Assembly: GCA_022823225.1 (NCBI GenBank)
Contig: JAJDXM010000024.1
Location: 1 to 64,000 of the forward strand
DNA: 64,000 nt
DNA from: Gemmatimonadota bacterium
GTDB taxonomy: Bacteria > Gemmatimonadota > Gemmatimonadetes > Longimicrobiales > Gaopeijiaceae
Reading direction: 5' to 3'
Part shown: positions 1 through 64,000 of the stretch, piece after piece
How the letters are laid out: every line of letters begins with the position of its first letter
How positions within the stretch are numbered: the first letter of the stretch is position 1
Notes under the pieces: generated by a model
Told to the model about the DNA's origin: nothing
Databases searched by the model: none
The model's input: only the letters and a program-made list of their open reading frames with translations
Program-made: the position numbers and the translations under genes

Positions 1-1
1 G

Positions 2-1054
2 CGAGAGAACGGGCGAAGGCTCACCCGGTCCCTCAAGCACCGTGACTGGCGGCGCGCGAAGCGGCAGGCGGACGAATTCGCCGCCGGATTCGCTGGCCCC
101 GAGATCGGGGGCGACGCGGAGGCCAAGCCCGAGCCACTCACCTTGGAGCGGCTCTTTGACATCTACGGTCAGGAGGTGACGCCCGCGAAGGGCGCTCACA
201 CGCGGCAGCACGACCGAACGTCGATGCGGATGTTCCTCGACCTCTTCGGACCGAACCGCGACCCGGCGACCCTGTCTCAGAGGGATTGGGACCGATTCAT
301 CCGGGAGCGCCGCGCGGGTAGGATCGGACCGAGTGGCAGGCCGGTGGCGGATCGGACCGTCGAGTACGACCTGAAGTTCCTGATCGCCGTCCTTAACTGG
401 GCGACGAAGTCCCGCGACGAGCGGGGCCGGTTGCTGCTCGACCGGAATCCGCTCAGGGGGCTCAGAACGCCGAGCGAGAAGAACCCGAACCGGGTGGTGC
501 TCCAAGAAGAGGAGTACGGGGCGCTTCTGAAGGTGTCGCGGCGGGTGGACTGGCGGTTCCATGTGGCGCTGGTGCTCGCGCACGAAACGGGCCATCGGGT
601 AGGTGCCATCCGCCAGCTTCGGTGGCAGGACATCGATTTCGAGGGCGGAGCCATCGTCTGGCGCGCCGAACACGACAAGACCGGCTACGAGCACGTCACG
701 CCGGTCACCGACGATGCCCTCGCGGCTTTGAGGGAAGTGCGGAGTGCCATGCCCTTCGCTGGAGATGCGCCGGTGCTGCCCGCGCCCCGGGATCCGTCGG
801 CCTGCATGGGAGCCGCGTTGGCGCAGGGATGGTGGGACCGGGCCGAGAGGCTCGCGGGACTGGAGCCGAAGCCCGGCAGGGGCTGGCACTCGCTGCGGCG
901 CAAGTTCGCCTCCGACCTGATGGACCAGCCGTTGAAGGTGCTCTGCCAACTCGGCGGCTGGAAGACGGCCAAGACGGTGCTCCGGTGCTATCAGAGAGCC
1001 GACGAAGGACAGCTTCGGAAGGCTCTGGAAGACCGCCGCCGGGCTCGCGGCTGA
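2..1054 (+). CDS. Tyrosine recombinase (phage-type integrase), N-terminus outside window
   Basis: This enzyme would catalyse site-specific integration or excision of a mobile element. The frame is open to the left edge, so the gene is partial; a TTG at 143 is only the first internal candidate start. Counting from that TTG, the catalytic residues are visible: Arg152 in GHRVGAIR, the HxxR motif at His249-Arg252 (WHSLRRK), Trp273 in the usual second His/Trp position (LGGWKTA) and the Tyr283 nucleophile (RCYQRA). A SAM-like core-binding region lies before them. The gene ends about 140 bp from the 3' end of a tRNA-Pro gene, the usual place for an integrase at the border of a tRNA-inserted element. 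The element itself would lie to the left, outside the window. The family call is secure; the element type is unknown. Confidence 0.9.
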   Translation, partial: RENGRRLTRSLKHRDWRRAKRQADEFAAGFAGPEIGGDAEAKPEPLTLERLFDIYGQEVTPAKGAHTRQHDRTSMRMFLDLFGPNRDPATLSQRDWDRFIRERRAGRIGPSGRPVADRTVEYDLKFLIAVLNWATKSRDERGRLLLDRNPLRGLRTPSEKNPNRVVLQEEEYGALLKVSRRVDWRFHVALVLAHETGHRVGAIRQLRWQDIDFEGGAIVWRAEHDKTGYEHVTPVTDDALAALREVRSAMPFAGDAPVLPAPRDPSACMGAALAQGWWDRAERLAGLEPKPGRGWHSLRRKFASDLMDQPLKVLCQLGGWKTAKTVLRCYQRADEGQLRKALEDRRRARG

Positions 1055-1196
1055 AGTCGAGACCGGCGGGAATCATTCAGCGGGAAATCGGGCTGTCGAA
1101 CATGCAACCACAACCACTGCAACAAGATGCGAAACTTCAACCACATGTCGGCCCGGCGCTTCAACGCCCTCGGACCATCCCCGGACTGCTGGATAA

Positions 1197-1270
1197 TCGG
1201 GACGGCCGGATTCGAACCGGCGACCCCCTGAACCCCATTCAGGTGCGCTACCGGACTGCGCCACGTCCCG
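1197..1270 (-). tRNA. tRNA-Pro (anticodon GGG)
   Basis: A complete cloverleaf can be drawn on the minus strand. The acceptor stem pairs CGGGACG with CGTCCCG and is followed by discriminator A; the T arm has GGTTCGAATCC. The anticodon arm pairs CCTGA with TCAGG around a seven-base loop ATGGGGT, which gives anticodon GGG and reads CCC proline codons. No CCA is encoded. The 3' end faces the integrase gene, so it is the likely attachment site of the element to the left. Confidence 0.93.
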
Positions 1271-1383
1271 TGGCGGAGGAAGCTAAGGCTTTCTGAAGCT
1301 GAGCGGAAGCCGGTGGTTTGACCGGGGGGCGGCTGCGCTCCGGTCCGGCACCGGCAGGTCAACGCGCGGTTTCGGCGGCCGAA

Positions 1384-2307
1384 TCACCCGGACCGATCGA
1401 TTTCGACGCGCATCGTGGAGATGACGTCCGGTCCCACGCGACAACATCCCCCCACGGCTGCCGCCCCCGCAGCGACCCAGTTCCGGCACTCCCTGCCCCA
1501 GTCCGCCGACCTCTCCGCGCGGTCCCAGCGCTTGGCCACCGCGTCCCAGTAACCGCCTCCGTTGGGATACGCGAGGATCGGCTTCGAGGTCACGGATGCC
1601 AGCTTCGCGATCAGGGTCGGAAGCAGGTTGGGGGCGGTGCAATTCACTCCGACGGCTGCTGCCTCTCGGCATTCCTCTGCCCATGCGGCCACCTCGGTGA
1701 TCGGCGTGCCATCGCTGATGCGAGCGTCGTCCCGGCAGGTAAAGCTGAACCAGACCGGCTTGGGGACGCTCTCGCGGGCCAGCGCGGCGAGCACGCGGGC
1801 CTCTTCGAGAGCAGGCAGGGTCTCACAGAGCATCACCTCGGCCGCCGTTCCGGCAAGCAGCTGCCAGCGTCGCCGATGGAAATCGGTGAGCGCCACGGGA
1901 CCGATCCCGTAGTCTCCCCGGTACTCCGACCCGTCGGCGAGGAACGCCCCGTAGGGCCCGACACTGGCCGCGACGAGGGGGAGTGGGCGGGTGCCGCCCA
2001 CGCCAAACCGGTCACGGGCCCGGATGGCGAGATCTACCGCCCCGCCGAGGATCCGCTCCGCGTCAGGTGCGGCGATGCCCCGTGCCGCCATACCCTCGAA
2101 GGTCGCCTGATAGGTGGCAGTCGTGATGCAGTCGGCCCCGGCTTCCAGGAACGCCCGGTGCACGGAAGTGATCGCGCCGGGATCGTCGATCAGGATCCGG
2201 GCCGACCAGAGAGGGTCGTTCAGGTCGTGCCCGGCGCGCTCGAGCTCGCTGGCGAGGCCGCCGTCGAGGAGGAGAACCGCCCTCGGTACTTCGCGGGGAT
2301 TATCCAC
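1384..2307 (-). CDS. mmuM: Homocysteine S-methyltransferase (MmuM-like)
   Basis: The protein would transfer a methyl group, typically from S-methylmethionine, to homocysteine to make methionine in the cytosol. The 307 residues match the family length. The N-terminus has the barrel signature LLLDGGLASELE, and the three zinc ligands are present: Cys223 in GVNCTAP and Cys288-Cys289 in GGCCR. It begins three bases after the stop of an NSS-family transporter, so the two are almost certainly co-transcribed. That suggests the transporter supplies the methyl donor or a related amino acid, which is inference. No cobalamin- or folate-binding domain is attached, which fits MmuM rather than MetH. Confidence 0.92.
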   Translation of the reverse strand: MDNPREVPRAVLLLDGGLASELERAGHDLNDPLWSARILIDDPGAITSVHRAFLEAGADCITTATYQATFEGMAARGIAAPDAERILGGAVDLAIRARDRFGVGGTRPLPLVAASVGPYGAFLADGSEYRGDYGIGPVALTDFHRRRWQLLAGTAAEVMLCETLPALEEARVLAALARESVPKPVWFSFTCRDDARISDGTPITEVAAWAEECREAAAVGVNCTAPNLLPTLIAKLASVTSKPILAYPNGGGYWDAVAKRWDRAERSADWGRECRNWVAAGAAAVGGCCRVGPDVISTMRVEIDRSG

Positions 2308-2310
2308 GGG

Positions 2311-3735
2311 CTAGTCGGGAAACCGTCGAAGGAAGAGGGCATAGACAAGGATCAGAGCTGCCGCGCAGCCGAGGAACAGGGCCGGCTGGCCCGCGCCCAG
2401 ACCGAAGCCGCCCATCAGAACGATGGCGACGGCGACTGGAATGATGAAGCGCACGAACGGACGCCACAGGGCGCTGACCTGAAAGCGGCCCGCGCCGCGG
2501 TTGGCCTCGTCCCGGAAGCGGGACCAACCCCACTGGGAAACCACGAACAGCGAGATGAGGAGCCCCGCGACCGCGATCATGTAGTCGCCGGAGATGCGGT
2601 TGACGAAATCGAACAGGTCCATCCCGAGCAACTCGACATGTGACCACGGCCCCTGGGAGAGGATTACAGGCACGCAAATGACGAAGGAACCCACCGCGCA
2701 GAGGACGACCGCGCGGGAGCGCCGCATGCGTAGCGAATCGCCTGCGGAAGCCACCAGGATCTCGAAGACCGCTACCTGGGAGGTGAATCCAGCCACGAGC
2801 AGGAGGAAGAAGAACGCGGCCCCGAACATGTCTCCACCGGGCATCTGCTCGAATAGCGCGGTCATTGTGACAAAGAGCAGGCCGACTCCCTGATCGGGGT
2901 CCATGCCGAAGGCGAAGAGAGCCGGGAAGAGAACGAACCCCGCGATCACCGCGACCCCGGTGTCGAAGGCTACCACCATCGCCGCGTTGCCCGGCACGTC
3001 ACTGCCCTCGGCATCAAGATAGCTGCCCAGCCCGAATGCGGTTGCCATTCCGATCCCGATGGAAAAGAATGCCTGCCCGAGCGCGGCCAGCACCGAAGAG
3101 CCGGTGAGCGCCGACAGGTCGGGCGTCAGATACCACACCACGCCGGCTCCCGCACCGGGCAGGGTGATCGCGCGCACCGCAAGCGCACCGAGCAGCACGA
3201 CCAGGAGGGGCATCAGCACCTTTGCGTAGCGCTCGATTCCCCTGGCCACGCCCCGGCTGACGACCAGCGCCATGAGGACCACGATCAGTGCCGCGTATCC
3301 GAGCACCGGGCCCGGCGTGCTGGTGAACGCTTCAAAGGCCGCCCGGGTCTCGGACGGTGTTCCGCCAAGGCCACCGGTGCCGACGAATACGACGAAGTAG
3401 GCCGCAAGCCACGCGATCAGCATCACATAGTAGCTCGTGATCAACACGGCGGCCGCGGTGCCGATCCACCCGATCAGGTTCCAGGGGCTCTTCGGAGAGC
3501 CGGTCAGGCGGGCCATGCCGGCGATCGGTGTGAGCCGTGACGCGCGACCCAGACCGAGTTCCGCCGTCATCAGTGGAATCCCGATCGCGACCGCGATGGC
3601 CACATACACAACGAGAAACGCTCCCCCGCCGTTTTCTCCGGTCAGGTAGGGGAACCGCCAGATATTGCCGAGACCGACCGAGAAGCCGGCTGTGGTCAGG
3701 ACGAATCCTGCACGACTGCTCCAGCCTTCGCGCAT
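2311..3735 (-). CDS. Neurotransmitter:sodium symporter (NSS/SNF) family transporter
   Basis: This is a sodium-coupled amino-acid-type importer of the LeuT fold in the inner membrane. The hallmark first helix is intact (AGFSVGLGNIWRFPYL at about residues 17-32), with the broken helix used for sodium and substrate binding. The 474 residues contain about eleven or twelve hydrophobic segments, normal for bacterial members. The gene lies 18 bp after a GroES-like gene and 3 bp before mmuM on the same strand. The pairing with homocysteine methyltransferase points to methionine, S-methylmethionine or another sulfur amino acid as substrate, but no residue that I can read proves this. Confidence 0.93.
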   Translation of the reverse strand: MREGWSSRAGFVLTTAGFSVGLGNIWRFPYLTGENGGGAFLVVYVAIAVAIGIPLMTAELGLGRASRLTPIAGMARLTGSPKSPWNLIGWIGTAAAVLITSYYVMLIAWLAAYFVVFVGTGGLGGTPSETRAAFEAFTSTPGPVLGYAALIVVLMALVVSRGVARGIERYAKVLMPLLVVLLGALAVRAITLPGAGAGVVWYLTPDLSALTGSSVLAALGQAFFSIGIGMATAFGLGSYLDAEGSDVPGNAAMVVAFDTGVAVIAGFVLFPALFAFGMDPDQGVGLLFVTMTALFEQMPGGDMFGAAFFFLLLVAGFTSQVAVFEILVASAGDSLRMRRSRAVVLCAVGSFVICVPVILSQGPWSHVELLGMDLFDFVNRISGDYMIAVAGLLISLFVVSQWGWSRFRDEANRGAGRFQVSALWRPFVRFIIPVAVAIVLMGGFGLGAGQPALFLGCAAALILVYALFLRRFPD

Positions 3736-3753
3736 GGTCGGCCGCCGGGATTG

Positions 3754-4140
3754 CTAGAAGAGCGGCTTCTGCATGGGGTCGGCTTCCCTCACCAGGGTGA
3801 GAATGGCCGCCTGGGGAACCACCAGGTAGTCCTTGCCCTCGAAGCTGATCTCCACCGCAGCCTTGCGGAAGAAGATCGCGAAGTCGCCGACCTGGGCCTG
3901 GACCGGCAGGTAGCGCGCCTCCCCCGATCCGATCTTCCAGGGCTCTTCGTCGAGTTCGGTGGGCGCGCCGATCGGTGTCCCGGGACCCGTGGCCAGCACC
4001 CGGCCGCCCTGCACGGACTGCTTGTCCACGGCGCTCGCCGGGAGGTAGAGGCCCACCTTGCTCCGGCCCTCGCCCTCTTCGGGCTCGATCAGCACCCGGT
4101 CCCCCACAACGATAAGCTGTTTGCCACGCTTGCCTTCCAC
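3754..4140 (-). CDS. GroES-like (chaperonin 10 family) protein
   Basis: The 128-residue product has the Cpn10 fold signature: a start of GDRVLIEPEE, a mobile-loop-like segment (SKVGLYLPASA), then GGRVLATGPG, VGDFAIFFRKAAVEISFEGKDYLVV and a C-terminal beta strand. A GTG start at 4140 is chosen because it follows GGGGAG and because the longer upstream frame is a shadow of the aminotransferase gene. It is longer than classical GroES (about 97 residues), with an insertion around residues 55-82, and no GroEL gene is beside it. It may be an accessory co-chaperonin or a GroES-fold protein with another role. It sits in a minus-strand run between the DegT aminotransferase and the NSS transporter. Confidence 0.8.
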   Translation of the reverse strand: MEGKRGKQLIVVGDRVLIEPEEGEGRSKVGLYLPASAVDKQSVQGGRVLATGPGTPIGAPTELDEEPWKIGSGEARYLPVQAQVGDFAIFFRKAAVEISFEGKDYLVVPQAAILTLVREADPMQKPLF

Positions 4141-4223
4141 TGCCTCTCCCCCTGGCTGCCGGTCGCGCACCCGGGACACTGGCGTGCGGTGTTCTGATGA
4201 TCTGGGCGTCGGCGGCAGCAAAG

Positions 4224-5345
4224 TCAAGCCGATACGAGCCGCTCGATCATCGAAGCCACATGGCGGATCTGTCCTTCGTTGAGCTCGGGGAAGACGGGGA
4301 GGGCCAGGACACGGCCGGCGGCGCGCTCGCTCTCGGGAAGGTCGCCGTTGCGGTACCCGAGCCCCTGGTAGCACTCCTGGAGATGCAGCGGAAGGGGATA
4401 GTAGATCGCGGTGCCGACGCCGCCGGCTTCCAGCGCCCCACGGACGCGGTCGCGGTCCTCGATCTGGATGACGTACTGATTGAAGACGTGGCGCTCCGTG
4501 ACGACCCCGGGAAGCTGCAGCCGCCCGCGGCGGCGCCGGGCGACCCCTTCCAGGAGGTGGGTATAGAGGGCCGCGTTTGCGATCCGCGCGTCGGTCCAGC
4601 CGTCCAGGTGCCGCAACTTGGCCTGCAGCACCGCCGCCTGAAGAGCATCGAGCCGGAAGTTGCCGCCGACGAACCGGTGATGGTACTTGACCGACTCGCC
4701 GTGCACCCGGAGAGCCCGCAGCCTGTCCGCGCGGGCGGGGTCGTTGGTGACGATCATTCCTCCATCTCCCCAACCCCCGAGGTTCTTGGTGGGGAAGAAG
4801 GAAAAGCAGCCGTAGTCTCCGATCGAGCCGGCGCGGCCGCCCCCGTGACGGGCTCCGATCGCCTGCGCCGCGTCCTCGATGACGACAATGCCGCGCTCCC
4901 TCGCGGCGGACATGATCGGAGCCATCTCGGCCATCTGCCCGAAGAGGTGCACGGGGATGATCGCGCGGGTTCTTTCCGTGATGCGCTCGGCGACGAGCGG
5001 GGCGTCGATGTTCAGCGTCACCGGGTCGACATCCACGAAGACCGGCGTGGCACCGACCCGGGTGATCACGCCGGCGGTCGCGAAGAAGGAGAACGGCGTG
5101 GTGATGACCTCGTCTCCCGGACCGACCTCCTCCGCCATGAGCGCCAGCAGGAGCGCATCGGTGCCGGACGAAACGCCGATTCCGTAGCGGGAGCCCACGT
5201 AGCCGGCCACCGCTTCCTCGCAGGCCTCGACCTCCGGGCCGAGAACGAAGCGCTGGGAGTTTACGACCCGTGCGACTGCGCTGTCGAGTTCGTCCTTGAG
5301 GGCCGCATACTGTGCGGTCAGGTCGAGGAGAGGTACCTTATGCAT
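4224..5345 (-). CDS. DegT/DnrJ/EryC1/StrS family PLP-dependent aminotransferase
   Basis: Members of this fold-type I family aminate keto-sugars bound to nucleotides, usually for cell-surface polysaccharides or glycosylated products. The 373-residue protein has the family start PLLDL, the cofactor-phosphate segment SSGTDALLLAL, IEDAAQAIGA with the conserved Asp, and the PLP-binding lysine at Lys187 in FFPTKNLGG. The tail HLQECYQGLGY with LALPVFPEL is typical. No other sugar-biosynthesis gene is in the window, so the substrate cannot be given. It heads a minus-strand run with the GroES-like gene 83 bp downstream and is divergent from the permease gene at 5374. Confidence 0.92.
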   Translation of the reverse strand: MHKVPLLDLTAQYAALKDELDSAVARVVNSQRFVLGPEVEACEEAVAGYVGSRYGIGVSSGTDALLLALMAEEVGPGDEVITTPFSFFATAGVITRVGATPVFVDVDPVTLNIDAPLVAERITERTRAIIPVHLFGQMAEMAPIMSAARERGIVVIEDAAQAIGARHGGGRAGSIGDYGCFSFFPTKNLGGWGDGGMIVTNDPARADRLRALRVHGESVKYHHRFVGGNFRLDALQAAVLQAKLRHLDGWTDARIANAALYTHLLEGVARRRRGRLQLPGVVTERHVFNQYVIQIEDRDRVRGALEAGGVGTAIYYPLPLHLQECYQGLGYRNGDLPESERAAGRVLALPVFPELNEGQIRHVASMIERLVSA

Positions 5346-5373
5346 GCCCGTAAACTAATCCAGCGGACCCGTC

Positions 5374-7218
5374 ATGACATTGTCCCGGATCGCGATCGTC
5401 AACTGTGGTGCGCTCATCGCCCTGATGCTGACTGCGGCTCTCCTCATCCGCGGAGGGCAGGGCCCCTTTCACGTCATCGAGACCGCGGCAACCCCCACCG
5501 TCGAGGTCGCCGGGCTCCCCTCGCCGTCCGTCCCCGCGGCAACGCTGGAGCTCGCCGACCTCGACCGTCTCGCGCTGACGTCGTTGGCATTGCTCCTGCT
5601 CACGTCGCTGGCCGTCCTGGTCGCACTTCTCGGAGTCATCGGCTCGGAGAACCTTGCGGCGAAAGGCAGGCGGGTGATCGAGGTCATGCTCGGTGCACCT
5701 CCGCGCTGGCTGGTGAGGGCGGCAAGGCAGCTCTGGTGGCGGCGGCTCCTGATCTCCGCTGCCGCGGGCGGACTGGCGTGTGCCGGGGCGATCGCATGGC
5801 TGGTTCGCTCGGCCCCACCGGGCACGGCATTCCGCCCGCCCGCCGCGTGGGCGCCCCTGCTCGCACTGTCGATCATTGTGCTCCTCGTCTACGTCACTGG
5901 CGTCGCCCCGGTTCGCAGGCTGTACCATCCGGGGAGGTCGCTCTTGCGGGAAGCGGACCAGCGTCAGTACACCGACCCCCGGCCGCAGCAGTTCAATCGT
6001 GTCCTCCTCGTCACTTCCCAGCTCGCGATCGCGGTCATGATTCTGGCGAGCTCGGGGCTCATGATTGTGTCGGCCGGCCGCCTTCCCTCCGATTCACCGC
6101 GGGCGGAGCCGGCCCCTCCGCATGCCGGGGCGGGGCAAACCGTGGTGGGACAGCTCGCTGTGCAGAGCGGCGCCTTCAGCGATCCCGCTGCAAGGGGCGG
6201 CCTCTACCAGTCGGCGCTCGCGGCGTTGAGGGACGCGCCGGGCGTGGCAGCCGAGAGCCTGGCGACACCGGGGGCCTGGATGGGCCGAGGTCCCTCGGTG
6301 ATCGCGATCAACCATTGCGGCCCCTGCAGCGCAGGCGGCCTGCCAAACCCGATCCACCGCACGCGGGTCCGGGTACACGCCGTCATGCCGGGTTTTTTCG
6401 CGAACCGCGGCATGCGGATTCTGGCTGGCCACGGGTTCGACCTCCCTGGCGACGCCGAGCTGAAATACGGGCGCCCCGTCGTGATCAACGAGTCATACGC
6501 GCAAGCGCACTTCATCGATCCCGTCGGCAGGGCGCTGATGCTGAGCGGAGGCACCGAAGAGGTATGGTACGACGTGGTGGGTGTCGTCAGCGACACGCCC
6601 CGGGGCGGGTTGGGGGACTCGGGGTCACGCTACGCGGTCTACTACTCCGCCATCGAGCATCCCCCTGCCGAGATCGAGTTCGTCGCGACCGTGAACGTTC
6701 CCGAGTCCGCGGGACTTGACGACTCCCTGCGAGTCGTCCGGGGTGCACTGGACGCCGCGCCGGAGGGAGGGTCCATGGGCATCACCGACTTCAGGCGGGC
6801 GAGCGACGACCTGGCCAGGGTGTGGGGCACGGCAGGATGGATGGGGCGCGGCACGCAGGCAGCAGGGGCGGTCGCTGCGCTATTGGTGCTGGCCGGCGTG
6901 ATGAGTACGCTCCGGGCGCACATCCGGGCCCGCTTCCGCGAGTTGGGGATCAGGGCGGCACTCGGGGCGCCCCCCCGCTCGCTCCGCCGGATGGTGTTGC
7001 GCGAAACATTGCGCATCGGCGTGGCCGGGACGGGTCTGGGGTTGTGGGCGGCCACCTCCGTGATCGCATTCCTGAGCCCCCGCGCCGTGGCGATCTTCGA
7101 CGCGCCGCTCTTCCTGCTGATCGCGGGCCTCTTCATCGGTGGCGCAATCCTGGTCGGGCTCCCGGGCGCCAGACTGGCCGCCACCGCACATCCTCGCACG
7201 GTGATGCGGGCCGGTTAG
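5374..7218 (+). CDS. FtsX/MacB-type ABC transporter permease (orphan, ADOP-like)
   Basis: This is an inner-membrane permease of the FtsX/MacB superfamily. It has a first transmembrane helix, a second cluster of helices around residues 60-215, a large periplasmic domain (residues 230-480) containing MacB-like motifs such as VMPGFFANRGM and PVVINESYA, and a last set of three helices with the signature RARFRELGIRAALGAPP. The 614 residues lack the usual long N-terminal periplasmic domain, so it is shorter than the typical 800-residue duplicated orphan permeases. No ATPase gene is adjacent. Its substrate is unknown; such orphans often act in export of lipids or peptides. The stop overlaps the convergent ogt gene by four bases. 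Confidence 0.8.
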   Translation: MTLSRIAIVNCGALIALMLTAALLIRGGQGPFHVIETAATPTVEVAGLPSPSVPAATLELADLDRLALTSLALLLLTSLAVLVALLGVIGSENLAAKGRRVIEVMLGAPPRWLVRAARQLWWRRLLISAAAGGLACAGAIAWLVRSAPPGTAFRPPAAWAPLLALSIIVLLVYVTGVAPVRRLYHPGRSLLREADQRQYTDPRPQQFNRVLLVTSQLAIAVMILASSGLMIVSAGRLPSDSPRAEPAPPHAGAGQTVVGQLAVQSGAFSDPAARGGLYQSALAALRDAPGVAAESLATPGAWMGRGPSVIAINHCGPCSAGGLPNPIHRTRVRVHAVMPGFFANRGMRILAGHGFDLPGDAELKYGRPVVINESYAQAHFIDPVGRALMLSGGTEEVWYDVVGVVSDTPRGGLGDSGSRYAVYYSAIEHPPAEIEFVATVNVPESAGLDDSLRVVRGALDAAPEGGSMGITDFRRASDDLARVWGTAGWMGRGTQAAGAVAALLVLAGVMSTLRAHIRARFRELGIRAALGAPPRSLRRMVLRETLRIGVAGTGLGLWAATSVIAFLSPRAVAIFDAPLFLLIAGLFIGGAILVGLPGARLAATAHPRTVMRAG

Positions 7219-7751
7219 CGCCCGCCGAACAGGGTGGGCTGAAGGGCCCCCGCTTCCAGGTCCAGGAGCCGCCGCTTGCGGCCCAGACCCCCGCTGTAGC
7301 CGCCGAGGCTGCCATCGGACCGGATGACCCGATGGCATGGCACCACGATCGCGATCCGGTTTTCGCCGTTGGCCCGACCGACCGCGCGCACGCCTCCCCC
7401 TGCTCCCGCCTGCCGCGCAAGCTCCGCGTAGCTGATCGTGGCGCCGTACGGGACCGACTGCAGGGCGCCCCAGACCCGCTCCTGGAATCCGGTTCCCGCC
7501 AGAACCAACGGCACCGAGAATTCCCTGCGGTTCCCCGCAAAGTACTCGCCCAGCTCGAGTTTGAGCGCCCTAGTGTGCCGGTGCGCTCCGGACACCAGTG
7601 CCCCCAACCGTTCTTCGACCTGCGCCAACCGGGCGCTGAGCGACTCCCTCCCCGCGAACTCCAGCAGGCAGATGCCCTCGTCGGTCGCCCCCGCGACCAT
7701 CTCACCCAGCGGCGTTGGCAGGCGCGTGGCGACGATTGCGGCGCGCTCCAC
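7215..7751 (-). CDS. ogt: Methylated-DNA--[protein]-cysteine S-methyltransferase
   Basis: This is a suicide repair protein that removes the alkyl group from O6-alkylguanine onto its own cysteine. The active-site motif VVPCHRV carries Cys139, preceded by the Tyr and Arg finger region (YGATISYAELARQAG). The motif usually read as NP before the active site is NR here (ANGENRIAIVVPCHRV). The 178 residues are normal for Ogt, with no AdaA domain. It follows the AlkA-like glycosylase gene by one base, so the two alkylation-repair genes form one unit. Confidence 0.92.
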   Translation of the reverse strand: MERAAIVATRLPTPLGEMVAGATDEGICLLEFAGRESLSARLAQVEERLGALVSGAHRHTRALKLELGEYFAGNRREFSVPLVLAGTGFQERVWGALQSVPYGATISYAELARQAGAGGGVRAVGRANGENRIAIVVPCHRVIRSDGSLGGYSGGLGRKRRLLDLEAGALQPTLFGGR

Positions 7752-7752
7752 A

Positions 7753-8385
7753 CTACCCTCCCCGCGCCTCGTCGCAAAGCCGGTACATTACCCAGGCCGC
7801 GACCGAGCGGAGTGGTCGCCAAGGCTCGGCGCGCGCCAGAACCGCCCCGGGGGTGGGCCGCTCATCGAGCCCGTCGAGGAGTCTGACGCCCTCGCGCACA
7901 CCGAGGTCGCCCGCGGGCATCACGTCGAGGCGGCCCAGTCGGAAGATCAGGAACATCTGTGCGGTCCACTCCCCGATCCCCCACACGCCGGACAGCATCT
8001 CGGCCACCTGCGCGTCGGTCATTCGCGCCACGGAGCGCAACCGTACGGAACCGTCGGTGCAGCGCCCGGCCAGGTCCTTGATCGCGCGCGTCTTGGCCGC
8101 CGAGAGACCCGCGTTGCGGAAGGCGGTGTCCGGAAGTGCCAGACATTCGTCGACGGTCGGGAACCGCGGCCCCGGCGTAAGCTCGCAGACGCGGCCGTAG
8201 ATCGTCCTGGCCGCCGCACCGGCCAGTTGCTGGAAGGTGATCGAGCGGGCAATGGCCTGAAAGTGCGACCCCCGTGCCAGGGGGCCCGCCGGGAACCCGG
8301 GAAAGGGGGCCACCCGCGCCATCGCCGCGCCGAGCACGGGGTCGCGGCGGGCGAGTTCTTCGAGTTGGGACGGAGTCGGCTTCAC
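7753..8385 (-). CDS. alkA: DNA-3-methyladenine glycosylase, AlkA/HhH-GPD family
   Basis: This base-excision repair glycosylase removes alkylated purines. The helix-hairpin-helix is visible as LSGVWGIGEWTAQMF and is followed by the catalytic aspartate (Asp160 in MPAGDLGV). A GTG start at 8385 is chosen because it lies 13 bp after the fabV stop; the reading frame stays open upstream to 8448, but that part overlaps fabV and does not look like the family. The 210-residue product lacks the N-terminal TBP-like domain of E. coli AlkA and resembles the shorter bacterial and yeast Mag1-type enzymes. It is followed directly by ogt. Confidence 0.88.
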   Translation of the reverse strand: MKPTPSQLEELARRDPVLGAAMARVAPFPGFPAGPLARGSHFQAIARSITFQQLAGAAARTIYGRVCELTPGPRFPTVDECLALPDTAFRNAGLSAAKTRAIKDLAGRCTDGSVRLRSVARMTDAQVAEMLSGVWGIGEWTAQMFLIFRLGRLDVMPAGDLGVREGVRLLDGLDERPTPGAVLARAEPWRPLRSVAAWVMYRLCDEARGG

Positions 8386-8398
8386 GGCGCCCAACCCG

Positions 8399-9595
8399 TC
8401 AGTCGGACAGCAGGTTTGGGATCTCGACCATTGGATCCACGTCGGCACCGTAGTCCACGCCGGGCACCTCGAAGCCGAAAAGACGGAGGAATTCGGTGCG
8501 GTAGCCGTCGAAGTCGGTGACCGAGCGCAGCGTCTCGGTCGACACCGACTCCCAGGCGCGTGCCACGGCAGCCTGCGTCTCCGGCTTCATCTCCAGATCG
8601 TCCATGCGGATGAACCCCTGGTCGTCGGCCCGAACCCCGCCTGGGCCGTATACCCCGGTGCCGTAGAGCCGCTGCGCCTGCTCCATCGGCCCCTCGTGGT
8701 CGCCCTTCTCCTTCATGACACGGAAGAGAATGGACATGTAGAGCGGCACCACGGGAATCGCGGAACTTGCCTGCGTGACCACCGCCTTGAGAATCGCGAT
8801 GTGGGCGCCGCCCCCGGAGCGGGACAGTTCCGCGTCCAGCCGCCGCGCGGTGCGGTGGAGGTCCGCCTTGGCCTCTCCGATGGCGCCGTCGCGGTAGATG
8901 GGCCAGGTCAGCTCGGGACCGATGTAGCTGTAGGCGAAGGTGCGGCATCCGGGCGCGAGCACCCCCCCGCGCGCGAGCGCCTCCATCCACATGGCCCAGT
9001 CCTCGCCTCCCATCACCGCCACCGTGGCGTCGACCTCCTGTTGTGTGGCCGGCTCCAGTTCGATGTCGGCCACCTCGGCCCGGTCGGTGTTCAGCGTCTT
9101 CGAGCGGTATGGCGAACCGATCGGCTTCAGCACTGAAGTGAAGGTCTCTCCCGTGTCGGGATGGGTCCGCCGGGGCGCCGCCAGCGAATTGACTACGCAG
9201 TCCACCGGCGGGAAGTCCCGCTTCAGAGCGGCCACGACACGCTCCTTCGTCTCGTGGGAGAACGCATCGCCGTTGTAGGAGGCCGATGGGAGGCCCTCAA
9301 CGGCCGCCCTGGCCTCGAAAGCGGCCGTATTGTACCATCCCGCGGTACCCGAACGCCTGCCCCGGGGCGGCCGGTCGAAGAAGACCCCGAGCGTTGCCGC
9401 CCGGCCCCCGAAGGCCAGCGCGATCCGACTACCCAGCCCGTAGCTGGTCGAGGAGCCGAGCACGAGGACCGAACGCGGCGGACGCGCGAGCTGACGGGCG
9501 GTGGCGTGAGCGATCTGGGCCTCGACGTTGCGCTCGCATCCCACGGGATGGGTGGTCACGCACACGAAGCCGCGAACTCTGGGTTGGATGATCAT
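8399..9595 (-). CDS. fabV: Trans-2-enoyl-ACP/CoA reductase (FabV type)
   Basis: FabV performs the last reduction of fatty-acid elongation with NADH and is often insensitive to triclosan. The 398 residues match the family. Visible signatures are the opening MIIQPRVRGFVC, the nucleotide-binding LVLGSSTSYGLGSRIA, the conserved PRRTHPDTGE and the catalytic Y-x8-K motif (Tyr234 and Lys243). No FabI is in the window. The ATG start overlaps the stop of the upstream nhaC by four bases, which indicates translational coupling, and alkA follows closely. Confidence 0.95.
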   Translation of the reverse strand: MIIQPRVRGFVCVTTHPVGCERNVEAQIAHATARQLARPPRSVLVLGSSTSYGLGSRIALAFGGRAATLGVFFDRPPRGRRSGTAGWYNTAAFEARAAVEGLPSASYNGDAFSHETKERVVAALKRDFPPVDCVVNSLAAPRRTHPDTGETFTSVLKPIGSPYRSKTLNTDRAEVADIELEPATQQEVDATVAVMGGEDWAMWMEALARGGVLAPGCRTFAYSYIGPELTWPIYRDGAIGEAKADLHRTARRLDAELSRSGGGAHIAILKAVVTQASSAIPVVPLYMSILFRVMKEKGDHEGPMEQAQRLYGTGVYGPGGVRADDQGFIRMDDLEMKPETQAAVARAWESVSTETLRSVTDFDGYRTEFLRLFGFEVPGVDYGADVDPMVEIPNLLSD

Positions 9596-11079
9596 CGCTG
9601 GGAAGCTGATTCAGTCTGCTGGGGAACCGGTTCCGCCTCCGACCGGCCGAGTCCCGTGAGGATCGCCGCCAGCATGATTGCCAGGAGCGTCCACGAATAC
9701 GGATTGGCGAGCCCGGCTTCCAGCGCCGACACCCGCCCAACCCCGTGAGCCTCGCCGGATCCGGTGGCCGAAGACGCCAGAATGGTAGGGATGAAGAAGG
9801 GAAGCAGGAAGGGGTAGGTGCAGACGGTCATGTCCAGGATGTTGGCGCGCCTGAAGCGCCCGATGCCCGCGGAGCGGCCGGCGCGGCGGACCAGGTCGCC
9901 CACCGCGAGGATGGCCATGACCGAGTGGGTGGTGACGATCACCGCCAGGCTCGTAACTCCGAAGATGCGCATTTCGGTCCGGCGAAGTGCGTCCTTTTCC
10001 GGCTTCCACCCCTGCACGACGCGGTCCAGAACCCCCGCCTCCTGCACGGCACCCACGATTCCCATCAGGAGGATCGTGAAGACCACGATGCCCACCGCTC
10101 CCTCCATCCCATCGAGAATCAGGCCCTCGGCGCGGAACTCGGCGGCGTCGATATGAATCAGATCGCCCGCGGACACGAGGCCCAGCACCAGCGCCACGAC
10201 AATGGCCGTCGCAACGCCGGTGAAGAGGCTTTCCACCAGCCCCTTGCCCCTCCACAGCACGACGAAGGTGGCCAGCGGCGCGAGAAGCATCGCAAAGGCG
10301 GTCGCGGACCCCTCGGCTCCGCCCGGACCGCCGATCTGCACCGGCGCACCCGCAGCGGCCGCAGGGGCTTCGGGTGCCGCCTCCGCCCCCCCGAACAGCA
10401 GCAGCACCACCCCCGCGACCACCGCCGCCGGAACCGCGTAGCGAAGCCGCGACCTCACGACGCCTCCCATCGGCGCCCTCTGGCTGCTCGCCGACGCGAT
10501 CGTCGTGTCCGAGACGGGTGAGACGTTGTCGCCGAAGGTCGCGCCCGCCAGGATCGCCCCGATCAGCGCTGCCGGCTTCGCCCCAAGGGTTCCGGCGGCC
10601 GGGTAGAGCAGGGGGGCGCAGATCAGGATCGTGCCGAGGCTGGTCCCCGTCACGGTCGAGAAGAGGACCGCGATCAGGAAGGCCAGGAGCACGAAGCCTC
10701 CGCCGCGCAGGCCCAGTTCGCTTCCACCCCACACGAGCGCATCCACGAGACCCGACTCGCGCAGCAGCACCGAGAAAATCCCTGCCAGCAGCCACGCCAT
10801 GACCATGAGCATGACGATCGGCCGCGCCATCCCGCGGACGGCCGCGGTGCCGTAGTCCGCGGGACGCCTGGCCAGCAGCAGCCCGGCACCCAGCGCCGCG
10901 ATCAGGACGGGCCACAGTCCGCGCTCGTCCGGTGCGCCCGAAAAGCCGAGCCAGGCCGCGCCCGCGGCGAAAACGAACACCGGGAGCAGAGCGCCCGCAA
11001 TGCCGAGGTGAAAGGTGAGCGACGGGGCGGGGGCCGGATCGGGAGGTGTCGGCGGGTGCGAAAGGTCTTTGAAGAACAA
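9592..11079 (-). CDS. nhaC: NhaC-family Na+/H+ antiporter
   Basis: This is a polytopic inner-membrane protein of about 495 residues with some twelve hydrophobic segments. Family signatures are FSTVTGTSLGTILICAPLLYPA and GATFGDNVSPVSDTT, the charged membrane motif thought to bind cations. It would exchange sodium for protons. A low-complexity Ala/Gly/Pro loop separates the two halves at about residues 232-258. The start is a TTG at 11079 without a clear ribosome-binding site; no better start precedes the first helix, so the N-terminus is uncertain. Its stop overlaps the fabV start. Confidence 0.87.
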   Translation of the reverse strand: MFFKDLSHPPTPPDPAPAPSLTFHLGIAGALLPVFVFAAGAAWLGFSGAPDERGLWPVLIAALGAGLLLARRPADYGTAAVRGMARPIVMLMVMAWLLAGIFSVLLRESGLVDALVWGGSELGLRGGGFVLLAFLIAVLFSTVTGTSLGTILICAPLLYPAAGTLGAKPAALIGAILAGATFGDNVSPVSDTTIASASSQRAPMGGVVRSRLRYAVPAAVVAGVVLLLFGGAEAAPEAPAAAAGAPVQIGGPGGAEGSATAFAMLLAPLATFVVLWRGKGLVESLFTGVATAIVVALVLGLVSAGDLIHIDAAEFRAEGLILDGMEGAVGIVVFTILLMGIVGAVQEAGVLDRVVQGWKPEKDALRRTEMRIFGVTSLAVIVTTHSVMAILAVGDLVRRAGRSAGIGRFRRANILDMTVCTYPFLLPFFIPTILASSATGSGEAHGVGRVSALEAGLANPYSWTLLAIMLAAILTGLGRSEAEPVPQQTESASQR

Positions 11080-11241
11080 TGTCGGCGTGTCGGCAGGGGT
11101 TGCGCGGCCTTTGACCGGATTGCTTATGATCGGTGGTTGGAGCCGGATGGTCCAGTCGAGAGCCCCGCCCGCCCGCCGCTGGCCGGCGTACGGGCGCCTC
11201 GCGGGCCGCCGTCAGAGCACCCAACCGCCAGGGTGAAGCAG

Positions 11242-11601
11242 ATGAGCGATTCCGACGCCTTCGAACTGTATGACCTGCGTGTCGAGGTCGTTGCCGGTCG
11301 GAAGGAGATGGTGTGCAGTCACCGCCCGGGGGACTTTTTCGAACTCAGGGGAGAGGAGCTCACGCTTCCCGCCGGCCAGAGCTTTCCGATCTACCCGCTG
11401 GCGGCTCTCCTGCCGCTGTTGCCTGCGAAGCAGAGGATGACCGATCCCAACGACTGGATGACGACCGACGCCGAAGTCGCCTGCCCGGACCCCCACTGTG
11501 GAGCCCGCTTCCGCATCGTCCGGACGGGTGTAACGACGTTCCGCCACGGCGAGGTGACGAGGGTGCCGCTCGACGCGACCCGTCTGCGCCGGGATCCGTG
11601 A
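11242..11601 (+). CDS. TIGR04076 family protein of unknown function
   Basis: The 119-residue product has the features of this small family: YDLRVEVV at the start, a CSHRPGDFFEL segment, a hydrophobic stretch IYPLAALLPLLPAKQR, and two cysteines in ACPDPHCGARFRI before the end. The function is unknown; the cysteines could bind a metal. The ATG at 11242 is used; an in-frame GTG at 11233 is possible. Its stop overlaps the GTG start of the aldo/keto reductase, so the two are translationally coupled. Confidence 0.72.
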   Translation: MSDSDAFELYDLRVEVVAGRKEMVCSHRPGDFFELRGEELTLPAGQSFPIYPLAALLPLLPAKQRMTDPNDWMTTDAEVACPDPHCGARFRIVRTGVTTFRHGEVTRVPLDATRLRRDP

Positions 11602-12590
11602 GCCGGCGCTGGCGCCCGCCCCGCTCCGGCGTCATCCGGGGCTGCTGGCAACTGGCCCGCGGACATGGCGCCGGCTGGAGCCGCGACCTCGCCTTCGCGG
11701 CGCTCGATTGGGCGGCCGCGCTGCCTGGGGCGCTTCACCTCGACTGTGCCGACATCTACAGCGGGGTGGAGGTTCTGCTGGGCGACTGGATGGCGAGCCG
11801 CAGGGAGACCGCCGGTCGGGTGATCGTGCACACCAAGTGCGTGCCGAACCTGGCCTCGCTGCCCCGAATCGGACGCGACGACGTGCGCCGAATCGTTCTC
11901 CGTTCGCGCGACCGGCTTCGCGTGGAGGCGCTCGACCTGGTCCAGCTCCACTGGTGGGACTTCGGCGTTCGTGGATGGGTGCGCGCGGCCCGGTGGCTGG
12001 CCGAACTCCGCGCGGAGGGGGTGGTTCGACACATCGGGGTAACCAACTTCGACACGGGTTCACTTCGGCGGTTGTTGGACGAGGGCATTCCGGTGGTCAC
12101 CAACCAGGTTCAGCTCTCTCTTCTGGACCGGCGCCCCCTGGGGAGCCTTGCCCCGTTCTGTGACGACCGCGGTGTGGCGCTGCTCTGCTACGGCTCGCTC
12201 GCGGGAGGCCTCCTCGCCGATGGCACTGCGGCCGACTCGCGGTCCGTCACCAAGTACCGCCTCATCGTGGAAGACGTGGGCGGTCCCGCGGCGCTTGAGC
12301 GGGCGCGCGGCGAACTGGCCCGAATCGCGGCCCGGGAGAGCGCGTCACCCGGAGACGTGGCCGCGGCCTGGGCGCTCGGCCAGCGTGCGGTGGGAGCCGT
12401 GGTCGTCGGCCTGAGCCGGCGCGGTCTGGCGGCCGACCCCCGCGCGGTGAGATTGCGTCCCGAAGACCACGCGGCCCTCGCTGCGACGGTCTCCGCCACC
12501 GTGCCGGGCGCGGTCTATGAGGCCGAACGGGATCGCGCCGGCCCGCACGGCAGGATCATGCGGTACGACCTCAACCGGAAGGGGGGCTAG
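11598..12590 (+). CDS. Aldo/keto reductase family oxidoreductase
   Basis: This is an NADPH-dependent (beta/alpha)8-barrel oxidoreductase of 330 residues. Recognisable elements are LHLDCADIYSGVEVLLG with the catalytic Asp and Tyr, VIVHTKCV with the Lys position, LDLVQLHWWDF, HIGVTNFDTGSL, VVTNQVQLSLLDRRP and LCYGSLAGGLLAD. The usual QHH/LHW histidine is present in LHWW. The GTG start at 11598 overlaps the previous stop (GTGA) and precedes the first barrel strand (SGVIRGCWQLARGH). The substrate cannot be told from sequence. Fpg follows six bases downstream. Confidence 0.9.
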   Translation: MSRRWRPPRSGVIRGCWQLARGHGAGWSRDLAFAALDWAAALPGALHLDCADIYSGVEVLLGDWMASRRETAGRVIVHTKCVPNLASLPRIGRDDVRRIVLRSRDRLRVEALDLVQLHWWDFGVRGWVRAARWLAELRAEGVVRHIGVTNFDTGSLRRLLDEGIPVVTNQVQLSLLDRRPLGSLAPFCDDRGVALLCYGSLAGGLLADGTAADSRSVTKYRLIVEDVGGPAALERARGELARIAARESASPGDVAAAWALGQRAVGAVVVGLSRRGLAADPRAVRLRPEDHAALAATVSATVPGAVYEAERDRAGPHGRIMRYDLNRKGG

Positions 12591-12596
12591 GCCGCC

Positions 12597-13544
12597 ATGC
12601 CCGAACTCCCGGAGATCGCCCTCTACCTTCACGCGCTGCGCGCCCGCGTACTCGGCGAGAGGCTTGAGGCGGTGCGGATCCGTTCGCCCTCCCTCCTCAA
12701 GAGCTTCGACCCGCCCATCGCGGACGCGCACGGCAAGGTGGTCGAGTCCCTGTCGCGGCTGGGGAAGCGCGTCGTGTTCGGCCTCGAACACGACCTCCAC
12801 ATCGTAATCCACCTCATGATCGCGGGACGCTTCCAGTGGCGGAAGCCGGGCGCGCCCATCCATCGCAAACATGGCCACGCGGCGCTCGACTTTGCCCAGG
12901 GATCCCTGCTATTGACCGAGGCGAGCAGTCACAAGCGGGCGTCGCTGCACCTGCTGCGGGGCGAGGCCGGCCTTGGCGACCACGACCCGGGAGGGATCGA
13001 GCCGCTGGATACCACGCCCGCGGACTTCGCCGCCGCGCTCCGGCGCGAGAACCGCACCCTCAAACGCGCGCTCACCGACCCGCGCATCCTGTCGGGGATC
13101 GGCAACGCCCACTCCGACGAGATCCTGCTGCGGGCCCGCCTGTCGCCCGTGAAGCTCACCTCCCGGCTGACCGCCGCGGAGATCGAGCGCCTGCACGCCG
13201 CGACCCGCTCCTCGCTTCGCGAGTGGTCCGCTCGCCTCATCGAAGAGGCGGGGGACGCGTTCCCGAAGAAGGTCACCGCCTTTCATCCCGCCATGGGCGC
13301 CCACGGGAAGTACGGCGAGCCCTGTCCGCAGTGCGGCACCGCCATCCAGCGGATCGTCTACGCCACCCGCGAGACCAACTACTGCCCGGCCTGCCAGACC
13401 GGCGGACGACTCCTCGCGGACCGCGCGCTCTCGAGGCTGCTGCGGCGGGACTGGCCCAGGCGGGTGGAAGATCTGGAGGACCTGAGGCGCAGGCCCGCGG
13501 ACGTTCCTACCGGCCGTCCACCTTCCCGGCATCCTTCGGGATAA
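12597..13544 (+). CDS. mutM: Formamidopyrimidine-DNA glycosylase (Fpg/MutM)
   Basis: This bifunctional glycosylase/AP lyase removes 8-oxoguanine and ring-opened purines. Pro2 and Glu3 of the MPELPE start are the catalytic nucleophile and acid, and the beta-loop lysine is at Lys57 (LGKRVVF). The helix-two-turn-helix SGIGNAHSDEILLRARLSP is intact, as is the C-terminal zinc finger with Cys243, Cys246, Cys263 and Cys266 and the final QTGG. The tail extends about 45 residues beyond the finger and is basic. The 3' end overlaps the convergent TonB-like gene by 38 bp. Confidence 0.93.
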   Translation: MPELPEIALYLHALRARVLGERLEAVRIRSPSLLKSFDPPIADAHGKVVESLSRLGKRVVFGLEHDLHIVIHLMIAGRFQWRKPGAPIHRKHGHAALDFAQGSLLLTEASSHKRASLHLLRGEAGLGDHDPGGIEPLDTTPADFAAALRRENRTLKRALTDPRILSGIGNAHSDEILLRARLSPVKLTSRLTAAEIERLHAATRSSLREWSARLIEEAGDAFPKKVTAFHPAMGAHGKYGEPCPQCGTAIQRIVYATRETNYCPACQTGGRLLADRALSRLLRRDWPRRVEDLEDLRRRPADVPTGRPPSRHPSG

Positions 13545-14151
13545 TCCGGCATATCTGATCGCCCCCGATTCCGAAGGTCCTGCCGAGCCGTCTCCAGAAG
13601 CTGTTTCCGTTCGAGCCGTCGTCCTCCGCGTGATCGTGTCCCGCGTGCGGATCGATCGCTTCGACGGGAGACCAGCCGTCGATGGCCCGCTGGCCCGGCA
13701 ACCGGGGCGCCACGGCGAGTTCGGTGCGGGTCTTCAATCCCGCCTCGAGGATCTCGGCCAGGGTGGGTTCAGGGGCGCTCCCCGCTGCGGCCGACGCCAG
13801 CGCCGCCGCGGAGGCGGAGGGGGCCGGCGCCGGGGATGCCGGCACGTGGGTTGCCGCCTCGGGCTCCGGCTGGGGTGCCGGCGCCGCATCGGCGAGGAGG
13901 GGACGCTCGTCGGTCGGCAGCGGCGGGGGTTCGACCTCGGACTCCACCACCTCGACCTGAAGCAACTTCAGTTCGGTGACCTCCGCGTCCGCCGGTTCCA
14001 CCACCTCCTGCGGCTCGCCAGCTGCGCGCGACAGGTCCAGTGGATCGATGGTCAGCGTGCTGAGTACCCAGACGTGCAGTCCCACCGACACCACTCCGCC
14101 AAGCAGAAGCAGCCGCCGGTTCGTTCGGTTTCTCACCTGTCGCGAGTTCAT
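13507..14151 (-). CDS. Single-pass membrane protein with Pro/Ala-rich periplasmic region (TonB-like N-terminus)
   Basis: The 214-residue product starts with a basic segment and one transmembrane helix (LLLLGGVVSVGLHVWVL), then has an acidic stretch and a Pro/Ala/Glu-rich linker at about residues 75-130, as in TonB-type or other envelope-spanning proteins. The C-terminal part (LAEILEAGLKTRTEL to FWRRLGRTFGIGG) is not the usual TonB domain. The ATG at 14151 is chosen because GGAGG lies five bases upstream; the frame stays open further upstream without a better signal. A histidine-rich spot, HAGHDHAEDD, could bind metal. It lies 46 bp after xthA on the same strand. The function is unknown. Confidence 0.58.
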   Translation of the reverse strand: MNSRQVRNRTNRRLLLLGGVVSVGLHVWVLSTLTIDPLDLSRAAGEPQEVVEPADAEVTELKLLQVEVVESEVEPPPLPTDERPLLADAAPAPQPEPEAATHVPASPAPAPSASAAALASAAAGSAPEPTLAEILEAGLKTRTELAVAPRLPGQRAIDGWSPVEAIDPHAGHDHAEDDGSNGNSFWRRLGRTFGIGGDQICRIIPKDAGKVDGR

Positions 14152-14197
14152 CGCATCCTCCGGACCCGCTGCCGACTTTCCCAGACTCCCCAATTTA

Positions 14198-14995
14198 TCA
14201 TACAACATTGCCGTTGCGCGGGTTCCAGTCAAATTCGGCCACAACCGGCGCGTGATCCGACGGGACGTCGGTCTTCCGGCCCTTGCGCTGGTCGCGGTCC
14301 ACCCAGGCGCCCGTCGAACGCTCGGCCACCGTCATGGTGGCGAAGACATGGTCGATTCGCAAGCCGTCGTTGCGCGGAAAGGCCAGTCTCCGATAGTCCC
14401 ACCAGCTGTAGAGCCCCCCTTCGGGATTGTGCTTCCTCACCACGTCGGCGAATCCCCACCGCCGAATCCGCTCCAGCGCCTCCCGGGCCGCGGGATGGCA
14501 GAGCACGCTCGGCTCCCACTTGCCGGGGTCGTTGGCGTCCAGGTCGTCGGGCGCGACGTTGAAGTCACCGGTCAGGACCACCGGGTCGCCGGGATCGTGA
14601 CGGGTGGCAATCACTTCGAGGAGGCGCGCCATCCAGGCCAGCTTGTAGTCGTACGCCTCCGAGCCGACCGTGCGGCCATTGGGAAAGTAGGCCGAGTAGA
14701 CCGTCACCCCCTTGACGACGCCCCCGATCAGCCGCGCCTGGGGGTCGTCGTCCTCGAGTCCGCGGCGTACATCGGTGATCGGGTGGGGGCTCAGCAGCGC
14801 GACCCCGTTGAATGCCTTCTGGCCGTAGACCGCGGACTCGTATCCTTCGCCGCGCACCGGCTCGGCCGGATAGGCCTCGTCGGTGGTCTTCAGTTCCTGC
14901 AGGCAGAGGACGTCGGGGCGATGTTCGCGCAGCCATCCAAGGACGCGCGCTTCCCGGGCCTTGACGGAGTTGACGTTCCAGGTGGCGATTCGCAT
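14198..14995 (-). CDS. xthA: Exodeoxyribonuclease III
   Basis: This is an AP endonuclease and 3'-5' exonuclease of the EEP fold. Motifs are complete: MRIATWNVNS at the start, LQELK with the metal-binding Glu34, YSAYFPNG, LTGDFNVAPDDLD, LRIDHVF and the terminal SDHAPVVAEF. The 265-residue length from the ATG at 14995 fits the family; the frame is open upstream to a GTG at 15082, but that part carries no homology. It forms a repair neighbourhood with the convergent fpg gene. Confidence 0.95.
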   Translation of the reverse strand: MRIATWNVNSVKAREARVLGWLREHRPDVLCLQELKTTDEAYPAEPVRGEGYESAVYGQKAFNGVALLSPHPITDVRRGLEDDDPQARLIGGVVKGVTVYSAYFPNGRTVGSEAYDYKLAWMARLLEVIATRHDPGDPVVLTGDFNVAPDDLDANDPGKWEPSVLCHPAAREALERIRRWGFADVVRKHNPEGGLYSWWDYRRLAFPRNDGLRIDHVFATMTVAERSTGAWVDRDQRKGRKTDVPSDHAPVVAEFDWNPRNGNVV

Positions 14996-15296
14996 GGCGG
15001 GTAAGGATAGGAGGTGGAGGGGCTGGCCGGAAGGCAAGGACGTTGGCCCGCCGTGGCAGTGGGCGGGTGAGCGGGTACGCACCGGGGGCTTTGCAGAAGG
15101 GGATCCCGGGATCCCATATTGTTGTCATGCGATCCGGTCTTTCACCGCGAGGCCTGCTGGCAGTCCGTGGATAGAGCCCCGCGAGCACCGAGAGCGGCGA
15201 GGCGCCGAGCTGGCAAGGCGCGTGAACGGGTGAACGTCCCCGTGGGTGAATCCACTGCGCTGGCAGGCGTCGGGTAAGTAATCCAGGCATTACATT
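14996..15296. other. Divergent intergenic region, 301 bp
   Basis: This lies between xthA (minus) and the D-aminoacylase gene (plus). I see no further coding sequence. The right end becomes AT-rich and runs into an inverted repeat at the D-aminoacylase start codon, listed separately. It presumably holds promoters for both genes, but no confident -35/-10 pair can be given. Confidence 0.5.
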
Positions 15297-15317
15297 ATGT
15301 CATGTAAACATTACATT
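15290..15317 (+). promoter_or_regulatory. Inverted repeat and shared motif at the D-aminoacylase start
   Basis: Perfect six-base arms TTACAT and ATGTAA are separated by six bases (15290-15307) and overlap the start codon at 15297. The stretch 15297-15317 reads ATGTCATGT-N5-TTACATT, and exactly the same pattern recurs at 35538-35558 upstream of the molybdoenzyme operon. Such a dyad over a start site could be an operator. The regulator is unknown. Confidence 0.4.
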
Positions 15318-16904
15318 CTGGTCATCTCGTGCGCAGTGCTGTCGGTCGCGGCTCCGGCGACACCACTCGCCGCCCAGCGCTACGACATCCTCATCGCCGG
15401 GGGCACGGTCGTCGACGGCACGGGCGCCGAGCGCTTCCGCGCCGACGTTGCCGTGGCGGACGGCCGCATCGCGCTGGTGTCCGCCGAGCCCATCGACCCC
15501 TCCCTCGCGGCCACCGTGATCGATGCGACCGGCCAGGTCGTCACCCCCGGCTTCATCGACAACCACGCGCACGTGCAGCAGACGATCGCCGAGTATCCGC
15601 TCGCCGAGAACTTCCTGCGCCAGGGGATCACCACCCTGATCGCGTCGCTGCACTCCGGCAACCAGCCCTGGCCCCTGGAGGAGTTCGCGTCGGGGCTTGA
15701 GATGGCGCCCAACGTGGGCTTCTTCGCGGGCCACACCTGGACGCGCAGGCAGGTGCTCGGCATGGAGAACCGCGCTCCCACCGCGGCAGAGCTGGAGGAG
15801 ATGAAGGCGCTCGTCGACCGGTCGATGCGCGAGGGGGCGCTGGGTCTCTCGACCGGGCTCCTCTACGTGCCCGCCAACTTCGCCGAAACCGGGGAGGTGA
15901 TCGAGTTGGCCAGGGTCGCGGCCGCGCACGGGGGCATCTACGTCAGCCACATGCGGAACGAGGCCAGCGGGCTGCTCGAGTCGGTGCGGGAGGTGATCCG
16001 GATCGCCGCAGAGGCGGACATCCCGGCGCAGATCAACCACCACAAGGCGGCCGGCGCGGCGCAGTGGGGGTGGAGCGAGCACAGCCTGGCCCTGATCGAC
16101 TCGGCCAACGCGGCCGGGCTGACCGTCACCCACGACCTCTACCCCTACGCAGCCTCGAGCACCGGGTCGTCCATCCTGTTCCCGCAGTGGGCGCTGGCCG
16201 GCGGCGCGGACGACTTCGCGGCGCGCGTCGCGGACCCCCAGACGCGGGCGCGGATGGAAGCCGACATGCGGGTCATCTTCATGACCGACCGGGTGGGCGC
16301 CGACATCTCGCGCATCCAGTTCCGGGTGCTGGGGTCCGACGAGTCCTACAACGGGAGGACGCTCGCCGACTACGCCGCCGACCGCGGGCTGCCGAACGAT
16401 CTCGAGACCGGCATCCGGCTCGCAATCGAGCTGCAGCTTCAGGGCGGGTTCAGCGCGATCTACCATGCGATGGACGAGGGGGATGTGATCCGGATCATGC
16501 AGCACCCGCTCGCGATGATCGAGACGGACGGGGATGCGGTCGGGTACGGGGTGGGGTATCCGCACCCGCGCAGCTACGGCGCCTTTCCCCGCGTGCTGGC
16601 GCGCTATGTGCGCGAGCTGGGCGTGATCACCCTGGAGGAGGCCGTGAAGAAGATGACCTCGATGCCGGCGCAGTGGCTCGGCCGCGAGGACATGGGTGTG
16701 ATCGCCGAGGGGATGCGCGCGGACATCGCGGTCTTCGACCCCGAGGTGATCGCGGACCGCGCGACCTTCGCGGACCCGCACCAGTACAGCGTCGGGATCA
16801 CGGACCTGCTGGTGAACGGGGTGCCGGTGATCCGCGACGGGGGCCTGACGGGCGAGAAGCCGGGACGGTGGATCCGCGGGCCGGTGCGGAGGCCGGTGAG
16901 TTAG
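15297..16904 (+). CDS. Secreted N-acyl-D-amino-acid deacylase (amidohydrolase)
   Basis: The 535-residue protein has a signal peptide ending in PLAAQ and an amidohydrolase barrel. The metal site begins with His90 and His92 in DNHAHVQ; further motifs are GALGLSTGLLYVP, YVSHMRNE with a metal-ligand His, AQINHHKAAG, MIETDGDAVG with the catalytic Asp, and the Pro-Arg-Ser-Tyr-rich HPRSYGAFPRVLARYV typical of D-aminoacylases. It would cleave N-acylated D-amino acids in the periplasm, for example from peptidoglycan or peptides. A propeller lipoprotein gene begins three bases after the stop. An inverted repeat overlaps the start codon, which may be an operator. Confidence 0.9.
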   Translation: MSCKHYILVISCAVLSVAAPATPLAAQRYDILIAGGTVVDGTGAERFRADVAVADGRIALVSAEPIDPSLAATVIDATGQVVTPGFIDNHAHVQQTIAEYPLAENFLRQGITTLIASLHSGNQPWPLEEFASGLEMAPNVGFFAGHTWTRRQVLGMENRAPTAAELEEMKALVDRSMREGALGLSTGLLYVPANFAETGEVIELARVAAAHGGIYVSHMRNEASGLLESVREVIRIAAEADIPAQINHHKAAGAAQWGWSEHSLALIDSANAAGLTVTHDLYPYAASSTGSSILFPQWALAGGADDFAARVADPQTRARMEADMRVIFMTDRVGADISRIQFRVLGSDESYNGRTLADYAADRGLPNDLETGIRLAIELQLQGGFSAIYHAMDEGDVIRIMQHPLAMIETDGDAVGYGVGYPHPRSYGAFPRVLARYVRELGVITLEEAVKKMTSMPAQWLGREDMGVIAEGMRADIAVFDPEVIADRATFADPHQYSVGITDLLVNGVPVIRDGGLTGEKPGRWIRGPVRRPVS

Positions 16905-16907
16905 TCC

Positions 16908-18095
16908 GTGGACAATCCTCGCGTGGAACCGAAGGCGTCGAGGCGCCGGGCTTCCGGAATGACCGGGACGCCGGGTCACAAGTCCGCGAGGTTCCCGGGC
17001 CGCAGCGGGTGGTGGATCGCAGGCGCCGCCGGGTTGGCGCTCCTGGCCTGCGGTCCCGGGGACGGTCCCGGCGAGGCCGATGGAAGCGAGGGCCCCGATG
17101 CGCCCGGCGGAGACGCGCTGCAGGCCGCGCCCCCCGAAGGCCGGCTCTTCCCCGAAGTGCTTTCGGTTCATGACGCCGTCCTCCACGACGGTGTCTGGTT
17201 CGTGGTCGACATGAGAGAACTGCGGATCCACCGAATCGCGGCCGACGGCACCCATCTGGGGAGTTTCGGGGGGCGGGGCGAGGGTCCCGGAGAGCTGCGT
17301 CGCAACGCCGGGCCGATCGCGATGCTCGGAGACTCCGTCGTGGTTCGCGACCAATGGGGGCTCCACCTGTACGACTTCGAGGGAGCACCCGTGGCCGACT
17401 GGAGAGTGGAGGACGACCACTGCTTCGCTCCCTCCGGGGTGTCCATGGATTCGTCGCCCAGGGGCCTGCTGCTGGTGGTGCACTGCCGCGAAGGTTCGGG
17501 GGTGGAGCCGAGACCCAGGGTCGTCGTGGCCGAGGGCAGGGGTCCGGCCCGCTCGCTGGTCACCGACACCGCCGATGTCAATGAGCAGCGCTGGGACCGG
17601 GGCGCCCCGCGCATGGCGGCTCATCCGCGCGGCTTTGTCTTCGGGTACACGGGAGACGAGTGCCTGGGCCTGTTCGACCTGGAGGGGACTCCGCTCGAGC
17701 GCATCTGCCACGACTGGATGGACCGGGTTCCGGTTCCCGAGGAGGACGCGGACGAGTACATGAGGGACGTGGCGGCCCGCGCCCGAAGCATGGGAATCCG
17801 GGTCCACCGCCCGGAGTTCTATCCGCCCTTCATCGATTTTTTCGTGGCCGGGGAGGGAGAGCTCGTGTACGTGGCGCGGGTCAGCCAGGAATCGCCGGGG
17901 CGCGGCGTACGCCTTCTCACCCGCGGGCGCTCAGGCGGGCAGACGGTTTTCCCCATCCCGGAGGGGGCCAACCTCTTCGGCAGCAGGGGATCGGTCCTGG
18001 CAGCGTGGGAAGAACTGGAGGGGATGCGGATACAGTTCTACACGCTCGACCTCGAACGCGGCCTGGCGGTGCCCTTCTTCACGGAGCGGCGCTGA
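16908..18095 (+). CDS. Six-bladed beta-propeller lipoprotein
   Basis: This 395-residue protein has a lipoprotein signal with lipobox LLAC and then a Gly/Asp-rich linker. The rest repeats the NHL-like blade pattern, including the diagnostic SFGGRGEGPGELRRN. Proteins of this group are frequent in Gemmatimonadota and Bacteroidota, sit in the outer or inner membrane, and mostly lack a known role. A GTG at 16908 is taken as the start; an ATG at 16959 would give a more compact signal peptide and may be the real one. The gene is in a plus-strand run, 3 bp after the D-aminoacylase and 2 bp before an ATPase gene. Confidence 0.78.
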   Translation: MDNPRVEPKASRRRASGMTGTPGHKSARFPGRSGWWIAGAAGLALLACGPGDGPGEADGSEGPDAPGGDALQAAPPEGRLFPEVLSVHDAVLHDGVWFVVDMRELRIHRIAADGTHLGSFGGRGEGPGELRRNAGPIAMLGDSVVVRDQWGLHLYDFEGAPVADWRVEDDHCFAPSGVSMDSSPRGLLLVVHCREGSGVEPRPRVVVAEGRGPARSLVTDTADVNEQRWDRGAPRMAAHPRGFVFGYTGDECLGLFDLEGTPLERICHDWMDRVPVPEEDADEYMRDVAARARSMGIRVHRPEFYPPFIDFFVAGEGELVYVARVSQESPGRGVRLLTRGRSGGQTVFPIPEGANLFGSRGSVLAAWEELEGMRIQFYTLDLERGLAVPFFTERR

Positions 18096-18097
18096 CA

Positions 18098-18982
18098 GTG
18101 AACCGCGCCCGACCGTCTGTGGGAACATTCGCCGGCATTGGCGGCTCCGGATCCGACGCGCCGCCCCAGCTCTCGGCCGTTCGTCTTTCCGCCTCGCCGC
18201 CGGGCGGACACCAAGGCTTCCCCTTCAACATCCCGGCGCTGAGGGGACCTTGCGAGATCACGCTGCCGGGGCCCGTCACCTTCTTCGCAGGCGAGAACGG
18301 CTCCGGGAAGTCGACGCTGCTGGAAGCCCTGGCAATCGCGGCCGCACTCCCGGCGGTGGGCCGGACCGACGCCGCGCGGGACGACTCGCTGGCCAGCCAG
18401 CGCAAGCTCGCCGGGACGCTGAAGACCGTCTGGCGCCGGCGGACGCACCGGGGCTTCTTCCTCCGGGCCGAGGACTTCTTCGGCTTCGTGCAGCGTCTGC
18501 AGAAGGAGCGGGCGGAGCTGGAGGCCCGGATCGAGGAGGTCGAGCGGGAGTACGTGGGCCGTTCCGAACTGGCCAGGCAGCTGGCAAGGGGGCCCGCCGC
18601 CGCATCGCTGGGCGCGATGGAGGCCAGCTACGGCAAGAACCTCGACGCGAACTCCCACGGCGAGAGCTTCCTGCGCCTCTTCAGCGCGCGGTTCGTGCCG
18701 AACGGCCTGTACCTCCTCGACGAGCCGGAGGCGGCGCTGTCGCCGCAGAGCCAGCTCGGGCTGATCGCGATGATGAGCGAGATGGTGGCCGAGGGCGCGC
18801 AGTTCATCATCGCGACGCACTCGCCGCTGCTGATGGCCGTGCCGGGCGCGACGATCTACAGCTTCGACGACTCCCCGCTGCGCGAACTCGCGTACGATGA
18901 ACTCGACGGGGTGGTGCTCTTCCGCGATGTACTGGCGGCGCCGGAGCGTTACATGCGGCGGATCTGGGGGGTGGGGGGCTAG
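18098..18982 (+). CDS. AAA/ABC-type ATPase (COG3910-like predicted ATPase)
   Basis: This 294-residue soluble ATPase has Walker A GENGSGKST near residue 66, a helical insertion rich in Arg and Glu (KERAELEARIEEVEREY, possible coiled coil), Walker B LYLLDEPEAALS and the H-loop IIATHSPLL. This arrangement is that of stand-alone SMC/ABC-like ATPases whose targets are unknown. The GTG at 18098 is used because it lies just after the propeller stop and a GGAG sequence. It is convergent with padR and overlaps it by four bases. No membrane segment or nuclease domain is attached. Confidence 0.82.
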   Translation: MNRARPSVGTFAGIGGSGSDAPPQLSAVRLSASPPGGHQGFPFNIPALRGPCEITLPGPVTFFAGENGSGKSTLLEALAIAAALPAVGRTDAARDDSLASQRKLAGTLKTVWRRRTHRGFFLRAEDFFGFVQRLQKERAELEARIEEVEREYVGRSELARQLARGPAAASLGAMEASYGKNLDANSHGESFLRLFSARFVPNGLYLLDEPEAALSPQSQLGLIAMMSEMVAEGAQFIIATHSPLLMAVPGATIYSFDDSPLRELAYDELDGVVLFRDVLAAPERYMRRIWGVGG

Positions 18983-19632
18983 CCGTCCGCGGCCTCGGAC
19001 TCCGCTTCCGGTTCCGCCGCCCCCTCCTCCCGCGCCGCCTTCGCCGCCTTCCTGCGCTCCCGCGCGGCGTCCCACGCGGCTTCCATGTCCTTGACCGCGC
19101 GGTCGAGCACGCCCTTCATGTCGCCGAAGAGCTGCTCGTCCTCCACCCACCCGACGGCGCCCTGGAAGGTAGCGCGCGCCAGCCGCCGGAACCTCCGCGT
19201 CAGCGCCGACATGTCGTGTGAGAAGAAGCGGCTGCTGAATTCGGAGACCCGCTCGAAGATGTGCTTGACCTGTTCGCGGTTTTCGTCCAGGTAGGCGCGC
19301 CCGGCGTCGGTGATCGCGTAGACCTTGCGCCCTTCCTGGGTGCTGGCCTCCAGGTAGCCGAGATCCTCAAGGAGCTGCAGGGTGGGGTAGACCGAGCCGG
19401 GACTGGCTTTGTAGCTGCCCGCCGACTCCTCTTCCAGCACCTGCATGACCTCGTATCCGTGCATGGGCTTGTCCCGAATCAGGGCGAGGATGGCGAACTT
19501 GAGGTCGCCGCGGCCAAGCCATCTCCAACGCCTGCGCGGTCTGCGCGGTCTGCGGGGGCGCTGGCGGCGCCGATCGGACTGGTTGAAGGGCCAGGGGAGT
19601 GAGTCGAAATCGAAATAGTCGTCGAAACGCAT
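18979..19632 (-). CDS. PadR family transcriptional regulator
   Basis: This regulator has an Arg-rich N-terminal extension (residues 19-43), then the PadR winged helix: LKFAILALIRDKPMHGYEVMQ, AGSYKASPGSVYPTLQLLEDLGYLE and TDAGRAYLDE. The C-terminal half is helical and Ala/Glu-rich, probably for dimerisation. The ATG at 19632 follows AAGGAGA. Two palindromic sequences lie upstream at 19712-19747, between this gene and the divergent LVIVD gene. Autoregulation, and control of that neighbour, is a reasonable inference. Confidence 0.88.
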   Translation of the reverse strand: MRFDDYFDFDSLPWPFNQSDRRRQRPRRPRRPRRRWRWLGRGDLKFAILALIRDKPMHGYEVMQVLEEESAGSYKASPGSVYPTLQLLEDLGYLEASTQEGRKVYAITDAGRAYLDENREQVKHIFERVSEFSSRFFSHDMSALTRRFRRLARATFQGAVGWVEDEQLFGDMKGVLDRAVKDMEAAWDAARERRKAAKAAREEGAAEPEAESEAADG

Positions 19633-19711
19633 GGTTCTGTTCTCCTTGAAGTGCCGGCGCGGTCGGCTCGGGCCTGGATGGACCCCGGCCATGCGCCTTT
19701 CCGATGCAAAT

Positions 19712-19747
19712 ACGATATATCGTTGAAACTGGTTTCGACATATCGAA
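19712..19747. promoter_or_regulatory. Paired palindromes, candidate PadR operator
   Basis: A perfect 12-base palindrome ACGATATATCGT (19712-19723) and a near-palindrome TTCGACATATCGAA (19734-19747) are spaced by ten bases, so their centres lie on nearly the same face two helical turns apart. They are in the divergent region between padR and the LVIVD protein gene and stand out as AT-rich in GC-rich DNA. Confidence 0.5.
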
Positions 19748-19907
19748 AAGGAAAGGGCGGGGCGGGTCAGCCGACGGAGGTCACGGCACGCCTCGCCGAC
19801 CGCTGGCTTGGCGCGGTGCCCCGTCCCCATATTCACTCCTGGGCCCGCACGCCCGGCAAACCGGCCGGTGCCGACCGGGTTCGCAACAACCAGGAGGACC
19901 AGTCGCA

Positions 19908-22040
19908 ATGCAAGCCAAGTCCGCTTTCCCGGCCATCGGCCACGCCTCCGGCAGGGTTACAGCCGCAGCCACCCTGCCAGCCCTTGTCGCGATCGCGGCG
20001 CTGCCCGCCCTCATGCCCGCTGCCCTCGCCGCCCAGACCGCCGCGCGCATCGAAGCCGACCCGCCAAGCCTGGTGATCGAGCGCGGTGAGACCGCCACGC
20101 TCGTCGTGCGAGTGCTCGACGCCGAGGGCCGGCTCGTCGACGAAGCGGTGCGGATCGCGGGGGCGCGGCGGGCGCTGTCGCTGAGCGGGGGCGGGGTCGG
20201 CCCGGGCGCGGCTGCGGCCCCCGCGCCCGCCACCCCCGGCCGCACCGAGACCACCGTCACCGCGCTGGAAGTCGGGGAATGGCAGATCATCGTCACGACG
20301 GTGAGGCCGGGGCCCGGCGGCCGGCCGCTCCAGCTCACCTTGCCCGTGGTGGTGGAGTGGCCCCCGGTGACCCGTATCGAAGTCACCGCGGACGCCCCCG
20401 TCTTCGAGGGCAGCACGGTGACCCACCGCGCGACCGCGCTGCACGCCGATGGCACGCACCGGCCAGGCGCCGAATTCACCTGGCGGACGAGCGACGCGGC
20501 CCGCGCCGAGGTCGACGAATTCGGGCATGTGAGCGGCCTCGCGCCGGGCACGGTCCGGGTCGAGGCCGGGTTCGAGGGCGTGACCGGGGTGCTGGGCATC
20601 CGGGTGCGCGAGTTCGCCGGCGCCTCGCTGGAGATCGTGGAGGGCGCCGACGGGGGCAGCGTGCGCACCGGCGACGTGCAGACGTTCACCGCGGTCCTGC
20701 GGGACGCCGCCGGCGCGGTGATCGCGGACGCGCCGGTCGAGTGGAGCCATTCCTACATGCCCGCGCCGGGCGTGATCGCGCCGGCGGCGCCGGGTCAGAT
20801 GGCCGCGGGCAAGATCGTGGCCGACGTGGCGGGCGAGTTCACGGTGGTGGCGCGGTCTGGCCACTTGCGCGCCACACACGGCTTCGAGGCCGTGCCGAGG
20901 GAGGTCGTGCGCTCGATCGAGCTCCTGGGACGCGGCCACCTGCAGCGCGTCTACAGCACCGACTTCTGGGTCTTCGAGGGCGTCGACGGTCGCGACTACG
21001 CACTGGTCGGCTCCAAGCAGTCCGACGGGCACGGCTTCGTCTTCGACATCACCGACCCCGACAACGTCGTCAAGACCGATTCGGTCCAGGTCGACGCCCG
21101 CTCGGTCAACGACATCAAGGTCTCCCCCGACGGCCGCTACGCCTCGCTCACCCGCGAGGGCGCGTCCAACCGCCGCAACGGCGTCGTGATCCTCGACCTC
21201 GCCGACCCCGCGCACCCCGTCATCGCCGCCGAGTACACCGAAGGGCTGACCGGGGGCGTCCACAACGCCTTCCCCACCAACGACTACCTTTTCGCGCTCG
21301 CCAACGGCGACAAGTACGTGATCCTGGACGTGCGTGACATCTACAACCCGAGATACGTGTCGGAGTACGACCACCCGGACAGCCGCGTCCACGACGTGTG
21401 GGTCCATGACGGGATCGCGTACTCGGCCGAGTGGGGCACCGGGCTGGTGGCCGTCGATGTGGGCAACGGCCGCTGGGGCGGCACGATCGAGAACCCGGTC
21501 TTCATCTCCAGCTACTCCGTGCCAACAGGGGCCACGCACGCCGCCTTTCCGTACTACTCGGAGTCGGCGGACAAGTTCTACGTCTTCATCGGCGACGAGA
21601 TCCTGACGCGGCGCGGGATGGCGTGGGAGGGGATCGGCCCCGACCACCGCCAGAAGTACGATCCCGAGACCGGGCGGGGCGGCTATCCGCGCGCCAGCTG
21701 GGGCTACATCCAGGTGATCGACTTCGACGACCCCGCCAACCCGAAGATGGTCGCGCGCTACGAGGTCTCCGAGTTCGGGACGCACAACATCTGGGTCGAG
21801 GACGACATCCTCTTCCAGGCCTACTACGAGGGCGGGATGCGGCTGGTGGACGTGTCCGGCGAACTGATGGGCAACCTGTACACGCAGGGCCGTGAGATCT
21901 CGGTGTACAAGGCATTCGACCCGGTCGGCTTCGTCCCGAATTCGCCGGGCGCGTGGAGCGTCATGCCGCACAAGGGGCTGGTCTGGTTCGCCGACATCAA
22001 CTCGGGGCTGTGGGCGATCAGGCTGTCGGGAGAGTCGTGA
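19908..22040 (+). CDS. Secreted Ig-like plus LVIVD-repeat beta-propeller protein
   Basis: The 710-residue product starts with a signal peptide (cleavage near LAAQTAA). Residues 40-330 look like three beta-sandwich, Ig-like (Big_2-type) domains, one with VEVDEFGHVSGLAPGTVRVEA. The rest is a propeller of LVIVD-type repeats, such as NGVVILDLADPAHPVIAAEY, KYVILDVRDIYNPRYVSEY and GYIQVIDFDDPANPKMVARY. These proteins are exported and probably bind ligands at the cell surface; no enzyme motif is visible. The ATG at 19908 is preceded by GGAGG. The longer open frame upstream to 19704 crosses the candidate PadR operator and is rejected. Confidence 0.83.
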   Translation: MQAKSAFPAIGHASGRVTAAATLPALVAIAALPALMPAALAAQTAARIEADPPSLVIERGETATLVVRVLDAEGRLVDEAVRIAGARRALSLSGGGVGPGAAAAPAPATPGRTETTVTALEVGEWQIIVTTVRPGPGGRPLQLTLPVVVEWPPVTRIEVTADAPVFEGSTVTHRATALHADGTHRPGAEFTWRTSDAARAEVDEFGHVSGLAPGTVRVEAGFEGVTGVLGIRVREFAGASLEIVEGADGGSVRTGDVQTFTAVLRDAAGAVIADAPVEWSHSYMPAPGVIAPAAPGQMAAGKIVADVAGEFTVVARSGHLRATHGFEAVPREVVRSIELLGRGHLQRVYSTDFWVFEGVDGRDYALVGSKQSDGHGFVFDITDPDNVVKTDSVQVDARSVNDIKVSPDGRYASLTREGASNRRNGVVILDLADPAHPVIAAEYTEGLTGGVHNAFPTNDYLFALANGDKYVILDVRDIYNPRYVSEYDHPDSRVHDVWVHDGIAYSAEWGTGLVAVDVGNGRWGGTIENPVFISSYSVPTGATHAAFPYYSESADKFYVFIGDEILTRRGMAWEGIGPDHRQKYDPETGRGGYPRASWGYIQVIDFDDPANPKMVARYEVSEFGTHNIWVEDDILFQAYYEGGMRLVDVSGELMGNLYTQGREISVYKAFDPVGFVPNSPGAWSVMPHKGLVWFADINSGLWAIRLSGES

Positions 22041-22147
22041 CGCCACATCTCCGGGCCTGCGGATGCCAGTGACCGGTGCCGGCCAAGCCGATCGCCGATT
22101 CCGGGCTCGTCGAGTGTTGGCCCAAGACAGCCCTCGCTTATCGCGCT

Positions 22148-23704
22148 CTACTTTGGCAGTTCGCGGGAGAGCCTCTCGCAGAGCTCTATGGCCGACAGGC
22201 AGAATGATGCGGCGGTGGGCAGGGAGACTTCCTGGCCTTCTCGGTGCTGTCCGAAGTTGCCGACGGAGTGGATGTGATCGACCAGGAGGCAGGTTGGCTT
22301 GCTCACGAACTCCGCGATCCGGTGGGACTGCCTAGTTCCGGTGATGCGGCGGAGAATGCCGCACTGCGGTCCTTGGTCACCGGGAAGCCGACCTCCCTCG
22401 AACACTATTCCAGCGAACTTCCACGCATCCGGTAACGACCTGTCCGGCCCGAGTTCAGCCTTCCAGATCAAGTCCAGGGCGGTTTCGGCAATACTGCGCA
22501 TCCAGACTACGGCACCGTTGGGGTCGGGATGCAGGTCACGGATGGCATTTCGGACGAATCGGGCCAGGTTCGGGTCCGCTCGGGCGACGATCCCTTCGAG
22601 CCGCAGCTCCAGCATCCCCTGAACATTGTCTTCGAAGCGGTCCGGATCGCCGAACAGCCGGTTCAGGTAGGCCACCTGATCCTTGCGCCGGCGAGCATAC
22701 GCCGCCATCAATCCGCATGACGATCGGAGTCCTCCCCGGGATTCCTGAGCAAAACCTCGGAACAAGAGCTCGCGCTTCCGACGCACAGGCACTTCCGTAG
22801 CGCGTGCCTTTCCGGTAGTCGAGAGCTCCGTCAGCGCCGACTGTAGCTCGATCGGGCAGTCGTCCCACAGGGCACGGACGGATTCGAGCGGCTCGTCGGC
22901 CATCTCGCCCGCCACACGATCGACATCGGCCTTCGAAATCGCCTCACTCCCGCGACGCCCAGCGATCAAACGATCCGCCAGCGCGGCGGCCAACACCGGC
23001 ACGCCGCCCGTCCAATTGCGGATCTCCTTCTCCGCCGAGCCATCGACTCTGATCCCCATTGAGGCAAAGGGCGCGAGAAACCCGTGCCAATCTTCGTCCC
23101 CCAATCTGCAGACCCGGAACGGGGGATCGTGGAAGATCTGCCAGAAGTTCGACGTGCGCGACTCCTCGTCTTTGCAGAGGTCATACAATCTGGCTCTGCT
23201 GCCCGTGACAAAGCACAGGCCTCCGATCTGGGCGAGTGTGCGCAGCTCGTCCCAGAGGTTACTCGTGATTCCGAAATCGCCAAGCAGGTGATCGAAGCCG
23301 TCGAGAACCGCCAGCACGCGGCTGCGGCGACCATGGAGATCCTCGAACACGAGCTTGAGGAGATCGGATACTGCTTCGTCGTCGGGCTCCAGGTACTCGG
23401 CCAGATCGGGCTCTTCCTGCGCCAGCGCGTCCTTCATGTGCTCGGCGAACCGGCTTCGGAACTCCGCGTCGGTTCTCGGCGTCTCGAACCTGAGGTCCCA
23501 ATACATAGAAGCGGCGTAGTGGTCCTGCGGGAAGTGCGACGCAAGGTGACTCAACAGGACCGACTTCCCGAAGAGCCGCGGACCCACCACGGAAACGTTG
23601 TAGGGGCTTTTCTTGGTCAAGACGCAAAGCCGGTCGAAGAGCCGCTCACGTCCCAGCATTTGAGGGACCCCCGTCCCAAGTACCTGATAGGGACTGTCAC
23701 TCAT
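22148..23704 (-). CDS. STAND-like ATPase, third gene of putative defence cassette
   Basis: The 518-residue protein opens with MLGRERLFDRL and a P-loop GPRLFGKSVLL at residues 41-51. Walker B is VLAVLDGFDHL (Asp135, Asp138), the D-G-x-D form common in STAND/NACHT NTPases, and it is followed by FVTGSRARL, a sensor-like strand. The middle is helical. The last 40 residues contain HSVGNFGQH, which resembles the R-x-x-G-N-x3-H core of DUF4145/HEPN-type helical domains but with His in place of Arg. I read this as a possible degenerate HEPN-like effector or adaptor. The start overlaps the stop of the giant methyltransferase gene by four bases (ATGA), so it is translationally coupled to it. No known family could be assigned to the whole protein. 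Confidence 0.72.
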   Translation of the reverse strand: MSDSPYQVLGTGVPQMLGRERLFDRLCVLTKKSPYNVSVVGPRLFGKSVLLSHLASHFPQDHYAASMYWDLRFETPRTDAEFRSRFAEHMKDALAQEEPDLAEYLEPDDEAVSDLLKLVFEDLHGRRSRVLAVLDGFDHLLGDFGITSNLWDELRTLAQIGGLCFVTGSRARLYDLCKDEESRTSNFWQIFHDPPFRVCRLGDEDWHGFLAPFASMGIRVDGSAEKEIRNWTGGVPVLAAALADRLIAGRRGSEAISKADVDRVAGEMADEPLESVRALWDDCPIELQSALTELSTTGKARATEVPVRRKRELLFRGFAQESRGGLRSSCGLMAAYARRRKDQVAYLNRLFGDPDRFEDNVQGMLELRLEGIVARADPNLARFVRNAIRDLHPDPNGAVVWMRSIAETALDLIWKAELGPDRSLPDAWKFAGIVFEGGRLPGDQGPQCGILRRITGTRQSHRIAEFVSKPTCLLVDHIHSVGNFGQHREGQEVSLPTAASFCLSAIELCERLSRELPK

Positions 23705-26700
23705 CGCTCATACTCCTCGGCGGTCTGGAAACCTTCGCCCCGGTCGGCTTTTTCGAACTCCTCCACGGCCTTTCTCCGCTGGTCCTCGAAGTCAACGTTT
23801 CTCTCCATCCAGGCGGCCATCAGCGGAATGGCGAGCCGGTATGCCGATTCGCCTCGCGTTCCCTGAAGTTCGAGGAGCTCGAGCTCCCGCAGGAACTCCA
23901 GGTCGTCGCCCAGTCGCTCGCCTCGGTGGAGGGGCACTCCATCGCTGACGAGCCTTGTCTCAAGCAGGTTCAGAGTGGCGGGTGCGCGGTCGCCAAGGTC
24001 CGCGCACAGAGCCAGAAGAAACCGCCGCCGCTCCGATCCAGCATACCCCCACAAAGTACGGAAGTGCTCATTGTCCTCGGTCATCACCCCGGCGCCGGCC
24101 TCCACATCGTCCACGGTGACCGTACGCCTTTGCGACCGTGCGGCGCGCTCGAAGAGGCGATTGCACAGCGACTGGATGAGGAACGGCTGCCGGGCGCACA
24201 GTTCAACCACTCGATCCCTGGCTTCCGGCACGTAGACCAGCCGGCCGTCTACCGGGCGCGTGACGAGCAGGCGGGCATCCTCAAGAGGGAGCGCACTCAC
24301 GGGGATGCGGTGTCCGAAGCCGAAGAGTGCGCTCCAGTACTCTTCCCTAAGCCGCTTGATCCGCCGCGAGCCCGCCAGGACGGCAGACAGCTCCGGGTAG
24401 GTGTGAAGCAGATACCGGATGTTCTCCGGCACCTGCGGGCTTGTGGCGCCGTCGTCGATCCCCTCCTGTAACTTGTCGAACTCGTCGAGCATGAGAAGAA
24501 CGCGCCTCGGCCTGGTGGCCTCGATCACCGCTTGCAGGAAGAGCTCGAAGGTCTCGAACGGCCGGTCTCCCGAGAATGCCCGGCGGAGGGCCTTCACGAA
24601 TGCGACCCGGAATGGTTTCGCGGGGTCGGGGGGATCCGTGTCCGGAATCCATACGCGAACGCCGGCGGCGTGGGCCGCCAATCCCATATCCCGCGCGATC
24701 AGGCGGAAGACTTCGTTTGTTGGCAGCCCATGCTTGCTCGCATGCCCTTCGCCTCCCTGCAAGGAGCAGTTCACCGTCACCCACCCCGGCAACACCTCCG
24801 GATCCTGTAGCCGCTTGAGGATCGAGGTCTTTCCGGTTCGACGGTTGCCCTCCAGCAACACGACGTTCGCGCGGCTGTCGCTGCGTAGTTGCCGACCGAT
24901 TTCAGCGAGCGTCTCCTCTCGTCCGAAAAGCATTTCCTTCCGATCGATCGGATTCCCGACGATGTACGGACTGGTTCCGATCTCCCGGACCCGACCGGCG
25001 GGTCGGCTGTTCCGGACCTCGACCCCTAGGCGCATCTGGCCCTTCGTCTGCTTCCCGTCAAGTAGTGTGGCACGCCAATGAACCGAGAAGCGATAGGGAC
25101 CGGCCTGAGCGTCGGCCGGAATCCGCAGGGGAAGGTTGAGCGTCATGCCGGCGGGAAGGTAAGCGGTCCGCGCTTCTCCGATGTTCGGACGCGTGAACAC
25201 CCCTAGGCCTCGGAACGGAAGGGGCGAGCGGTTCGTGAGGCGGACCTGAACCTCGCTCTGCACATTCGCCGCAACCCAACCCGGCTCGATTTCAGCCTGC
25301 AAGTCCACTTCCGCCAGGATCCGTTCACGTTCGAGGCCGGCGAGGCCGGAGATGCGGCGAGTGATGTCGTGGGCCAACGCGGTGGCGGGCGAAGCCGGGT
25401 CTTCCGGCGACGCGATGCGCTCCAGTTGGAGTGACACCCCGTCCAGGACGGCAAGCCGTTCCGGACCGGGAGGGATGTCGGTCAGACCTTCCAGCGAGAA
25501 AACGGGTTCGGTCACGGTCTCCAGCCAGCGCGACAGTTCCGGAACAGTGCGAACGCCGGGACGGGCGACCTCGTTGCGCAGCGTCCGCAGCGATTTGGCG
25601 ATCCTCTCCAGTTGCCCCGCTCCATCTCCGATGTCTTCGAGTCTCTGGAGTTCCCGGACCTCGGCGGATTCCTCCAACCACTCGACGACCGGGTCCCGCG
25701 TGTTGGTCAGGATACGGACGATTGCCGCGAACGGATCGCCACGGTGGCCGGATACCAGGCTTACGACCCGTTCCTGGAGCTCTGTCGGCGGGACTGGAAC
25801 GGGAAGTGCGCGCAACCTGTCAATCGGAAGATGCTGGACCGTCGCACCGCGAGCGTGACCGCGCATCCACTTCTGGTAGAGATCAGAGGCGAGAACACAC
25901 CTGAGGAATCCCGGCGATACGCCCTCCGTCGCCCGAATGACCACAATACCCTGACCAGCGACGGCGGCACGCGCATCCAACATGTCATCCAACACGCCTA
26001 CTTTTCCGATGGTGCCAGACATTGTAAGGAGAATGTCGCCTGAGCGCAGTGGCTCAGGCCGTGATTCCGTACGTATCCTACTCTCCGTTTTCAGGTCTTG
26101 GGGCAACCACTCAATCGCTGGCGGGACCCGTACACCGAAGTCGTGAATGTCCGCTACACGCAGTAGGACAAGCGCACTCTCCCCGTCTTCAGCAGAGACG
26201 AGGCGCACTTTGGCGTCATTGGGTTCGTAACCGACAAACGTATTCCGATAGGACCTGCCCGCCCTAATGTGCGCGACGCTCCCTAGCGGTGCAGTCTCTA
26301 CCGTGGGACTATCTTGGCGGAGCCGCGTCAACTTGCGTGCGAGAGCCTCCTCGCCGGTCCTCTTTGCGGCCATGTCCCAGTTGCGCTCCTCTAACACTCG
26401 CACTGGCATATTCCACAAGTTTCCGTCTGGTTGGCCTTCGCGAAACTTCACCGCGATGCCGTGAGGTGTCGGACGCAGGTCATCGGGAACGCTCATGAAA
26501 CGAATGGCCGATGCTGGTCGGGACCGACGAAAGACGAGGAGATTCACTCCCGTCGTTGCGTAGGGGACGGCGGCAGCCCACCTCCGATGAGGTATCGAGA
26601 CTACACCTTCTACGGTGTACGTTGACAACAACTCACGTCGAATATCGCGATCAGGCCCGGGACGGTACAGGACATGGTCGGGGAGAGCCACGACCGCGCG

Positions 26701-27747
26701 ACCGCCCGGATTCAACGATGTCATTACATGTTGGAGAAAGCGCATCGCGATCTCCGTCGTGGCTATCGGTATGGCATGTTGGTCAACAGGACGCACGTGG
26801 CCCCACGGCGGATGGGCGACGACATAGTCGGCGCCCACGGAAAACGCCCCCGTCGCAAACTCGCCGTCCAGCGCGTCCCGAAGCTCTAGGCGTGGATGCC
26901 AAGCACCCGCGAGCGCTGCCTGAGTTGCCCCCACAATGTAGGCGTGTGGGTCGAGCTCAACTCCCAATACCTCACCACTAGCAGCTCGCGAATCCTGTCG
27001 GGGTGCCGCGCCCTTCAACCCGGATTGCGCCTTGCGCACCGCTGTCGCCAGCAGGCCTCCGGTCCCGAAACATGGATCGTAGATGCGTCCGCCGGGCTCA
27101 GGGTCCAGAACTTCCACCATTAGGGCAGACAGTGGTGGCACTGTGATCGTGTCTCCCCCGACAGTCATATGTACAAGGGACTCGATGATCTTCCCCGCCT
27201 CCCTGCGGCCGATTGCAGAACTCGTATCAAAGCAGGCGACCCAACTGACCAATCGGTCCAAGTGGGTTGGTGGAATGGTGTGGCAGGCCGTCAGCACATC
27301 CGCGAGGGGCCTCAGCATCGATCGCCAATCGCCGCTTGGCGCACCTTGAAGGGTGGGCGCGAGCTGCCGACGGAAGAAATCGGAGAGATCCCGTCCTCGC
27401 AGACGACTCCACTTTGACCAATGCTGATCGGGTGTGAGTAGAGGTCGACGGCTCGCGACTTCCGCCCCTCCAGACAACCCCGTGCCGGCACCGAGGTGCT
27501 CCATCCAACGGAGCAGAAGCAGAGCAGCAAAAGGGACGACGACGGAATCGAAGGCACCGCCGATCGTGGTGCGATGGCCAGCAGACCCGGTTTCCCGCTC
27601 CCCGAATTCCAAGTGGTGTTCGAAGAAATCCAGGTGATCCTCCGAGACGGCCATGAGCCGGTCCAGTCGATCCGGGATCCCGGTCGGCAATGGTCCTTCC
27701 TGAATGCCCTGTCCTCCTGGCACGCTCACTTGACTCCTGTCCTCCAT
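23701..27747 (-). CDS. Fused adenine methyltransferase - HsdS-like TRD - AAA/STAND ATPase
   Basis: About 1,348 residues join parts usually found in separate proteins. Residues 30-200 form an HsdM-like helical region; 200-420 hold an N6-adenine methyltransferase with motif I IYDPCFGTGG and motif IV read as AHPPWG, where Asn/Asp/Ser is expected instead of His. Residues 486-670 resemble one HsdS target recognition domain (APLGSVAHIRAGRSY, LRSGDILLTMSGTIGKVG). A helical linker and a beta domain (824-914) precede an ATPase with LFGREE, Walker A GNRRTGKTS (968-976), Walker B MLDEFDKL and VLAGSRRIK. The frame is open up to a TTG at 27810, but that codon lies inside a sigma-54 promoter, so I chose the ATG at 27747; a GTG at 27729 after AGGAG is also possible. 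No nuclease domain is visible. Confidence 0.82.
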   Translation of the reverse strand: MEDRSQVSVPGGQGIQEGPLPTGIPDRLDRLMAVSEDHLDFFEHHLEFGERETGSAGHRTTIGGAFDSVVVPFAALLLLRWMEHLGAGTGLSGGAEVASRRPLLTPDQHWSKWSRLRGRDLSDFFRRQLAPTLQGAPSGDWRSMLRPLADVLTACHTIPPTHLDRLVSWVACFDTSSAIGRREAGKIIESLVHMTVGGDTITVPPLSALMVEVLDPEPGGRIYDPCFGTGGLLATAVRKAQSGLKGAAPRQDSRAASGEVLGVELDPHAYIVGATQAALAGAWHPRLELRDALDGEFATGAFSVGADYVVAHPPWGHVRPVDQHAIPIATTEIAMRFLQHVMTSLNPGGRAVVALPDHVLYRPGPDRDIRRELLSTYTVEGVVSIPHRRWAAAVPYATTGVNLLVFRRSRPASAIRFMSVPDDLRPTPHGIAVKFREGQPDGNLWNMPVRVLEERNWDMAAKRTGEEALARKLTRLRQDSPTVETAPLGSVAHIRAGRSYRNTFVGYEPNDAKVRLVSAEDGESALVLLRVADIHDFGVRVPPAIEWLPQDLKTESRIRTESRPEPLRSGDILLTMSGTIGKVGVLDDMLDARAAVAGQGIVVIRATEGVSPGFLRCVLASDLYQKWMRGHARGATVQHLPIDRLRALPVPVPPTELQERVVSLVSGHRGDPFAAIVRILTNTRDPVVEWLEESAEVRELQRLEDIGDGAGQLERIAKSLRTLRNEVARPGVRTVPELSRWLETVTEPVFSLEGLTDIPPGPERLAVLDGVSLQLERIASPEDPASPATALAHDITRRISGLAGLERERILAEVDLQAEIEPGWVAANVQSEVQVRLTNRSPLPFRGLGVFTRPNIGEARTAYLPAGMTLNLPLRIPADAQAGPYRFSVHWRATLLDGKQTKGQMRLGVEVRNSRPAGRVREIGTSPYIVGNPIDRKEMLFGREETLAEIGRQLRSDSRANVVLLEGNRRTGKTSILKRLQDPEVLPGWVTVNCSLQGGEGHASKHGLPTNEVFRLIARDMGLAAHAAGVRVWIPDTDPPDPAKPFRVAFVKALRRAFSGDRPFETFELFLQAVIEATRPRRVLLMLDEFDKLQEGIDDGATSPQVPENIRYLLHTYPELSAVLAGSRRIKRLREEYWSALFGFGHRIPVSALPLEDARLLVTRPVDGRLVYVPEARDRVVELCARQPFLIQSLCNRLFERAARSQRRTVTVDDVEAGAGVMTEDNEHFRTLWGYAGSERRRFLLALCADLGDRAPATLNLLETRLVSDGVPLHRGERLGDDLEFLRELELLELQGTRGESAYRLAIPLMAAWMERNVDFEDQRRKAVEEFEKADRGEGFQTAEEYER

Positions 27748-27794
27748 CCGCTTGTCATCCTGCGGTCGATTCCGCACTCCTACACCCTCCTCTC

Positions 27795-27810
27795 GCAATA
27801 CCCGTGCCAA
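27795..27810 (-). promoter_or_regulatory. Sigma-54 (-24/-12) promoter of the methyltransferase-ATPase genes
   Basis: Read on the minus strand, TTGGCACG-GGTA-TTGC matches the sigma-54 consensus (YTGGCACG-N4-TTGC) at every defined position. The GG of the -24 element is at 27808-27807 and the GC of the -12 element at 27796-27795, the required spacing, which predicts transcription from about 27783. It begins one base after the stop codon of a sigma-54 activator gene and lies directly upstream of that activator's presumed targets. Confidence 0.85.
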
Positions 27811-29316
27811 TCACCGCTCGACCCCATAGCGCTTCAGCCAGTTGGTCAGCGTCTGGTAGCTGGGCAGACCGACCAAGCGCGCCGCGCGCGTCTTGTTTCC
27901 ACCCGTCTCGTCGAGAGCACGCTCGAGGTAGTGTCGGGAGACTCGAGCCAGCAAATCCGGCAGACTGAAGCCGTTTTCCAGGGGCCGGTCCAATATCTTG
28001 CCTGCGTTGGAGCCGATCGGCGGAAGCAACGATTCCCGGACATCCTCGGCTCCGATCTCGGGTCCTGGGGTCCAGATGGCCAGACGGTGAAGCGTATTCA
28101 CGAGCTCGCGGACGTTGCCGGGCCATGAATGGGATAACAGAAGTGTTCTTGCAGAAACAGAAAGATATTTGTATTCCTGTCCTGATTCCCGCTCGTGTTC
28201 CTCGTTGACCCGATCCAGCAGACGGTCGATGAGCAGATTCAGATCTCCCGGCCTCTCCCGTAGCGGCGGCAACCGCAGGCCCGCGACGGCGATGCGGTAG
28301 AACAGGTCGTCACGGAAGCGACCCTCGGCGATCTCCACGGTGAGAGTCCGGTTCGTCGCGGCTACTATTCGGACATCGACTCCGACCGGGCTTGTCGACC
28401 CGACCCGCAGGACGGTTCCCTCTTGAAGCGTGCGCAGGAGCTTGACCTGAGCGGGTAGCGGAAGCTCACCGACCTCGTCGAGAAAGAGGGTGCCCCCGCT
28501 GGCGGCCTCGAAGTGTCCCCGTCTGCGCCGGTCCGCACCGGTAAACGCCCCCTTCTCGTGTCCGAAGAGCTCGGACTCCACGAGTTCGGCTGGAATCGCA
28601 CCGCAGTTCACCGCTTTGAACGGCTTGCCTCGACGGGGACTGGCGCGGTGTATCGCGCGAGCGAAGAGCTCCTTTCCCGTTCCGGATTCGCCCTCGATAA
28701 GCACGGGAACCGACCGAGGAGCAACCCGGCGGGCCTTGCCGATCACGCGCGTCATGACGTCGCTGCGATGAATAATGTCGGCGAACTCGGGCGCGTCGGG
28801 AGGAAGCCCCGCGGTCAGGCTCCGAAGGCGCTCATCGGGACCTTTCAGCAGATCGGGAAGGAACTCGGCCGATATGTCGAATGGAACGGAGGCAGTCCGC
28901 ACCCCGTGCTTTCGCGACGACTCGATCAGTTCGGCCGGAAAGCGGGTCTTGGCCAGAATGATCCAGACCGCCGCCATCGCCGGAGTACCGGGACTGAGGT
29001 GGAACGTGAGCCCCGCGCGCTTTCCATAATGCTCGAGCGACTCGGTCAGGACACGGACCGCGACCTGGTAGATCTCACCGAACTGCGTGGGACCCGACAG
29101 CGGTTCGTAGCAGGCTGTGACCGTAGCCTGGACCCGCGGACGAAGCCAATCCAGGAACGGAGCGACATCCTCCTTGGGATAGTCGCTGATCAGAACGGCC
29201 CGGGCGTAAGAGCGCTCTGTGAGCGCCTGTGCGATGGGCCCCGATCCGGCATGGGCTTCATTTGTAGGGGCGCTGAGATCGGCTTGCCCGATCCAGCTGA
29301 TCAGGAGGTTCTTCAT
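27811..29316 (-). CDS. RtcR-like sigma-54-dependent activator with CARF-type sensor domain
   Basis: The 501-residue protein has three parts. Residues 1-160 form a Rossmann-like sensor whose segment [20 protein letters not shown] and following [10 protein letters not shown] parallel the CARF domain of RtcR (the H-(I/L)-T-x-GT motif). Residues 180-410 are a complete sigma-54 AAA+ domain with Walker A GESGTGKE, the sigma-54-contacting loop GAFTGA (256-261), Walker B LFLDE and [11 protein letters not shown]. The C-terminus is a Fis-type HTH ([18 protein letters not shown]). RtcR is known to respond to RNA-end ligands and to switch on RNA-repair genes; here no RtcA/RtcB is near. The gene lies immediately upstream of a sigma-54 promoter driving the methyltransferase fusion, so a ligand-gated defence switch is the likely role. 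Confidence 0.87.
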
Positions 29317-29905
29317 GGCTCCGCCAAACTACAAGTCACTTTGCTATTACGCAAGGAATCTTACGCTCGATCGCGCCGTGGGCTCCGGCGAGCCCGAGGC
29401 CCTTCAGGGTTCGACTCGAAATACCCGCCCCGCCCATTCAATGCCTCGCCAACTGCCCGAGACAATCCAGATTGTGCACGGGCCGATGCTCGTCCACCTC
29501 CACCGCGTACGAGAACAAGATCCAGACTGCGGGTGCGCCGCCGCGCGTCGTGGGCGGGCCCCTGCACCCCCAACCCGTCACGGAACGACTCCAGGGAAAG
29601 TGCGCGGGGACGGGCGCCGGAAGACGTCGACTCTTCCGCCAGGAGCGGTTCACCGCATCGGGATCGGGCGACGACGTTTCAGAGGCAATGCGTGAGCACA
29701 TGGCAGCCATGATAGAAGGCCTTCCGGCCGAACGCGACTCTTCGTCGAATCCTGTTGTTCCGTACTCCGAGACATCCCGTGCCTCCGCTCCCCCGGACTC
29801 CGGAAGGGTTGCTAAACTACTGTCCAGGGAAATCGGGGGCACTATATTGGATGCATCGTCGAGTAGGGACTTATTCCGCAGGCTCCTCAGTTTGCGGTTC
29901 CGATC
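29317..29905. other. Intergenic region upstream of the defence-like cassette, 589 bp
   Basis: This separates the divergent sigma-54 regulator and M20 deacylase genes. Short open frames occur on both strands (for example a plus-strand frame 29472-29909), but their composition and lack of recognisable motifs do not support a gene. The part near 29317-29370 and 29805-29905 is relatively AT-rich and should contain the promoters; a TATATT at 29843-29848 could be the -10 of the M20 gene. No sigma-54 site is seen here. Confidence 0.45.
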
Positions 29906-31246
29906 TTGAATGAAGCTACTCAGAGCCGTAATAGGGAGCCTCCGAACGGGGCGTGCCCCGAAGTGAGCCTCGACCCGGCCGAAGCCGCCGTGCTGGCCGC
30001 GGTCGACGAGGGTTGGCTGCTCGAGACGCTGGCCGGCCTGGTCGCGATCCCCAGCTGGCAGGGCAGGGAGCGCCCCGCCCAGGAGTACATGGCCGCGGTG
30101 ATGGCCGGGCTCGGGATGGATCTCGACATCTGGGAGATCGACGAGGCCGAACTGAGGCGCCACCCGGACTACGCCACCGAGATCGAGCGTGAGGATCCCT
30201 TGGGGGTGGTCGGGTGTGTGGGGTGGGGTGGGAGCGGGCCCACGCTGGTCCTGAACGGTCATGTGGACGTGGTGCCGCCGGGCGATCCGGACCGCTGGCA
30301 CACGCCGCCGTTCGAGATGGTGTTGAAGGACGGGCGGGTCCATGGGCGAGGCGTGCTGGACATGAAGGGGCCGCTGGTGGCGGGGCTGGCGGGGGTGAAG
30401 GCGGTGCTGGACACCGGGGCACGGGTGCAGGGTTCGGTCCTATTCCAGTCCGTGATCGGCGAGGAGGACGGGGGGCTGGGCACGCTCGCATCGGTGCTGC
30501 GCGGACATGTCGGGGACGGGGCCGTGGTGCTGGAGCCGACCCGCCTGGCGGTGGCGACGGCGCAGGCGGGCGCGCTCAACTTCCGGCTGACCGTGCCGGG
30601 GCGGGCGGCGCACGGGGCGCTGCGCCACGAGGGCGTTAGCGCGCTGGAGAACTTCATGCGCGTGTACGAGGACCTGATGGACTTCGAGCGGGAACGGAAC
30701 GCCGCGGTGGACGAGCCGCGCCTCTCGGCCTTCGCGGTGCCCTACCCGATCTGCGTGGGGACGGTGCAGGGTGGGGAGTGGGCGTCGTCCGTGCCGGAGA
30801 CGGTGCGCGCCGAGGGGCGGTTCGGGGTGGGGGTGGGCGAAGATGTGGCCGCCGCGCGGCGGAGTTTCGAGGCGCGGATTGCGGAGTGTTGCGCGCGCGA
30901 CCCCTTCCTGCGCGAGAATCCGGCGCGGGTGGAGTGGTGGGGGGGACAATTCGCGCCGTGCGAAACGCCCGAAAGCGCCCGAATCGTGGGCGCGGCGCGG
31001 GGCGTGGTCCGCGACCTTGGCCTCGGCGGCGGCGATGTGGTCGGCGTGCCCTACGGCTCCGACCTGCGCCACCTCGTCAACGCGGGCGCCACGCCGGGCG
31101 TCCTCTTCGGCCCGGGGAATGTCGCCGGCGCCCATCGGCCGAACGAATCGGTCGCGGTGAGCGAGCTGGTGGACGGTGCGCGGGCGGTCGCGCTCACCGT
31201 CCTGCGCTTCGGGTCACTGCGCGTTCGCACGCAGTCCCATTGGTAG
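29906..31246 (+). CDS. M20 family amidohydrolase/deacetylase (ArgE/DapE-like)
   Basis: This zinc-dependent amidohydrolase of 446 residues has the family motifs in order: VLNGHVDVVPPGD with the first metal-binding His119 and catalytic Asp, HGRGVLDMKGPLVA with the bridging Asp, IGEEDGGLG with the general base Glu, a dimerisation domain starting GALNFRLTVPGRAAHGA, and a C-terminal GPGNVAGAHRPNESV with the last metal His. It could hydrolyse acetylornithine, N-acyl amino acids or succinyl-diaminopimelate; the motifs do not decide between them. It stands alone, next to the defence-like cassette, and its composition returns to the high GC of the chromosome. Confidence 0.9.
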   Translation: MNEATQSRNREPPNGACPEVSLDPAEAAVLAAVDEGWLLETLAGLVAIPSWQGRERPAQEYMAAVMAGLGMDLDIWEIDEAELRRHPDYATEIEREDPLGVVGCVGWGGSGPTLVLNGHVDVVPPGDPDRWHTPPFEMVLKDGRVHGRGVLDMKGPLVAGLAGVKAVLDTGARVQGSVLFQSVIGEEDGGLGTLASVLRGHVGDGAVVLEPTRLAVATAQAGALNFRLTVPGRAAHGALRHEGVSALENFMRVYEDLMDFERERNAAVDEPRLSAFAVPYPICVGTVQGGEWASSVPETVRAEGRFGVGVGEDVAAARRSFEARIAECCARDPFLRENPARVEWWGGQFAPCETPESARIVGAARGVVRDLGLGGGDVVGVPYGSDLRHLVNAGATPGVLFGPGNVAGAHRPNESVAVSELVDGARAVALTVLRFGSLRVRTQSHW

Positions 31247-31469
31247 CGGTAGAGCCGGACTTCCCCCACCTCAAGGGCGTCAAGTTGAAGCGATGCGCCG
31301 CTTCAGACTGCCGTCGGCAGCGTAAATCGACGGGTCGGTCTCGAGATCCGTGTACGACAGCCTTGGCGTGCGGCGGTCTTTCCAGCCCTCGGGGATGAAG
31401 CAGGATACGACTCCCCTGCCAGTAGGGCGTGTTAAATCGCGACGCTCACCGTCGGCTCAAGTTGACGTC

Positions 31470-32705
31470 TCACCTGCGCTCAAGCGCGTACAACTCGACG
31501 ATCGGCACATCGAATTCGTCAAGACGATCACCCAGGATGTAGTCCGCACCGACTTCCCTGACTCGGAGCGGAACGTCCAGTCGTATCTCCCCGAGATACA
31601 GTCCCCCGGAATCGAAGACGTCAAGAACCGCTCGGCTTTGGCCGCGAACGAACGGCTCTCGCTGTACCCAGAGTTCGCCATCAGGTCCAGCCACCATTCC
31701 CAGAATGTCGGGGACGGCGTCGGGGACGGAAAGGTCACGTGGTATCTCCGATAGCCGTTCAGGCGTCACATCGCGGACGGCCTCGGTCCACGCAGCCTCC
31801 CGTTCCTCCCTCGTGGGCGTCCGGCGAGGCAAGGTCCGGCGTATGATCATATCCGGTGCGCCGCGTTGCGAGAACCGACGGACGGAATACTCGCCCCCTC
31901 CCGACAGGTAGATCATCGTCGGATCCGTGTTGATGGCGAGGTGTCCTCTTTCGAAGAACGGGTGCTCGACGAATTCGACAGAACCTCCTGGCAATTCAAC
32001 GAAATACGCATGAGGCGCCCGATAGAGCCCAAGCGTGTCAGCAGTCGAACGATCCGCTGAGACTCGGATGAGAAGGCGGTTGGGGTGGCTCTCGGTCGGT
32101 CCGGATTCCCCCGCCGGAACCTCAACCGACTCCTCCATACCGAGGAATTCGAGTAGCGAACGATCGGGCAGGGGCGGCTCGTACCACCCCATCCATGTGA
32201 AGTTTCCCAGACCCCACATTGTCCTCCTGTCCACCAACTCGCTCCGGATATGCTCCCCACCAGGGGCGAAGAGTACGAGAGAGGACTTTCGAGTGTCTCG
32301 CACAAGAAGCGAATCGCCGGCGAGTCGAACGAAGCTTCCCGCTTCTCCAAACTCACCAGGTCCATCCCCCATTCCTCCAATCGTGCGGATGTGCTCCCCA
32401 TCCTCGCTGAAGAAACGCAGTTCAGACAGACTCCCTTCGAGAACGACCACCTCGCCACCTGCGAGTCGGGTGACACCATTCAACTCGGAAAACAGCTCCG
32501 CTCCCTCCGATGCAGACGTTCCTCCCAGGTGGAGTATCGCCTCGGGGGAAACGGTCCAGTTACTCGTTCGATCGCCCTCGACATCACGATTCTCGACGAT
32601 TCTGACTCCCGCCGAATCGTAGACCGCCGCCAGGGACCGGCCGGATTCACCACCGCAACCGGGGAGGATGAGCGACAACGTGAGAGCGACAGGACGCAGA
32701 TTCAT
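31470..32705 (-). CDS. Six-bladed beta-propeller lipoprotein
   Basis: The 411-residue protein has lipobox LILPGC and then YDSAGVRIVENRD, a start shared by many Gemmatimonadota propeller lipoproteins. The blade motif IRTIGGMGDGPGEFGEAGSF and later VDRRTMWGLGNFTW, GPDGELWVQRE and DSGGLYLGEI repeat around the ring. The ATG at 32705 overlaps the stop of the upstream propeller gene (TGATG), so the two are translationally coupled and probably form a pair in the envelope. It is less GC-rich than its neighbours. The function is unknown. Confidence 0.8.
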   Translation of the reverse strand: MNLRPVALTLSLILPGCGGESGRSLAAVYDSAGVRIVENRDVEGDRTSNWTVSPEAILHLGGTSASEGAELFSELNGVTRLAGGEVVVLEGSLSELRFFSEDGEHIRTIGGMGDGPGEFGEAGSFVRLAGDSLLVRDTRKSSLVLFAPGGEHIRSELVDRRTMWGLGNFTWMGWYEPPLPDRSLLEFLGMEESVEVPAGESGPTESHPNRLLIRVSADRSTADTLGLYRAPHAYFVELPGGSVEFVEHPFFERGHLAINTDPTMIYLSGGGEYSVRRFSQRGAPDMIIRRTLPRRTPTREEREAAWTEAVRDVTPERLSEIPRDLSVPDAVPDILGMVAGPDGELWVQREPFVRGQSRAVLDVFDSGGLYLGEIRLDVPLRVREVGADYILGDRLDEFDVPIVELYALERR

Positions 32706-33961
32706 CACCTTGCCCCCCTCTGGATCCGATACCGCACCACCCGCTGCACCCCCTGCTCGTCCTCGGTCACCGCCCACACACGGTCGCTGTCAAATACCGG
32801 TACCGAGAAGCTGGTAAACTCGTCCGGTGCGATCACGACGCCCAGGTAGGTTCCGTCCGGCTCGAAGACATCGTACCGGGTGTCCTCCTCCCAGGTCACG
32901 GCGAACGAAGCGGGATCGTCGGGGTCGTGATCCGGGTTGTCCACCGGGCGTCCCTCGGTCGACAGCCGCACCCAGATGCGTCCGTCCCGGTCGGCCCGCA
33001 GCGCCCGGAAAAAAGGTTTGCGGCTCGGGATCGCCGGGCCATCCCAGTCCCAGCCCGGGAGCGACCGCCGTATGCCCGCGACGGTGAGGTCGCGCTGGTA
33101 GGCCCGCTCCGCGTCCGATGCCGCGACCGGATCCTGGTTGCGTTCAATCCGGAGAACCCCATCGTCCCGCGCGAGCTCGATCCGGTACGCGGTGGACAGG
33201 CCGGTGAGGAAGTGGCCGCTCGGGTGGACGGTCCAGTGAAACCGGGGTGAGAAGGGAACGCCGTAGGTCACTGACATGCCACCGGGCGCCTCGGCCCTCA
33301 CGTAGGGTGCTTCGTAGTCGCTCGAGGGTTCCGGCACGGTGTCGAGATGCGTCCCGTCGGGGCCCAGAAGGATGATCTCCATGACAAGCTCGTCCACGCG
33401 GGACAGGTCACCGGCGACCAGATGGATCCGCCCGTGCGCGTCTACGTACAGAGGCGAGAACGTGGAGATGCCCCCGGCGTACCTCCACTCGGCGATCTCG
33501 CCCTGCCCGGGGCCGAATACCGTGACCCGCTGGTTTTCGGGATCGCGCACGGCCAGGCGCCCATCCGGCAGCGCCGCGATGGCCTCCGCCTCGGTGAACT
33601 CGCCAGGGCCCTCGCCGCGCCGTCCCAGCGTCTCCACGTACACGCCGAGTGAATCGAAGACACGGACATGCTGCGCCTGCAGGTCCAGGACATGAACGGT
33701 TCCGTCGTCGTCCACTGCAATCGACCGGATGCTGCCGAAGAGATACTCCTCGGGGCCATCCAGCCGGCCGATCGTGATCTCGGGAACGAGCGTGGCCTCC
33801 ATGTCCCAAACGCTTCCGGAGAGTGTGCGCACGACCGTGGTGTCGCCGATGGTTTCGATGACGGTGTTGGGGGTGGCGTCGGAAGAACCCGCATCGGTCT
33901 CGCAGGCGATAAGGAGGGTGCAAGTCGCGGCTGAAAGTAGGCGGAAGGCTCTTGTTCGCAC
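32705..33961 (-). CDS. Six-bladed beta-propeller lipoprotein
   Basis: The 418-residue product has a basic n-region, hydrophobic segment and lipobox LLIAC, followed by a Ser/Thr-rich linker and SVWDMEATLVPEITIG. Blade signatures are SIAVDDDGTVHVLDLQ, VETLGRRGEGPGEFTEAEAI and RADRDGRIWVRL. A GTG start at 33961 is supported by GAGGAG seven bases upstream. It is the first gene of a coupled pair with the propeller gene downstream. The paralogs differ in sequence, so they may recognise different ligands, but no role is known. Confidence 0.82.
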   Translation of the reverse strand: MRTRAFRLLSAATCTLLIACETDAGSSDATPNTVIETIGDTTVVRTLSGSVWDMEATLVPEITIGRLDGPEEYLFGSIRSIAVDDDGTVHVLDLQAQHVRVFDSLGVYVETLGRRGEGPGEFTEAEAIAALPDGRLAVRDPENQRVTVFGPGQGEIAEWRYAGGISTFSPLYVDAHGRIHLVAGDLSRVDELVMEIILLGPDGTHLDTVPEPSSDYEAPYVRAEAPGGMSVTYGVPFSPRFHWTVHPSGHFLTGLSTAYRIELARDDGVLRIERNQDPVAASDAERAYQRDLTVAGIRRSLPGWDWDGPAIPSRKPFFRALRADRDGRIWVRLSTEGRPVDNPDHDPDDPASFAVTWEEDTRYDVFEPDGTYLGVVIAPDEFTSFSVPVFDSDRVWAVTEDEQGVQRVVRYRIQRGAR

Positions 33962-34025
33962 GGTACACTCCTCGCTGGCTGCGGTCCCGCTGGCATAACC
34001 TGGCGCTGGCGGTAGTTGCAATTCC

Positions 34026-34397
34026 TCAGCCGGTCTTCGTCGCAGTGAAGCTGCCGGTCCCTTCTCCCATTGCCCAGGTGCCCTCGATCGTAGCGCCGGA
34101 AATCGTACCCGCGATCGTCAGCGGACCCTCCGGTCCGGCCACCCGGATCGTGACGACCTGATCCTCGACCTCCACCGACAGGACATTGAGGGGCGGGAAC
34201 GTGTCGCTCATGATCGATCCCGTGTAGCCGTCGTCCCCGAGTTCGATGGTCATCGTGCCTGGGAGGATCTGGCCGTTCACGTCGGCTGTGTAGGTATAGC
34301 TGCCCACGGGGTCGAAGGGAGGGGGGCCGGCGGGGGCGGTGGCGCAGGCGGCCAGGGCGGTCGCCGCGAGGAATCCGGTCGCGAGACGCTTGCTCAT
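34026..34397 (-). CDS. Small lipoprotein of unknown function
   Basis: The 123-residue product has a clean lipoprotein signal (lipobox LAAC after a short hydrophobic stretch) and a compact beta-rich domain with repeating patterns such as GSYTYTADVNG, GTMTIELGDDGYTG and GTISGATIEGTWAMG. This looks like a small beta-barrel or lipocalin-like envelope domain. The ATG at 34397 follows GGAGAA. It precedes the propeller gene pair on the same strand by 64 bp. No family was recognised. Confidence 0.68.
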   Translation of the reverse strand: MSKRLATGFLAATALAACATAPAGPPPFDPVGSYTYTADVNGQILPGTMTIELGDDGYTGSIMSDTFPPLNVLSVEVEDQVVTIRVAGPEGPLTIAGTISGATIEGTWAMGEGTGSFTATKTG

Positions 34398-34444
34398 GAG
34401 TTCTCCAGCTGGGGTGACGGTGATGAACCCGGATGTGCAACAAC

Positions 34445-35356
34445 TTATGGCGTGCCGGGCTGAGGCGCGCCACTCCACCGCCTCTGCCACGTCGGCACCA
34501 GCGCCGGATCCACCCCGCCGCGCCGCGCGAAGTCGTCGATCAGCGCCCGGGCGATGCTGTAGCCGGGCGGCACCGGAGGAAGGGCGTCGGCCGCGAACCA
34601 TCCGACGTCCTCCAGTTCACCGTCGGCGCTGTCGATCTCGCCGGCATCGTAGACTGCGGTGAACCCGACCATCAGCGAATCGGGGAAGGGCCAGGGTTGA
34701 CTGCCGAAGTAGCGGACGCGGCGGACGCGGATTCCCGACTCCTCCTCGACCTCCCGCCGCACGGTGTCCTCCAGGCTTTCGCCCGGGTCCACGAACCCCG
34801 CGAGCACCGAAAACCCCCCGCGCGGATGACGGCGGGAGCGGCCCAGCAGGATTCTGTCGTCGCGCGTCACCTGGACGATGACGGCCGGAGACACCTTCGG
34901 GAAGGCAAGGTGGCCGCACGCGCGGCAGACCATCGCCCGATGACGGCGCGACGGCTCGGTGGCGTGTCCGCATACGCCGCAGAAGCGGGTCGTGCGGCGC
35001 CAGCGCGCCAGGTGCGCCGCGGTCAGGGCGATGGAGAGGTCGGGCTCCTGCAGGAGGACGAGGATCTGGCGCAGTCCGACCGCCGAAACGCCGGCTGGAG
35101 GGGTCCAGCCGGGCGCGGCCCGGGCGGCCACCGCGGGGTAGTTTTGCGCGGACTCGGCGCGGACCCTCCCGGCCGGAGCGGAATGGCCGGCGTGCCCGTC
35201 AGCGGGGTGAGCGCCAACCACGGCTGGCGGGGATGCAGTCGCGGGAAACCACTCCGCTTCGCCCGCATTCCACCCGCTGGCCTCGGTCAGGTCCGGGAGC
35301 GAAGAGGCGCCGTCCGGAAGCACCAGACGACTGCCGGCGAACAGGCATGCCTTCAT
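34445..35356 (-). CDS. nudC: NADH pyrophosphatase / Nudix hydrolase (NudC)
   Basis: This enzyme hydrolyses NAD(H), including NAD caps on RNA 5' ends. The 303-residue protein has an N-terminal domain, a four-cysteine zinc ribbon (CGVCGHAT and CRACGHLAF), the Nudix box GFVDPGESLEDTVRREVEEESG, and the NudC-specific SQPWPFPDSLMVGF motif. The ATG at 35356 is chosen because the upstream open frame runs through a 15-bp tandem repeat. The last genes on this strand before it belong to the divergent molybdoenzyme operon promoter region. Confidence 0.93.
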   Translation of the reverse strand: MKACLFAGSRLVLPDGASSLPDLTEASGWNAGEAEWFPATASPPAVVGAHPADGHAGHSAPAGRVRAESAQNYPAVAARAAPGWTPPAGVSAVGLRQILVLLQEPDLSIALTAAHLARWRRTTRFCGVCGHATEPSRRHRAMVCRACGHLAFPKVSPAVIVQVTRDDRILLGRSRRHPRGGFSVLAGFVDPGESLEDTVRREVEEESGIRVRRVRYFGSQPWPFPDSLMVGFTAVYDAGEIDSADGELEDVGWFAADALPPVPPGYSIARALIDDFARRGGVDPALVPTWQRRWSGAPQPGTP

Positions 35357-35375
35357 CCGGGCCGATCGCCCCCCA

Positions 35376-35465
35376 GCCGGTAGCCCCCGGGCCGGTAGCT
35401 CCCGGCCCCGCCACTCCTGGGCCGGGATCCCCTGGGCCGGGACCCGCCGGGCCGCGCCCGCCCGG
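35376..35465. repeat. Six imperfect tandem copies of a 15-bp unit
   Basis: Six successive 15-base units of the form GCCGGTAGCCCCCGG follow each other without gaps, with units three and six the most diverged. The block starts 20 bp upstream of the nudC start codon. Because the unit length is a multiple of three, it encodes pentapeptide repeats in every frame, but no gene is supported here. Confidence 0.75.
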
Positions 35466-35537
35466 GCGTTCGCGTGACGATGCACCTGGCTGGGTCGCCG
35501 CGCCCACCGGCCCAAATCGTAATCTCCGCTTTACGAA

Positions 35538-35558
35538 ATGTCATGTTCTCTTTACATT
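35538..35558 (+). promoter_or_regulatory. Second copy of ATGTCATGT-N5-TTACATT motif
   Basis: This 21-base stretch matches the one at 15297-15317 in all sixteen defined positions. It lies within a wider inverted repeat, GAAATGT-N12-ACATTTC (35535-35560). It sits in the AT-rich part of the leader of the molybdoenzyme operon, about 150 bp before the likely start codon, and is a candidate operator. Confidence 0.42.
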
Positions 35559-35710
35559 TCACGTCCTCAAGGCCCTGCTCCGCGTCGCCTATCGGACCCC
35601 GTGACCGTTCTTCTCCGCGGCGGCACCTGTTCACAGCCCGCGGCTGCACCTATTGTGAGTGTAGCCCGTCCACTTCCCCCCGGCCAAACGAACCGCGACC
35701 CTCCGCCCAC

Positions 35711-37330
35711 GTGTCCGTCGAATCCGACCCGGCCCAGAGCCGCGACCGGCCCTCCTGGGCCAAGGTGGTGGACCAGACCCGGTGCATCGGCTGTCACGCC
35801 TGCACGACCGCCTGCAAGTCCGAGAATGAAGTTCCGCTTTCCGTCACGCGCACCTATGTAAAGTACGTAGACACCGGAGCATTCCCGCAGGCGCGCCGAT
35901 CCTTCCAGGTCACGCGGTGCAACCAGTGCGAGTCGCCCCCCTGCGTGGCGGCGTGCCCCACTTCGGCCATGTTCAAGCGCGCCGACGGGATCGTCGACTT
36001 CGACAAGAGCGCGTGCATCGGGTGCAAGGCGTGCATCGCGGCGTGTCCGTACGACGCGATCTTCATCAACCCGGAGGACCACTCGGCCGAAAAGTGCAAC
36101 TTCTGCGCGCACCGGCTTGACATCGGCCTTGAGCCGGCGTGCGTGGTGGTCTGCCCGACCGAGGCGTTGCTCGTGGGCGACATGAACGACCCGTCGTCGG
36201 AGGTGGCGCGGATCATCAACCGGGACCCGGTGTCGGTGCGGCGGCCTGAGAAGGAGACGAAGCCGAAACTGTACTACAAGGGCGGGGACCAGGTGACGCT
36301 GGACCCGCTGGCCGCACAGCGCCCGGAGGGCGGACTCTTCATGTGGAGCGAGCAGGGTGAGGTGGACCACGGGGTGCCGTCGGGGCATCCGGGACCGTGG
36401 AACTCGTCTGCGGCCGCAGTGCTCAGCTACGACATCCCGCACCGGGCGCCCTGGGACTTCCGCGTCTCGCTCTACACCTGGACCAAGTCGATCGCGGCGG
36501 GGGCGTATCTGGCGCCGCTGCTTTTGCTTGCGGCGGGCGTGATCGGCCCGGCCAGTCCGCTCTGGACGTGGGCCGCGCCGATCGTGGCCGGGGTCTTCCT
36601 GGCGCTGACGGGCGTGATCCTGATCTGGGACCTGGAACACCCCGCGCGCTTTCACCTCATCTTCCGGCGCCCGCAGTGGCGGAGCTGGCTGGTGCGGGGA
36701 GGCTTCATCATCGGGGGTTACTCGGCGGTGCTGGCGGGGCACTTCGCGGTTGCGCTCACCGGCGCGTCGCCACCGCTCTGGCTCGGCTGGACCGGCGGCG
36801 CCCTCGCGGTCCTCACGGCCATCTACACCGCGTTTCTTTTCGGCCAGGCGAAGGCGCGCGACATGTGGCAGAACCCGGTGCTGCCGGTGCACTTCCTGGT
36901 GCAGGCCGTGCTTGCGGGCGCTGGGGCTGTGGTTCTCGCGGCGGTTGCGATGGGCGGGTCGATGGAGGCCCTGACCGGGTCCGTGGGTGGCGCTGCTGCC
37001 GGGGCCACCGAGGGCTCCCCCGCGGTGGCCGCCGCCGGGCTGCAACTCTTTGCGGTGGCGAGCGGCGCGCACCTCCTGATGGTCGTCGGCGAGGTGTTGA
37101 TGCCGGCTCCCACCGCGCACGCACGCCTCGCCGAGCGCGAGATGACGCATGGGCGCTTCCGGGGATGGTTTCGGGTTGGGGTGCTGGGGGCGCTGGCAGG
37201 CGCGGCGGCTCCCTGGCTGGCCGCGGCGTCCCCCTGGCTCGGCCTGGCCGCTGTTGCGCTGGGGCTCATCGCCCTGCTCGCCTACGAGCACGCCTACGTG
37301 CAGGCCGGCCAGTCGGTGCCGATCGCATGA
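35711..37330 (+). CDS. Fused 4Fe-4S ferredoxin-type and NrfD-type membrane subunit
   Basis: This 539-residue protein joins the electron-transfer and membrane-anchor subunits of a molybdoenzyme. Residues 1-200 hold four cysteine groups for four clusters (CIGCHACTTACK, CNQCESPPCVAACP, CIGCKACIAACP, and CNFCAHRL followed by CVVVCP). Residues 250-539 contain about eight transmembrane helices of the NrfD/PsrC type, starting TWTKSIAAGAYLAPLLLLA. It would pass electrons between the quinone pool and the catalytic subunit. No Tat signal is present. The GTG start at 35711 is the best in-frame choice but has no clear ribosome-binding site. The stop overlaps the next gene (ATGA). Confidence 0.85.
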   Translation: MSVESDPAQSRDRPSWAKVVDQTRCIGCHACTTACKSENEVPLSVTRTYVKYVDTGAFPQARRSFQVTRCNQCESPPCVAACPTSAMFKRADGIVDFDKSACIGCKACIAACPYDAIFINPEDHSAEKCNFCAHRLDIGLEPACVVVCPTEALLVGDMNDPSSEVARIINRDPVSVRRPEKETKPKLYYKGGDQVTLDPLAAQRPEGGLFMWSEQGEVDHGVPSGHPGPWNSSAAAVLSYDIPHRAPWDFRVSLYTWTKSIAAGAYLAPLLLLAAGVIGPASPLWTWAAPIVAGVFLALTGVILIWDLEHPARFHLIFRRPQWRSWLVRGGFIIGGYSAVLAGHFAVALTGASPPLWLGWTGGALAVLTAIYTAFLFGQAKARDMWQNPVLPVHFLVQAVLAGAGAVVLAAVAMGGSMEALTGSVGGAAAGATEGSPAVAAAGLQLFAVASGAHLLMVVGEVLMPAPTAHARLAEREMTHGRFRGWFRVGVLGALAGAAAPWLAAASPWLGLAAVALGLIALLAYEHAYVQAGQSVPIA

Positions 37331-40323
37331 GCGCGCGCCCCACCCTCGACGAGCTCAACGGTCGCGTCTCCGCCGCGCGCGCCGAGACGGAAGCCCGCGG
37401 CGAGACCTTCTACCCGGGCGCGAGCCGCGTCCACCTCGCCGCCTTCCCCCCGAAGGAGCGGTGGAGCGACTGGGTCGAGCTGGATTCGCGCGCCTGGCCG
37501 GAGCGCGTCGAGCGCCGCTACATGCTCGTTCCCACGACCTGCTTCAACTGCGAGTCGGCGTGCGGGCTGCTCGCGTATGTGGACAGGGAGACCCTCGAGG
37601 TCCGCAAGTTCGAGGGCAACCCCGAGCACCCGGGATCGCGCGGCCGCAACTGCGCGAAGGGGCCCGCGACCGTCACCCAGATCACCGACCCGGACCGGAT
37701 CCTGACGCCGCTGAAGCGGGCAGGCGGGCGGGGGGAAGGGAAGTGGGAGCCGGTCGGCTGGGACGAGGCGCTCGACGACATCGCGGGGCGGATCCGCGCG
37801 GCCATCGACGAGGACCGGCACCGCGAGATCATGTACCACGTCGGCCGCCCCGGCGAGGACGGCTTCACCGAGCGGACGCTCGCCGCCTGGGGCGTGGACG
37901 GCCACAATTCGCACACGAACATCTGTTCCTCCGGCGCGCGCGCGGGCTACCACCTCTGGATGGGGATGGACCGCCCCAGCCCCGACCACGAGAACGCCCA
38001 GGTGATCCTCTTGGTGAGCAGCCACCTCGAGGCCGGGCACTACTTCAACCCGCACGCCCAGCGGGTCATGGAGGGCAAGAAGCGGGGCGCGAAGCTCATC
38101 GTTTTCGACACGCGGCTCTCCAACACGGCCACGCACGCGGATCACTGGCTGTCCACCTACCCGGGCTCCGAGGCCGCGGTGCTGCTCGCGATCGCCAACC
38201 ACCTGATCCGCACCGGCAGCTACAACGCGGCCTTCGTGGAGCGCTGGTGGAACTGGCGCGAGTACCTGGAGGAGAACCACCCGGACGAACCCGTCACCTT
38301 CGAGGCGTTCCAGCGGGTGCTCGGCGAGCTGTACAGCGATTTCACCTTCGAGTTTGCGGCCGCCGAGAGCGGCGTTTCAGCTGAAACGCTCGCGGCGGTG
38401 GCGGAGGTGGTGGCGGGGGCCGGAACGCGTCTGTCCACCCACAACTGGCGGAGCGCCGCCGCCGGCAATCTGGGCGGATGGCAGGTCGCGCGGGCGCTCT
38501 TCCTGCTGAATGCGCTCCTTGGGGCGATCGCGGTGCCCGGCGGGACCTACCCGAACGCGTGGAACAAGTTCGTCCCACGGCCGATCCGCATGCCTCCGAG
38601 GCACCCGAAGCACTGGAACGAACTCACCTGGCCGGGCGAGTACCCGCTCAGCCTGATGGAGATGTCGTTCCTGCTGCCCCACCTGACGCGCGAACGGCAG
38701 GCGCACCTCGCGGTCTATTTCACCCGCGTGTACAACCCCGTCTGGACCAACCCCGACGGCTTCTCGTGGATCGAGATGCTGACGGACCCCGAGCGGATCG
38801 GGCTGCACGTCGCGCTCACGCCCACCTGGAACGAGACCGCCTTCTTCGCGGACTACGTCCTGCCGATGGGCCACAGTTCCGAGCGCCACGACCTGACCAG
38901 CTACGAGCAGTACGACGGACTCTGGATCGGCTTCCGGCAGCCGGTGCTGCGCGCGGCGCGGGAGCGCCTGGGCGATTCGGTGGAGAGCACCCGCGACGTC
39001 AACCCGGGCGAAGTGTGGGAGGAGAACGAGTTCTGGATCGAGCTGACCTGGCGGATCGACCCCGACGGCAGCCGCGGGATCCGGCAGTTCTTCGAATCGC
39101 GGGAGCGGCCGGGGGAGAAGATGACCGTGGACGAGTACTACGGGTGGATCTTCGAGAACTCGGTGCCGGGGCTGCCGGAGACGGCCGCGGCCGAGGGACG
39201 CTCGCCGCTCGAGTACATGCGCCGCTACGGGGCCTTCGAGATCGGGCGGACGGTGGGGCCGCTGTACGAGGAGCGTGTGCCCGAAGGGGAGATGGCCGAT
39301 GTGAGCATCGACGGGTCCGGGCGGGCGTATACGCGCACGGGACCGCCGGCGAGCATGAATGTGGTGCCGATACCGCCGCTGGATGGCGACGGGGAGGGGC
39401 GGCGGCGGGTGGGGGTGGAGGTGGAGGGCGTGGTGCGGCGAGGCTTTCCGACGCCGTCGGGACGGCTCGAATTCTGGTCGGGGACGCTGGCCGCGTGGGG
39501 ATGGCCGGAGCTGGCCTTGCCGGGCTACGTGCCGAGCCACGTGCACAGGTCGCGGCTGGGTGAGGACGGGATGTGCCTGATCTCGACGTTCCGGCTGCCG
39601 GTGCAAATCCACACCAGGAGCGCGAACGCGAAGTGGCTGAACGAGATCGCGCACACAAACCCGCTTTGGGTGCATCCGAAGGACGCCGCGCGGATCGGGG
39701 TGGGGACGGGGGACCTGGTCAGGGTGGAGACCCGGATCGGGCACTTCGTGGTGAAGGCGTGGGTGACGGAGGGCATCCATCCAGGGGTGGTCGCATGCTC
39801 GCACCACATGGGGCGGTGGAAGACGGGGGACGGGCCCCGCCAGAACATGGCCACGGTCGCGCTGCAAAACGAAGGGAGCGGCTGGGGGATCAGGCAGAAG
39901 CGCGGCACGGGCCCCTACCGTTCCGACGACCCCGACACCGCGCGAATATGGTGGACGGACGTGGGCGTGCACCAGAACATGACCTTCCCCGTCCAGCCGG
40001 ACCCCATTTCGGGCGCGCACTGCTGGCACCAGGGCGTTCGGGTCAGGAAAGCTGGTCCCGGAGATCGCTACGGCGACATCTCTGTGGACACCGCGAAGTC
40101 CCGCGAGGCGTTCCGGCATTGGCTGAAACTCACCAGGTCCGCCGCCGAGCACTCCCCCGACGGGACCCGGCGGCCCTGGTGGCTGCTGCGGCCGGTGCGG
40201 CCCGTGCGGGCGGCCTACGAGTTGCCGCGGTCGGGCGGAAGAAGCGGTGCAGCCGGGGGTGGTGCCGCGCTGGGCGAAAGAGGCGGCGCAGCCGAGGGGG
40301 GCACACCGCCGGGCGGTCCCTGA
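37327..40323 (+). CDS. Molybdopterin oxidoreductase catalytic subunit (Psr/Phs/SoeA-like)
   Basis: The 998-residue protein is a DMSO-reductase-family catalytic subunit. A 4Fe-4S site is formed by CFNCESACG and the later GRNCAKG (about residues 74-114), and the molybdenum ligand is probably the cysteine in NICSSGARAG. Later motifs are FDTRLSNTATHADHWL, YVLPMGHSSERHD and the C-terminal molybdopterin-dinucleotide domain with HTNPLWVHPKDAARIGV. No twin-arginine signal is present, so it should act in the cytoplasm. Cytoplasmic sulfite dehydrogenase SoeABC has this layout, and the SulP permease gene at the operon's end would fit sulfate export, but polysulfide or thiosulfate reductase roles remain open. 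The C-terminus is a Gly/Ala-rich tail. Confidence 0.87.
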   Translation: MSARPTLDELNGRVSAARAETEARGETFYPGASRVHLAAFPPKERWSDWVELDSRAWPERVERRYMLVPTTCFNCESACGLLAYVDRETLEVRKFEGNPEHPGSRGRNCAKGPATVTQITDPDRILTPLKRAGGRGEGKWEPVGWDEALDDIAGRIRAAIDEDRHREIMYHVGRPGEDGFTERTLAAWGVDGHNSHTNICSSGARAGYHLWMGMDRPSPDHENAQVILLVSSHLEAGHYFNPHAQRVMEGKKRGAKLIVFDTRLSNTATHADHWLSTYPGSEAAVLLAIANHLIRTGSYNAAFVERWWNWREYLEENHPDEPVTFEAFQRVLGELYSDFTFEFAAAESGVSAETLAAVAEVVAGAGTRLSTHNWRSAAAGNLGGWQVARALFLLNALLGAIAVPGGTYPNAWNKFVPRPIRMPPRHPKHWNELTWPGEYPLSLMEMSFLLPHLTRERQAHLAVYFTRVYNPVWTNPDGFSWIEMLTDPERIGLHVALTPTWNETAFFADYVLPMGHSSERHDLTSYEQYDGLWIGFRQPVLRAARERLGDSVESTRDVNPGEVWEENEFWIELTWRIDPDGSRGIRQFFESRERPGEKMTVDEYYGWIFENSVPGLPETAAAEGRSPLEYMRRYGAFEIGRTVGPLYEERVPEGEMADVSIDGSGRAYTRTGPPASMNVVPIPPLDGDGEGRRRVGVEVEGVVRRGFPTPSGRLEFWSGTLAAWGWPELALPGYVPSHVHRSRLGEDGMCLISTFRLPVQIHTRSANAKWLNEIAHTNPLWVHPKDAARIGVGTGDLVRVETRIGHFVVKAWVTEGIHPGVVACSHHMGRWKTGDGPRQNMATVALQNEGSGWGIRQKRGTGPYRSDDPDTARIWWTDVGVHQNMTFPVQPDPISGAHCWHQGVRVRKAGPGDRYGDISVDTAKSREAFRHWLKLTRSAAEHSPDGTRRPWWLLRPVRPVRAAYELPRSGGRSGAAGGGAALGERGGAAEGGTPPGGP

Positions 40324-41244
40324 ATGGAACTTCTTCGCGCCCTTGGTTCGCTGATCGAGGTACCGGCCCCACAACACGCGCGAATCGCGGCGGCGGCCGG
40401 GTTGCCGGAGGTTCCGGGGCCGGATGTCCACGGCACGGTGGTGGAGTTCCAGCGCTATCCGTATGCGTCGGTATACCTCGGGCCGGAAGGCATGATGGGG
40501 GGGGACGCCCGCGACCGGATCGCGGGGTTCCGGCGGGCGCTGGGGGTGGCCGACAGGGCCGCGCCGGGGGACGGCCACGGACCGGGCCACAGCCTCGCCG
40601 GCACCGATCACCTGGCGTCGCTGCTGGCGCTGCTGGGGTCGCTCGAGCAGTGGCGCGCCGAGGAGCCCCATCCCGCTCGCGCCGCGCTCCTGGAAGAGGC
40701 GCGGGTCACCCTCTACTGGGAGCACCTGGCGTCGTGGATGGTCCCGTACCTGACGGCTTTCGGGGGGTGCGGCGAGCCCTTCTACGAGGCGTGGGCGTCG
40801 CTGCTCGACGAGGTGCTGGCCGAGGTCGCCGAGGGAATGGAGCTGCCGGACTTTCTCCCGCGGGCTCTCCGGGATGCACCCGCGCTGGCGGACCCGCGCG
40901 ACGAGGGAGGAGCGGCGTTCATCGCTTCGCTGCTTGCGCCGGTGCGCTCCGGCATGATCCTGCTGCGCGACGATCTGGTGCGGCTCGGAGAACATACCGG
41001 GATGGCGTGCCGCGCCGGCGAGCGCCGGTACGTGCTGGGCGAGTACTTCGCGCAGGACCCGGGGACGGCGCTGGGGTGGCTGTCCGGGCACGCGGCGGAG
41101 TGGGCGCGGAGGGTTGCGCCAGCCGGGCCGCCGCGCGTCGCGCAGTGGTGGGCGTGGCGGGCCGGGGAGTCGGGTGCGCTTCTCGCCGACCTGGCCACCG
41201 GCGTGGACAGCGCGGCGAATCCGGTCCCGGGGACCGTGGGGTGA
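40324..41244 (+). CDS. TorD/DmsD-like chaperone for the molybdoenzyme
   Basis: The gene begins on the base after the stop of the molybdoenzyme gene. The 306-residue product is helical with the family-like pattern DHLASLLALLGSLEQW, ARAALLEEARVTLYWEHLASWMVPYL and FYEAWASLLDEVLAEV, all of which fit TorD-type assembly chaperones. Members bind the catalytic subunit while the cofactor is inserted. It is longer than the usual 200 residues, with an added C-terminal region. Its presence supports a single maturation and function unit with the two subunit genes before it. Confidence 0.75.
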   Translation: MELLRALGSLIEVPAPQHARIAAAAGLPEVPGPDVHGTVVEFQRYPYASVYLGPEGMMGGDARDRIAGFRRALGVADRAAPGDGHGPGHSLAGTDHLASLLALLGSLEQWRAEEPHPARAALLEEARVTLYWEHLASWMVPYLTAFGGCGEPFYEAWASLLDEVLAEVAEGMELPDFLPRALRDAPALADPRDEGGAAFIASLLAPVRSGMILLRDDLVRLGEHTGMACRAGERRYVLGEYFAQDPGTALGWLSGHAAEWARRVAPAGPPRVAQWWAWRAGESGALLADLATGVDSAANPVPGTVG

Positions 41245-42806
41245 GCGCACCAGCGGGCCGCCAGGATCGCCCGGTCATCGGAGCGGACGCCTGGAGCGGG
41301 CGGCGCTCGTCCTCCCGGGATGTGATGGCCGGGCTCAGCGTCGCCCTGCTCATCATTCCGCAGAGCATGGCCTACGCGGAACTGGCCGGGCTGCCGAGCG
41401 TCCACGGGCTCTACGCCTCGGCGCTCCCCCTGCTCGCGGCCGGGTTCTTTGCCTCCTGCCCCTACCTCCAGACCGGTCCCGTCGCGCTCACCGCGCTGCT
41501 CACCCATGGCGCCCTTGTGACCATCGCAACGCCCGGAAGCGGCGAGTATGCGGGTGCGGCCGCGCTCCTCGCGCTCGTCGTGGGAGTCACACGGCTCGCG
41601 ATCGCGCTGGTGCGCGCCGGCAAGGCCACGTACCTGATGTCGCAGCCCGTCGTGCGGGGCTTCACCTCGGGGGCGGCCATCCTGATTCTTCTCTCGCAGT
41701 TTCCATCCACGCTGGGGCTCTCCGCCGCGGGCGAAACCGGTCTTGTCGGCAACACGGTGCGCGTGCTCTCCAGCCCCGGTTCGTGGAACCTTGCCGCGCT
41801 CGCGCTGACGGTGCTGACCGTCGTGATCACGCTGCAGGCCCGGCGCATTCACCCGCTCTTCCCGGGTGCGCTGGTCGCCGTGGTGGGGGGCGTCATCTTC
41901 TCCTTCGCGACCGGCTACCGGGGCCCCATCGTGGGAGAGATCCCTGGTTCGCTTCCCCCCATCAGCTTCGCGCTGCCGTGGTCGCTGTTGCCCGCGCTGG
42001 TCGTTCCCGGCGTAGTGATCGCGCTCGTCGGCTTCGCCGAAACAACGGCCATCGCGCGCAACTTCGCGACCCAGGACCGGGCGAAGTGGAGTCCGGACCG
42101 CGAGTTTCTGGCTCAGGGGGCCGCGAATCTGGTCTCGGGGGTCTGTGCGGGAATGCCGGTCGACGGGTCCCTGTCGCGCAGCAGCCTCAACCACCTGTCC
42201 GGGGCAGGCACGAAATGGTCGGGAGCCATTACCGGCCTTGCCGTAGTGCTGTTCCTTCCCTTTGCGGGAGTGCTCTCATCGCTTCCCAAGGCGGTGCTCG
42301 CGGGGATTGTGATCGCCGCGGTGGGCGGGCTGGTGCGCCCGCGGCTGCTGCTGGGCGTTTGGGCGCTCTCCAGGGTCCAGGCACTGGTGGTCTGGCTGAC
42401 GCTGGCGCTGTGCCTGCTGCTGGCCCCCAGGATCGAACAGGCCCTCCTGCTGGGAATCCTGGTCTCCCTGGCCATTCATGTGTGGAAGGAGCGGCGCGCG
42501 GGCTTCGATAGCTGGATGGAGGGGAGCGTCCTGCACCTGGAAGTGAAGGGAACGCTCTGGTTCGCTTCGGCCCCGAGGCTGGAGGAGGCCCTGATGGGAC
42601 GCCTTACGGCGGCCACAGGAGTGTCCGAGGTCGTCATCCACCTCGAGGGGCTCGGGCGCATCGACCTCACCGGCGCCCTCGTCCTGAAACGCGCCGTCGA
42701 GGAGATCCGGTCAATGGGCATCCCGTCGTCGCTGAACGGTGTCCCCCCGCAGGCAAGCGAACTCATCGACAACATCTTCGGAATGCCGTCGGAGACACAT
42801 CTGTAG
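41241..42806 (+). CDS. SulP family anion permease with STAS domain
   Basis: This 521-residue inner-membrane permease of the SLC26/SulP family has the N-terminal signature VMAGLSVALLIIPQSMAYAELAGLP and about twelve membrane segments. SPDREFLAQGAANLVSGVCAGMPVDGSLSRSSLN is the conserved substrate region, and a C-terminal STAS domain (about residues 425-515) holds IHLEGLGRIDLTGAL. It would transport sulfate, bicarbonate or related anions. The GTG start overlaps the TorD-like stop (GTGA), so it belongs to the molybdoenzyme operon. That context favours sulfate or another sulfur oxyanion. Confidence 0.9.
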   Translation: MSAPAGRQDRPVIGADAWSGRRSSSRDVMAGLSVALLIIPQSMAYAELAGLPSVHGLYASALPLLAAGFFASCPYLQTGPVALTALLTHGALVTIATPGSGEYAGAAALLALVVGVTRLAIALVRAGKATYLMSQPVVRGFTSGAAILILLSQFPSTLGLSAAGETGLVGNTVRVLSSPGSWNLAALALTVLTVVITLQARRIHPLFPGALVAVVGGVIFSFATGYRGPIVGEIPGSLPPISFALPWSLLPALVVPGVVIALVGFAETTAIARNFATQDRAKWSPDREFLAQGAANLVSGVCAGMPVDGSLSRSSLNHLSGAGTKWSGAITGLAVVLFLPFAGVLSSLPKAVLAGIVIAAVGGLVRPRLLLGVWALSRVQALVVWLTLALCLLLAPRIEQALLLGILVSLAIHVWKERRAGFDSWMEGSVLHLEVKGTLWFASAPRLEEALMGRLTAATGVSEVVIHLEGLGRIDLTGALVLKRAVEEIRSMGIPSSLNGVPPQASELIDNIFGMPSETHL

Positions 42807-42848
42807 CGGGCCAGCCCGGATGCATCGCCTCACGAATGCAGCGGGGAC

Positions 42849-44210
42849 TTATTCCACGGCCTGCCAGGCGGGCCGGTTCCCGTTCCCTTCCTCGCTGCCC
42901 TCCTCCGACACCGGCCGGGCCGGCTGGGCTGGAACGATCAGCGCCCGCACCGGGCGGTTCGGGGAAACCGTCGTTCCCGTCCGCTCCTGGTACTCGCGCA
43001 TCCGCTGGTCCCTCAGCAGCTGGTCTACGGCGTCGATCAGCGCGCCGCCCCGCTTGTTCACGAACCGGATCACGCCCTTGTCGTCGATCACATAGATCGT
43101 GGGCCATCCGCGCACGCCCCACTCGGTCGCGATCGGGCCCTCGGCCGCAACCGTCTCGGCGTCCGGCTGGCTGTGTCCGTCCCACCAGGTCCTGTAGTCG
43201 AGGGCCTCGTCCTCCTTGGCCTGCTGAATCGTCTCCAGCCTGGCGTCGCTGTTGACGCCAAGCAGCGCCACCTCGTCCTCGTCGAAGATGTCCAGCATGG
43301 CACGCTGATAGGGGTATTCCCCGCGGCAGGGGCCGCACCACTGACCCGAGAAGATCAGGGCGACGACCTTGCCCCGGTAGTCTTCAAGCGAGAACTCGAT
43401 GCCATCGGTGTCGGTGCCCACGATGTTGGGCGCGACCATGCCGGGAGTGAGGTTCTCCACCAGGAAGCGCTGGCGCGCGAGAAAGCCGGCCGCGCCGGGG
43501 TGCTCTTCCGTGAGCCTGTCGAAGTATGCGCTGATTCGCGCGCCCTGGTACTCGCTGACCTGACCCCGCTGCAGACGCCCGCCGAAGCGCCAGAAGGTGC
43601 TCGCGGCCTCGTCCTCGAAGTCGGCCGCGATCTCGGGCAGGTTGATGATGGCGTCAAGGGTGCCGAGCAGGCGGTCCACCTGGCCGTCCGTGAACGGCTC
43701 GCCGCTATTCGGGTAGCTGTCGGCGTCGCCGAAGAGCTGCAGGTCGAATGTCAGCCCCGGGACACTCGGCCTGGATGCGGCGTACGAGGGGAGGAAGGTC
43801 CGCCTGTACTCGATCATTTCGCTGTGTTCGGGATGTCTGGCAGCCAGGTCGTCCAGGTACGACTGGATTCGTTCCAGCTGGGCCTGGGACACCTCCGGAA
43901 CCGCAAGGCGCCGGGTCAGGCTCCAGAGGTGGATGTCCGCCTCGCGGTCGAAGTCGGCCAGCGTCTCCTTCGCGGTTAGCGCCTCGTCGAGTGCGGACAT
44001 CAGGCCGTCGAAGCGCTCGTCGTCGAGCGGTCCGCCACCGGTGTCGTAGTCGCTGACCGGCGGGAACCACGCCTGTTGAATCGCCATCGGGAAATCGGCG
44101 CCGGGCACCTCTCCCTTCTCTCCCGGCCCGCCCAGGCCGCCGGACAGAACGAACCCGATTCCGATTCCAGCTACTCCTGTTACCGCCAGCGCCAAAGGCT
44201 GCCGCATCAT
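42849..44210 (-). CDS. TlpA-like thioredoxin-fold protein with duplicated helical module (paralog 1)
   Basis: The 453-residue protein is anchored or exported by an N-terminal helix (residues 6-30). Two copies of a helical module follow, at about 59-140 and 169-250; each starts G(E/G)P(L/F)-x-D, has an acidic (A)DF(D/E)xEA segment and ends in a HP(E/G) turn. The thioredoxin-like domain begins near MVAPNIVG and carries WCGPC at 291-295, then LLGVNSD and GWPTIYVIDDKGVIR. It should act as a thiol reductase in the envelope. It is the last gene of an operon headed by the split DsbD. The C-terminal tail of about 50 residues is unlike the other paralogs. The start overlaps the upstream stop by four bases; GGGAG precedes it. 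Confidence 0.85.
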   Translation of the reverse strand: MMRQPLALAVTGVAGIGIGFVLSGGLGGPGEKGEVPGADFPMAIQQAWFPPVSDYDTGGGPLDDERFDGLMSALDEALTAKETLADFDREADIHLWSLTRRLAVPEVSQAQLERIQSYLDDLAARHPEHSEMIEYRRTFLPSYAASRPSVPGLTFDLQLFGDADSYPNSGEPFTDGQVDRLLGTLDAIINLPEIAADFEDEAASTFWRFGGRLQRGQVSEYQGARISAYFDRLTEEHPGAAGFLARQRFLVENLTPGMVAPNIVGTDTDGIEFSLEDYRGKVVALIFSGQWCGPCRGEYPYQRAMLDIFDEDEVALLGVNSDARLETIQQAKEDEALDYRTWWDGHSQPDAETVAAEGPIATEWGVRGWPTIYVIDDKGVIRFVNKRGGALIDAVDQLLRDQRMREYQERTGTTVSPNRPVRALIVPAQPARPVSEEGSEEGNGNRPAWQAVE

Positions 44211-45502
44211 GATGCTCCCTTCTCGGCGTCCACCTCCGCATCCACCTCCGCGTCCTCCTCCGCTTCCTCTTCGGCCCGCTCCTGGTACTCGCGCATCGTC
44301 TTGTCCATCAGCAGCTTGTCGACGGCGGCGACGAGCGCTCCCCCGCGCTTGTCGGCATGCCGAATCACGCCCTCGTCGTCGATCACGTAGATCGTGGGCC
44401 AGCCGACGACGTTCCACTGCGTCGCGATCGGCCCCTTGGCGGCGACCAGGTCGGCCTCCGGCTGGCTGTGCCCGTCCCACCAGGTGCGGTAGTCGAGTCG
44501 CTCCCGCTCCTTCGCCTGGACAATCGTGTCCAGCACGGCGTCGCTGTTCACGCCGAGCAGCACGACGTCCCTGTCCTTGAACGCCTCCAGCATGCCGCGC
44601 TGGTACGGATACTCCCCGCGGCACGGCCCGCACCACTGCCCGGAGAAGATCAGCGCGACGATGTTGCCCCGGTAGTCCTCGAGCGTGAACTCGACGCCCT
44701 CGGTGTCCTTGCCCACGATGTTGGGCGCCACCTTGCCGGGCATGAGGTTCTCGACTACGAAGCGCTGCTGCCCGATCGCCTCGGCACCCTCGGGGTAGGT
44801 CACCTCGAGTTCGTCCAGGAAGGCCACGATGCGTTCGGTCTGGTCATCGTTCAGGACGCTTCGCTGCAAGCGGTTGCCCATCTGCCACAGCGGAATCCGC
44901 AGCTCCGTATCGAAATCGCCGGTGGCCTCGGGGAGACTCGCGACCACCTCGAGCTCCGCGAGCATTCTGTCCACCTGCCAGTCCTCGAAGGGTTCGCCCT
45001 CCTCCGGATAGCTCCCCTCCGCCTCCTCGAACAGCGTGACGAAGCCGGCGAATCCCGGCATCGACGGCATGTGCGACGCGTAGCTGTCGACCATCCCCTT
45101 GCGCTGGCCGATCACCTTGCTGTCCGGGTGCTCTTCGGCCAGGGCGTCCAGGTACGCGTGGACTCGCTCCTTCTGCTCGTCGCCGACCACCGGGACCGAG
45201 AGGCGCCGCATGAAGTTCCACAGGTGGAGATCCGCCTCGCGTTCGAAGTCCGCCAGCGTCTCCTCCGCCGTCATGGCCACTTCGAGCGCGGTCATCAACT
45301 CCTCGAAGCTCTCGTCGGAGAGCGGTTCGCCCTCGTTGTCGTACTGGTCCGCGGGCGGGAACCACAGCTTGGCCGCTGCGGCGGGGACGTCCAGTTCCCA
45401 ATCGCCGCCCGCGGTGCCGGGGGCCCCGCTGCTGCCGGCCACGAGCGCGCCCAGGCCGAAGGAAACGGCGATGGCGCAGATGATTGCCAGGGGTTTACGC
45501 AT
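44207..45502 (-). CDS. TlpA-like thioredoxin-fold protein with duplicated helical module (paralog 2)
   Basis: The 431-residue paralog begins with a signal-anchor helix and the family linker VPAAAAKLWFPPADQYDNEG. Module A (GEPLSDESFEELMTALEVAM) and module B (GEPFEDWQVDRMLAELEVVA) are both complete, and the redox domain has FSGQWCGPCRGEYPYQR and GWPTIYVIDDEGVIRHADKRGG. The C-terminus is a short Glu/Asp/Ala tail. It lies between paralogs 3 and 1, with a 4-bp overlap downstream and a 21-bp gap upstream. The close similarity to paralog 3 points to a tandem duplication. Confidence 0.86.
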   Translation of the reverse strand: MRKPLAIICAIAVSFGLGALVAGSSGAPGTAGGDWELDVPAAAAKLWFPPADQYDNEGEPLSDESFEELMTALEVAMTAEETLADFEREADLHLWNFMRRLSVPVVGDEQKERVHAYLDALAEEHPDSKVIGQRKGMVDSYASHMPSMPGFAGFVTLFEEAEGSYPEEGEPFEDWQVDRMLAELEVVASLPEATGDFDTELRIPLWQMGNRLQRSVLNDDQTERIVAFLDELEVTYPEGAEAIGQQRFVVENLMPGKVAPNIVGKDTEGVEFTLEDYRGNIVALIFSGQWCGPCRGEYPYQRGMLEAFKDRDVVLLGVNSDAVLDTIVQAKERERLDYRTWWDGHSQPEADLVAAKGPIATQWNVVGWPTIYVIDDEGVIRHADKRGGALVAAVDKLLMDKTMREYQERAEEEAEEDAEVDAEVDAEKGAS

Positions 45503-45523
45503 GTCGAGCTTCTTTCTCCGGAT

Positions 45524-46822
45524 TCAGTTCGTCTTCGTTGCGGGTCGGGGCCGGCTGGCGGGTATGACGATGCCCTGCGGAGCGCTGCCCACGCTCCTCA
45601 TGCGCATCTCGGTGTGGAGCTCGTCCAGTGCGGCGATGAATTCGCCCCCGCGCTTGCCGACGTAGCGGATGACGCCCTCTTCGTCGAGGATGTAGATCTG
45701 CGGCCATCCGGTCACGTTCCAGGCGGTCGCGATCGGCCCGTCGGTGGCGGCCGCTTCGGCGTCCGGCTGGCTGTGGCCGTCCCACCAGGTGCGGTAGGGC
45801 AGGTTCTCGTCGATCTTGGCCTGCCGGGCCGTCTCAAGCTCCGCGTCGCTGTTGACGCCGAGCAGCACGATCGGCCGGTCGCCGTAATTCTCCAGCACGA
45901 ACCGGTGGTACGGGTACTCGCCCCGGCAGGGACCGCACCACTGCCCGGTGAAGATCACCGCCACGATGTTGCCCCGGTACTCCTCCAGCGAGAACTCGAC
46001 GCCTTCGGTGTCCTTCCCGGTGATGTTGGGCGCGACGTTGCCCGGGATCAGGTTGCCGGCGACGAACTTGTACCGGTCGAGCATCTCGGCGTGGTCGGGG
46101 TGCGCGGCCTTCACCTCCTCGTAGAAGCCCGCGACCCGCTCAACCTGCCCGGGCGTCAGCCGACCCATCTGCAGCCGGTTGTTGAGCCGCCAGAAGTGCG
46201 TGCCCGCCTCGCTTTCGAAGTTGTCCAGCGCATCGGGGGTCCGGAGCACCGCGTCGACGCGCGCGATCATGTCGTCGACCTGTACGTCCTCGAAGAAGCC
46301 GCCTCCGGTGTCGTATTCGTCGGCGCCTCCGAAGATCAGCAGGGATCCCGAGAGCGACGGGAGGCCGCCGCCCGGCCAGGGACGCGAGTAGCTCTCGACC
46401 AGGCCGCCTCGCTGGTTGATCATGCGGCTGTGATCCGGATGCTCCTCGGCCAATGCCGCGAGGCGCGCCGTGATCTGCTCCTTCTGCTCGTCGCTGATGG
46501 CGGGCGGCCCCAGGCGGCGGATGAAATTCATGAGGTGGACCTCCGCCTCCCGCTCGAAGTCGGCCAGCGTCTCGTCGGCGGTCATCGCCTCTTCGAATGC
46601 GGTCATCAGCGCCTCGAACTTCTCGTCGCTGAGAGGCTCGCCGTCGGTCCTGTATTCGCTCGCGGGCGGGAACCACGCCTTCGTGGCCGCAACAGGCAGC
46701 GTCCACTCCGCGTCTTCGGTACGGACGTCGTCCGTTCCCGCCCATCCGAAGACGCCCGGGACCGTGAGCCCCCCTACGAACGCGACGACGATTGCGCCGG
46801 TAACTGCAGCTGACTTCCGCAT
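45524..46822 (-). CDS. TlpA-like thioredoxin-fold protein with duplicated helical module (paralog 3)
   Basis: The 432-residue protein is the first TlpA-like gene after dsbD (43 bp gap). It has an N-terminal membrane helix, then VAATKAWFPPASEYRTDGEP, module A (residues about 60-135) and module B starting GGGFFEDVQVDDMIARVDAVL. The thioredoxin domain has FTGQWCGPCRGEYPYHR and GWPQIYILDEEGVIRYVGKRGG. AGAGG upstream of the ATG supports the start. DsbD next door is the probable source of its electrons. The substrate is unknown; cytochrome c maturation or repair of oxidised envelope proteins are the usual jobs of TlpA-type proteins. Confidence 0.86.
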   Translation of the reverse strand: MRKSAAVTGAIVVAFVGGLTVPGVFGWAGTDDVRTEDAEWTLPVAATKAWFPPASEYRTDGEPLSDEKFEALMTAFEEAMTADETLADFEREAEVHLMNFIRRLGPPAISDEQKEQITARLAALAEEHPDHSRMINQRGGLVESYSRPWPGGGLPSLSGSLLIFGGADEYDTGGGFFEDVQVDDMIARVDAVLRTPDALDNFESEAGTHFWRLNNRLQMGRLTPGQVERVAGFYEEVKAAHPDHAEMLDRYKFVAGNLIPGNVAPNITGKDTEGVEFSLEEYRGNIVAVIFTGQWCGPCRGEYPYHRFVLENYGDRPIVLLGVNSDAELETARQAKIDENLPYRTWWDGHSQPDAEAAATDGPIATAWNVTGWPQIYILDEEGVIRYVGKRGGEFIAALDELHTEMRMRSVGSAPQGIVIPASRPRPATKTN

Positions 46823-46865
46823 CGAAACCTCTTTCTTTCAGGCCGGCGGCATCACGCAGGCGTCC

Positions 46866-48257
46866 CTACATCGCCGCCTTCAGGAACTCCAGAAACTCCT
46901 CCCGGTCGCGCGTCAGGCCCAGGAAGGTCGAAATCGTATTGCCATCACCGTCAAGGATTGCGTACAGCGGCAGCGCGATGGTGCCGAACGTCTCCCGCTG
47001 GTAGTCCATCTGGTCTTCGTAGACCTCGCCGTCGCCGTCGGTGAAGAGGCGGGCCAGAACGAAGCGCTCGAGCTGCTCGGCCACTTCGGGGATCGTGAAC
47101 ATGTTCGACTCCATCCAGCGGCAGTTGGTGCAGGTGTAGCCGGTGAAGTCGATGAAGACGCGGTTGCCGCCCTCACGAGCGGCTGCGAGCGCGCCCTCGA
47201 GGTCGTTGGTGTACCATCGGAAGCCATCGTGTTCCTCGCCGCGCTCCGCCATTGCCAGGGCCCCGGCCGGTGTGTCCTCGAAGCGGGGCGGCAAGAACGG
47301 TTCGACCTCGCCGAGCGGCCGGCCGTCCAGCCCGAGGCCGAGCCAGACTCCGAAAACGGTGAAGCCGGTGGCCAGGGAGGCTGCGACGGGGTGGGGGAGC
47401 CAGCTGAGAATGGACGCACGGGCGGGGGTCGCTCCGGCGGGCGCGGGGGTGGCAGCGGCGGAATGGCCGGCCCGGGCGGACCCGAGGGGCAGGTGTCTGC
47501 CGAGCAGGTAGATCGCGATGACGCCGCAGATGATCGCCCAGGAGGCGAGGACCACCTGCCGCGAGAAGATGCCCCAGCCCATCACCAGGTCCGCGTTCGA
47601 GACGAACTTGAGCGCCGCGCCCACTTCGATCATTCCGATGACGATCTTCACCGACTTCAGCCACCCGCCGGAGCGCGGCAGCCTCGACAGCACGGTGGGC
47701 GCGAGGGCCAGGAAGAAGAACGGCACGGCGAAGGTTGTCGAGAAGAGCAGCAGTCCCACGACGGGCTGCTGCCACTGACCCTGGGACGCCAGGACCAGGA
47801 GCGTGCCGACGAAGGGGGCCGTGCAGGTGAAGGTGGTGACCGCGAAGGTCGCGCCCATGAGCACCGAACCCACCGCACCGGTCGAAGCGCGGTCACGGGT
47901 GGCGCCGTCCAGGCGGGTGAGGATCCCCGACGGGATCCGGATCTCGTAGAGGCCGAAGAAGTTCAGCGCGAAGGCGACGAACATCGCCGCGATCGCCAGG
48001 TTCACCCAGGGACTGGCCGCGAAACGGCTCATCCCGGCGGCGCCGACCAGCACCGAGGTGGCGAGCCCCACCAGTGTGAAGGTGCCGATGATCCCGCCGC
48101 CGAAGAGCAGCGCGTTCTTGATTGCGGCTTTGCGGCCCCCGCCCCCGTGCTTCGCGAAGTAGGATGCCGTGATGGGGATCATCGGGAAGACGCATGGCGT
48201 GATCAGCGCGAAGGCTCCGGCCGAGATGGCGAGCCAGAAGAAGGCGCCGTCGATCAT
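46866..48257 (-). CDS. dsbD: DsbD-type thiol:disulfide interchange protein (membrane plus C-terminal thioredoxin domain)
   Basis: This 463-residue protein carries electrons across the inner membrane. The eight-helix domain has the paired cysteines Cys22 (LITPCVFPMIP) and Cys145 (TFTCTAPF), which accept electrons from cytoplasmic thioredoxin. After a Pro/Ala-rich loop, a C-terminal thioredoxin domain has the CTNC site (Cys376, Cys379) in FTGYTCTNCRWMESN. The N-terminal periplasmic domain of classical DsbD is absent here and is encoded by the preceding gene, so the protein is split. Three TlpA-like genes follow in the same operon and are its likely partners. Confidence 0.9.
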   Translation of the reverse strand: MIDGAFFWLAISAGAFALITPCVFPMIPITASYFAKHGGGGRKAAIKNALLFGGGIIGTFTLVGLATSVLVGAAGMSRFAASPWVNLAIAAMFVAFALNFFGLYEIRIPSGILTRLDGATRDRASTGAVGSVLMGATFAVTTFTCTAPFVGTLLVLASQGQWQQPVVGLLLFSTTFAVPFFFLALAPTVLSRLPRSGGWLKSVKIVIGMIEVGAALKFVSNADLVMGWGIFSRQVVLASWAIICGVIAIYLLGRHLPLGSARAGHSAAATPAPAGATPARASILSWLPHPVAASLATGFTVFGVWLGLGLDGRPLGEVEPFLPPRFEDTPAGALAMAERGEEHDGFRWYTNDLEGALAAAREGGNRVFIDFTGYTCTNCRWMESNMFTIPEVAEQLERFVLARLFTDGDGEVYEDQMDYQRETFGTIALPLYAILDGDGNTISTFLGLTRDREEFLEFLKAAM

Positions 48258-48261
48258 TGGG

Positions 48262-48879
48262 TCAGCCCTCGGTCGACGGCGTGATCGTTACCGGCACCGA
48301 GAGCTTTTCGGTCTGTGCCGGCAGGCAGAGCCGGTTCGTACACGCCTGGTAGCGGGCCCGAACCTGGATCTCCTTGACGTCGGGCCCGGCGTCGGCCGCC
48401 ACCTGCGCCGGGAGTTCGTAGGCGACGCCGCCCTCGTGCATCTCGACTTCCATCGAGAAGTTCTGGTCGAACTTGACCGTCGGCACCGTGCCCCTGACGT
48501 CTCCGGCCTGCGTGAACGGTTGCTCGGCCGCGAGCGAGATCCGGCTCGGTACCGGACCGCCCTCGCCCTGCGTGATCGAGTAGATGTACCACCCGGGATC
48601 GATTGCCGCGCTGACAGCCACGGTGAACTCCGCTCCCGCCGCGAGGCTCTCCCGGTCGATTTCAGCCGTCCAGTGGACCGGATTCTGGGACATGGCGCCT
48701 GGGCCGGGTGCCGCACGGCCTGCCGAAGCGGACGCCCCCGAGGCGGACGAAGCCGCGGCGGGTGTCTCCGACGCAGGCGCCTCGGAGTCGGGCGACCCGC
48801 AGGCGAGCGTCCCCGCGAGGAGCGCCATCGACCCGGCGACGCCCAGGATCTGCATCATTTCCGATATTCTTTTCGACAT
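48262..48879 (-). CDS. Lipoprotein form of the DsbD N-terminal domain
   Basis: The 205-residue product has lipobox LAGTLAC, an Ala/Ser-rich linker to about residue 65, and an Ig-like domain matching the DsbD alpha domain: DPGWYIYSIT, VAYELPAQVA and VRARYQACTNRLCLPAQTEKL, where the two cysteines (C-x5-C) form the redox pair. It should hand electrons from DsbD to periplasmic clients. A clear AGGAGA lies before the ATG. The leader (about 48880-48945) is AT-rich compared with its surroundings and contains a TATACT on the minus strand, a possible -10. The gene is 4 bp upstream of dsbD. Confidence 0.84.
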   Translation of the reverse strand: MSKRISEMMQILGVAGSMALLAGTLACGSPDSEAPASETPAAASSASGASASAGRAAPGPGAMSQNPVHWTAEIDRESLAAGAEFTVAVSAAIDPGWYIYSITQGEGGPVPSRISLAAEQPFTQAGDVRGTVPTVKFDQNFSMEVEMHEGGVAYELPAQVAADAGPDVKEIQVRARYQACTNRLCLPAQTEKLSVPVTITPSTEG

Positions 48880-49155
48880 ATTCTTCTCCTGATTATGCAG
48901 TATCAGATATTCTTGGATTGTGAAAATATAGCATAGTATATACCCGGCGCCGCCAACACTCGATCCCGAACTTCCTCAGCGCGTCCCGGATCGGTTTTGC
49001 GGCGCAGGTCGGACATCGTCGTGCTCCTCGTTCAGTCCCCGACACTTTGCCAACAGACTAGCCGTTCAGGGGGCCGGTGGGCAAGTTCGAGCGGAGATCA
49101 GCCGACTGGCCGGGGCCGGGGTGAAGCGTCCGGCGGCTCGAGGCCGGAGCCGGGA

Positions 49156-51687
49156 TCAGGCCGGGCCCGGATCCAGGATCGCGTCCACTCGGGCCAGCGC
49201 GTCGTAGAGATGGGCCTCGGTGACCCGGTGGGCCATCCCGCGGTTCAGCCGCCTCGCGATGTCGTCCCGGAGGGTGCGGAGCTGTTCACGCACCAGTGGG
49301 CGAATGTCGGACGTGCTGACGTTGGGGCCGGCTGCGAAGAACGGCGTGGGGGCCGCCGGCGCGTCGGTCATGAAGGTGGCCATGCGCTCGATATACGCCC
49401 GCTGCAGCGCCCGCCGGTACGGGCCGACTTCGGTGACGCGTTCCAGGTCCTCCCACACCGCGGCGCGTACATCGTCCAGGAACTCGACGAGCGGGTAGGC
49501 GTCGTCGGGCTCGGTGACTTCCAGCTCCGCCAGGGTGGCCATGCGCGAGGTGGAAAGCAGCTGATTGAGGACGGAGCTCTGGAGCCGGGTGATGTTGGCC
49601 ACGCTGGCCGCGCTCGGGCCGATCAGCTCCAGAATCTCGGGAACGTTCAGCCACGTGGGCGCGGTGAAGGCCTCGCGCGCGAGCCACGCCATGGCGCGCT
49701 TCTGCTCGGCGCGCGGCACCCCGTCGAAGACCGCGCCGTCCTGGTCGGCGGTCTTGAGGTCTGCGTGCACGCCCCCGACGATCGTCACCACGTGGCGCAC
49801 GTACCGCGACCACTGGCTCACCGCCTCCCCGTAGATCTCGGCCAGGTCGGAGTAGTCCTCGCCGGGCCGGGTCGTCCACGCCACCAGGTTGGGCACGATG
49901 CGGCGCAGGTTCGCCATCCCGTACTGGTTGGCGCGCACCATGTCGTCGCCCATGTCCTCGGTCTGCGCGCGCGGGTCGCTCACGCCGAGCCCGCCCTGCG
50001 GCAGGTACTTGTACATGCGGTCGTGGGCCTTCTCCACGATCCACCGGTTGAGGGTGGGAATCTCGTCCTCGGGGGTCTCGGCGTCCGGCAGCACGCGGTA
50101 TCCCCAGTTGACCGAGTAGTGGTCGTAGACGCCGATGCGCCGCAGGAAGTCCTTCGGCTCGAGCCCGTCCTCGGGCTGCGCGATGTAGTTCTGGCGCGCG
50201 TAGTCCATGATCGTGGGCGCGACGCCCATCTTGCTGGCGAAGGTCTGCGAGCGCAGCGAATCCACCGGGTAGGACGAGCTGGCCACCATGTTGTGCGACA
50301 GCCCGATCGCGTGCCCGATCTCGTGGGTGATGACCTGCTCCATCGCCTCCTCCATCAGCTCGTCGGTCAGCGGGAGCTGGCGCGCGTCCGGGTTGGCGGC
50401 GCCGGTCTGCACCATCATCCAGTTCCGGTACGAACGCATGTGGTTGTGGTACCAGACGATGTCCGACTCGATGATCTCGCCGGTGCGCGGGTCCGAGGTG
50501 CTCGGGCCCACCGCGTTGCGCGTCTCGCTTGCCGACCAGCGCGCCACCGAGAAGCGCACGTCCTCCGGGTCCCAGTCGGGGTCCTCCTCCTTCGACGGGG
50601 CCTCGAGCGCGACGATCGCGTTGCTGAACCCCGCCGTCTCGAAGGCGGGCTGCCAGTTCTCGATTCCGCGCCGCACGGCGTCGACGTAGCGTTCAGGCGT
50701 CGCGGGGTCGACGTAGTAGGTGATCGGCGTGACCGGGTCGACCACCTCGCCCCGGGCGTATGCCTCCGGGTCGGAGGGTTCCAGCCGCCAGCGGCGGATG
50801 AAGGTCTCCGTGGCGGCCTTCTGTTCGTTCAGGCCGTAGTTGATGCGGCTGACCGTGAAGTAGCCGACGCGCGGGTCGGCGTAGCGGGGACGCATCGGTT
50901 CGGCCGGGAGCAGCACGAGCGACTGGTTCATCTCCAGCGTCACCGTGTTGGCCGCCTCGTCGGTGGGGGGCGAAGCCGCGTCGTAGGTCAGCGTGTGGCG
51001 AACGTTCACATTCAGCGGATAGCTCCGCACGCGGCCGATGAAGCTGCGGTCCGCGTCGAGCCGGCGGACGCCGTAGTTGCGGCGCTGGGCGGGACTCAGG
51101 CCGGAGAGATGCGGGGTGTCCCCGCCGAAGAAGTCGGTCACGTCGATGACCGAGCTCGCCGAGTCGGGACCGCGCGCCTCGATCTCCCAGGATTCCAGGA
51201 TGGGCGGGAAGTAGTTGGCCTCGACGGACGCCGCGATCGCCAGGGTGTCGTCCGCGACGGCCACGCCCGAGTGCTTCCGGAGCATGATCCGGTCGCCGCG
51301 CCGCTCGAACCGCACCATCTGGCGGTTGGTGGCCGCTCCCGCCGACTGGAATCCGCCGAGCCCGTCCATCTTGCCGGCGATCCGGCTGATCAGCAGCATG
51401 TCGCGACCGAGAAGCGAGTCGGGGATCTCGAAGAGGTAGTCTTCGTCCTTCCTGTGCACCGTGAAGAGGCCGTCGTCGGTTTCGGCGCCCTCGATGACGT
51501 CGGCGTAGGTGGCCTCTTCGCCGGAGTCTCCTCCCATGGCTGCACGGCCTCCGGGTCCGGGCGCGTCCGCGGCTTCCGGGGCCTGGCCCGCGGGAGCGAG
51601 AGGAACGGCGCTGGTCGCCGCGCGGCCGCCGCAGGCCGCGACGAGGGCGATCGAGAGCAGGGTGATGGAAGCGCGAAGTTCGTTCAT
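49156..51687 (-). CDS. Lipoprotein zinc metalloprotease (DUF4953/DUF5117-like, HExxHxxGxxH)
   Basis: The 843-residue protein has lipobox LVAAC, a Gly/Ala-rich linker, and a long extracytoplasmic region. Residues 72-300 form the DUF5117-like part (DGLFTVHRKDEDYLFEIPD, LISRIAGKMDGLGGFQSAG). The zincin domain has YYVDPATPERYVDAVRRGIENW and the full zinc motif HEIGHAIGLSHN, with His455, Glu456, His459 and His465. The C-terminal DUF4953 part continues with VYDHYSVNWGYRV. It is a probable cell-surface metallopeptidase; substrates are unknown. It separates the two groups of TlpA-like genes. The ATG at 51687 is preceded by GAGGA; an upstream open frame has no signal peptide. Confidence 0.88.
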   Translation of the reverse strand: MNELRASITLLSIALVAACGGRAATSAVPLAPAGQAPEAADAPGPGGRAAMGGDSGEEATYADVIEGAETDDGLFTVHRKDEDYLFEIPDSLLGRDMLLISRIAGKMDGLGGFQSAGAATNRQMVRFERRGDRIMLRKHSGVAVADDTLAIAASVEANYFPPILESWEIEARGPDSASSVIDVTDFFGGDTPHLSGLSPAQRRNYGVRRLDADRSFIGRVRSYPLNVNVRHTLTYDAASPPTDEAANTVTLEMNQSLVLLPAEPMRPRYADPRVGYFTVSRINYGLNEQKAATETFIRRWRLEPSDPEAYARGEVVDPVTPITYYVDPATPERYVDAVRRGIENWQPAFETAGFSNAIVALEAPSKEEDPDWDPEDVRFSVARWSASETRNAVGPSTSDPRTGEIIESDIVWYHNHMRSYRNWMMVQTGAANPDARQLPLTDELMEEAMEQVITHEIGHAIGLSHNMVASSSYPVDSLRSQTFASKMGVAPTIMDYARQNYIAQPEDGLEPKDFLRRIGVYDHYSVNWGYRVLPDAETPEDEIPTLNRWIVEKAHDRMYKYLPQGGLGVSDPRAQTEDMGDDMVRANQYGMANLRRIVPNLVAWTTRPGEDYSDLAEIYGEAVSQWSRYVRHVVTIVGGVHADLKTADQDGAVFDGVPRAEQKRAMAWLAREAFTAPTWLNVPEILELIGPSAASVANITRLQSSVLNQLLSTSRMATLAELEVTEPDDAYPLVEFLDDVRAAVWEDLERVTEVGPYRRALQRAYIERMATFMTDAPAAPTPFFAAGPNVSTSDIRPLVREQLRTLRDDIARRLNRGMAHRVTEAHLYDALARVDAILDPGPA

Positions 51688-51824
51688 GGTTTTCGTCCTC
51701 TGGTGTTCCCGGTCTGGTGCGGGTCGTGATGTCGTCCCCAGTTTGGTCCAGGATGGAGCCGGAGCGCACACGACCAAATCTGCCCGGCTGAGATGTGACC
51801 CGTCAAAAAAAATGGAGCCAGGAG

Positions 51825-52358
51825 ATGTCCAGACTGCCCGCACTCGGTCTTGCCGCCGCGCTGATCTCGATCGGATGGGTCGCCGGCGCGACCAGGTCCC
51901 AGGATCCGCCCGCCACCTACATCTCGGCCGCCGACATCCTGGCCACGATCGGGAACGCGCCCGCAGGCCGGGTCAGCGACCAGCAGATCCGGCACATCGA
52001 CGCGGGTGGGCACAACGTGGGGGTCGGGGTCGTCCAGCGGCCTCCCAGCACGACGCTCGGCGCGATCCAGCACCACAACCAGACCGAGGTGTACTACGTG
52101 GTGTCGGGGCGGGGGACCCTGGTGACGGGCGGCGAACTCACCAACGCCCGGGCCCTTCCCGCGGACGGCGCGACGGTGCGCACCCTTACCGGCCCGAGCT
52201 CGGTGGGCGGCATTGAGGGCGGCGAGAGCCGCGAGATCGGCCCCGGCGACATGCTGATTATCCCGGCGGGATCGCCGCACGGGTTCAGCGAGGTCATCGA
52301 GACGATCACGTACATCGTCGTGCGGGTGGATCCGGATCAGCTGGTGGAGCTGAAGTAG
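51825..52358 (+). CDS. Secreted cupin-domain protein
   Basis: The 177-residue product has a signal peptide (MSRLPALGLAAALISIGWVAGA) and one conserved cupin barrel. The metal-site motif is HHNQTEVYYVVSGRGTLVTGG, with two histidines and a glutamate, and the second motif is GDMLIIPAGSPHGFSEV with the last histidine. It may be a small-molecule-binding protein or an enzyme such as an isomerase; nothing decides this. The ATG at 51825 has GGAG eight bases upstream and gives the better signal peptide than the GTG at 51795. Confidence 0.8.
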   Translation: MSRLPALGLAAALISIGWVAGATRSQDPPATYISAADILATIGNAPAGRVSDQQIRHIDAGGHNVGVGVVQRPPSTTLGAIQHHNQTEVYYVVSGRGTLVTGGELTNARALPADGATVRTLTGPSSVGGIEGGESREIGPGDMLIIPAGSPHGFSEVIETITYIVVRVDPDQLVELK

Positions 52359-52577
52359 GGGGCCGGTGCGCGTCCGCCGACCGGGGCATTCTGGCTTCAC
52401 CGGAGGATCGAGGGGTCGCCAAGACACGCTTAGCTTGACAGACGCGAAGACTGACAGAATTTGTGGAACACCGTCCCGACCTGTACATTCCAATGTCCGG
52501 CTTCATCCGGTTGGCCGGGTCGCTAGAGAGAAGGCTCCACGAAAGGGCTTGGCAACTGAACCGGGTTGGAGCGGAGA

Positions 52578-52712
52578 ATGAAGAAGCAGAAAAGCGTGAC
52601 CAGGAGCATACTCGCCTCCTGCATCACCTGCATGACATGGGCGGGGACGAATTGCAGGTACGAGGAGAATTATCTGCCTGGAAAAGTCAAACTGGAGCCT
52701 AATACGACATAG
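52578..52712 (+). CDS. Small 44-residue peptide with signal-like N-terminus
   Basis: This short ORF begins with a strongly basic start (MKKQKSVTR), then SILASCITCMTWAGTNC, and ends in a polar tail with YEENYLPGKVK. GGAG lies eight bases before the ATG. It carries three cysteines in the hydrophobic part and one just after. The arrangement, a tiny exported peptide gene just upstream of a propeller protein gene, recalls the NVEALA-type peptides that precede BF3164-type propellers in Bacteroidota. This is an analogy only. Codon statistics or proteomics would be needed, since ORFs of this length occur by chance. Confidence 0.4.
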   Translation: MKKQKSVTRSILASCITCMTWAGTNCRYEENYLPGKVKLEPNTT

Positions 52713-52861
52713 TCGGATCAGTCATCATGGTCGAGGTGCTTTCCCATTCGATGCCTCGGTATTCCGCAATGTCCCAGCCCACTGCATGTGTGAGCTTAGG
52801 CCCTCACGCATTCGCGCGTGCGATCTCGCCCGTGGGATTTGCGTACCGCCCAGTGCGGCAA

Positions 52862-53899
52862 ATGGCACTGGTGTCCGCGTGGTTGATCGCTGCAGGTGTT
52901 TCACTGTTGGCTGTATCGGACGCAGCGACAGCTCAAGTCACGCCACGGGTCGATACTCTCAAGGCGGAACTGCTGTCCCAGCCTCCGGCGATTGGGCAAC
53001 CCGGCTTCATACAGCCATGGGGAAAACACCTCCTGGTGTCCGACTGGCTGGGAGATCCCAATCTACATGTGCTCGACCGTGCAACGGGGGAATTGATCGT
53101 CTCATTCGGTCGCATCGGCCGGGGCCCGGGCGAGTTTCCCAACGTGTTGGCAGGCGTTCAGCGGCCATCGCACGACACAACCGCGATATGGGTGTACGAC
53201 GCGAGGAAGATGACGCGAATTGAAGGACCTGGGGGCATGGGGCCGGACGTCACAGCCATCGACTTGACGGCGATTCCTCTCGTTCTAAGGGCAGCATGGA
53301 TGGATTCCACCACGATTCTGGGCGTCACCTGGGAGCCGCCAGAACGCCGTTTCGTGTTTTTCGACGGGGCCGGAAGCGTGATCAGGGCGACGTCCGGAGT
53401 CCTGCTCGGCCACGATGGGATTCCTCTGTCACAACGTTTGGAGGCCAGTGCACAGTTTGCCTTTTGCATGCGTCCTGACGGGAGCCGGTTTGCGCTACTC
53501 TACAAGAGAGCCGCAAGAGTCCAGATCTACGACCGCTCAGCGAGGCATCTGACTGATGCGGATGTGCCCTATTCAATCGACGCTACCTTCAGGCAGGCCG
53601 ACGGTGAGATCAGGTTCGTTCAGGAATGGATCACTTACCAGGCGTGCTGGGCGGGCGGCGATGTCCTGTATGCACTCTACTCGGGTGACGACTATGGGAC
53701 CGCGTCAGGCGAAACACTTGGGGGTGAGGAAATCCACGTCTTTGATTGGGACAGTGGCCGGCTGATGAGGAGGCTCTATCTTGATACGCGCGTCTTTGGC
53801 GTTGCCGTTGACGAGGATTCGGGTTGGCTGTACGGTGGATCGCTGCAGGATGCGGGCATCTATCGGTTTCGGTTTTCCAGCGGAGGAAGCGAATGGTAA
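52862..53899 (+). CDS. Secreted six-bladed beta-propeller protein (BF3164/TolB-like)
   Basis: The ATG at 52862 gives a good signal peptide (MALVSAWLIAAGVSLLAVS to TAQ); the frame is open further up to 52727 but without a plausible signal. The 345-residue mature part has the propeller blades typical of the family, with IVSFGRIGRGPGEFPNVLAG and repeated hydrophobic-glycine strands. It lacks a lipobox. The region is clearly less GC-rich than its neighbours (about 50 percent in the 60 bases at 53881), which suggests acquisition by transfer. It overlaps the start of the following broken DsbA-family gene. Confidence 0.75.
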   Translation: MALVSAWLIAAGVSLLAVSDAATAQVTPRVDTLKAELLSQPPAIGQPGFIQPWGKHLLVSDWLGDPNLHVLDRATGELIVSFGRIGRGPGEFPNVLAGVQRPSHDTTAIWVYDARKMTRIEGPGGMGPDVTAIDLTAIPLVLRAAWMDSTTILGVTWEPPERRFVFFDGAGSVIRATSGVLLGHDGIPLSQRLEASAQFAFCMRPDGSRFALLYKRAARVQIYDRSARHLTDADVPYSIDATFRQADGEIRFVQEWITYQACWAGGDVLYALYSGDDYGTASGETLGGEEIHVFDWDSGRLMRRLYLDTRVFGVAVDEDSGWLYGGSLQDAGIYRFRFSSGGSEW

Positions 53900-54481
53900 C
53901 GCGGTTGATCAACGTGGTCTCGAATCTGGTAGTTACATTGGCAGCGATAGTTATTGTTTGGGGCTTGGTCGCCGATGATAGGGACGACACGCGTTCAGGT
54001 CCCGCGATTGCCCAAGTGTCGCCTCAGTTCTTGAAAGCGGCGGGCGTCGGTCCACGGATCGGACGGGACCCCCGAACACCTGGCGGTGGTTGTCAAGTCG
54101 TTTGTTCCCCTGGACACCTCTGAGGGGACCAGGTTATCCTTGGCGGCTGAATGTGCGCATGAACAAGGTGTTTTCGGGGCGTTTCACTCTGCGGCCATGC
54201 AGGTGGTGGAGGGGCAGCAAGGGGGTCCGGTTTGGGCGGTCGCGGCAGACGCGATTGCCGTGCCAGACCGAGCGGATTTCGATCTCTGTGTTGCGACGGC
54301 CAAGTACGCGGACCGAATACACGATGACTACGCTGTAGGTGTGGAACTGGGTGTTCGGGGCGTGCCTACCTCCATCGTCAACGGGTTGGTTTACGAAGGT
54401 TCATTGGAGCTACCCGCGCTGGACTCTGCGGTTGCGCGAGCGTTGCCGGGGCGGCTGACGATTGGCGGGCTTCCGCGGTAG
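53893..54481 (+). pseudogene. Broken DsbA-family thioredoxin-like gene lacking its CxxC site
   Basis: The 5' part has an ATG with GGAGGA before it and encodes an N-terminal membrane helix (LVVTLAAIVIVWGLVA), then IAQVSPQFLKAAGVGPRIG in one frame. The 3' part continues in the next frame as TPEHLAVVVKSFVPLD, AAECAHEQGVFGAFHSA, then VGVELGVRGVPTSIVNGLVYEGS, the cis-proline region of DsbA-like proteins. The join lies between about 54035 and 54065. The expected CPxC segment between the two parts is absent, so a deletion has removed the active site as well as shifting the frame. A sequencing error alone would not restore a DsbA enzyme, because the active site is missing. Confidence 0.66.
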
Positions 54482-54691
54482 GTTATCGCCGGCATTTGCG
54501 TCGGGACCCTTCAGAGCCGGAGGCGCGTTACCTTTTCCGTTTGAGTGTCGCCCGCTTCCCGGCTCGCTGCTCACGTAAGGTGCGGATCGCAACACGGATC
54601 GATGTCTCAGATCGAAGAGCACCTTGAGTGGCCAGATTACGCCGAGGCCACGCCCGCGATCCGCGAGCCTTCCGATCCCGTCCTGGAGCCG

Positions 54692-55978
54692 CTAACCGCT
54701 GCCGCCTTCCCCTTCGCCCGTCGGGGCCGAGACCGCGGGCGTCATCGGAACCGGCACGGCGGGCCCCTCGTACCCCCGCATGCGTAGATCCATGAGCATC
54801 CTGCCGACCGTCGCGATCAGGTTGCCGCCGCGGGTGTTCCTCACGTTGCGGATCACGCCCTCTTCGTCGATCACGTAGATCGCGGGCCAGCCGGTCACGC
54901 CCCACGCGGAGGCGATCGGTCCGCTGGTCGACACATCCGCGTGGCCGTCCCACCAGGTGCGGTAGGCGGGCGCCTTCCCGCTGGCCTTGGCTTCGCGGAT
55001 CGTCTCCACGTCGCCGTCGCTGTTGACCCCCAGCAGCACGAGCGGCTCGTCCTTGTACTGCTCCAGAATGAAGTGGTGGTAGGGGTACTCGCCGATGCAG
55101 GGACCGCACCATTCGCCGGAGAAGACCAGCACGACGATGTTGCCGCGGTAGTCTTCGAGCGCGAACTCGACGCCCTCGGTGTCCTTCCCGACGATGTTCG
55201 GGGCCACGCGCCCCGGGGTGAAGCTCTCCACCCGCAGCCGTGCGTCGTCGATGGCGCCGGCGGCGTCGGGGTGGCGCGTCTTCAGCTCCTCGAAGAACTC
55301 GACGATGCGCGTGTGCTGCTCGTCGCTGACCAGGCCGGCCTGCAGCCGATTGGCGAAGAGGGTGAAGTGGGTGCGGGACTCGCGCGCGAAGGCGTCCGCC
55401 GCCTCCGGGATCCCGACCGCCGCATCGAGGGCCCTGAGCAGTCCGTCGATCTGGGCGTCGGAGAACGGCTGGCCTCCGGGGTTGAACGAGTCCCGGTAGG
55501 TGTAGTTCGCGATCACGGACGACATCGGAGCAGGAGACTTTGACGGCACCGCGTACCAGTCGACGTGCCGCTGGTTGGTCGAAATGGCTTCGGCGTGTTC
55601 CGGGTGGCGCCACCCGAGTTCGGTGAGGTAGGCGGACACCCGGGCCTTCTGCTCATCGGTGACCGTGGGAACGGCGAGCCGCCGGAAGAAGCTCCACAGG
55701 TGGACGGTGGCTTCCCGCTCCACGTCGGCCAGCGTTTCCTCGGCGGTCATGGCCTCTTCGAGCGCGGCCATCAGCGCGTCGAAGCGCTCGTCGTCGAGGG
55801 GCTCGCCGCCGGTGTCGTAGTCGCTCAGCGGCGGAAACCAGACCTGCGTGGCCGCGGCGGGGAGGTCGATCGGCGGGTAGGGGGCCGAATCGCCTGCCCC
55901 CGGTCCGCTGACCGAAATGACGAGCCCAAGGACGAAGGAAGCGATGATTGCGCCGGCAATCGCGATTGGCCTGTTCAT
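54692..55978 (-). CDS. TlpA-like thioredoxin-fold protein with duplicated helical module (paralog 4)
   Basis: The 428-residue paralog has the N-terminal helix, the linker AAATQVWFPPLSDYDTGGEP, module A (ending VSAYLTELGWRHPEHAEAI), module B (GQPFSDAQIDGLLRALDAAV) and a thioredoxin domain with FSGEWCGPCIGEYPYHH. Its proline side of the fold is GWPAIYVIDEEGVIRNVRNTRGG. It belongs to the second cluster of three, downstream of paralogs 5 and 6 on the same strand, with a 94-bp gap to paralog 5. It lacks the Gln-Pro motif of WDGHSQP seen in the other long copies (WDGHADV), a small change in the loop after the active site. Confidence 0.84.
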   Translation of the reverse strand: MNRPIAIAGAIIASFVLGLVISVSGPGAGDSAPYPPIDLPAAATQVWFPPLSDYDTGGEPLDDERFDALMAALEEAMTAEETLADVEREATVHLWSFFRRLAVPTVTDEQKARVSAYLTELGWRHPEHAEAISTNQRHVDWYAVPSKSPAPMSSVIANYTYRDSFNPGGQPFSDAQIDGLLRALDAAVGIPEAADAFARESRTHFTLFANRLQAGLVSDEQHTRIVEFFEELKTRHPDAAGAIDDARLRVESFTPGRVAPNIVGKDTEGVEFALEDYRGNIVVLVFSGEWCGPCIGEYPYHHFILEQYKDEPLVLLGVNSDGDVETIREAKASGKAPAYRTWWDGHADVSTSGPIASAWGVTGWPAIYVIDEEGVIRNVRNTRGGNLIATVGRMLMDLRMRGYEGPAVPVPMTPAVSAPTGEGEGGSG

Positions 55979-56072
55979 GGTTCAAGACTCCTGGTGCCGT
56001 GAAACGGCGCTGTGCCCCGGTCCGGTCCCGGTCCGCGGCAGCCGTTTGCCCTGGCAGCCGCGCCGGAACAAT

Positions 56073-57356
56073 CTAGTCGTTCGATTCGCTCTCCGCGTCC
56101 GTTCCCGTCTCGATGGCCGCGGCCCGTTCCGCCTCGAACTCGGCCATGCGAATCTCCACCACCATGTCGTCGAGTGTCGCGATGAGATCGCCGCCCCGCT
56201 TGTTGATGTGGAGGATCGCGCCGTCCTGGTCGAGCACGTAAATCGTGGGCCAGCCGAACACCTCCCAGCCCTTGGCGATCGGCCCATTCGTCGCCACGAT
56301 CTCGGCGTCCGGCTGGCTGTGGCCGTCCCACCAGGTGCGGTAGTCCGGCGCCTCGCCCCGAGCCTTCGACGCGAGGATCACCTCGGGGTCGGCATCGCTG
56401 TTGACGCCCAGGAAGACCACCGGGTCGTCCTTGTACTGCTCCATGGCGAAGCGGTGGTAGGGGTATTCGCCGCGGCAGGGCCCGCACCATTCGCCCGAGA
56501 AGACGAGCACCACGATCTTGCCCCGGTACTCCTCCAGCGAGAACTCGACACCGTCCAGATCCTTGCCGACGGTGCGCTGGGCCACGCGGCCCGGGAGCAG
56601 GTATTCGATGTAGTGGCGCCGCTCGTCGACCACGTCCGCCAGTTCGGGGTGCTTCTCGGCGAATGCGTCGAAGTGGGCCAGCACGCGCTCGGTCTGTTCG
56701 TCGCTGATCCGTCCAAATTGCAGGCGCTGGGTGAAGCCCCGGAGCACGACTCCCGCCTCCCTCTCGAAGTCGTTGACCGTCTCCGGAAGCTCCAGCATGG
56801 CGTCGAACCCGGCCAGCATTCGATCGATCCACGCGTCTTCAAATACCCCGTCCGGGGGATACAGGCCGTCGGCGTAGACGTGCGACCGCACGGACGCCGT
56901 GAAGGAAGGCACGACGGGATAGGCCCGGCCGTAAACGCCGAGCATCGAGACCTGCCGGTTGATCAGGCGCTCGTGCTCCGGATACTGCTCGACCAGACCG
57001 GTAAGGTAGGCGGAGGCCCTTTCGGTCTGTTCCGCCGACAACTCGGGGATCGCGATGCGCCGGAAGAAGCCCTGCACGTTGGGCTCGATGCTGCGTTCGA
57101 TGTCGGCGAGCGTCTCCTCGGCGTTCATGGCCTCGTCGAGCGTCGCCATGAGCGCGTCGAAGCGTTCGTCGTCCAGCGGCTCCCCGTCGTTCTCGAACTC
57201 CTGGACGGGCGGATACCACATCTTCAGCGCCGTCGCGGGGACGTCGATCGACGAGTCCGGCCCGGCCGATTCGGGACCGTCCGCGGCTCGGGACCCAACG
57301 AATCCGATGCCGACGCCAACGATGAGTGCCGCCGCCACGGCCATGGGCTTGTTCAT
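56073..57356 (-). CDS. TlpA-like thioredoxin-fold protein with duplicated helical module (paralog 5)
   Basis: The 427-residue paralog has the N-terminal helix and the linker VPATALKMWYPPVQEFENDGEP, module A (about residues 55-140) and module B starting VFEDAWIDRMLAGFDAMLELP. The redox domain begins GRVAQRTVGKDLDG (where the others have APNIVG) and contains FSGEWCGPCRGEYPYHR and GWPTIYVLDQDGAILHINKRGG. It probably shares an operon with paralogs 6 and 4, though gaps of 94 and 181 bp leave room for separate promoters. Expansion by duplication is evident from the common layout. Confidence 0.85.
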   Translation of the reverse strand: MNKPMAVAAALIVGVGIGFVGSRAADGPESAGPDSSIDVPATALKMWYPPVQEFENDGEPLDDERFDALMATLDEAMNAEETLADIERSIEPNVQGFFRRIAIPELSAEQTERASAYLTGLVEQYPEHERLINRQVSMLGVYGRAYPVVPSFTASVRSHVYADGLYPPDGVFEDAWIDRMLAGFDAMLELPETVNDFEREAGVVLRGFTQRLQFGRISDEQTERVLAHFDAFAEKHPELADVVDERRHYIEYLLPGRVAQRTVGKDLDGVEFSLEEYRGKIVVLVFSGEWCGPCRGEYPYHRFAMEQYKDDPVVFLGVNSDADPEVILASKARGEAPDYRTWWDGHSQPDAEIVATNGPIAKGWEVFGWPTIYVLDQDGAILHINKRGGDLIATLDDMVVEIRMAEFEAERAAAIETGTDAESESND

Positions 57357-57537
57357 TCGGTATGCCTCCAGGAAAGGCCGGCGGTCTTCCGCACCCGCTC
57401 CGGGTGCCGATGTGCCGTTGTCGCTAAGCCGCCGGTCGATTCAACATGGCCTGGCGACCTGGGATTCGCCAGCCGGTGGCGGGTTTGCGGGCCGGAAGCG
57501 CGACGCTTCCTGGAGTGCGGGGAACCTGTTCGCCGGA

Positions 57538-58353
57538 CTACTGGTCCACCGCCCGCATTTCCTCCAGCAGCCTGTCCACCGCTCCGAACATCCCTTCCTG
57601 GCGCTTGTTCACGAAGCGGATTACGCCGTCCGCGTCCAGAATGAAGGTGCTTGGCCACCCCCAGACGTTCCACGCCTCCGAGATCGGACCGTTTGTAGAG
57701 CCGTCCCACCAGGTTCGGTAGTGCAACTCCTCGCGGACCTTGGCCTCCTGGATCGTTTCGAGCTTCCTGTCGCTGTTCACGCCGAGCAGCACGACCGGTT
57801 CGTCCGCATACTTCTCCATCAGCTCGCGCTGGTAGGGGTATTCCTCGCGGCAGGGACCGCACCACTCGCCCGAGAAGACCAGCACCACGATATTGCCGCG
57901 GTAGTCCTCCAGCGCGAATTCGACCCCGTCCGTATCCGCGCCGACGGTAGGCTGCGCGACCATTCCGGGGGTCAGAACCGAAAACAGACGGCGCTGCTCT
58001 TCGATCATCTCCGCGGACCTGGGGTGCTCCGACTTCATTTCATCGAAGTAGGCCAAAACCCGTTCGGCCTGTTGGGGCGATACGCGTCCGCGCCGAAACG
58101 ATGTCCGGAAGCCGCGGATGTAGCTCGCCGCCATTTCCCGCAACATGGGTTCATCGTCGGTGGGGCTCAGCAGCGAATCCAGCGTCGAGATCAGTCGGTC
58201 GACGTGGGCGTCCTCCAGGGGGGCACCGTCGAGGTCGCGGGGCACGATGTCGGAAAACGCGTCGTAGTTGATGTTGAAGGGCATGTCGCCGCACGCGGGT
58301 GCCAGTGCAAGCGACAGTACGAGGATCCATTTGGAGACTCTGCTTCGGTTCAT
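57538..58353 (-). CDS. Short TlpA-like lipoprotein with a single helical module (paralog 6)
   Basis: The 271-residue protein is the shortest of the family. It has a lipoprotein signal (lipobox LAPAC) and only one helical module, which matches module B of the long paralogs: GAPLEDAHVDRLISTLDSLL through FRRGRVSPQQAERVLAYFDEMKSEHP. The redox domain follows with FSGEWCGPCREEYPYQR and GWPSTFILDADGVIRFVNKR. It could be the ancestral single-module form, or a copy that lost module A; sequence alone does not say. It is first in the second cluster on the minus strand. Confidence 0.85.
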   Translation of the reverse strand: MNRSRVSKWILVLSLALAPACGDMPFNINYDAFSDIVPRDLDGAPLEDAHVDRLISTLDSLLSPTDDEPMLREMAASYIRGFRTSFRRGRVSPQQAERVLAYFDEMKSEHPRSAEMIEEQRRLFSVLTPGMVAQPTVGADTDGVEFALEDYRGNIVVLVFSGEWCGPCREEYPYQRELMEKYADEPVVLLGVNSDRKLETIQEAKVREELHYRTWWDGSTNGPISEAWNVWGWPSTFILDADGVIRFVNKRQEGMFGAVDRLLEEMRAVDQ

Positions 58354-58473
58354 GACTGAATGCCTCGCTGCATGATGGGGGGCTGGCGGTTCGCATTACA
58401 ATGCACTACAGCGTTTGCGGACTGCAGGTTTCGCCCCTGTTTCTGTATTGGTGGCAGGATCGCCGATCGACCC

Positions 58474-60240
58474 CTAGTGCGCAATCGCGTAGGCCTCGCG
58501 CCTGGGATCGGACGCGGCGGTGAGCGTGCCGTTCGGGTCGCGGTGTATCATCTGTGCGCCGCCGAATGTGGCCGTCCAGCCGTGCACGACCTCGATTTCG
58601 TGGCCGAGTTCCGCCAGCCGCGCCAGCACGGAAGGGGTGAAACGGTCCTCGAAGGCGACGCGCAAGCCATCGTAACTGCGGAAGCGGGGCGCCTCAATGG
58701 CTGCCTGGGGCGTCATGCCGAAGTGAACCAGGTTGTTGACGATCTGCAGAAGGCTCTGCGGCTGGCTGTCCCCGCCCGGCGTGCCCAGCGTGAAGGCGAA
58801 GGTACCGTCGGCGTGCAGCGCCATCATGGGCGTCAGCGTGTGGTATGGACGCTTCCCGGGCGCGATGATGTTCGGATGCCCCGGCTCCAGGTTGAAGAGC
58901 GCGCCCCGGTTGTGCAGCACGACCCCGGTTTCCGGCTCGAGCAGCCCGGAGCCGAAGCCCGCAAACAGGCTCTGGATCCAGCTGACCGCGTTGCCCCAGC
59001 GGTCGACGGCGGTCAGGTAGACGGTGTCGCCGGAGTCGTCGCCGGATGTGCGCATGCCTGCTGTTGCAGCCGGGACGCCGGGCTTCCGCGCTTCGGCCGC
59101 CGCGTCCGGCGTCACCATTCCCGCGCGGCGTGCCAGGTACGCCGGATCAAGCAGGTCATCCAGCGGGATATCGGTAAATTGGGGGTCCGCGGCCCACTGG
59201 TCCCGGTCCGCAAAGGCGAGCTTCTTCATCTCGATCAGCGCGTGCAGATACTCGGCGCTGCCGGCCCCCATCGCCTCCAGGTCGAAGGCCCTGGCCATCT
59301 CGAAGAGTTGCAGCTGGGCGATCCCCTGCGTGTTCGGCGGCAGGACCAGCATGGCAAAGCCCCCAAAACTGCCCCGGAGCGGCTCGACCCAGGTCGTTGT
59401 GTGCACGGCGAGGTCCTCCGCGCGCAGGTAGCCGCCTTCCGCCTCGATGAATGCGGCGAGACGCTCGGCCACCGCCCCGTGGTAGAAGCCCCCCTTTCCC
59501 TCTTGGGCGATGCGCTCCAGCGTGGTCGCGAGTGCGGGATTGCGGAGCAGGCTGCCGGCGGGCGGGGGCTCGCCGCCCGGCGTGTAGAGCGCCCTCGCGT
59601 GGTCGTTCAGCGCGCGCGACGAGGCCGCGATGTCGCTGGCGAGGCGGGTGGAGACGGGGAAGCCGTTCCGGGCGAATTCGATCGCGGGGGCAAGCAGCTC
59701 CTGGCGCGGCATGGTGCCGAAGCGGTCGAGAGCGTCGACCCACGCGGCCACGGCGCCCGGTACCGACACCGAGAGCGGCCCGCTCCCGGGCACTTCGTCC
59801 AGTTCGCGCGCCGCGAACAGTTCCGGGGTCGCCAGTGCGCCCGCCCGGCCGCTCCCGTTCAGCGCGTAGACCCTTCCCGTTGCGGCTTCGTGGTACAGGG
59901 CGAAGGCGTCGCCTCCGATCCCGTTCATGTGGGGCCGCACGACCGCGAGGACAGCCGCCATCGCGACCGCGGCGTCGACGGCGTTGCCACCCCGGCGCAG
60001 CACATCGTGTCCGGCCGCTGCTGCGAGCGGGTGGCCGGCGGAGACCGCACCGCTGATCCCGCGGACTTCGGGGCGGTTGGTTGCGGGGAAGACGGTGCCG
60101 CGCGTGCCCTCGTTGGCGGACAGCGCGGGGTCGGCGCCGGAGCCGCAACCCATCACCGCAAGGACGAAGAACGCGGCGGGGAGGACCGGCAGGGCGGCGC
60201 AGAAAGCCATACTGGCCTGGGCGATCGAAGCTTTTTGCAT
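58474..60240 (-). CDS. ggt: Gamma-glutamyltransferase (lipoprotein)
   Basis: This Ntn-hydrolase of 588 residues would cleave gamma-glutamyl bonds, such as in glutathione, outside the cytoplasm. It begins with a lipoprotein signal (lipobox VMGC), followed by SAGHPLAAAAGHDVLRRGGNAVDAAVA and GIGGDAFALYHE, both family signatures. Self-cleavage should occur before the catalytic Thr in SGDTVYLTAVD, giving large and small subunits; the small subunit has SWIQSLFAGFGSG and LGTPGGDSQPQSLLQIVNN. The neighbouring TlpA cluster and this gene could both touch thiol metabolism, but no direct link is shown. Confidence 0.9.
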   Translation of the reverse strand: MQKASIAQASMAFCAALPVLPAAFFVLAVMGCGSGADPALSANEGTRGTVFPATNRPEVRGISGAVSAGHPLAAAAGHDVLRRGGNAVDAAVAMAAVLAVVRPHMNGIGGDAFALYHEAATGRVYALNGSGRAGALATPELFAARELDEVPGSGPLSVSVPGAVAAWVDALDRFGTMPRQELLAPAIEFARNGFPVSTRLASDIAASSRALNDHARALYTPGGEPPPAGSLLRNPALATTLERIAQEGKGGFYHGAVAERLAAFIEAEGGYLRAEDLAVHTTTWVEPLRGSFGGFAMLVLPPNTQGIAQLQLFEMARAFDLEAMGAGSAEYLHALIEMKKLAFADRDQWAADPQFTDIPLDDLLDPAYLARRAGMVTPDAAAEARKPGVPAATAGMRTSGDDSGDTVYLTAVDRWGNAVSWIQSLFAGFGSGLLEPETGVVLHNRGALFNLEPGHPNIIAPGKRPYHTLTPMMALHADGTFAFTLGTPGGDSQPQSLLQIVNNLVHFGMTPQAAIEAPRFRSYDGLRVAFEDRFTPSVLARLAELGHEIEVVHGWTATFGGAQMIHRDPNGTLTAASDPRREAYAIAH

Positions 60241-60454
60241 GGTCGGATCCCTGATTGCAAGTCACCGGCCCGGCACCTCGCCGCGCCGGGGTGGTCCCGG
60301 ACTGCTGAGGATGCCGGTTCCTGGGGGGATCGGCCAGTGCCGGGTTCCCGGCCCGTGCTCGCGAGGCGGGGCGCCCGGATTCGGGAACACGTCGCGCTCC
60401 CCGGGTTACAACCGAAGCGAAGGAGTGATTCGTGGTGGACAACCCCGGGGTGGA

Positions 60455-61018
60455 ATGGTTCGGCAGGCGAGGCAACCGAGGACATTGATCGTCTTCGGAG
60501 ACAGGATGATGGGGTCCGGAGAGCATCTGGATACCCTGATCAGGCTCATCGGTCCCGACGTGGTGTCCCTGGACGACTACATCCCGCCTCCCGGGGACCC
60601 CGATCAGCTCACGATGGACGTGATCGCGGGGGTAACCCCGGACATGGAGGAAGTGGCCGTCTTCCGATACAGCCTGGGCCTCCCCCGGCTGGCGCTCTAC
60701 GACGGGCCCGTCACATACAGAAAGTTCCGCGTCACGCCGGAGGGCCCGATCCTCCTGACGCAAGAGAAGCGCTCACGCGACCAGATGGCCGAACTGCACT
60801 CCAGGGGCAGGGCGCGCGCCAAGGCCCGGCTCGCCAGCGAGTACGGCGACGATTGGCACCGACAGGTCAGGAGAATCGTCGAAAAGAACGATGCGCAGCC
60901 CTGTCCGCTATGCGCGAACGATGAGCGGTCCCGATACGGTTCTACGGCTGGCCCTCAAGCCAGGCCGAGGCTCGCCGCCGAGCCCACTGCAGCGCCGCGC
61001 TGGCGGCAACGGCCATGA
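60455..61018 (+). CDS. Hypothetical protein
   Basis: The 187-residue frame has a realistic composition in its first 130 residues, including TLIVFGDRMMGSGEHLDTLI, DVVSLDDYIPPPGDPDQLTM and RRIVEKNDAQPCPLC, which carries a CxxC pair. No family was recognised. The start is uncertain: ATG at 60455, TTG at 60485 and ATG at 60503 or 60506 (with GGAG upstream) are all possible. The last 26 residues overlap the antisense vanZ-like gene and are less protein-like, which lowers confidence in the C-terminus. Confidence 0.5.
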   Translation: MVRQARQPRTLIVFGDRMMGSGEHLDTLIRLIGPDVVSLDDYIPPPGDPDQLTMDVIAGVTPDMEEVAVFRYSLGLPRLALYDGPVTYRKFRVTPEGPILLTQEKRSRDQMAELHSRGRARAKARLASEYGDDWHRQVRRIVEKNDAQPCPLCANDERSRYGSTAGPQARPRLAAEPTAAPRWRQRP

Positions 61019-61520
61019 CCGCCGCGAGGACGTTGAAAAGGATGTCCACCGGGTCGAAGGTGCGGCTGGGCAGCAGCCACTGAACCCCCTCGTCGAGCGT
61101 GCCGACCAGCGAGGTGATGAGGATCGCAAGCAGGGCGGGAACCGGCACCCGGCGCCCCTGGCGCGCCCGTTCGGAGAGCGCCTCGTACACCAGAACGGCC
61201 ACCACGCCATACTCGACAAGGTGGCTGCGCTCGGTCGGGATCGCCATGCGCACCAGGACCAGGAGGTATGCGGCGGCGACCCCGAGCGCGACGGCGATCT
61301 CGATCCCGCTCGGCCGGACCCGCAGTCCCTGAGTGACGACCGCGAGCAGAACCAGAAAGCACCCCAGGAGAAAGAGCCACACCCCGAAGAAGTCGTTTCC
61401 CAGCCAGTCCGCCAGCGTCCGGGCCAGCCCGAGGGTCGAGTAGATCGCCACCACGACGACCGCGGTCCAGGCCCATAGGCGGCGCTCGCGAGGCGAAGAG
61501 AAGAGGGATGAGAGGGACAT
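60942..61520 (-). CDS. VanZ-like family membrane protein
   Basis: The 192-residue protein has about five transmembrane segments and the VanZ pattern near its end: SLVGTLDEGVQWLLPSRTFDPVDILFNVLAAVMAV, with the conserved Glu, Gln, Asp and Asn. An earlier PTERSHLVEYGVVAVLVYEAL matches the family's HxxEY segment. VanZ proteins give low-level glycopeptide tolerance in enterococci, but the role of bacterial VanZ-like proteins in general is unknown. The ATG at 61520 is used because upstream residues are not hydrophobic. The long frame reaching 62549 is rejected. Confidence 0.82.
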   Translation of the reverse strand: MSLSSLFSSPRERRLWAWTAVVVVAIYSTLGLARTLADWLGNDFFGVWLFLLGCFLVLLAVVTQGLRVRPSGIEIAVALGVAAAYLLVLVRMAIPTERSHLVEYGVVAVLVYEALSERARQGRRVPVPALLAILITSLVGTLDEGVQWLLPSRTFDPVDILFNVLAAVMAVAASAALQWARRRASAWLEGQP

Positions 61521-61715
61521 GGTGGACTCGTGGGTCGGCGTGCCGATGGAAGCCCCGGTGACCGGGCCCGGCTCGTCCTCGAACGCGGTTGCGGCGAGGG
61601 TCGGCCGGAGACTACAGTAACATTGCAACGGGCCCGGGCGTAGGTTGAGTCGTGGGTGGGCCGGCCAGGGCCTACGGCGTGACAGAGTCGGGGGTTGCCT
61701 CGAAAGGAGGATCCG

Positions 61716-62369
61716 ATGCCGAAGTTCGTCGCCGCACTGCTCCTGTTGTTCGTGGGCGTTGTCCCGGCGGGTGTTCCCGTTCAGCCTGCGGATCTCTCCA
61801 AGTGCCCGTTGAGGGTTGGAGGGGATCCGGACATGCTCGAGGCCATTGTCCTGCTCGACAATGAGATTTCCGCCTACGATGCCGAGGAGTTCAATACCTG
61901 GTTCCGGAGTGAGGGGGCTAAAATCCACTCGGTGGAGATCGTCTGCTGGAGCTGGGTGGAGGCGAACTATGACGTGCAGGTGCGGTCGGGGGCGGTCTAC
62001 ACGCTGACCAGGGCGTGGGTCGACCGTACGCGGAACGACCGGATGGCAGCGCTGGAGGCGGTGGTCGCCGCCCAGGGTCGGCATCTGGAGCAGACCGGCG
62101 GGTACACCGCCGTGGCTGAGGACCTTCCGGGATTCGGCACCCTGGCCGACTACGGCCTGCCCGGGCACCTCCTGCTCGACCTCGCCACAACCGACGAAGG
62201 CTGGAGCGCCCGGCTGGTCGCGAAGGACAGCTGGACGACCAGCCCCTACACTCACATGTCGCCGCTGCATGATTGTTTCGCCTTTGCGGGTGCGGCGCCG
62301 GCGGAGTGGGAGGAGTTGGCGGCCGAGGAGGAGACGGTGCTGGCGGAGCGGACGCCTGTGTGCCTCTGA
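61716..62369 (+). CDS. Secreted protein with pilin-like C-terminal domain (paralog A)
   Basis: The ATG at 61716 is preceded by AAAGGAGG and a signal peptide follows (MPKFVAALLLLFVGVVPAG). The 217 residues align with the product at 63416-64000: IHSVEIVCWSWVEANYDVQV, then RMAALEAVVAAQGRHLEQTGGY, FGTLADYGLPG, DEGWSARLVAKDS and CFAFAGAAP. The last part, with an Ala/Gln-rich helix, a Gly-Trp-Ser motif and two cysteines near the end, resembles the globular domain of type IV pilins, but the pilin transmembrane helix and its Phe-Glu start are missing. This is a weak fold-level resemblance. The role is unknown. Confidence 0.72.
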   Translation: MPKFVAALLLLFVGVVPAGVPVQPADLSKCPLRVGGDPDMLEAIVLLDNEISAYDAEEFNTWFRSEGAKIHSVEIVCWSWVEANYDVQVRSGAVYTLTRAWVDRTRNDRMAALEAVVAAQGRHLEQTGGYTAVAEDLPGFGTLADYGLPGHLLLDLATTDEGWSARLVAKDSWTTSPYTHMSPLHDCFAFAGAAPAEWEELAAEEETVLAERTPVCL

Positions 62370-62479
62370 TGTCCCGGAGGAGCGCCTTGCCAGCCCGGGG
62401 CCTCGCCGCCCCCGATGCTGCGCGGGGCTCATCCGCGGACAGCCTGGGGTTGATCCTGCGCCGCCCAGCCGGGTGAACG

Positions 62480-63442
62480 GTGCAATTCGGCGTCGCCAGC
62501 ATGGTCGCTCCGCTACGCCGCCTGGCAATGCGCCGGCCCGGCCCGGCAACCCTTGAGGCCGACCCCTCGCTCTGGCACTACGCGGGGCCCCTCGACGCGG
62601 ACCGGCTGACGCACCAGTACGATGCCTTCGCCGGGTGCGTGGCCGACTCGGGCGCCCGGATCGAGTGGATCCCTCCGGCCGACGACGGCCTCGCCGATTC
62701 GAACTTTGTCTTCGATCCCTCCGTCATGACGCCCTGGGGTGCGATCCTGCTCCGGCCCGGCAAGGTGTTGCGCCAGCCGGAAGTGGCACTCCACGACGAA
62801 CTCTACCGGCGCCTCGGCGTGCCGGTGATCGGCAGGATCGAGCCGCCCGCCACGGTCGAGGGCGGCGATCTGGTGTGGCTGGACGAGCGGACGCTGGCGG
62901 CGGGGCGCACCTTCCGCACGACCCAGGCGGGGATCGGGCAGCTGGAGCGCATTCTGGCGCCTCGCGGGGTTCGAGTCCATGCCTTCGATCTCCCCATGTG
63001 GCAAGGGAGCGCGGCCTGCCTGCACCTGTTGTCCGTGATCAGCCCGCTGGACCGTGATCTGGCGCTCGTCTATCCGCGGTTGCTGCCCGTCGCGCTCGGC
63101 CGGCTGCTCCGCGAGCGCGGGATCCGATGCCTGGAGGCGGGCGACGAGGAGTTCGGGGCATCGCGGGGGCTCAGCCTGAACGTGCTGGCGACCGGGCCGC
63201 GCAAGTGCATCGCGGTGGGCGGCTTTCCCCACACGGTTCGGATGATGTGCGACGCGGGATGCGAGGTGACCTGCTTCGACGCGGACGCGCTGTGCATTCC
63301 GTGCGAGGGTGGGCCGACCTGTCTGACGCTGCCGTTGCGGCGGGGTTGGCAACGGCGCGTGGATGATCCCCGGGTCGCACCGAGGGCGGCGCTTCAGGAA
63401 TTCGAAAAAATGGATTCACTCCACGGGCTGCCAAACATCTGA
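62480..63442 (+). CDS. Dimethylarginine dimethylaminohydrolase/arginine deiminase family protein
   Basis: The 320-residue product belongs to the pentein superfamily of amidino-hydrolases and transferases. It has the DDAH-like order: PADDGLADSNFVFDPSVMTPWGAILLRPGK, TVEGGDLVWLDERTLAAGRTFRT, SAACLHLLSVISPLD with the catalytic His, LSLNVLATGPRKCIA and the nucleophile Cys in EGGPTCLTLPL. It would hydrolyse arginine-like guanidino groups, such as methylarginine to citrulline. The start is a GTG at 62480; an ATG at 62501 also fits. It lies between the two pilin-like paralogs and overlaps the second by 27 bp. Confidence 0.86.
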   Translation: MQFGVASMVAPLRRLAMRRPGPATLEADPSLWHYAGPLDADRLTHQYDAFAGCVADSGARIEWIPPADDGLADSNFVFDPSVMTPWGAILLRPGKVLRQPEVALHDELYRRLGVPVIGRIEPPATVEGGDLVWLDERTLAAGRTFRTTQAGIGQLERILAPRGVRVHAFDLPMWQGSAACLHLLSVISPLDRDLALVYPRLLPVALGRLLRERGIRCLEAGDEEFGASRGLSLNVLATGPRKCIAVGGFPHTVRMMCDAGCEVTCFDADALCIPCEGGPTCLTLPLRRGWQRRVDDPRVAPRAALQEFEKMDSLHGLPNI

Positions 63443-64000
63443 ACACATGGGTTCCCGCTCCGTGAACGCAGGCCTATCCTTGCCAGGGGCCTTTGTCCAC
63501 TTCTCGGGCACGGCGCCAGCGAAGGCGAAGCAGCCTTTCGGAACCCCGTACTCCACGTGTTCCGACCAGCCGGTGTTCGCACTCACCCGCGCGCTCCAGC
63601 CGTCGTTCGTGGCTGTCAGGTCGAGTTCGAAGTACGACGGGAGGCCATGGTCGGCGAGGCTGCCGAAATCCGGCAACTCCCCGGCCTCCTGTGCATACTT
63701 CCCGTGTCTCTCTCGATGCCGGTCCTGCGCGGCGATCAGCGCCTCCAGAGCCGCACGTTGATTCTCCCCGCGGCGCTTCATCCAATCCACGGTGACCACG
63801 TAGACCCCGGTGCTCTTCACCCGAAAGCCATGGTGCTCTTCGATCCACCGCCAGCACACGAAACCGAAGCTGTGGATATCGGTATTGGTCAGACCGTGGT
63901 CGTCCAGGTCGAAATCCGGTATTTCGACCTCGATGACCCGATCGTCGAGGATCACCACCGTCTCCGGCATATCGGCGTGATTTCCGGCTCGCCCGCTGCA
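63416..64000 (-). CDS. Pilin-like C-terminal domain protein (paralog B), 5' end outside window
   Basis: The frame is open to the right edge, and the sequence before the ATG at 63970 continues the match to paralog A (DPDM there, HADM here), so the true start is probably outside the window. The protein aligns with paralog A along its length: DIHSFGFVCWRWIEEHHGFRV, RAALEALIAAQDRHRERHGKY, FGSLADHGLPSYF, NDGWSARVSANTG and CFAFAGAVP. The shared core suggests a fold like type IV pilin globular domains, with a conserved C-terminal cysteine pair. No function is known. Confidence 0.68.
   Translation of the reverse strand, partial: CSGRAGNHADMPETVVILDDRVIEVEIPDFDLDDHGLTNTDIHSFGFVCWRWIEEHHGFRVKSTGVYVVTVDWMKRRGENQRAALEALIAAQDRHRERHGKYAQEAGELPDFGSLADHGLPSYFELDLTATNDGWSARVSANTGWSEHVEYGVPKGCFAFAGAVPEKWTKAPGKDRPAFTEREPMCSDVWQPVE

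Follow-up and report, generated by a model that had tools for sequence, protein, structure and literature searches.

The sequence evidence strongly supports the view that a 16-nucleotide element at positions 27810-27795 (minus strand) of the window, i.e. of the whole stretch of 64,000 nucleotides that was analysed, is a true sigma-54 promoter, located between the gene of an enhancer-binding activator and its target genes. The original prediction had placed such a promoter at this site, and the claim is borne out by the presence of rpoN in the genome, the GAFTGA loop of the activator, the genome-wide uniqueness of the element and the conservation of its position across phyla. The fullest explanation of the data, which we regard as very probable, is that the element serves as promoter for a defence cassette which is both inducible and self-contained, with tandem dyads within the activator gene and ahead of it acting as enhancers. 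The features concerned are as follows:

29350-29365, minus strand: upstream dyad A, CGTAAGATTCCTTGCG, 34-49 bp before the activator start (upstream dyad PWM, genome pattern search)
29330-29345, minus strand: upstream dyad B, AGCAAAGTGACTTGTA, 20 bp from dyad A (upstream dyad PWM, genome pattern search)
27811-29316, minus strand: activator gene, encoding an enhancer-binding protein of 501 aa with CARF, AAA+ and Fis-type HTH domains and a GAFTGA loop (PADLOC, Pfam)
28852-29316, minus strand: N-terminal CARF sensor domain of the activator, approximately residues 1-155 (AlphaFold2, Foldseek)
28158-28173, minus strand: intragenic dyad 1, TACAAATATCTTTCTG, candidate enhancer at residues 382-387 (upstream-trained PWM; pair shuffle p ≤ 0.001)
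28138-28153, minus strand: intragenic dyad 2, TGCAAGAACACTTCTG, 20 bp from dyad 1 (PWM, shuffle, GC3 dip)
27795-27810, minus strand: sigma-54 -24/-12 promoter element (consensus match, uniqueness, conservation near the stop codon)
27783, minus strand: predicted +1 (sigma-54 spacing rule, 12 nt downstream of the -12 C)
23701-27729, minus strand: first target gene (27729 being its probable start), a fusion of an N6-methyltransferase, an HsdS-type specificity domain and an AAA ATPase (Pfam N6_Mtase, Methylase_S, AAA_16)
22148-23704, minus strand: second target gene, an AAA/NACHT-like ATPase with a 4-base overlap with the first (Pfam; homologue in locus L138)

The element, TTGGCACG-GGTA-TTGC, matches the sigma-54 consensus at 12 of 12 positions, with the GG (-24) and the GC (-12) at canonical spacing. 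Its first base (27810) directly adjoins the TGA of the activator (27813-27811), exactly where the original prediction had it begin; around position 27,800 the minus strand runs through GAGCGGTGA, TTGGCACGGGTATTGC and GAGAGGAGGGTG, and in a second reading across the end of the activator through GTCGAGCGGTGA, TTGGCACGGGTATTGC and GAGAGGAGGGTG. An exact match to TTGGCACGNNNNTTGC occurs once in the window, neither strand of which holds a second sigma-54 site of comparable quality, and the element at 27810-27795 is the sole 12/12 match in the whole genome (4,188,171 bases) in the pattern searches that were used for the genome-wide checks of promoter and tandem dyads. Matches with one mismatch are close to the control level (15 genome-wide, as opposed to 11 for a reversed control pattern), so that only the perfect match is informative and the others were left out of the evidence. 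The search for rpoN that had been proposed found the gene on another contig of the same genome (Sigma54_DBD, 206.7 bits, 4e-61).

The activator is matched over residues 3-500 by the PADLOC model RtcR_PspF2 CARF_AAA_HTH (PDLC01995; 645 bits), and Pfam assigns Sigma54_activat (AAA+) to residues 181-346 and HTH_8 (Fis-type HTH) to residues 456-497, as well as the lid. The GAFTGA loop, which contacts sigma-54, is intact in the translation. An AlphaFold2 model of residues 1-176 (pLDDT 79) has its best Foldseek matches in the PDB among the CARF proteins Csm6, Can2, Card1, Cdn1 and VC1899, so that the modelled N-terminus qualifies as a CARF fold. Assignment to RtcR proper was rejected, since the score of 328 bits misses the equivalog cut-off of NCBIfam NF038308 (650 bits) and rtcBA is not adjacent; the neighbours are a methyltransferase and an ATPase, and RtcB is encoded on another contig.

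The family of the activator is distributed sporadically, being found in 4 of the 395 genomes from the phylum to which the window belongs and in 24 of 399 and 15 of 395 genomes of two other groups, with some of the matches across groups weak or partial. It is present on plasmids and viral contigs also. A search for the CARF domain in a collection of phage records gave no match. For comparison of the promoter region, 50 loci were aligned on the activator stop codon, and counts were taken from the 35 non-redundant members (<80% identity) with a complete gene; sites were scored with weights set from the known consensus rather than a published matrix, and those with at least 12 bits were considered strong. 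In 20 of the 35 members, a strong sigma-54 site is found no more than 25 nt from the activator's stop codon. Among 76 generic enhancer-binding activators only 1 has such a site, and none of the 118 stop codons of other genes in the family loci does; the general background is 0.06 such sites per kb. The element is thus conserved in homologous loci, as had been proposed for examination, and this conservation also supports the claim that the target genes form a separate sigma-54 unit. In many members the first base of the -24 box falls at a position from -1 to +6 relative to the stop codon (+0 in L086; +2 in L161, L163 and L003; -1, overlapping the TGA, in L141), and the promoter lies further out, at +79 and +99, in L088 and L087, respectively. 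The position of the stop promoter is conserved across phyla and in front of unrelated downstream genes, and its retention with unrelated cargo is hard to account for except by function. Outside the family the same layout is seen in L008, a generic enhancer-binding protein of Dyella, with a sigma-54 site of 17.5 bits located 20 nt ahead of the stop codon.

The two 16-bp dyads (TACAAG-N4-CTTGTA-like), arranged in a 20-bp register, are found 5' of many activator genes of the family; in the window, both the pair within the activator gene and the pair ahead of it had escaped the earlier reading. A PWM was trained solely on the sites 5' of activator genes and showed a clear optimum at a spacing of 20 bp. 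When it was applied to the coding sequences, its best match in most members fell on homologous codons (residues 382-393 in the window), approximately 355-400 nt before the stop codon; the pair of the window lies ~330-363 nt ahead of it. An intragenic pair of at least 10 bits is present in 25 of 35 family members, and in 20 of 35 it is seldom equalled (p ≤ 0.005) by 1000 synonymous shuffles that preserve protein and codon usage. By contrast, none of 78 generic activators reaches 10 bits in the same aligned region, where their median is -19 bits. In an alignment of 21 GC-rich family members, the GC3 minimum of the gene coincides with the intragenic pair, being centred on residue 388 (-0.29, with an sd of 0.06). 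Between the window and L138 the conservation of the dyad codons is not raised (5/10, as opposed to 0.57 elsewhere), and the motif itself is retained. The degenerate tandem pattern occurs at two places only in the 4.19 Mb genome, one inside the activator gene and the other upstream of it. Taken at the level of sequence, these comparisons demonstrate that the intragenic pair is under constraint as DNA. The HTH domain of the activator probably binds the dyads, which would then act as enhancers.

The location of the dyads follows that of the promoters. An intragenic dyad and a stop promoter are both present in 22 members and both absent in 8, with 5 discordant (Fisher 2.6e-4); this co-occurrence is not phylogenetically independent, only three independent pairs being supported on the tree, too few for a sign test. 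L087 and L088 have a promoter and lack the intragenic dyad: in L088 the tandem pair has been relocated to the stop codon, ahead of the promoter at +79, and in L087 similar dyads, 19-20 bp apart, lie just past the stop codon, ahead of the promoter at +99. Several loci that have no stop promoter, among them L002, L140, L152, L164 and L170, carry a sigma-54 site of divergent orientation, which lies 127-168 bp ahead of the start of the activator and 61-111 bp from the upstream dyads, against a background of 0.5% per 200 bp. The divergent genes at these or similar sites include those for ARPP-1 (L162, L170 and L173) and SIR2 (L141). ARPP-1 (PF20208) lies divergently upstream of the activator at L162:10803-11753, L170:10845-11870 and L173:388-1386, and may be a second target of the upstream enhancer. 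A promoter of either type, stop or divergent (the latter at a laxer threshold of 9.5 bits), is present in 31 of 35 members, and neither is present in the remaining 4 (L151, L158, L165 and L166). L151 and L152 belong to one genome, in which two RtcR_PspF2-like activators ~15 kb apart face each other across one hsdRMS operon; both have upstream dyads and no stop promoter. In the window, no divergent sigma-54 promoter was found near the upstream dyads, so that the upstream pair may have another role there.

The first target gene most probably starts at the GTG at 27729: a GGAG-type ribosome site accompanies this GTG-AGC, and the GTG-AGC recurs in L138, the closest relative. Its open frame reaches back to 27810, and the original prediction had excluded the TTG at this position as the start of the methyltransferase. 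For the sigma-54 transcript this holds; on a read-through transcript coupled translation is possible, since the frame is open through the promoter both in the window and in L138. The scan recognised neither a terminator-like site between the activator and the target genes, which follow without a gap, nor a sigma-70-like promoter for the activator, so that read-through from the activator is possible. Expression of the activator independently of, and upstream of, the target unit is plausible.

The Methylase_S match of the first target scores 23.3 bits (cut-off 22), in agreement with an HsdS-type domain, and a Pfam search of both target genes for an HsdR translocase-nuclease domain found none. 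Motif IV of the methyltransferase reads HPPW (~residues 335-338 of the open frame 23701-27810) and deviates from (N/D/S)PP(Y/F/W), whereas all related methyltransferases in the family loci have NPPF, NPPW or NPPY; this sequence difference suggests that the first target is a methylation-dead reader protein. Classification of the operon as Type I R-M was rejected on account of the absent HsdR and the HPPW motif, and classification as MADS on account of scores far from the NCBIfam cut-offs (38.8 vs 720 bits for MAD2, 42.1 vs 400 bits for MAD5). In L138 the first gene behind the promoter is a 68% homologue of the second ATPase of the window and the methyltransferase fusion is missing, which shows that members of one genus can carry different cargo behind this switch. 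In most family loci the cargo is hsdRMS, while L090 and L094 have VWA-PP2C-kinase-helicase clusters (TerY-P/CoCoNuT-like), L154 has bpMoxR, L171 a KAP NTPase and Hhe, and L173 an Old/GajA-like gene. In L091, from the Azotobacter plasmid pAcX50d, the promoter is intact and the annotated hsdM is in short pieces, so that the cargo appears to have decayed. An anti-phage role of the target genes would fit this setting.

Sequence analysis thus documents the promoter, the sigma factor, the architecture of the activator, the family-wide conservation and the dyads, and the following mechanism is proposed. The activator, with its CARF sensor, AAA+ motor with GAFTGA and Fis-type HTH, would be produced at a basal level, and its HTH would bind the tandem dyads, both the pair inside its own coding sequence and the pair upstream of its own start. 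The CARF domain would sense a signal of infection or stress, probably a nucleotide or RNA-derived one, and the ligand would release the AAA+ ring. A loop of ~330 bp would then bring the AAA+ hexamer at the intragenic pair into contact with the sigma-54 polymerase waiting at the promoter behind the stop codon, and by melting this promoter the hexamer would switch on the two downstream genes. A search of the genome for Cas10, a source of cyclic oligoadenylates, gave no match, which makes it improbable that the inducer is a type III CRISPR signal of the genome's own making. RNA ends serve as the inducing signal for RtcR (PMC9650030, PMC7790460), and by analogy the ligand may be RNA ends or another nucleotide signal.

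The strongest competitor of this scheme, although still improbable, accepts the promoter and assigns the dyads to another regulator, or to autoregulation of the activator only, with the activator driving the promoter from elsewhere, e.g. from the upstream dyads through a loop of ~1.5 kb. It can draw on the upstream dyads of the window, which stand without a divergent sigma-54 promoter, and on the members in which one dyad pair or the other is missing. However, the dyads adjoin whichever sigma-54 promoter a locus has, and do so only in the family of the activator, and the degenerate tandem pattern has no further match in the genome. Far less likely is that the intragenic dyads reflect protein conservation only, i.e. 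the codons for a conserved helix before the WPGNVREL motif. The region does encode a stretch (K-x-L-S...A-R-x-L-L) that is fairly conserved in the family, but shuffles that keep the protein and the codon usage seldom reach the score, generic activators are at a median of -19 bits in the same region, and no other part of the gene shows such a GC3 dip, so that this possibility is largely refuted.

There is hardly any room for chance resemblance, according to which the 16-mer is no promoter and the target genes form one operon with the activator. The abutting genes and the lack of a recognised terminator between them would agree with a single operon, but the perfect match is unique genome-wide, the general background of sites of at least 12 bits is 0.06 per kb, and the idea is refuted by the fact that homologues have kept the element in this position although the genes that follow are unrelated.

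Parts of this arrangement have precedents. CARF-NtrC proteins beside R-M systems were described by Makarova et al. (2014; PMC4012209), who predicted sigma-54 activation of the neighbouring R-M genes, and the activator resembles the RtcR_PspF2 group (PDLC01995; PMC4012209) in family, architecture, restriction-type neighbours and the predicted role as sigma-54 activator of downstream genes. The position of the promoter, the enhancer motif and the intragenic enhancer are, however, undescribed for this family in the literature examined. RtcR of E. coli and Salmonella is a CARF-AAA-HTH activator of rtcBA that acts via sigma-54 and an upstream activation sequence (PMC9650030); the window has a sigma-54 activator of the same type in common with it, but the targets are other than rtcBA and the promoter lies behind the activator's own stop codon. 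In the passages concerned of the CoCoNuT study (PMC11090510), RtcR homologues head defence superoperons: an RtcR-like gene is followed on its 3' side by a defence cluster transcribed in the same direction, in many cases with Type I R-M or TerY-P genes, and L090 and L094 resemble these. The same passages do not define the sigma-54 promoter and enhancers, and, in contrast to the clusters they describe, the window has no McrB/McrC-type genes behind its promoter. Sigma-54 promoters and activator sites within genes have been described, and in part tested, in work on Nla28 in Myxococcus (PMC7910581, PMC9765219) and by sigma-54 ChIP in E. coli (PMC4591121). These sites likewise lie in the coding sequence of upstream genes, but in the window that role falls to the activator's own gene, and the layout is conserved in a family that spans several phyla, with targets that are interchangeable. 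An activator family with an enhancer in its own reading frame and a target promoter flush with the stop codon is undescribed in the open-access literature searched, and priority is uncertain.

A general prediction on CARF-NtrC proteins and sigma-54 is thereby converted into exact, testable coordinates of promoter and enhancers, and the two short DNA signatures can be used to find and rank such loci. While finding enhancers within coding sequence was regarded as precluded by coding conservation in a study of the sigma-54 regulome (PMC4641369), the codon-shuffle controls offer a computational route to them. On balance, we favour the idea that the gene of ~1.5 kb is a portable, plug-in immunity switch with its own sensor, motor, in-frame enhancer and exit promoter at the stop codon, such that any cluster placed behind it would come under CARF/sigma-54 control. 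If so, the second, upstream enhancer can serve a divergent target, and the cassette, which is carried on chromosomes, plasmids and viral contigs, fronts cargo of the Type I R-M, TerY-P/CoCoNuT-like, MoxR-vWA, KAP/Hhe and methyltransferase-ATPase types. This suggests that restriction-type and other defence systems may be inducible via a common cassette.

Follow-up and report, generated by a model that had tools for sequence, protein, structure and literature searches.

Why would one Gemmatimonadota genome encode, in two clusters, six TlpA-like thioredoxin-fold proteins with additional helical modules at their N termini? An earlier note on this DNA had proposed a specialised set of envelope reductases that arose by local expansion. 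All six genes in the window (the whole stretch of DNA analysed, 64,000 nucleotides) were found intact, with AhpC-TSA/Redoxin matches above the Pfam cut-offs in 6/6 proteins (Table 1). Eight family members are present in this genome, the remaining two being two-module copies on a different contig.

Table 1. Coordinates of the thioredoxin-fold and DsbD genes in the window
Feature	Position	Strand	Description	Evidence
Gene A	42849-44210	minus	Two-module thioredoxin protein	ORF, Pfam, profiles; internal repeat z 17.2
Gene B	44207-45502	minus	Two-module thioredoxin protein	ORF, Pfam, profiles; internal repeat z 23.7
Gene C	45524-46822	minus	Two-module thioredoxin protein: N-terminal hydrophobic segment, module 1 (residues ~58-145), module 2 (~174-258), thioredoxin domain (259-408)	ORF, Pfam, profiles, predicted structure
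DsbD membrane/thioredoxin gene	46866-48257	minus	Membrane (beta) domain and C-terminal thioredoxin (gamma, CTNC) domain	PF02683 E 6.2e-29, PF13899 E 4.8e-11; TPC, TCT and CTNC cysteines from sequence
DsbD_N gene	48262-48879	minus	Separate DsbD_N (alpha) gene with lipobox-like signal, first in operon	PF11412 E 1.5e-13; CX4C pair and signal read from sequence
Gene D	54692-55978	minus	Two-module thioredoxin protein	ORF, Pfam, profiles; internal repeat z 22.3
Gene E	56073-57356	minus	Two-module thioredoxin protein	ORF, Pfam, profiles; internal repeat z 17.0
Gene F	57538-58353	minus	Lipoprotein-like signal, one module (residues ~43-127), thioredoxin domain	ORF, Pfam, profile, predicted structure

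Catalytic domains and the split DsbD operon

The WCGPC and WP motifs were present in all six window proteins and were retained in the tallies from the family alignment. In each of 54 two-module proteins, the thioredoxin domain contained exactly two cysteines, those of the active site, and the modules contained none. The nearest structures to the thioredoxin domain were ResA and TlpA, with a structural Z score of about 19, an rmsd of 1.6-2.0 and approximately 20% identity to ResA. The thioredoxin fold, the WCxPC motif, the cis-proline and a glutamate three residues past the second cysteine, which we take to be the position of ResA E80, are shared with ResA, TlpA and CcmG (DsbE). Unlike these proteins, the members of this family carry one or two N-terminal four-helix modules and occur as many paralogs. 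An N-terminal hydrophobic segment was kept in the two-module members and most one-module members were lipoprotein-like, and thus the set may span the inner and outer membranes.

The alpha, membrane and gamma domains of DsbD all scored above the Pfam cut-offs and were spread over two adjacent genes. From DsbD_N the operon runs on through DsbD_TM/Trx and C to B and A; its first three intergenic gaps measure 4, 43 and 21 bases, and B and A overlap by 4 bases. The true start of gene A lies at about 44210, not 44636. The membrane protein reached 108.1 bits with the NCBIfam DsbD model, below its cut-off of 330 bits, and this DsbD is not a single polypeptide. No client gene was found in this neighbourhood of the window.

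The helical module, its duplication and its distribution

The module comprised about 90 residues with four predicted helices, and was present twice in A-E and once in F. The helical module that had been described from the sequence was recovered, although it is nearer 90 residues than the 80 first given. Internal duplication in five of the six proteins was confirmed by hhalign, in which module 1 matched module 2 at 99.8% over 90 columns using 54 two-module proteins, as compared with 0.3-0.4% for module against thioredoxin domain, 0.2% for a reversed profile and 3.7% for the best of 60 column shuffles. Tests of the single proteins agreed with this result, giving internal repeat z scores of 13.5-23.7 in each of A-E, a level reached by 0/300 shuffles. 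Single-module copies matched module 2 at 99.9% and module 1 at 99.3%, in line with the earlier reading that the shortest copy holds only the second module. AlphaFold models placed the helices in the same order in modules 1 and 2 of gene C (mean pLDDT 76.5), and predicted four module helices in gene F (mean pLDDT 80.2).

A known, widespread TlpA N-terminal domain was sought in Pfam, in PDB sequences and by genome profile searches, and none was found. Neither Pfam, searched with 27 N-terminal regions, nor PDB sequences (best E 0.031) yielded a significant match to the module, and the Pfam matches were scattered and below threshold. Among these, DUF6176 (E 0.00022) covered only 38/109 positions of one member. 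DUF4404 (PF14357) matched 6/27 regions weakly at near full length (best E 0.0066; 17.5 bits against a gathering cut-off of 27), and hhalign against one DUF4404 protein gave 0.7%, within the range of 120 random controls, so that this candidate was dropped. A Metal_resist/CpxP-like domain, considered for the S/T-x-E-Q motif, was unsupported (2/27 regions, best E 0.028). Among the matches listed by fold searches with whole proteins, which the thioredoxin domain filled, none was restricted to the module. No description of this architecture was found in the titles and abstracts listed by literature searches that covered mainly open-access papers. The module is apparently an undescribed domain.

Profile searches of 395 genomes of the phylum, with 13 candidates scored per genome, detected credible module matches in one genus only, in 11 of its 23 genomes and at 1-13 copies each. 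Two weak matches outside the genus were set aside as unrelated, since by eye they appeared to lie in a DUF4350-like tail (genome G201, E 2.9e-6) and in a TPR/SPOR-like protein (G024, E 7.9e-4). In a thioredoxin-motif scan of 84,980 species, the best of the matches listed was full length at 75% (locus L065), and the next covered only the thioredoxin part at 32%. The module was present in 0/35 genomes of other phyla, a small sample picked via thioredoxin matches and forming part of the 79 non-genus loci among the matches listed in that scan. The module without a thioredoxin domain was seen in 4 of 76 family rows from the stretches fetched, which held a subset of all known copies: L064, where the contig end cuts the gene, and L062_4787 and two pieces of L055, apparently decayed.

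Paralog history and co-occurrence with DsbD

In the family tree of 73 rows, from which the four thioredoxin-less rows were left out and in which fusion proteins formed two rows each, each of A-F grouped with orthologues from other species. The proposed local expansion is thus correct only in part, as the paralogs are old and have been retained in several species instead of stemming from a recent tandem burst. Identity within and between orthologue groups was 0.81 and 0.52 for module 1, 0.75 and 0.39 for module 2, and 0.91 and 0.65 for the thioredoxin domain. Across five orthologue pairs, omega was 0.05-0.34 for module 1, 0.17-0.41 for module 2 and 0.07-0.22 for the thioredoxin domain. The modules therefore evolve faster than the thioredoxin domain, yet under purifying selection, since all omega values were below 1. 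Gene B was an exception, its module 1 being constrained as strongly as its own thioredoxin domain. Judged from these sequence comparisons, faster module evolution is compatible with modules that would bind different partners, as had been suggested; plain relaxed constraint also fits.

The DsbD protein and DsbD_N were present in the same 11/23 genus genomes as the module and absent from the other 12. At least one further protein of the DsbD_TM/CcdA type was found in 23/23 genomes, and thus the family is accompanied by an additional DsbD. The two carriers with one full family copy each (G018 and G003) both had this DsbD no more than about 4 kb away. Of the 12 non-carriers, four were examined, and in 4/4 the sulP, cupin, metalloprotease and GGT genes were in place while DsbD and family members were absent. 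The presence or absence of DsbD and the family derives largely from linked genes, a point against the pathway proposed below. On an RpoB tree of 21/23 genomes (no RpoB match was obtained for G009 and G014), the carrier pattern required 4 changes, 3 of them on well-supported branches, a number too small to allow a test corrected for phylogeny. Fisher's test of 11/11 versus 0/12 gave 7e-7, but it takes no account of relatedness and is given no weight here.

A candidate envelope reducing pathway and its alternatives

The proposal of specialised envelope reductases was well supported by the conserved WCGPC and W-cisPro motifs, the uniform cysteine pattern, the DsbD operon and the shared distribution with DsbD_N. 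We consider it somewhat probable that the family consists of envelope thiol reductases supplied with electrons by one dedicated DsbD, and that the cysteine-free modules select clients or position the thioredoxin domain. The split DsbD, a lipoprotein-like DsbD_N with a membrane/thioredoxin protein, would move cytoplasmic electrons across the inner membrane and reduce the WCGPC disulfide of the TlpA/ResA-type members, each of which would in turn reduce one or more clients of its own. The four-helix modules would confer selectivity and positioning, by holding the client or by setting the reach of the thioredoxin domain. We infer the electron flow, the action as reductases, the part of the modules in choosing clients and the membrane location, the redox direction resting on what is known of these families. 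A more far-reaching scenario, possible though distinctly tentative, is that the domain was born in this genus, invariably linked to a thioredoxin domain, and that a single duplication was followed by diversification; each paralog would then be a private arm that brings electrons from one dedicated DsbD to an envelope client of its own, and the tandem modules would act as a recognition code.

In the pneumococcal CcdA1/2-Etrx1/2-MsrAB2 system, TlpA-like thioredoxins relay electrons from a membrane protein to a client, and client use differs between the paralogs (PMC3914529). In both systems a DsbD/CcdA-type membrane protein is encoded beside TlpA-like thioredoxins; the present system differs in its three-domain DsbD, its up to 13 copies, its extra modules and the lack of a client gene seen here. 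The system is a variant of DsbD plus TlpA/Etrx-type clients, with an added domain.

Alternatively, the modules could oligomerise the proteins, and the family could consist of DsbD-reduced disulfide isomerases akin to DsbC and trimeric ScsC, a reading that we regard as unlikely. VKOR was found in 22/23 genus genomes and DsbC_N in 0/23 (an E. coli control matched), which leaves the isomerase role vacant. N-terminal helices trimerise ScsC and are linked to its isomerase activity, and its partner ScsB is DsbD-like (PMC8900818); ScsB-ScsC and DsbD-DsbC thus resemble the present system in pairing a DsbD-like reductase with a thioredoxin protein that bears an N-terminal helical or dimerising region. 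However, VKOR was present without the family in 12/12 non-carriers, and VKOR-type oxidation therefore does not require such an isomerase. In addition, ScsC has a trimerising N-terminal region of about 50 residues and a DsbA-type domain, whereas the present proteins have tandem 90-residue four-helix modules and a catalytic domain of the ResA/TlpA type.

It is less likely still that the modules act as spacers, holding the thioredoxin domain at a distance from the membrane, with copy number reflecting dosage or oxidative-stress tolerance among largely redundant copies. The greater variability of the modules would suit spacers, and the occurrence among family members of two module-less domains in the tree and of in-frame fusions indicates that some copies can do without the module; however, the maintenance of A-F as separate clades across species argues against simple redundancy, and purifying selection still acts on the modules. 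A role as CcmG/ResA-type helpers of cytochrome c maturation is very unlikely: although ResA, DsbE/CcmG and TlpA come closest among structures and NCBIfam models, the best scores for four of the six proteins (A, C, D and F) were 58.9/170 bits for ResA, 34.4/123.15 for DsbE and 33/230 for rhizobial TlpA, all far below cut-off (as was a further ResA score of 51.9/170), the family is absent from 12/23 genomes that keep other CcdA-type proteins, and up to 13 copies per genome exceed the known need of that pathway.

In well-studied bacteria, DsbD hubs serve a handful of clients each. This genus, in which a genome can encode as many as 13 TlpA-type proteins that differ in an added domain while close relatives lack the whole set, offers a natural comparison for how thioredoxins gain client specificity. 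The large family points to an unexplained need for redox capacity in the envelope of Gemmatimonadota that may be sponge-associated.

Gene organization and the repeated module

The six minus-strand family genes of the window, designated A to F, are arranged as two clusters, and all six proteins end in a thioredoxin domain that exceeds the AhpC-TSA and Redoxin cut-offs of Pfam. The first cluster follows a split DsbD, in the order DsbD_N, DsbD_TM/Thioredoxin_7, C, B, A. The gaps of 4, 43 and 21 bases as far as B and the 4-base overlap of B and A are what one operon would give for the DsbD genes with C, B and A. The second cluster consists of F, E and D, with spacers of 181 and 94 bases, and two further two-module copies adjoin each other on a separate contig of this genome.

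Profiles of modules 1 and 2 from 54 two-module proteins matched at 99.8% across 90 columns, versus 0.3-0.4% for module against thioredoxin profiles, 0.2% for a reversed profile and at most 3.7% in 60 column shuffles. In A to E individually, alignment of the two modules gave z of 13.5-23.7, equalled by 0 of 300 shuffles. Thus, the internal duplication proposed in the earlier note is genuine. Single-module copies matched module 2 at 99.9% and module 1 at 99.3%. AlphaFold models of C and F, built from 7-row alignments (mean pLDDT 76.5 and 80.2), predicted the same helix order in both modules of C (66-80, 83-87, 89-102, 111-127 and 129-139; 179-193, 196-200, 202-217, 224-240 and 242-257) and four helices in the module of F (48-62, 69-88, 93-109 and 111-127).

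The top structural matches of C and F were ResA and TlpA-like proteins (ResA Z about 19 and 18.9, respectively); because the thioredoxin domain occupies the hit lists, these searches are uninformative on the module. Exactly two cysteines per thioredoxin domain and none in the modules were present in 54/54 two-module proteins. Of the 17 proteins with one module or none that have their own N-terminus, 13 contained a lipobox-like motif, scored by simple pattern rather than a trained predictor; in F and protein L050_17158 such a motif is recognisable by eye, and the last two have a hydrophobic segment in its place. Among two-module proteins, 2/54 matched, the cysteine lying within the hydrophobic segment.

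Coordinates of features (window positions unless a fetched locus, L, is named)
Feature	Position	Strand	Remark
A	42849-44210	minus	two modules
B	44207-45502	minus	two modules
C	45524-46822	minus	two modules
DsbD_TM + Thioredoxin_7	46866-48257	minus	PF02683 + PF13899
DsbD_N	48262-48879	minus	PF11412
TolB-like propeller	52727-53899	plus	six-bladed
DsbA-like gene	53898-54481	plus	decayed
D	54692-55978	minus	two modules
E	56073-57356	minus	two modules
F	57538-58353	minus	one module
Propeller-like proteins	L015: about 3362-18631		by eye
Propeller-like protein	L015:12258-13526		run against Pfam
Fusion	L048:7137-9824	plus	two-module-Trx, one-module-Trx
Fusion	L052:7553-10516	minus	two-module-Trx, one-module-Trx
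Fusion	L054:3065-5341	plus	module-less Trx, one-module-Trx
TlpA-like protein	L063:4324-6243	minus	640 residues
Family copy	L055:6520-7446	minus	apparently decayed, two pieces
Nitrile hydratase beta subunit	L257:6343-6993	minus	one of G010/G014 pair
Nitrile hydratase beta subunit	L258:10916-11566	plus	one of G010/G014 pair

Distribution and divergence of the paralogs

The 45-row module profile matched 13/395 genomes of the phylum, Gemmatimonadota, 11 of them of the window's genus; the two weak matches outside the genus look unrelated. None of 35 genomes of other phyla, sampled via thioredoxin matches, was matched. As far as tested, the module is not a known, widespread TlpA domain. Within the genus, 11/23 genomes carry the family. 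Among the matches listed with E < 1e-50, copy numbers, rough owing to fragmented assemblies, were 8 in the window's genome, 13 in G007, 12 in G012, 10 in G008, 9 each in G013 and G022, 7 each in G005, G019 and G021, and 1 each in G003 and G018.

In a thioredoxin-domain tree of 73 rows, two-module proteins formed one group, into which two fusion proteins, with their second halves, are the sole intruders; the remaining one-module proteins lay on the far side of a well-supported branch. Each of A to F clustered with counterparts from other species, so the paralogs have been kept for long. Across four genomes (groups A-E), mean identity of module 1, module 2 and thioredoxin domain was 0.81, 0.75 and 0.91 within orthologue groups and 0.52, 0.39 and 0.65 between them; the modules diverge faster than the thioredoxin domain. 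Omega in five orthologue pairs (G008 versus G012) was 0.05-0.34, 0.17-0.41 and 0.07-0.22, respectively; all values being below 1, positive selection over whole domains is not indicated.

Three single open frames encode fusions. The TlpA-like protein of L063 has a long dissimilar N-terminal region and is flanked by two module-bearing copies, and an apparently decayed copy lies within the G019 cluster.

Association with DsbD and locus synteny

The window's DsbD and DsbD_N each matched 11/23 genus genomes, identical to the 11 family carriers. At least one additional DsbD_TM protein occurs in 23/23, so all of these genomes share a housekeeping CcdA-type protein. Carriers share a recurrent neighbourhood of sulP, DsbD operon, metalloprotease, cupin, family genes and GGT. 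In the four non-carriers inspected out of 12 (G002, G006, G010, G014), sulP, cupin, metalloprotease and GGT are present at 76-83% protein identity, and DsbD and family genes are absent from the 19-kb stretches. An RpoB tree covering 21 genomes requires carrier status to have changed 4 times, and well-supported branches force 3 or more of these changes. This pattern is suggestive and, with 3 independent pairs, not significant as an independent test; DsbD and the family, being linked, can be lost jointly.

Reading frames were listed for two of these non-carriers, G010 and G014; in both, the metalloprotease is separated from GGT by a nitrile hydratase beta subunit, at the place that the second reductase cluster takes in carriers. 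In the window, that cluster is adjoined by a TolB-like propeller protein and a decayed DsbA-like gene. The C-terminal part of the latter covers positions 79-190 of the 191-position DSBA profile and also matches the Rcas_1661 (seleno)lipoprotein family; the N-terminal part is in a different frame, and the CxxC stretch seems absent. Propeller-like proteins also lie near the two family copies of the other contig (L015), where the only one run against Pfam had no match.

A proposed reducing pathway and its main rival

It is well established that DsbD, with its alpha domain, acts as a reductant of thioredoxin-like envelope clients. PMC3914529 and PMC8900818 describe systems of this kind. On the simplest reading, the extra DsbD would serve the module-bearing thioredoxin family, whose modules lack cysteine, vary from paralog to paralog and are conserved within each, as might be expected of recognition or positioning domains. 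No recognisable client gene was found. The main rival is an isomerase role for the family, consistent with VKOR in 22/23 and DsbC_N in 0/23 genus genomes, and with ScsC, whose N-terminal helices build trimeric isomerases, according to PMC8900818. Taken as partners in reduction, the module-bearing family and DsbD are a new version of an envelope reducing pathway of DsbD-TlpA type.
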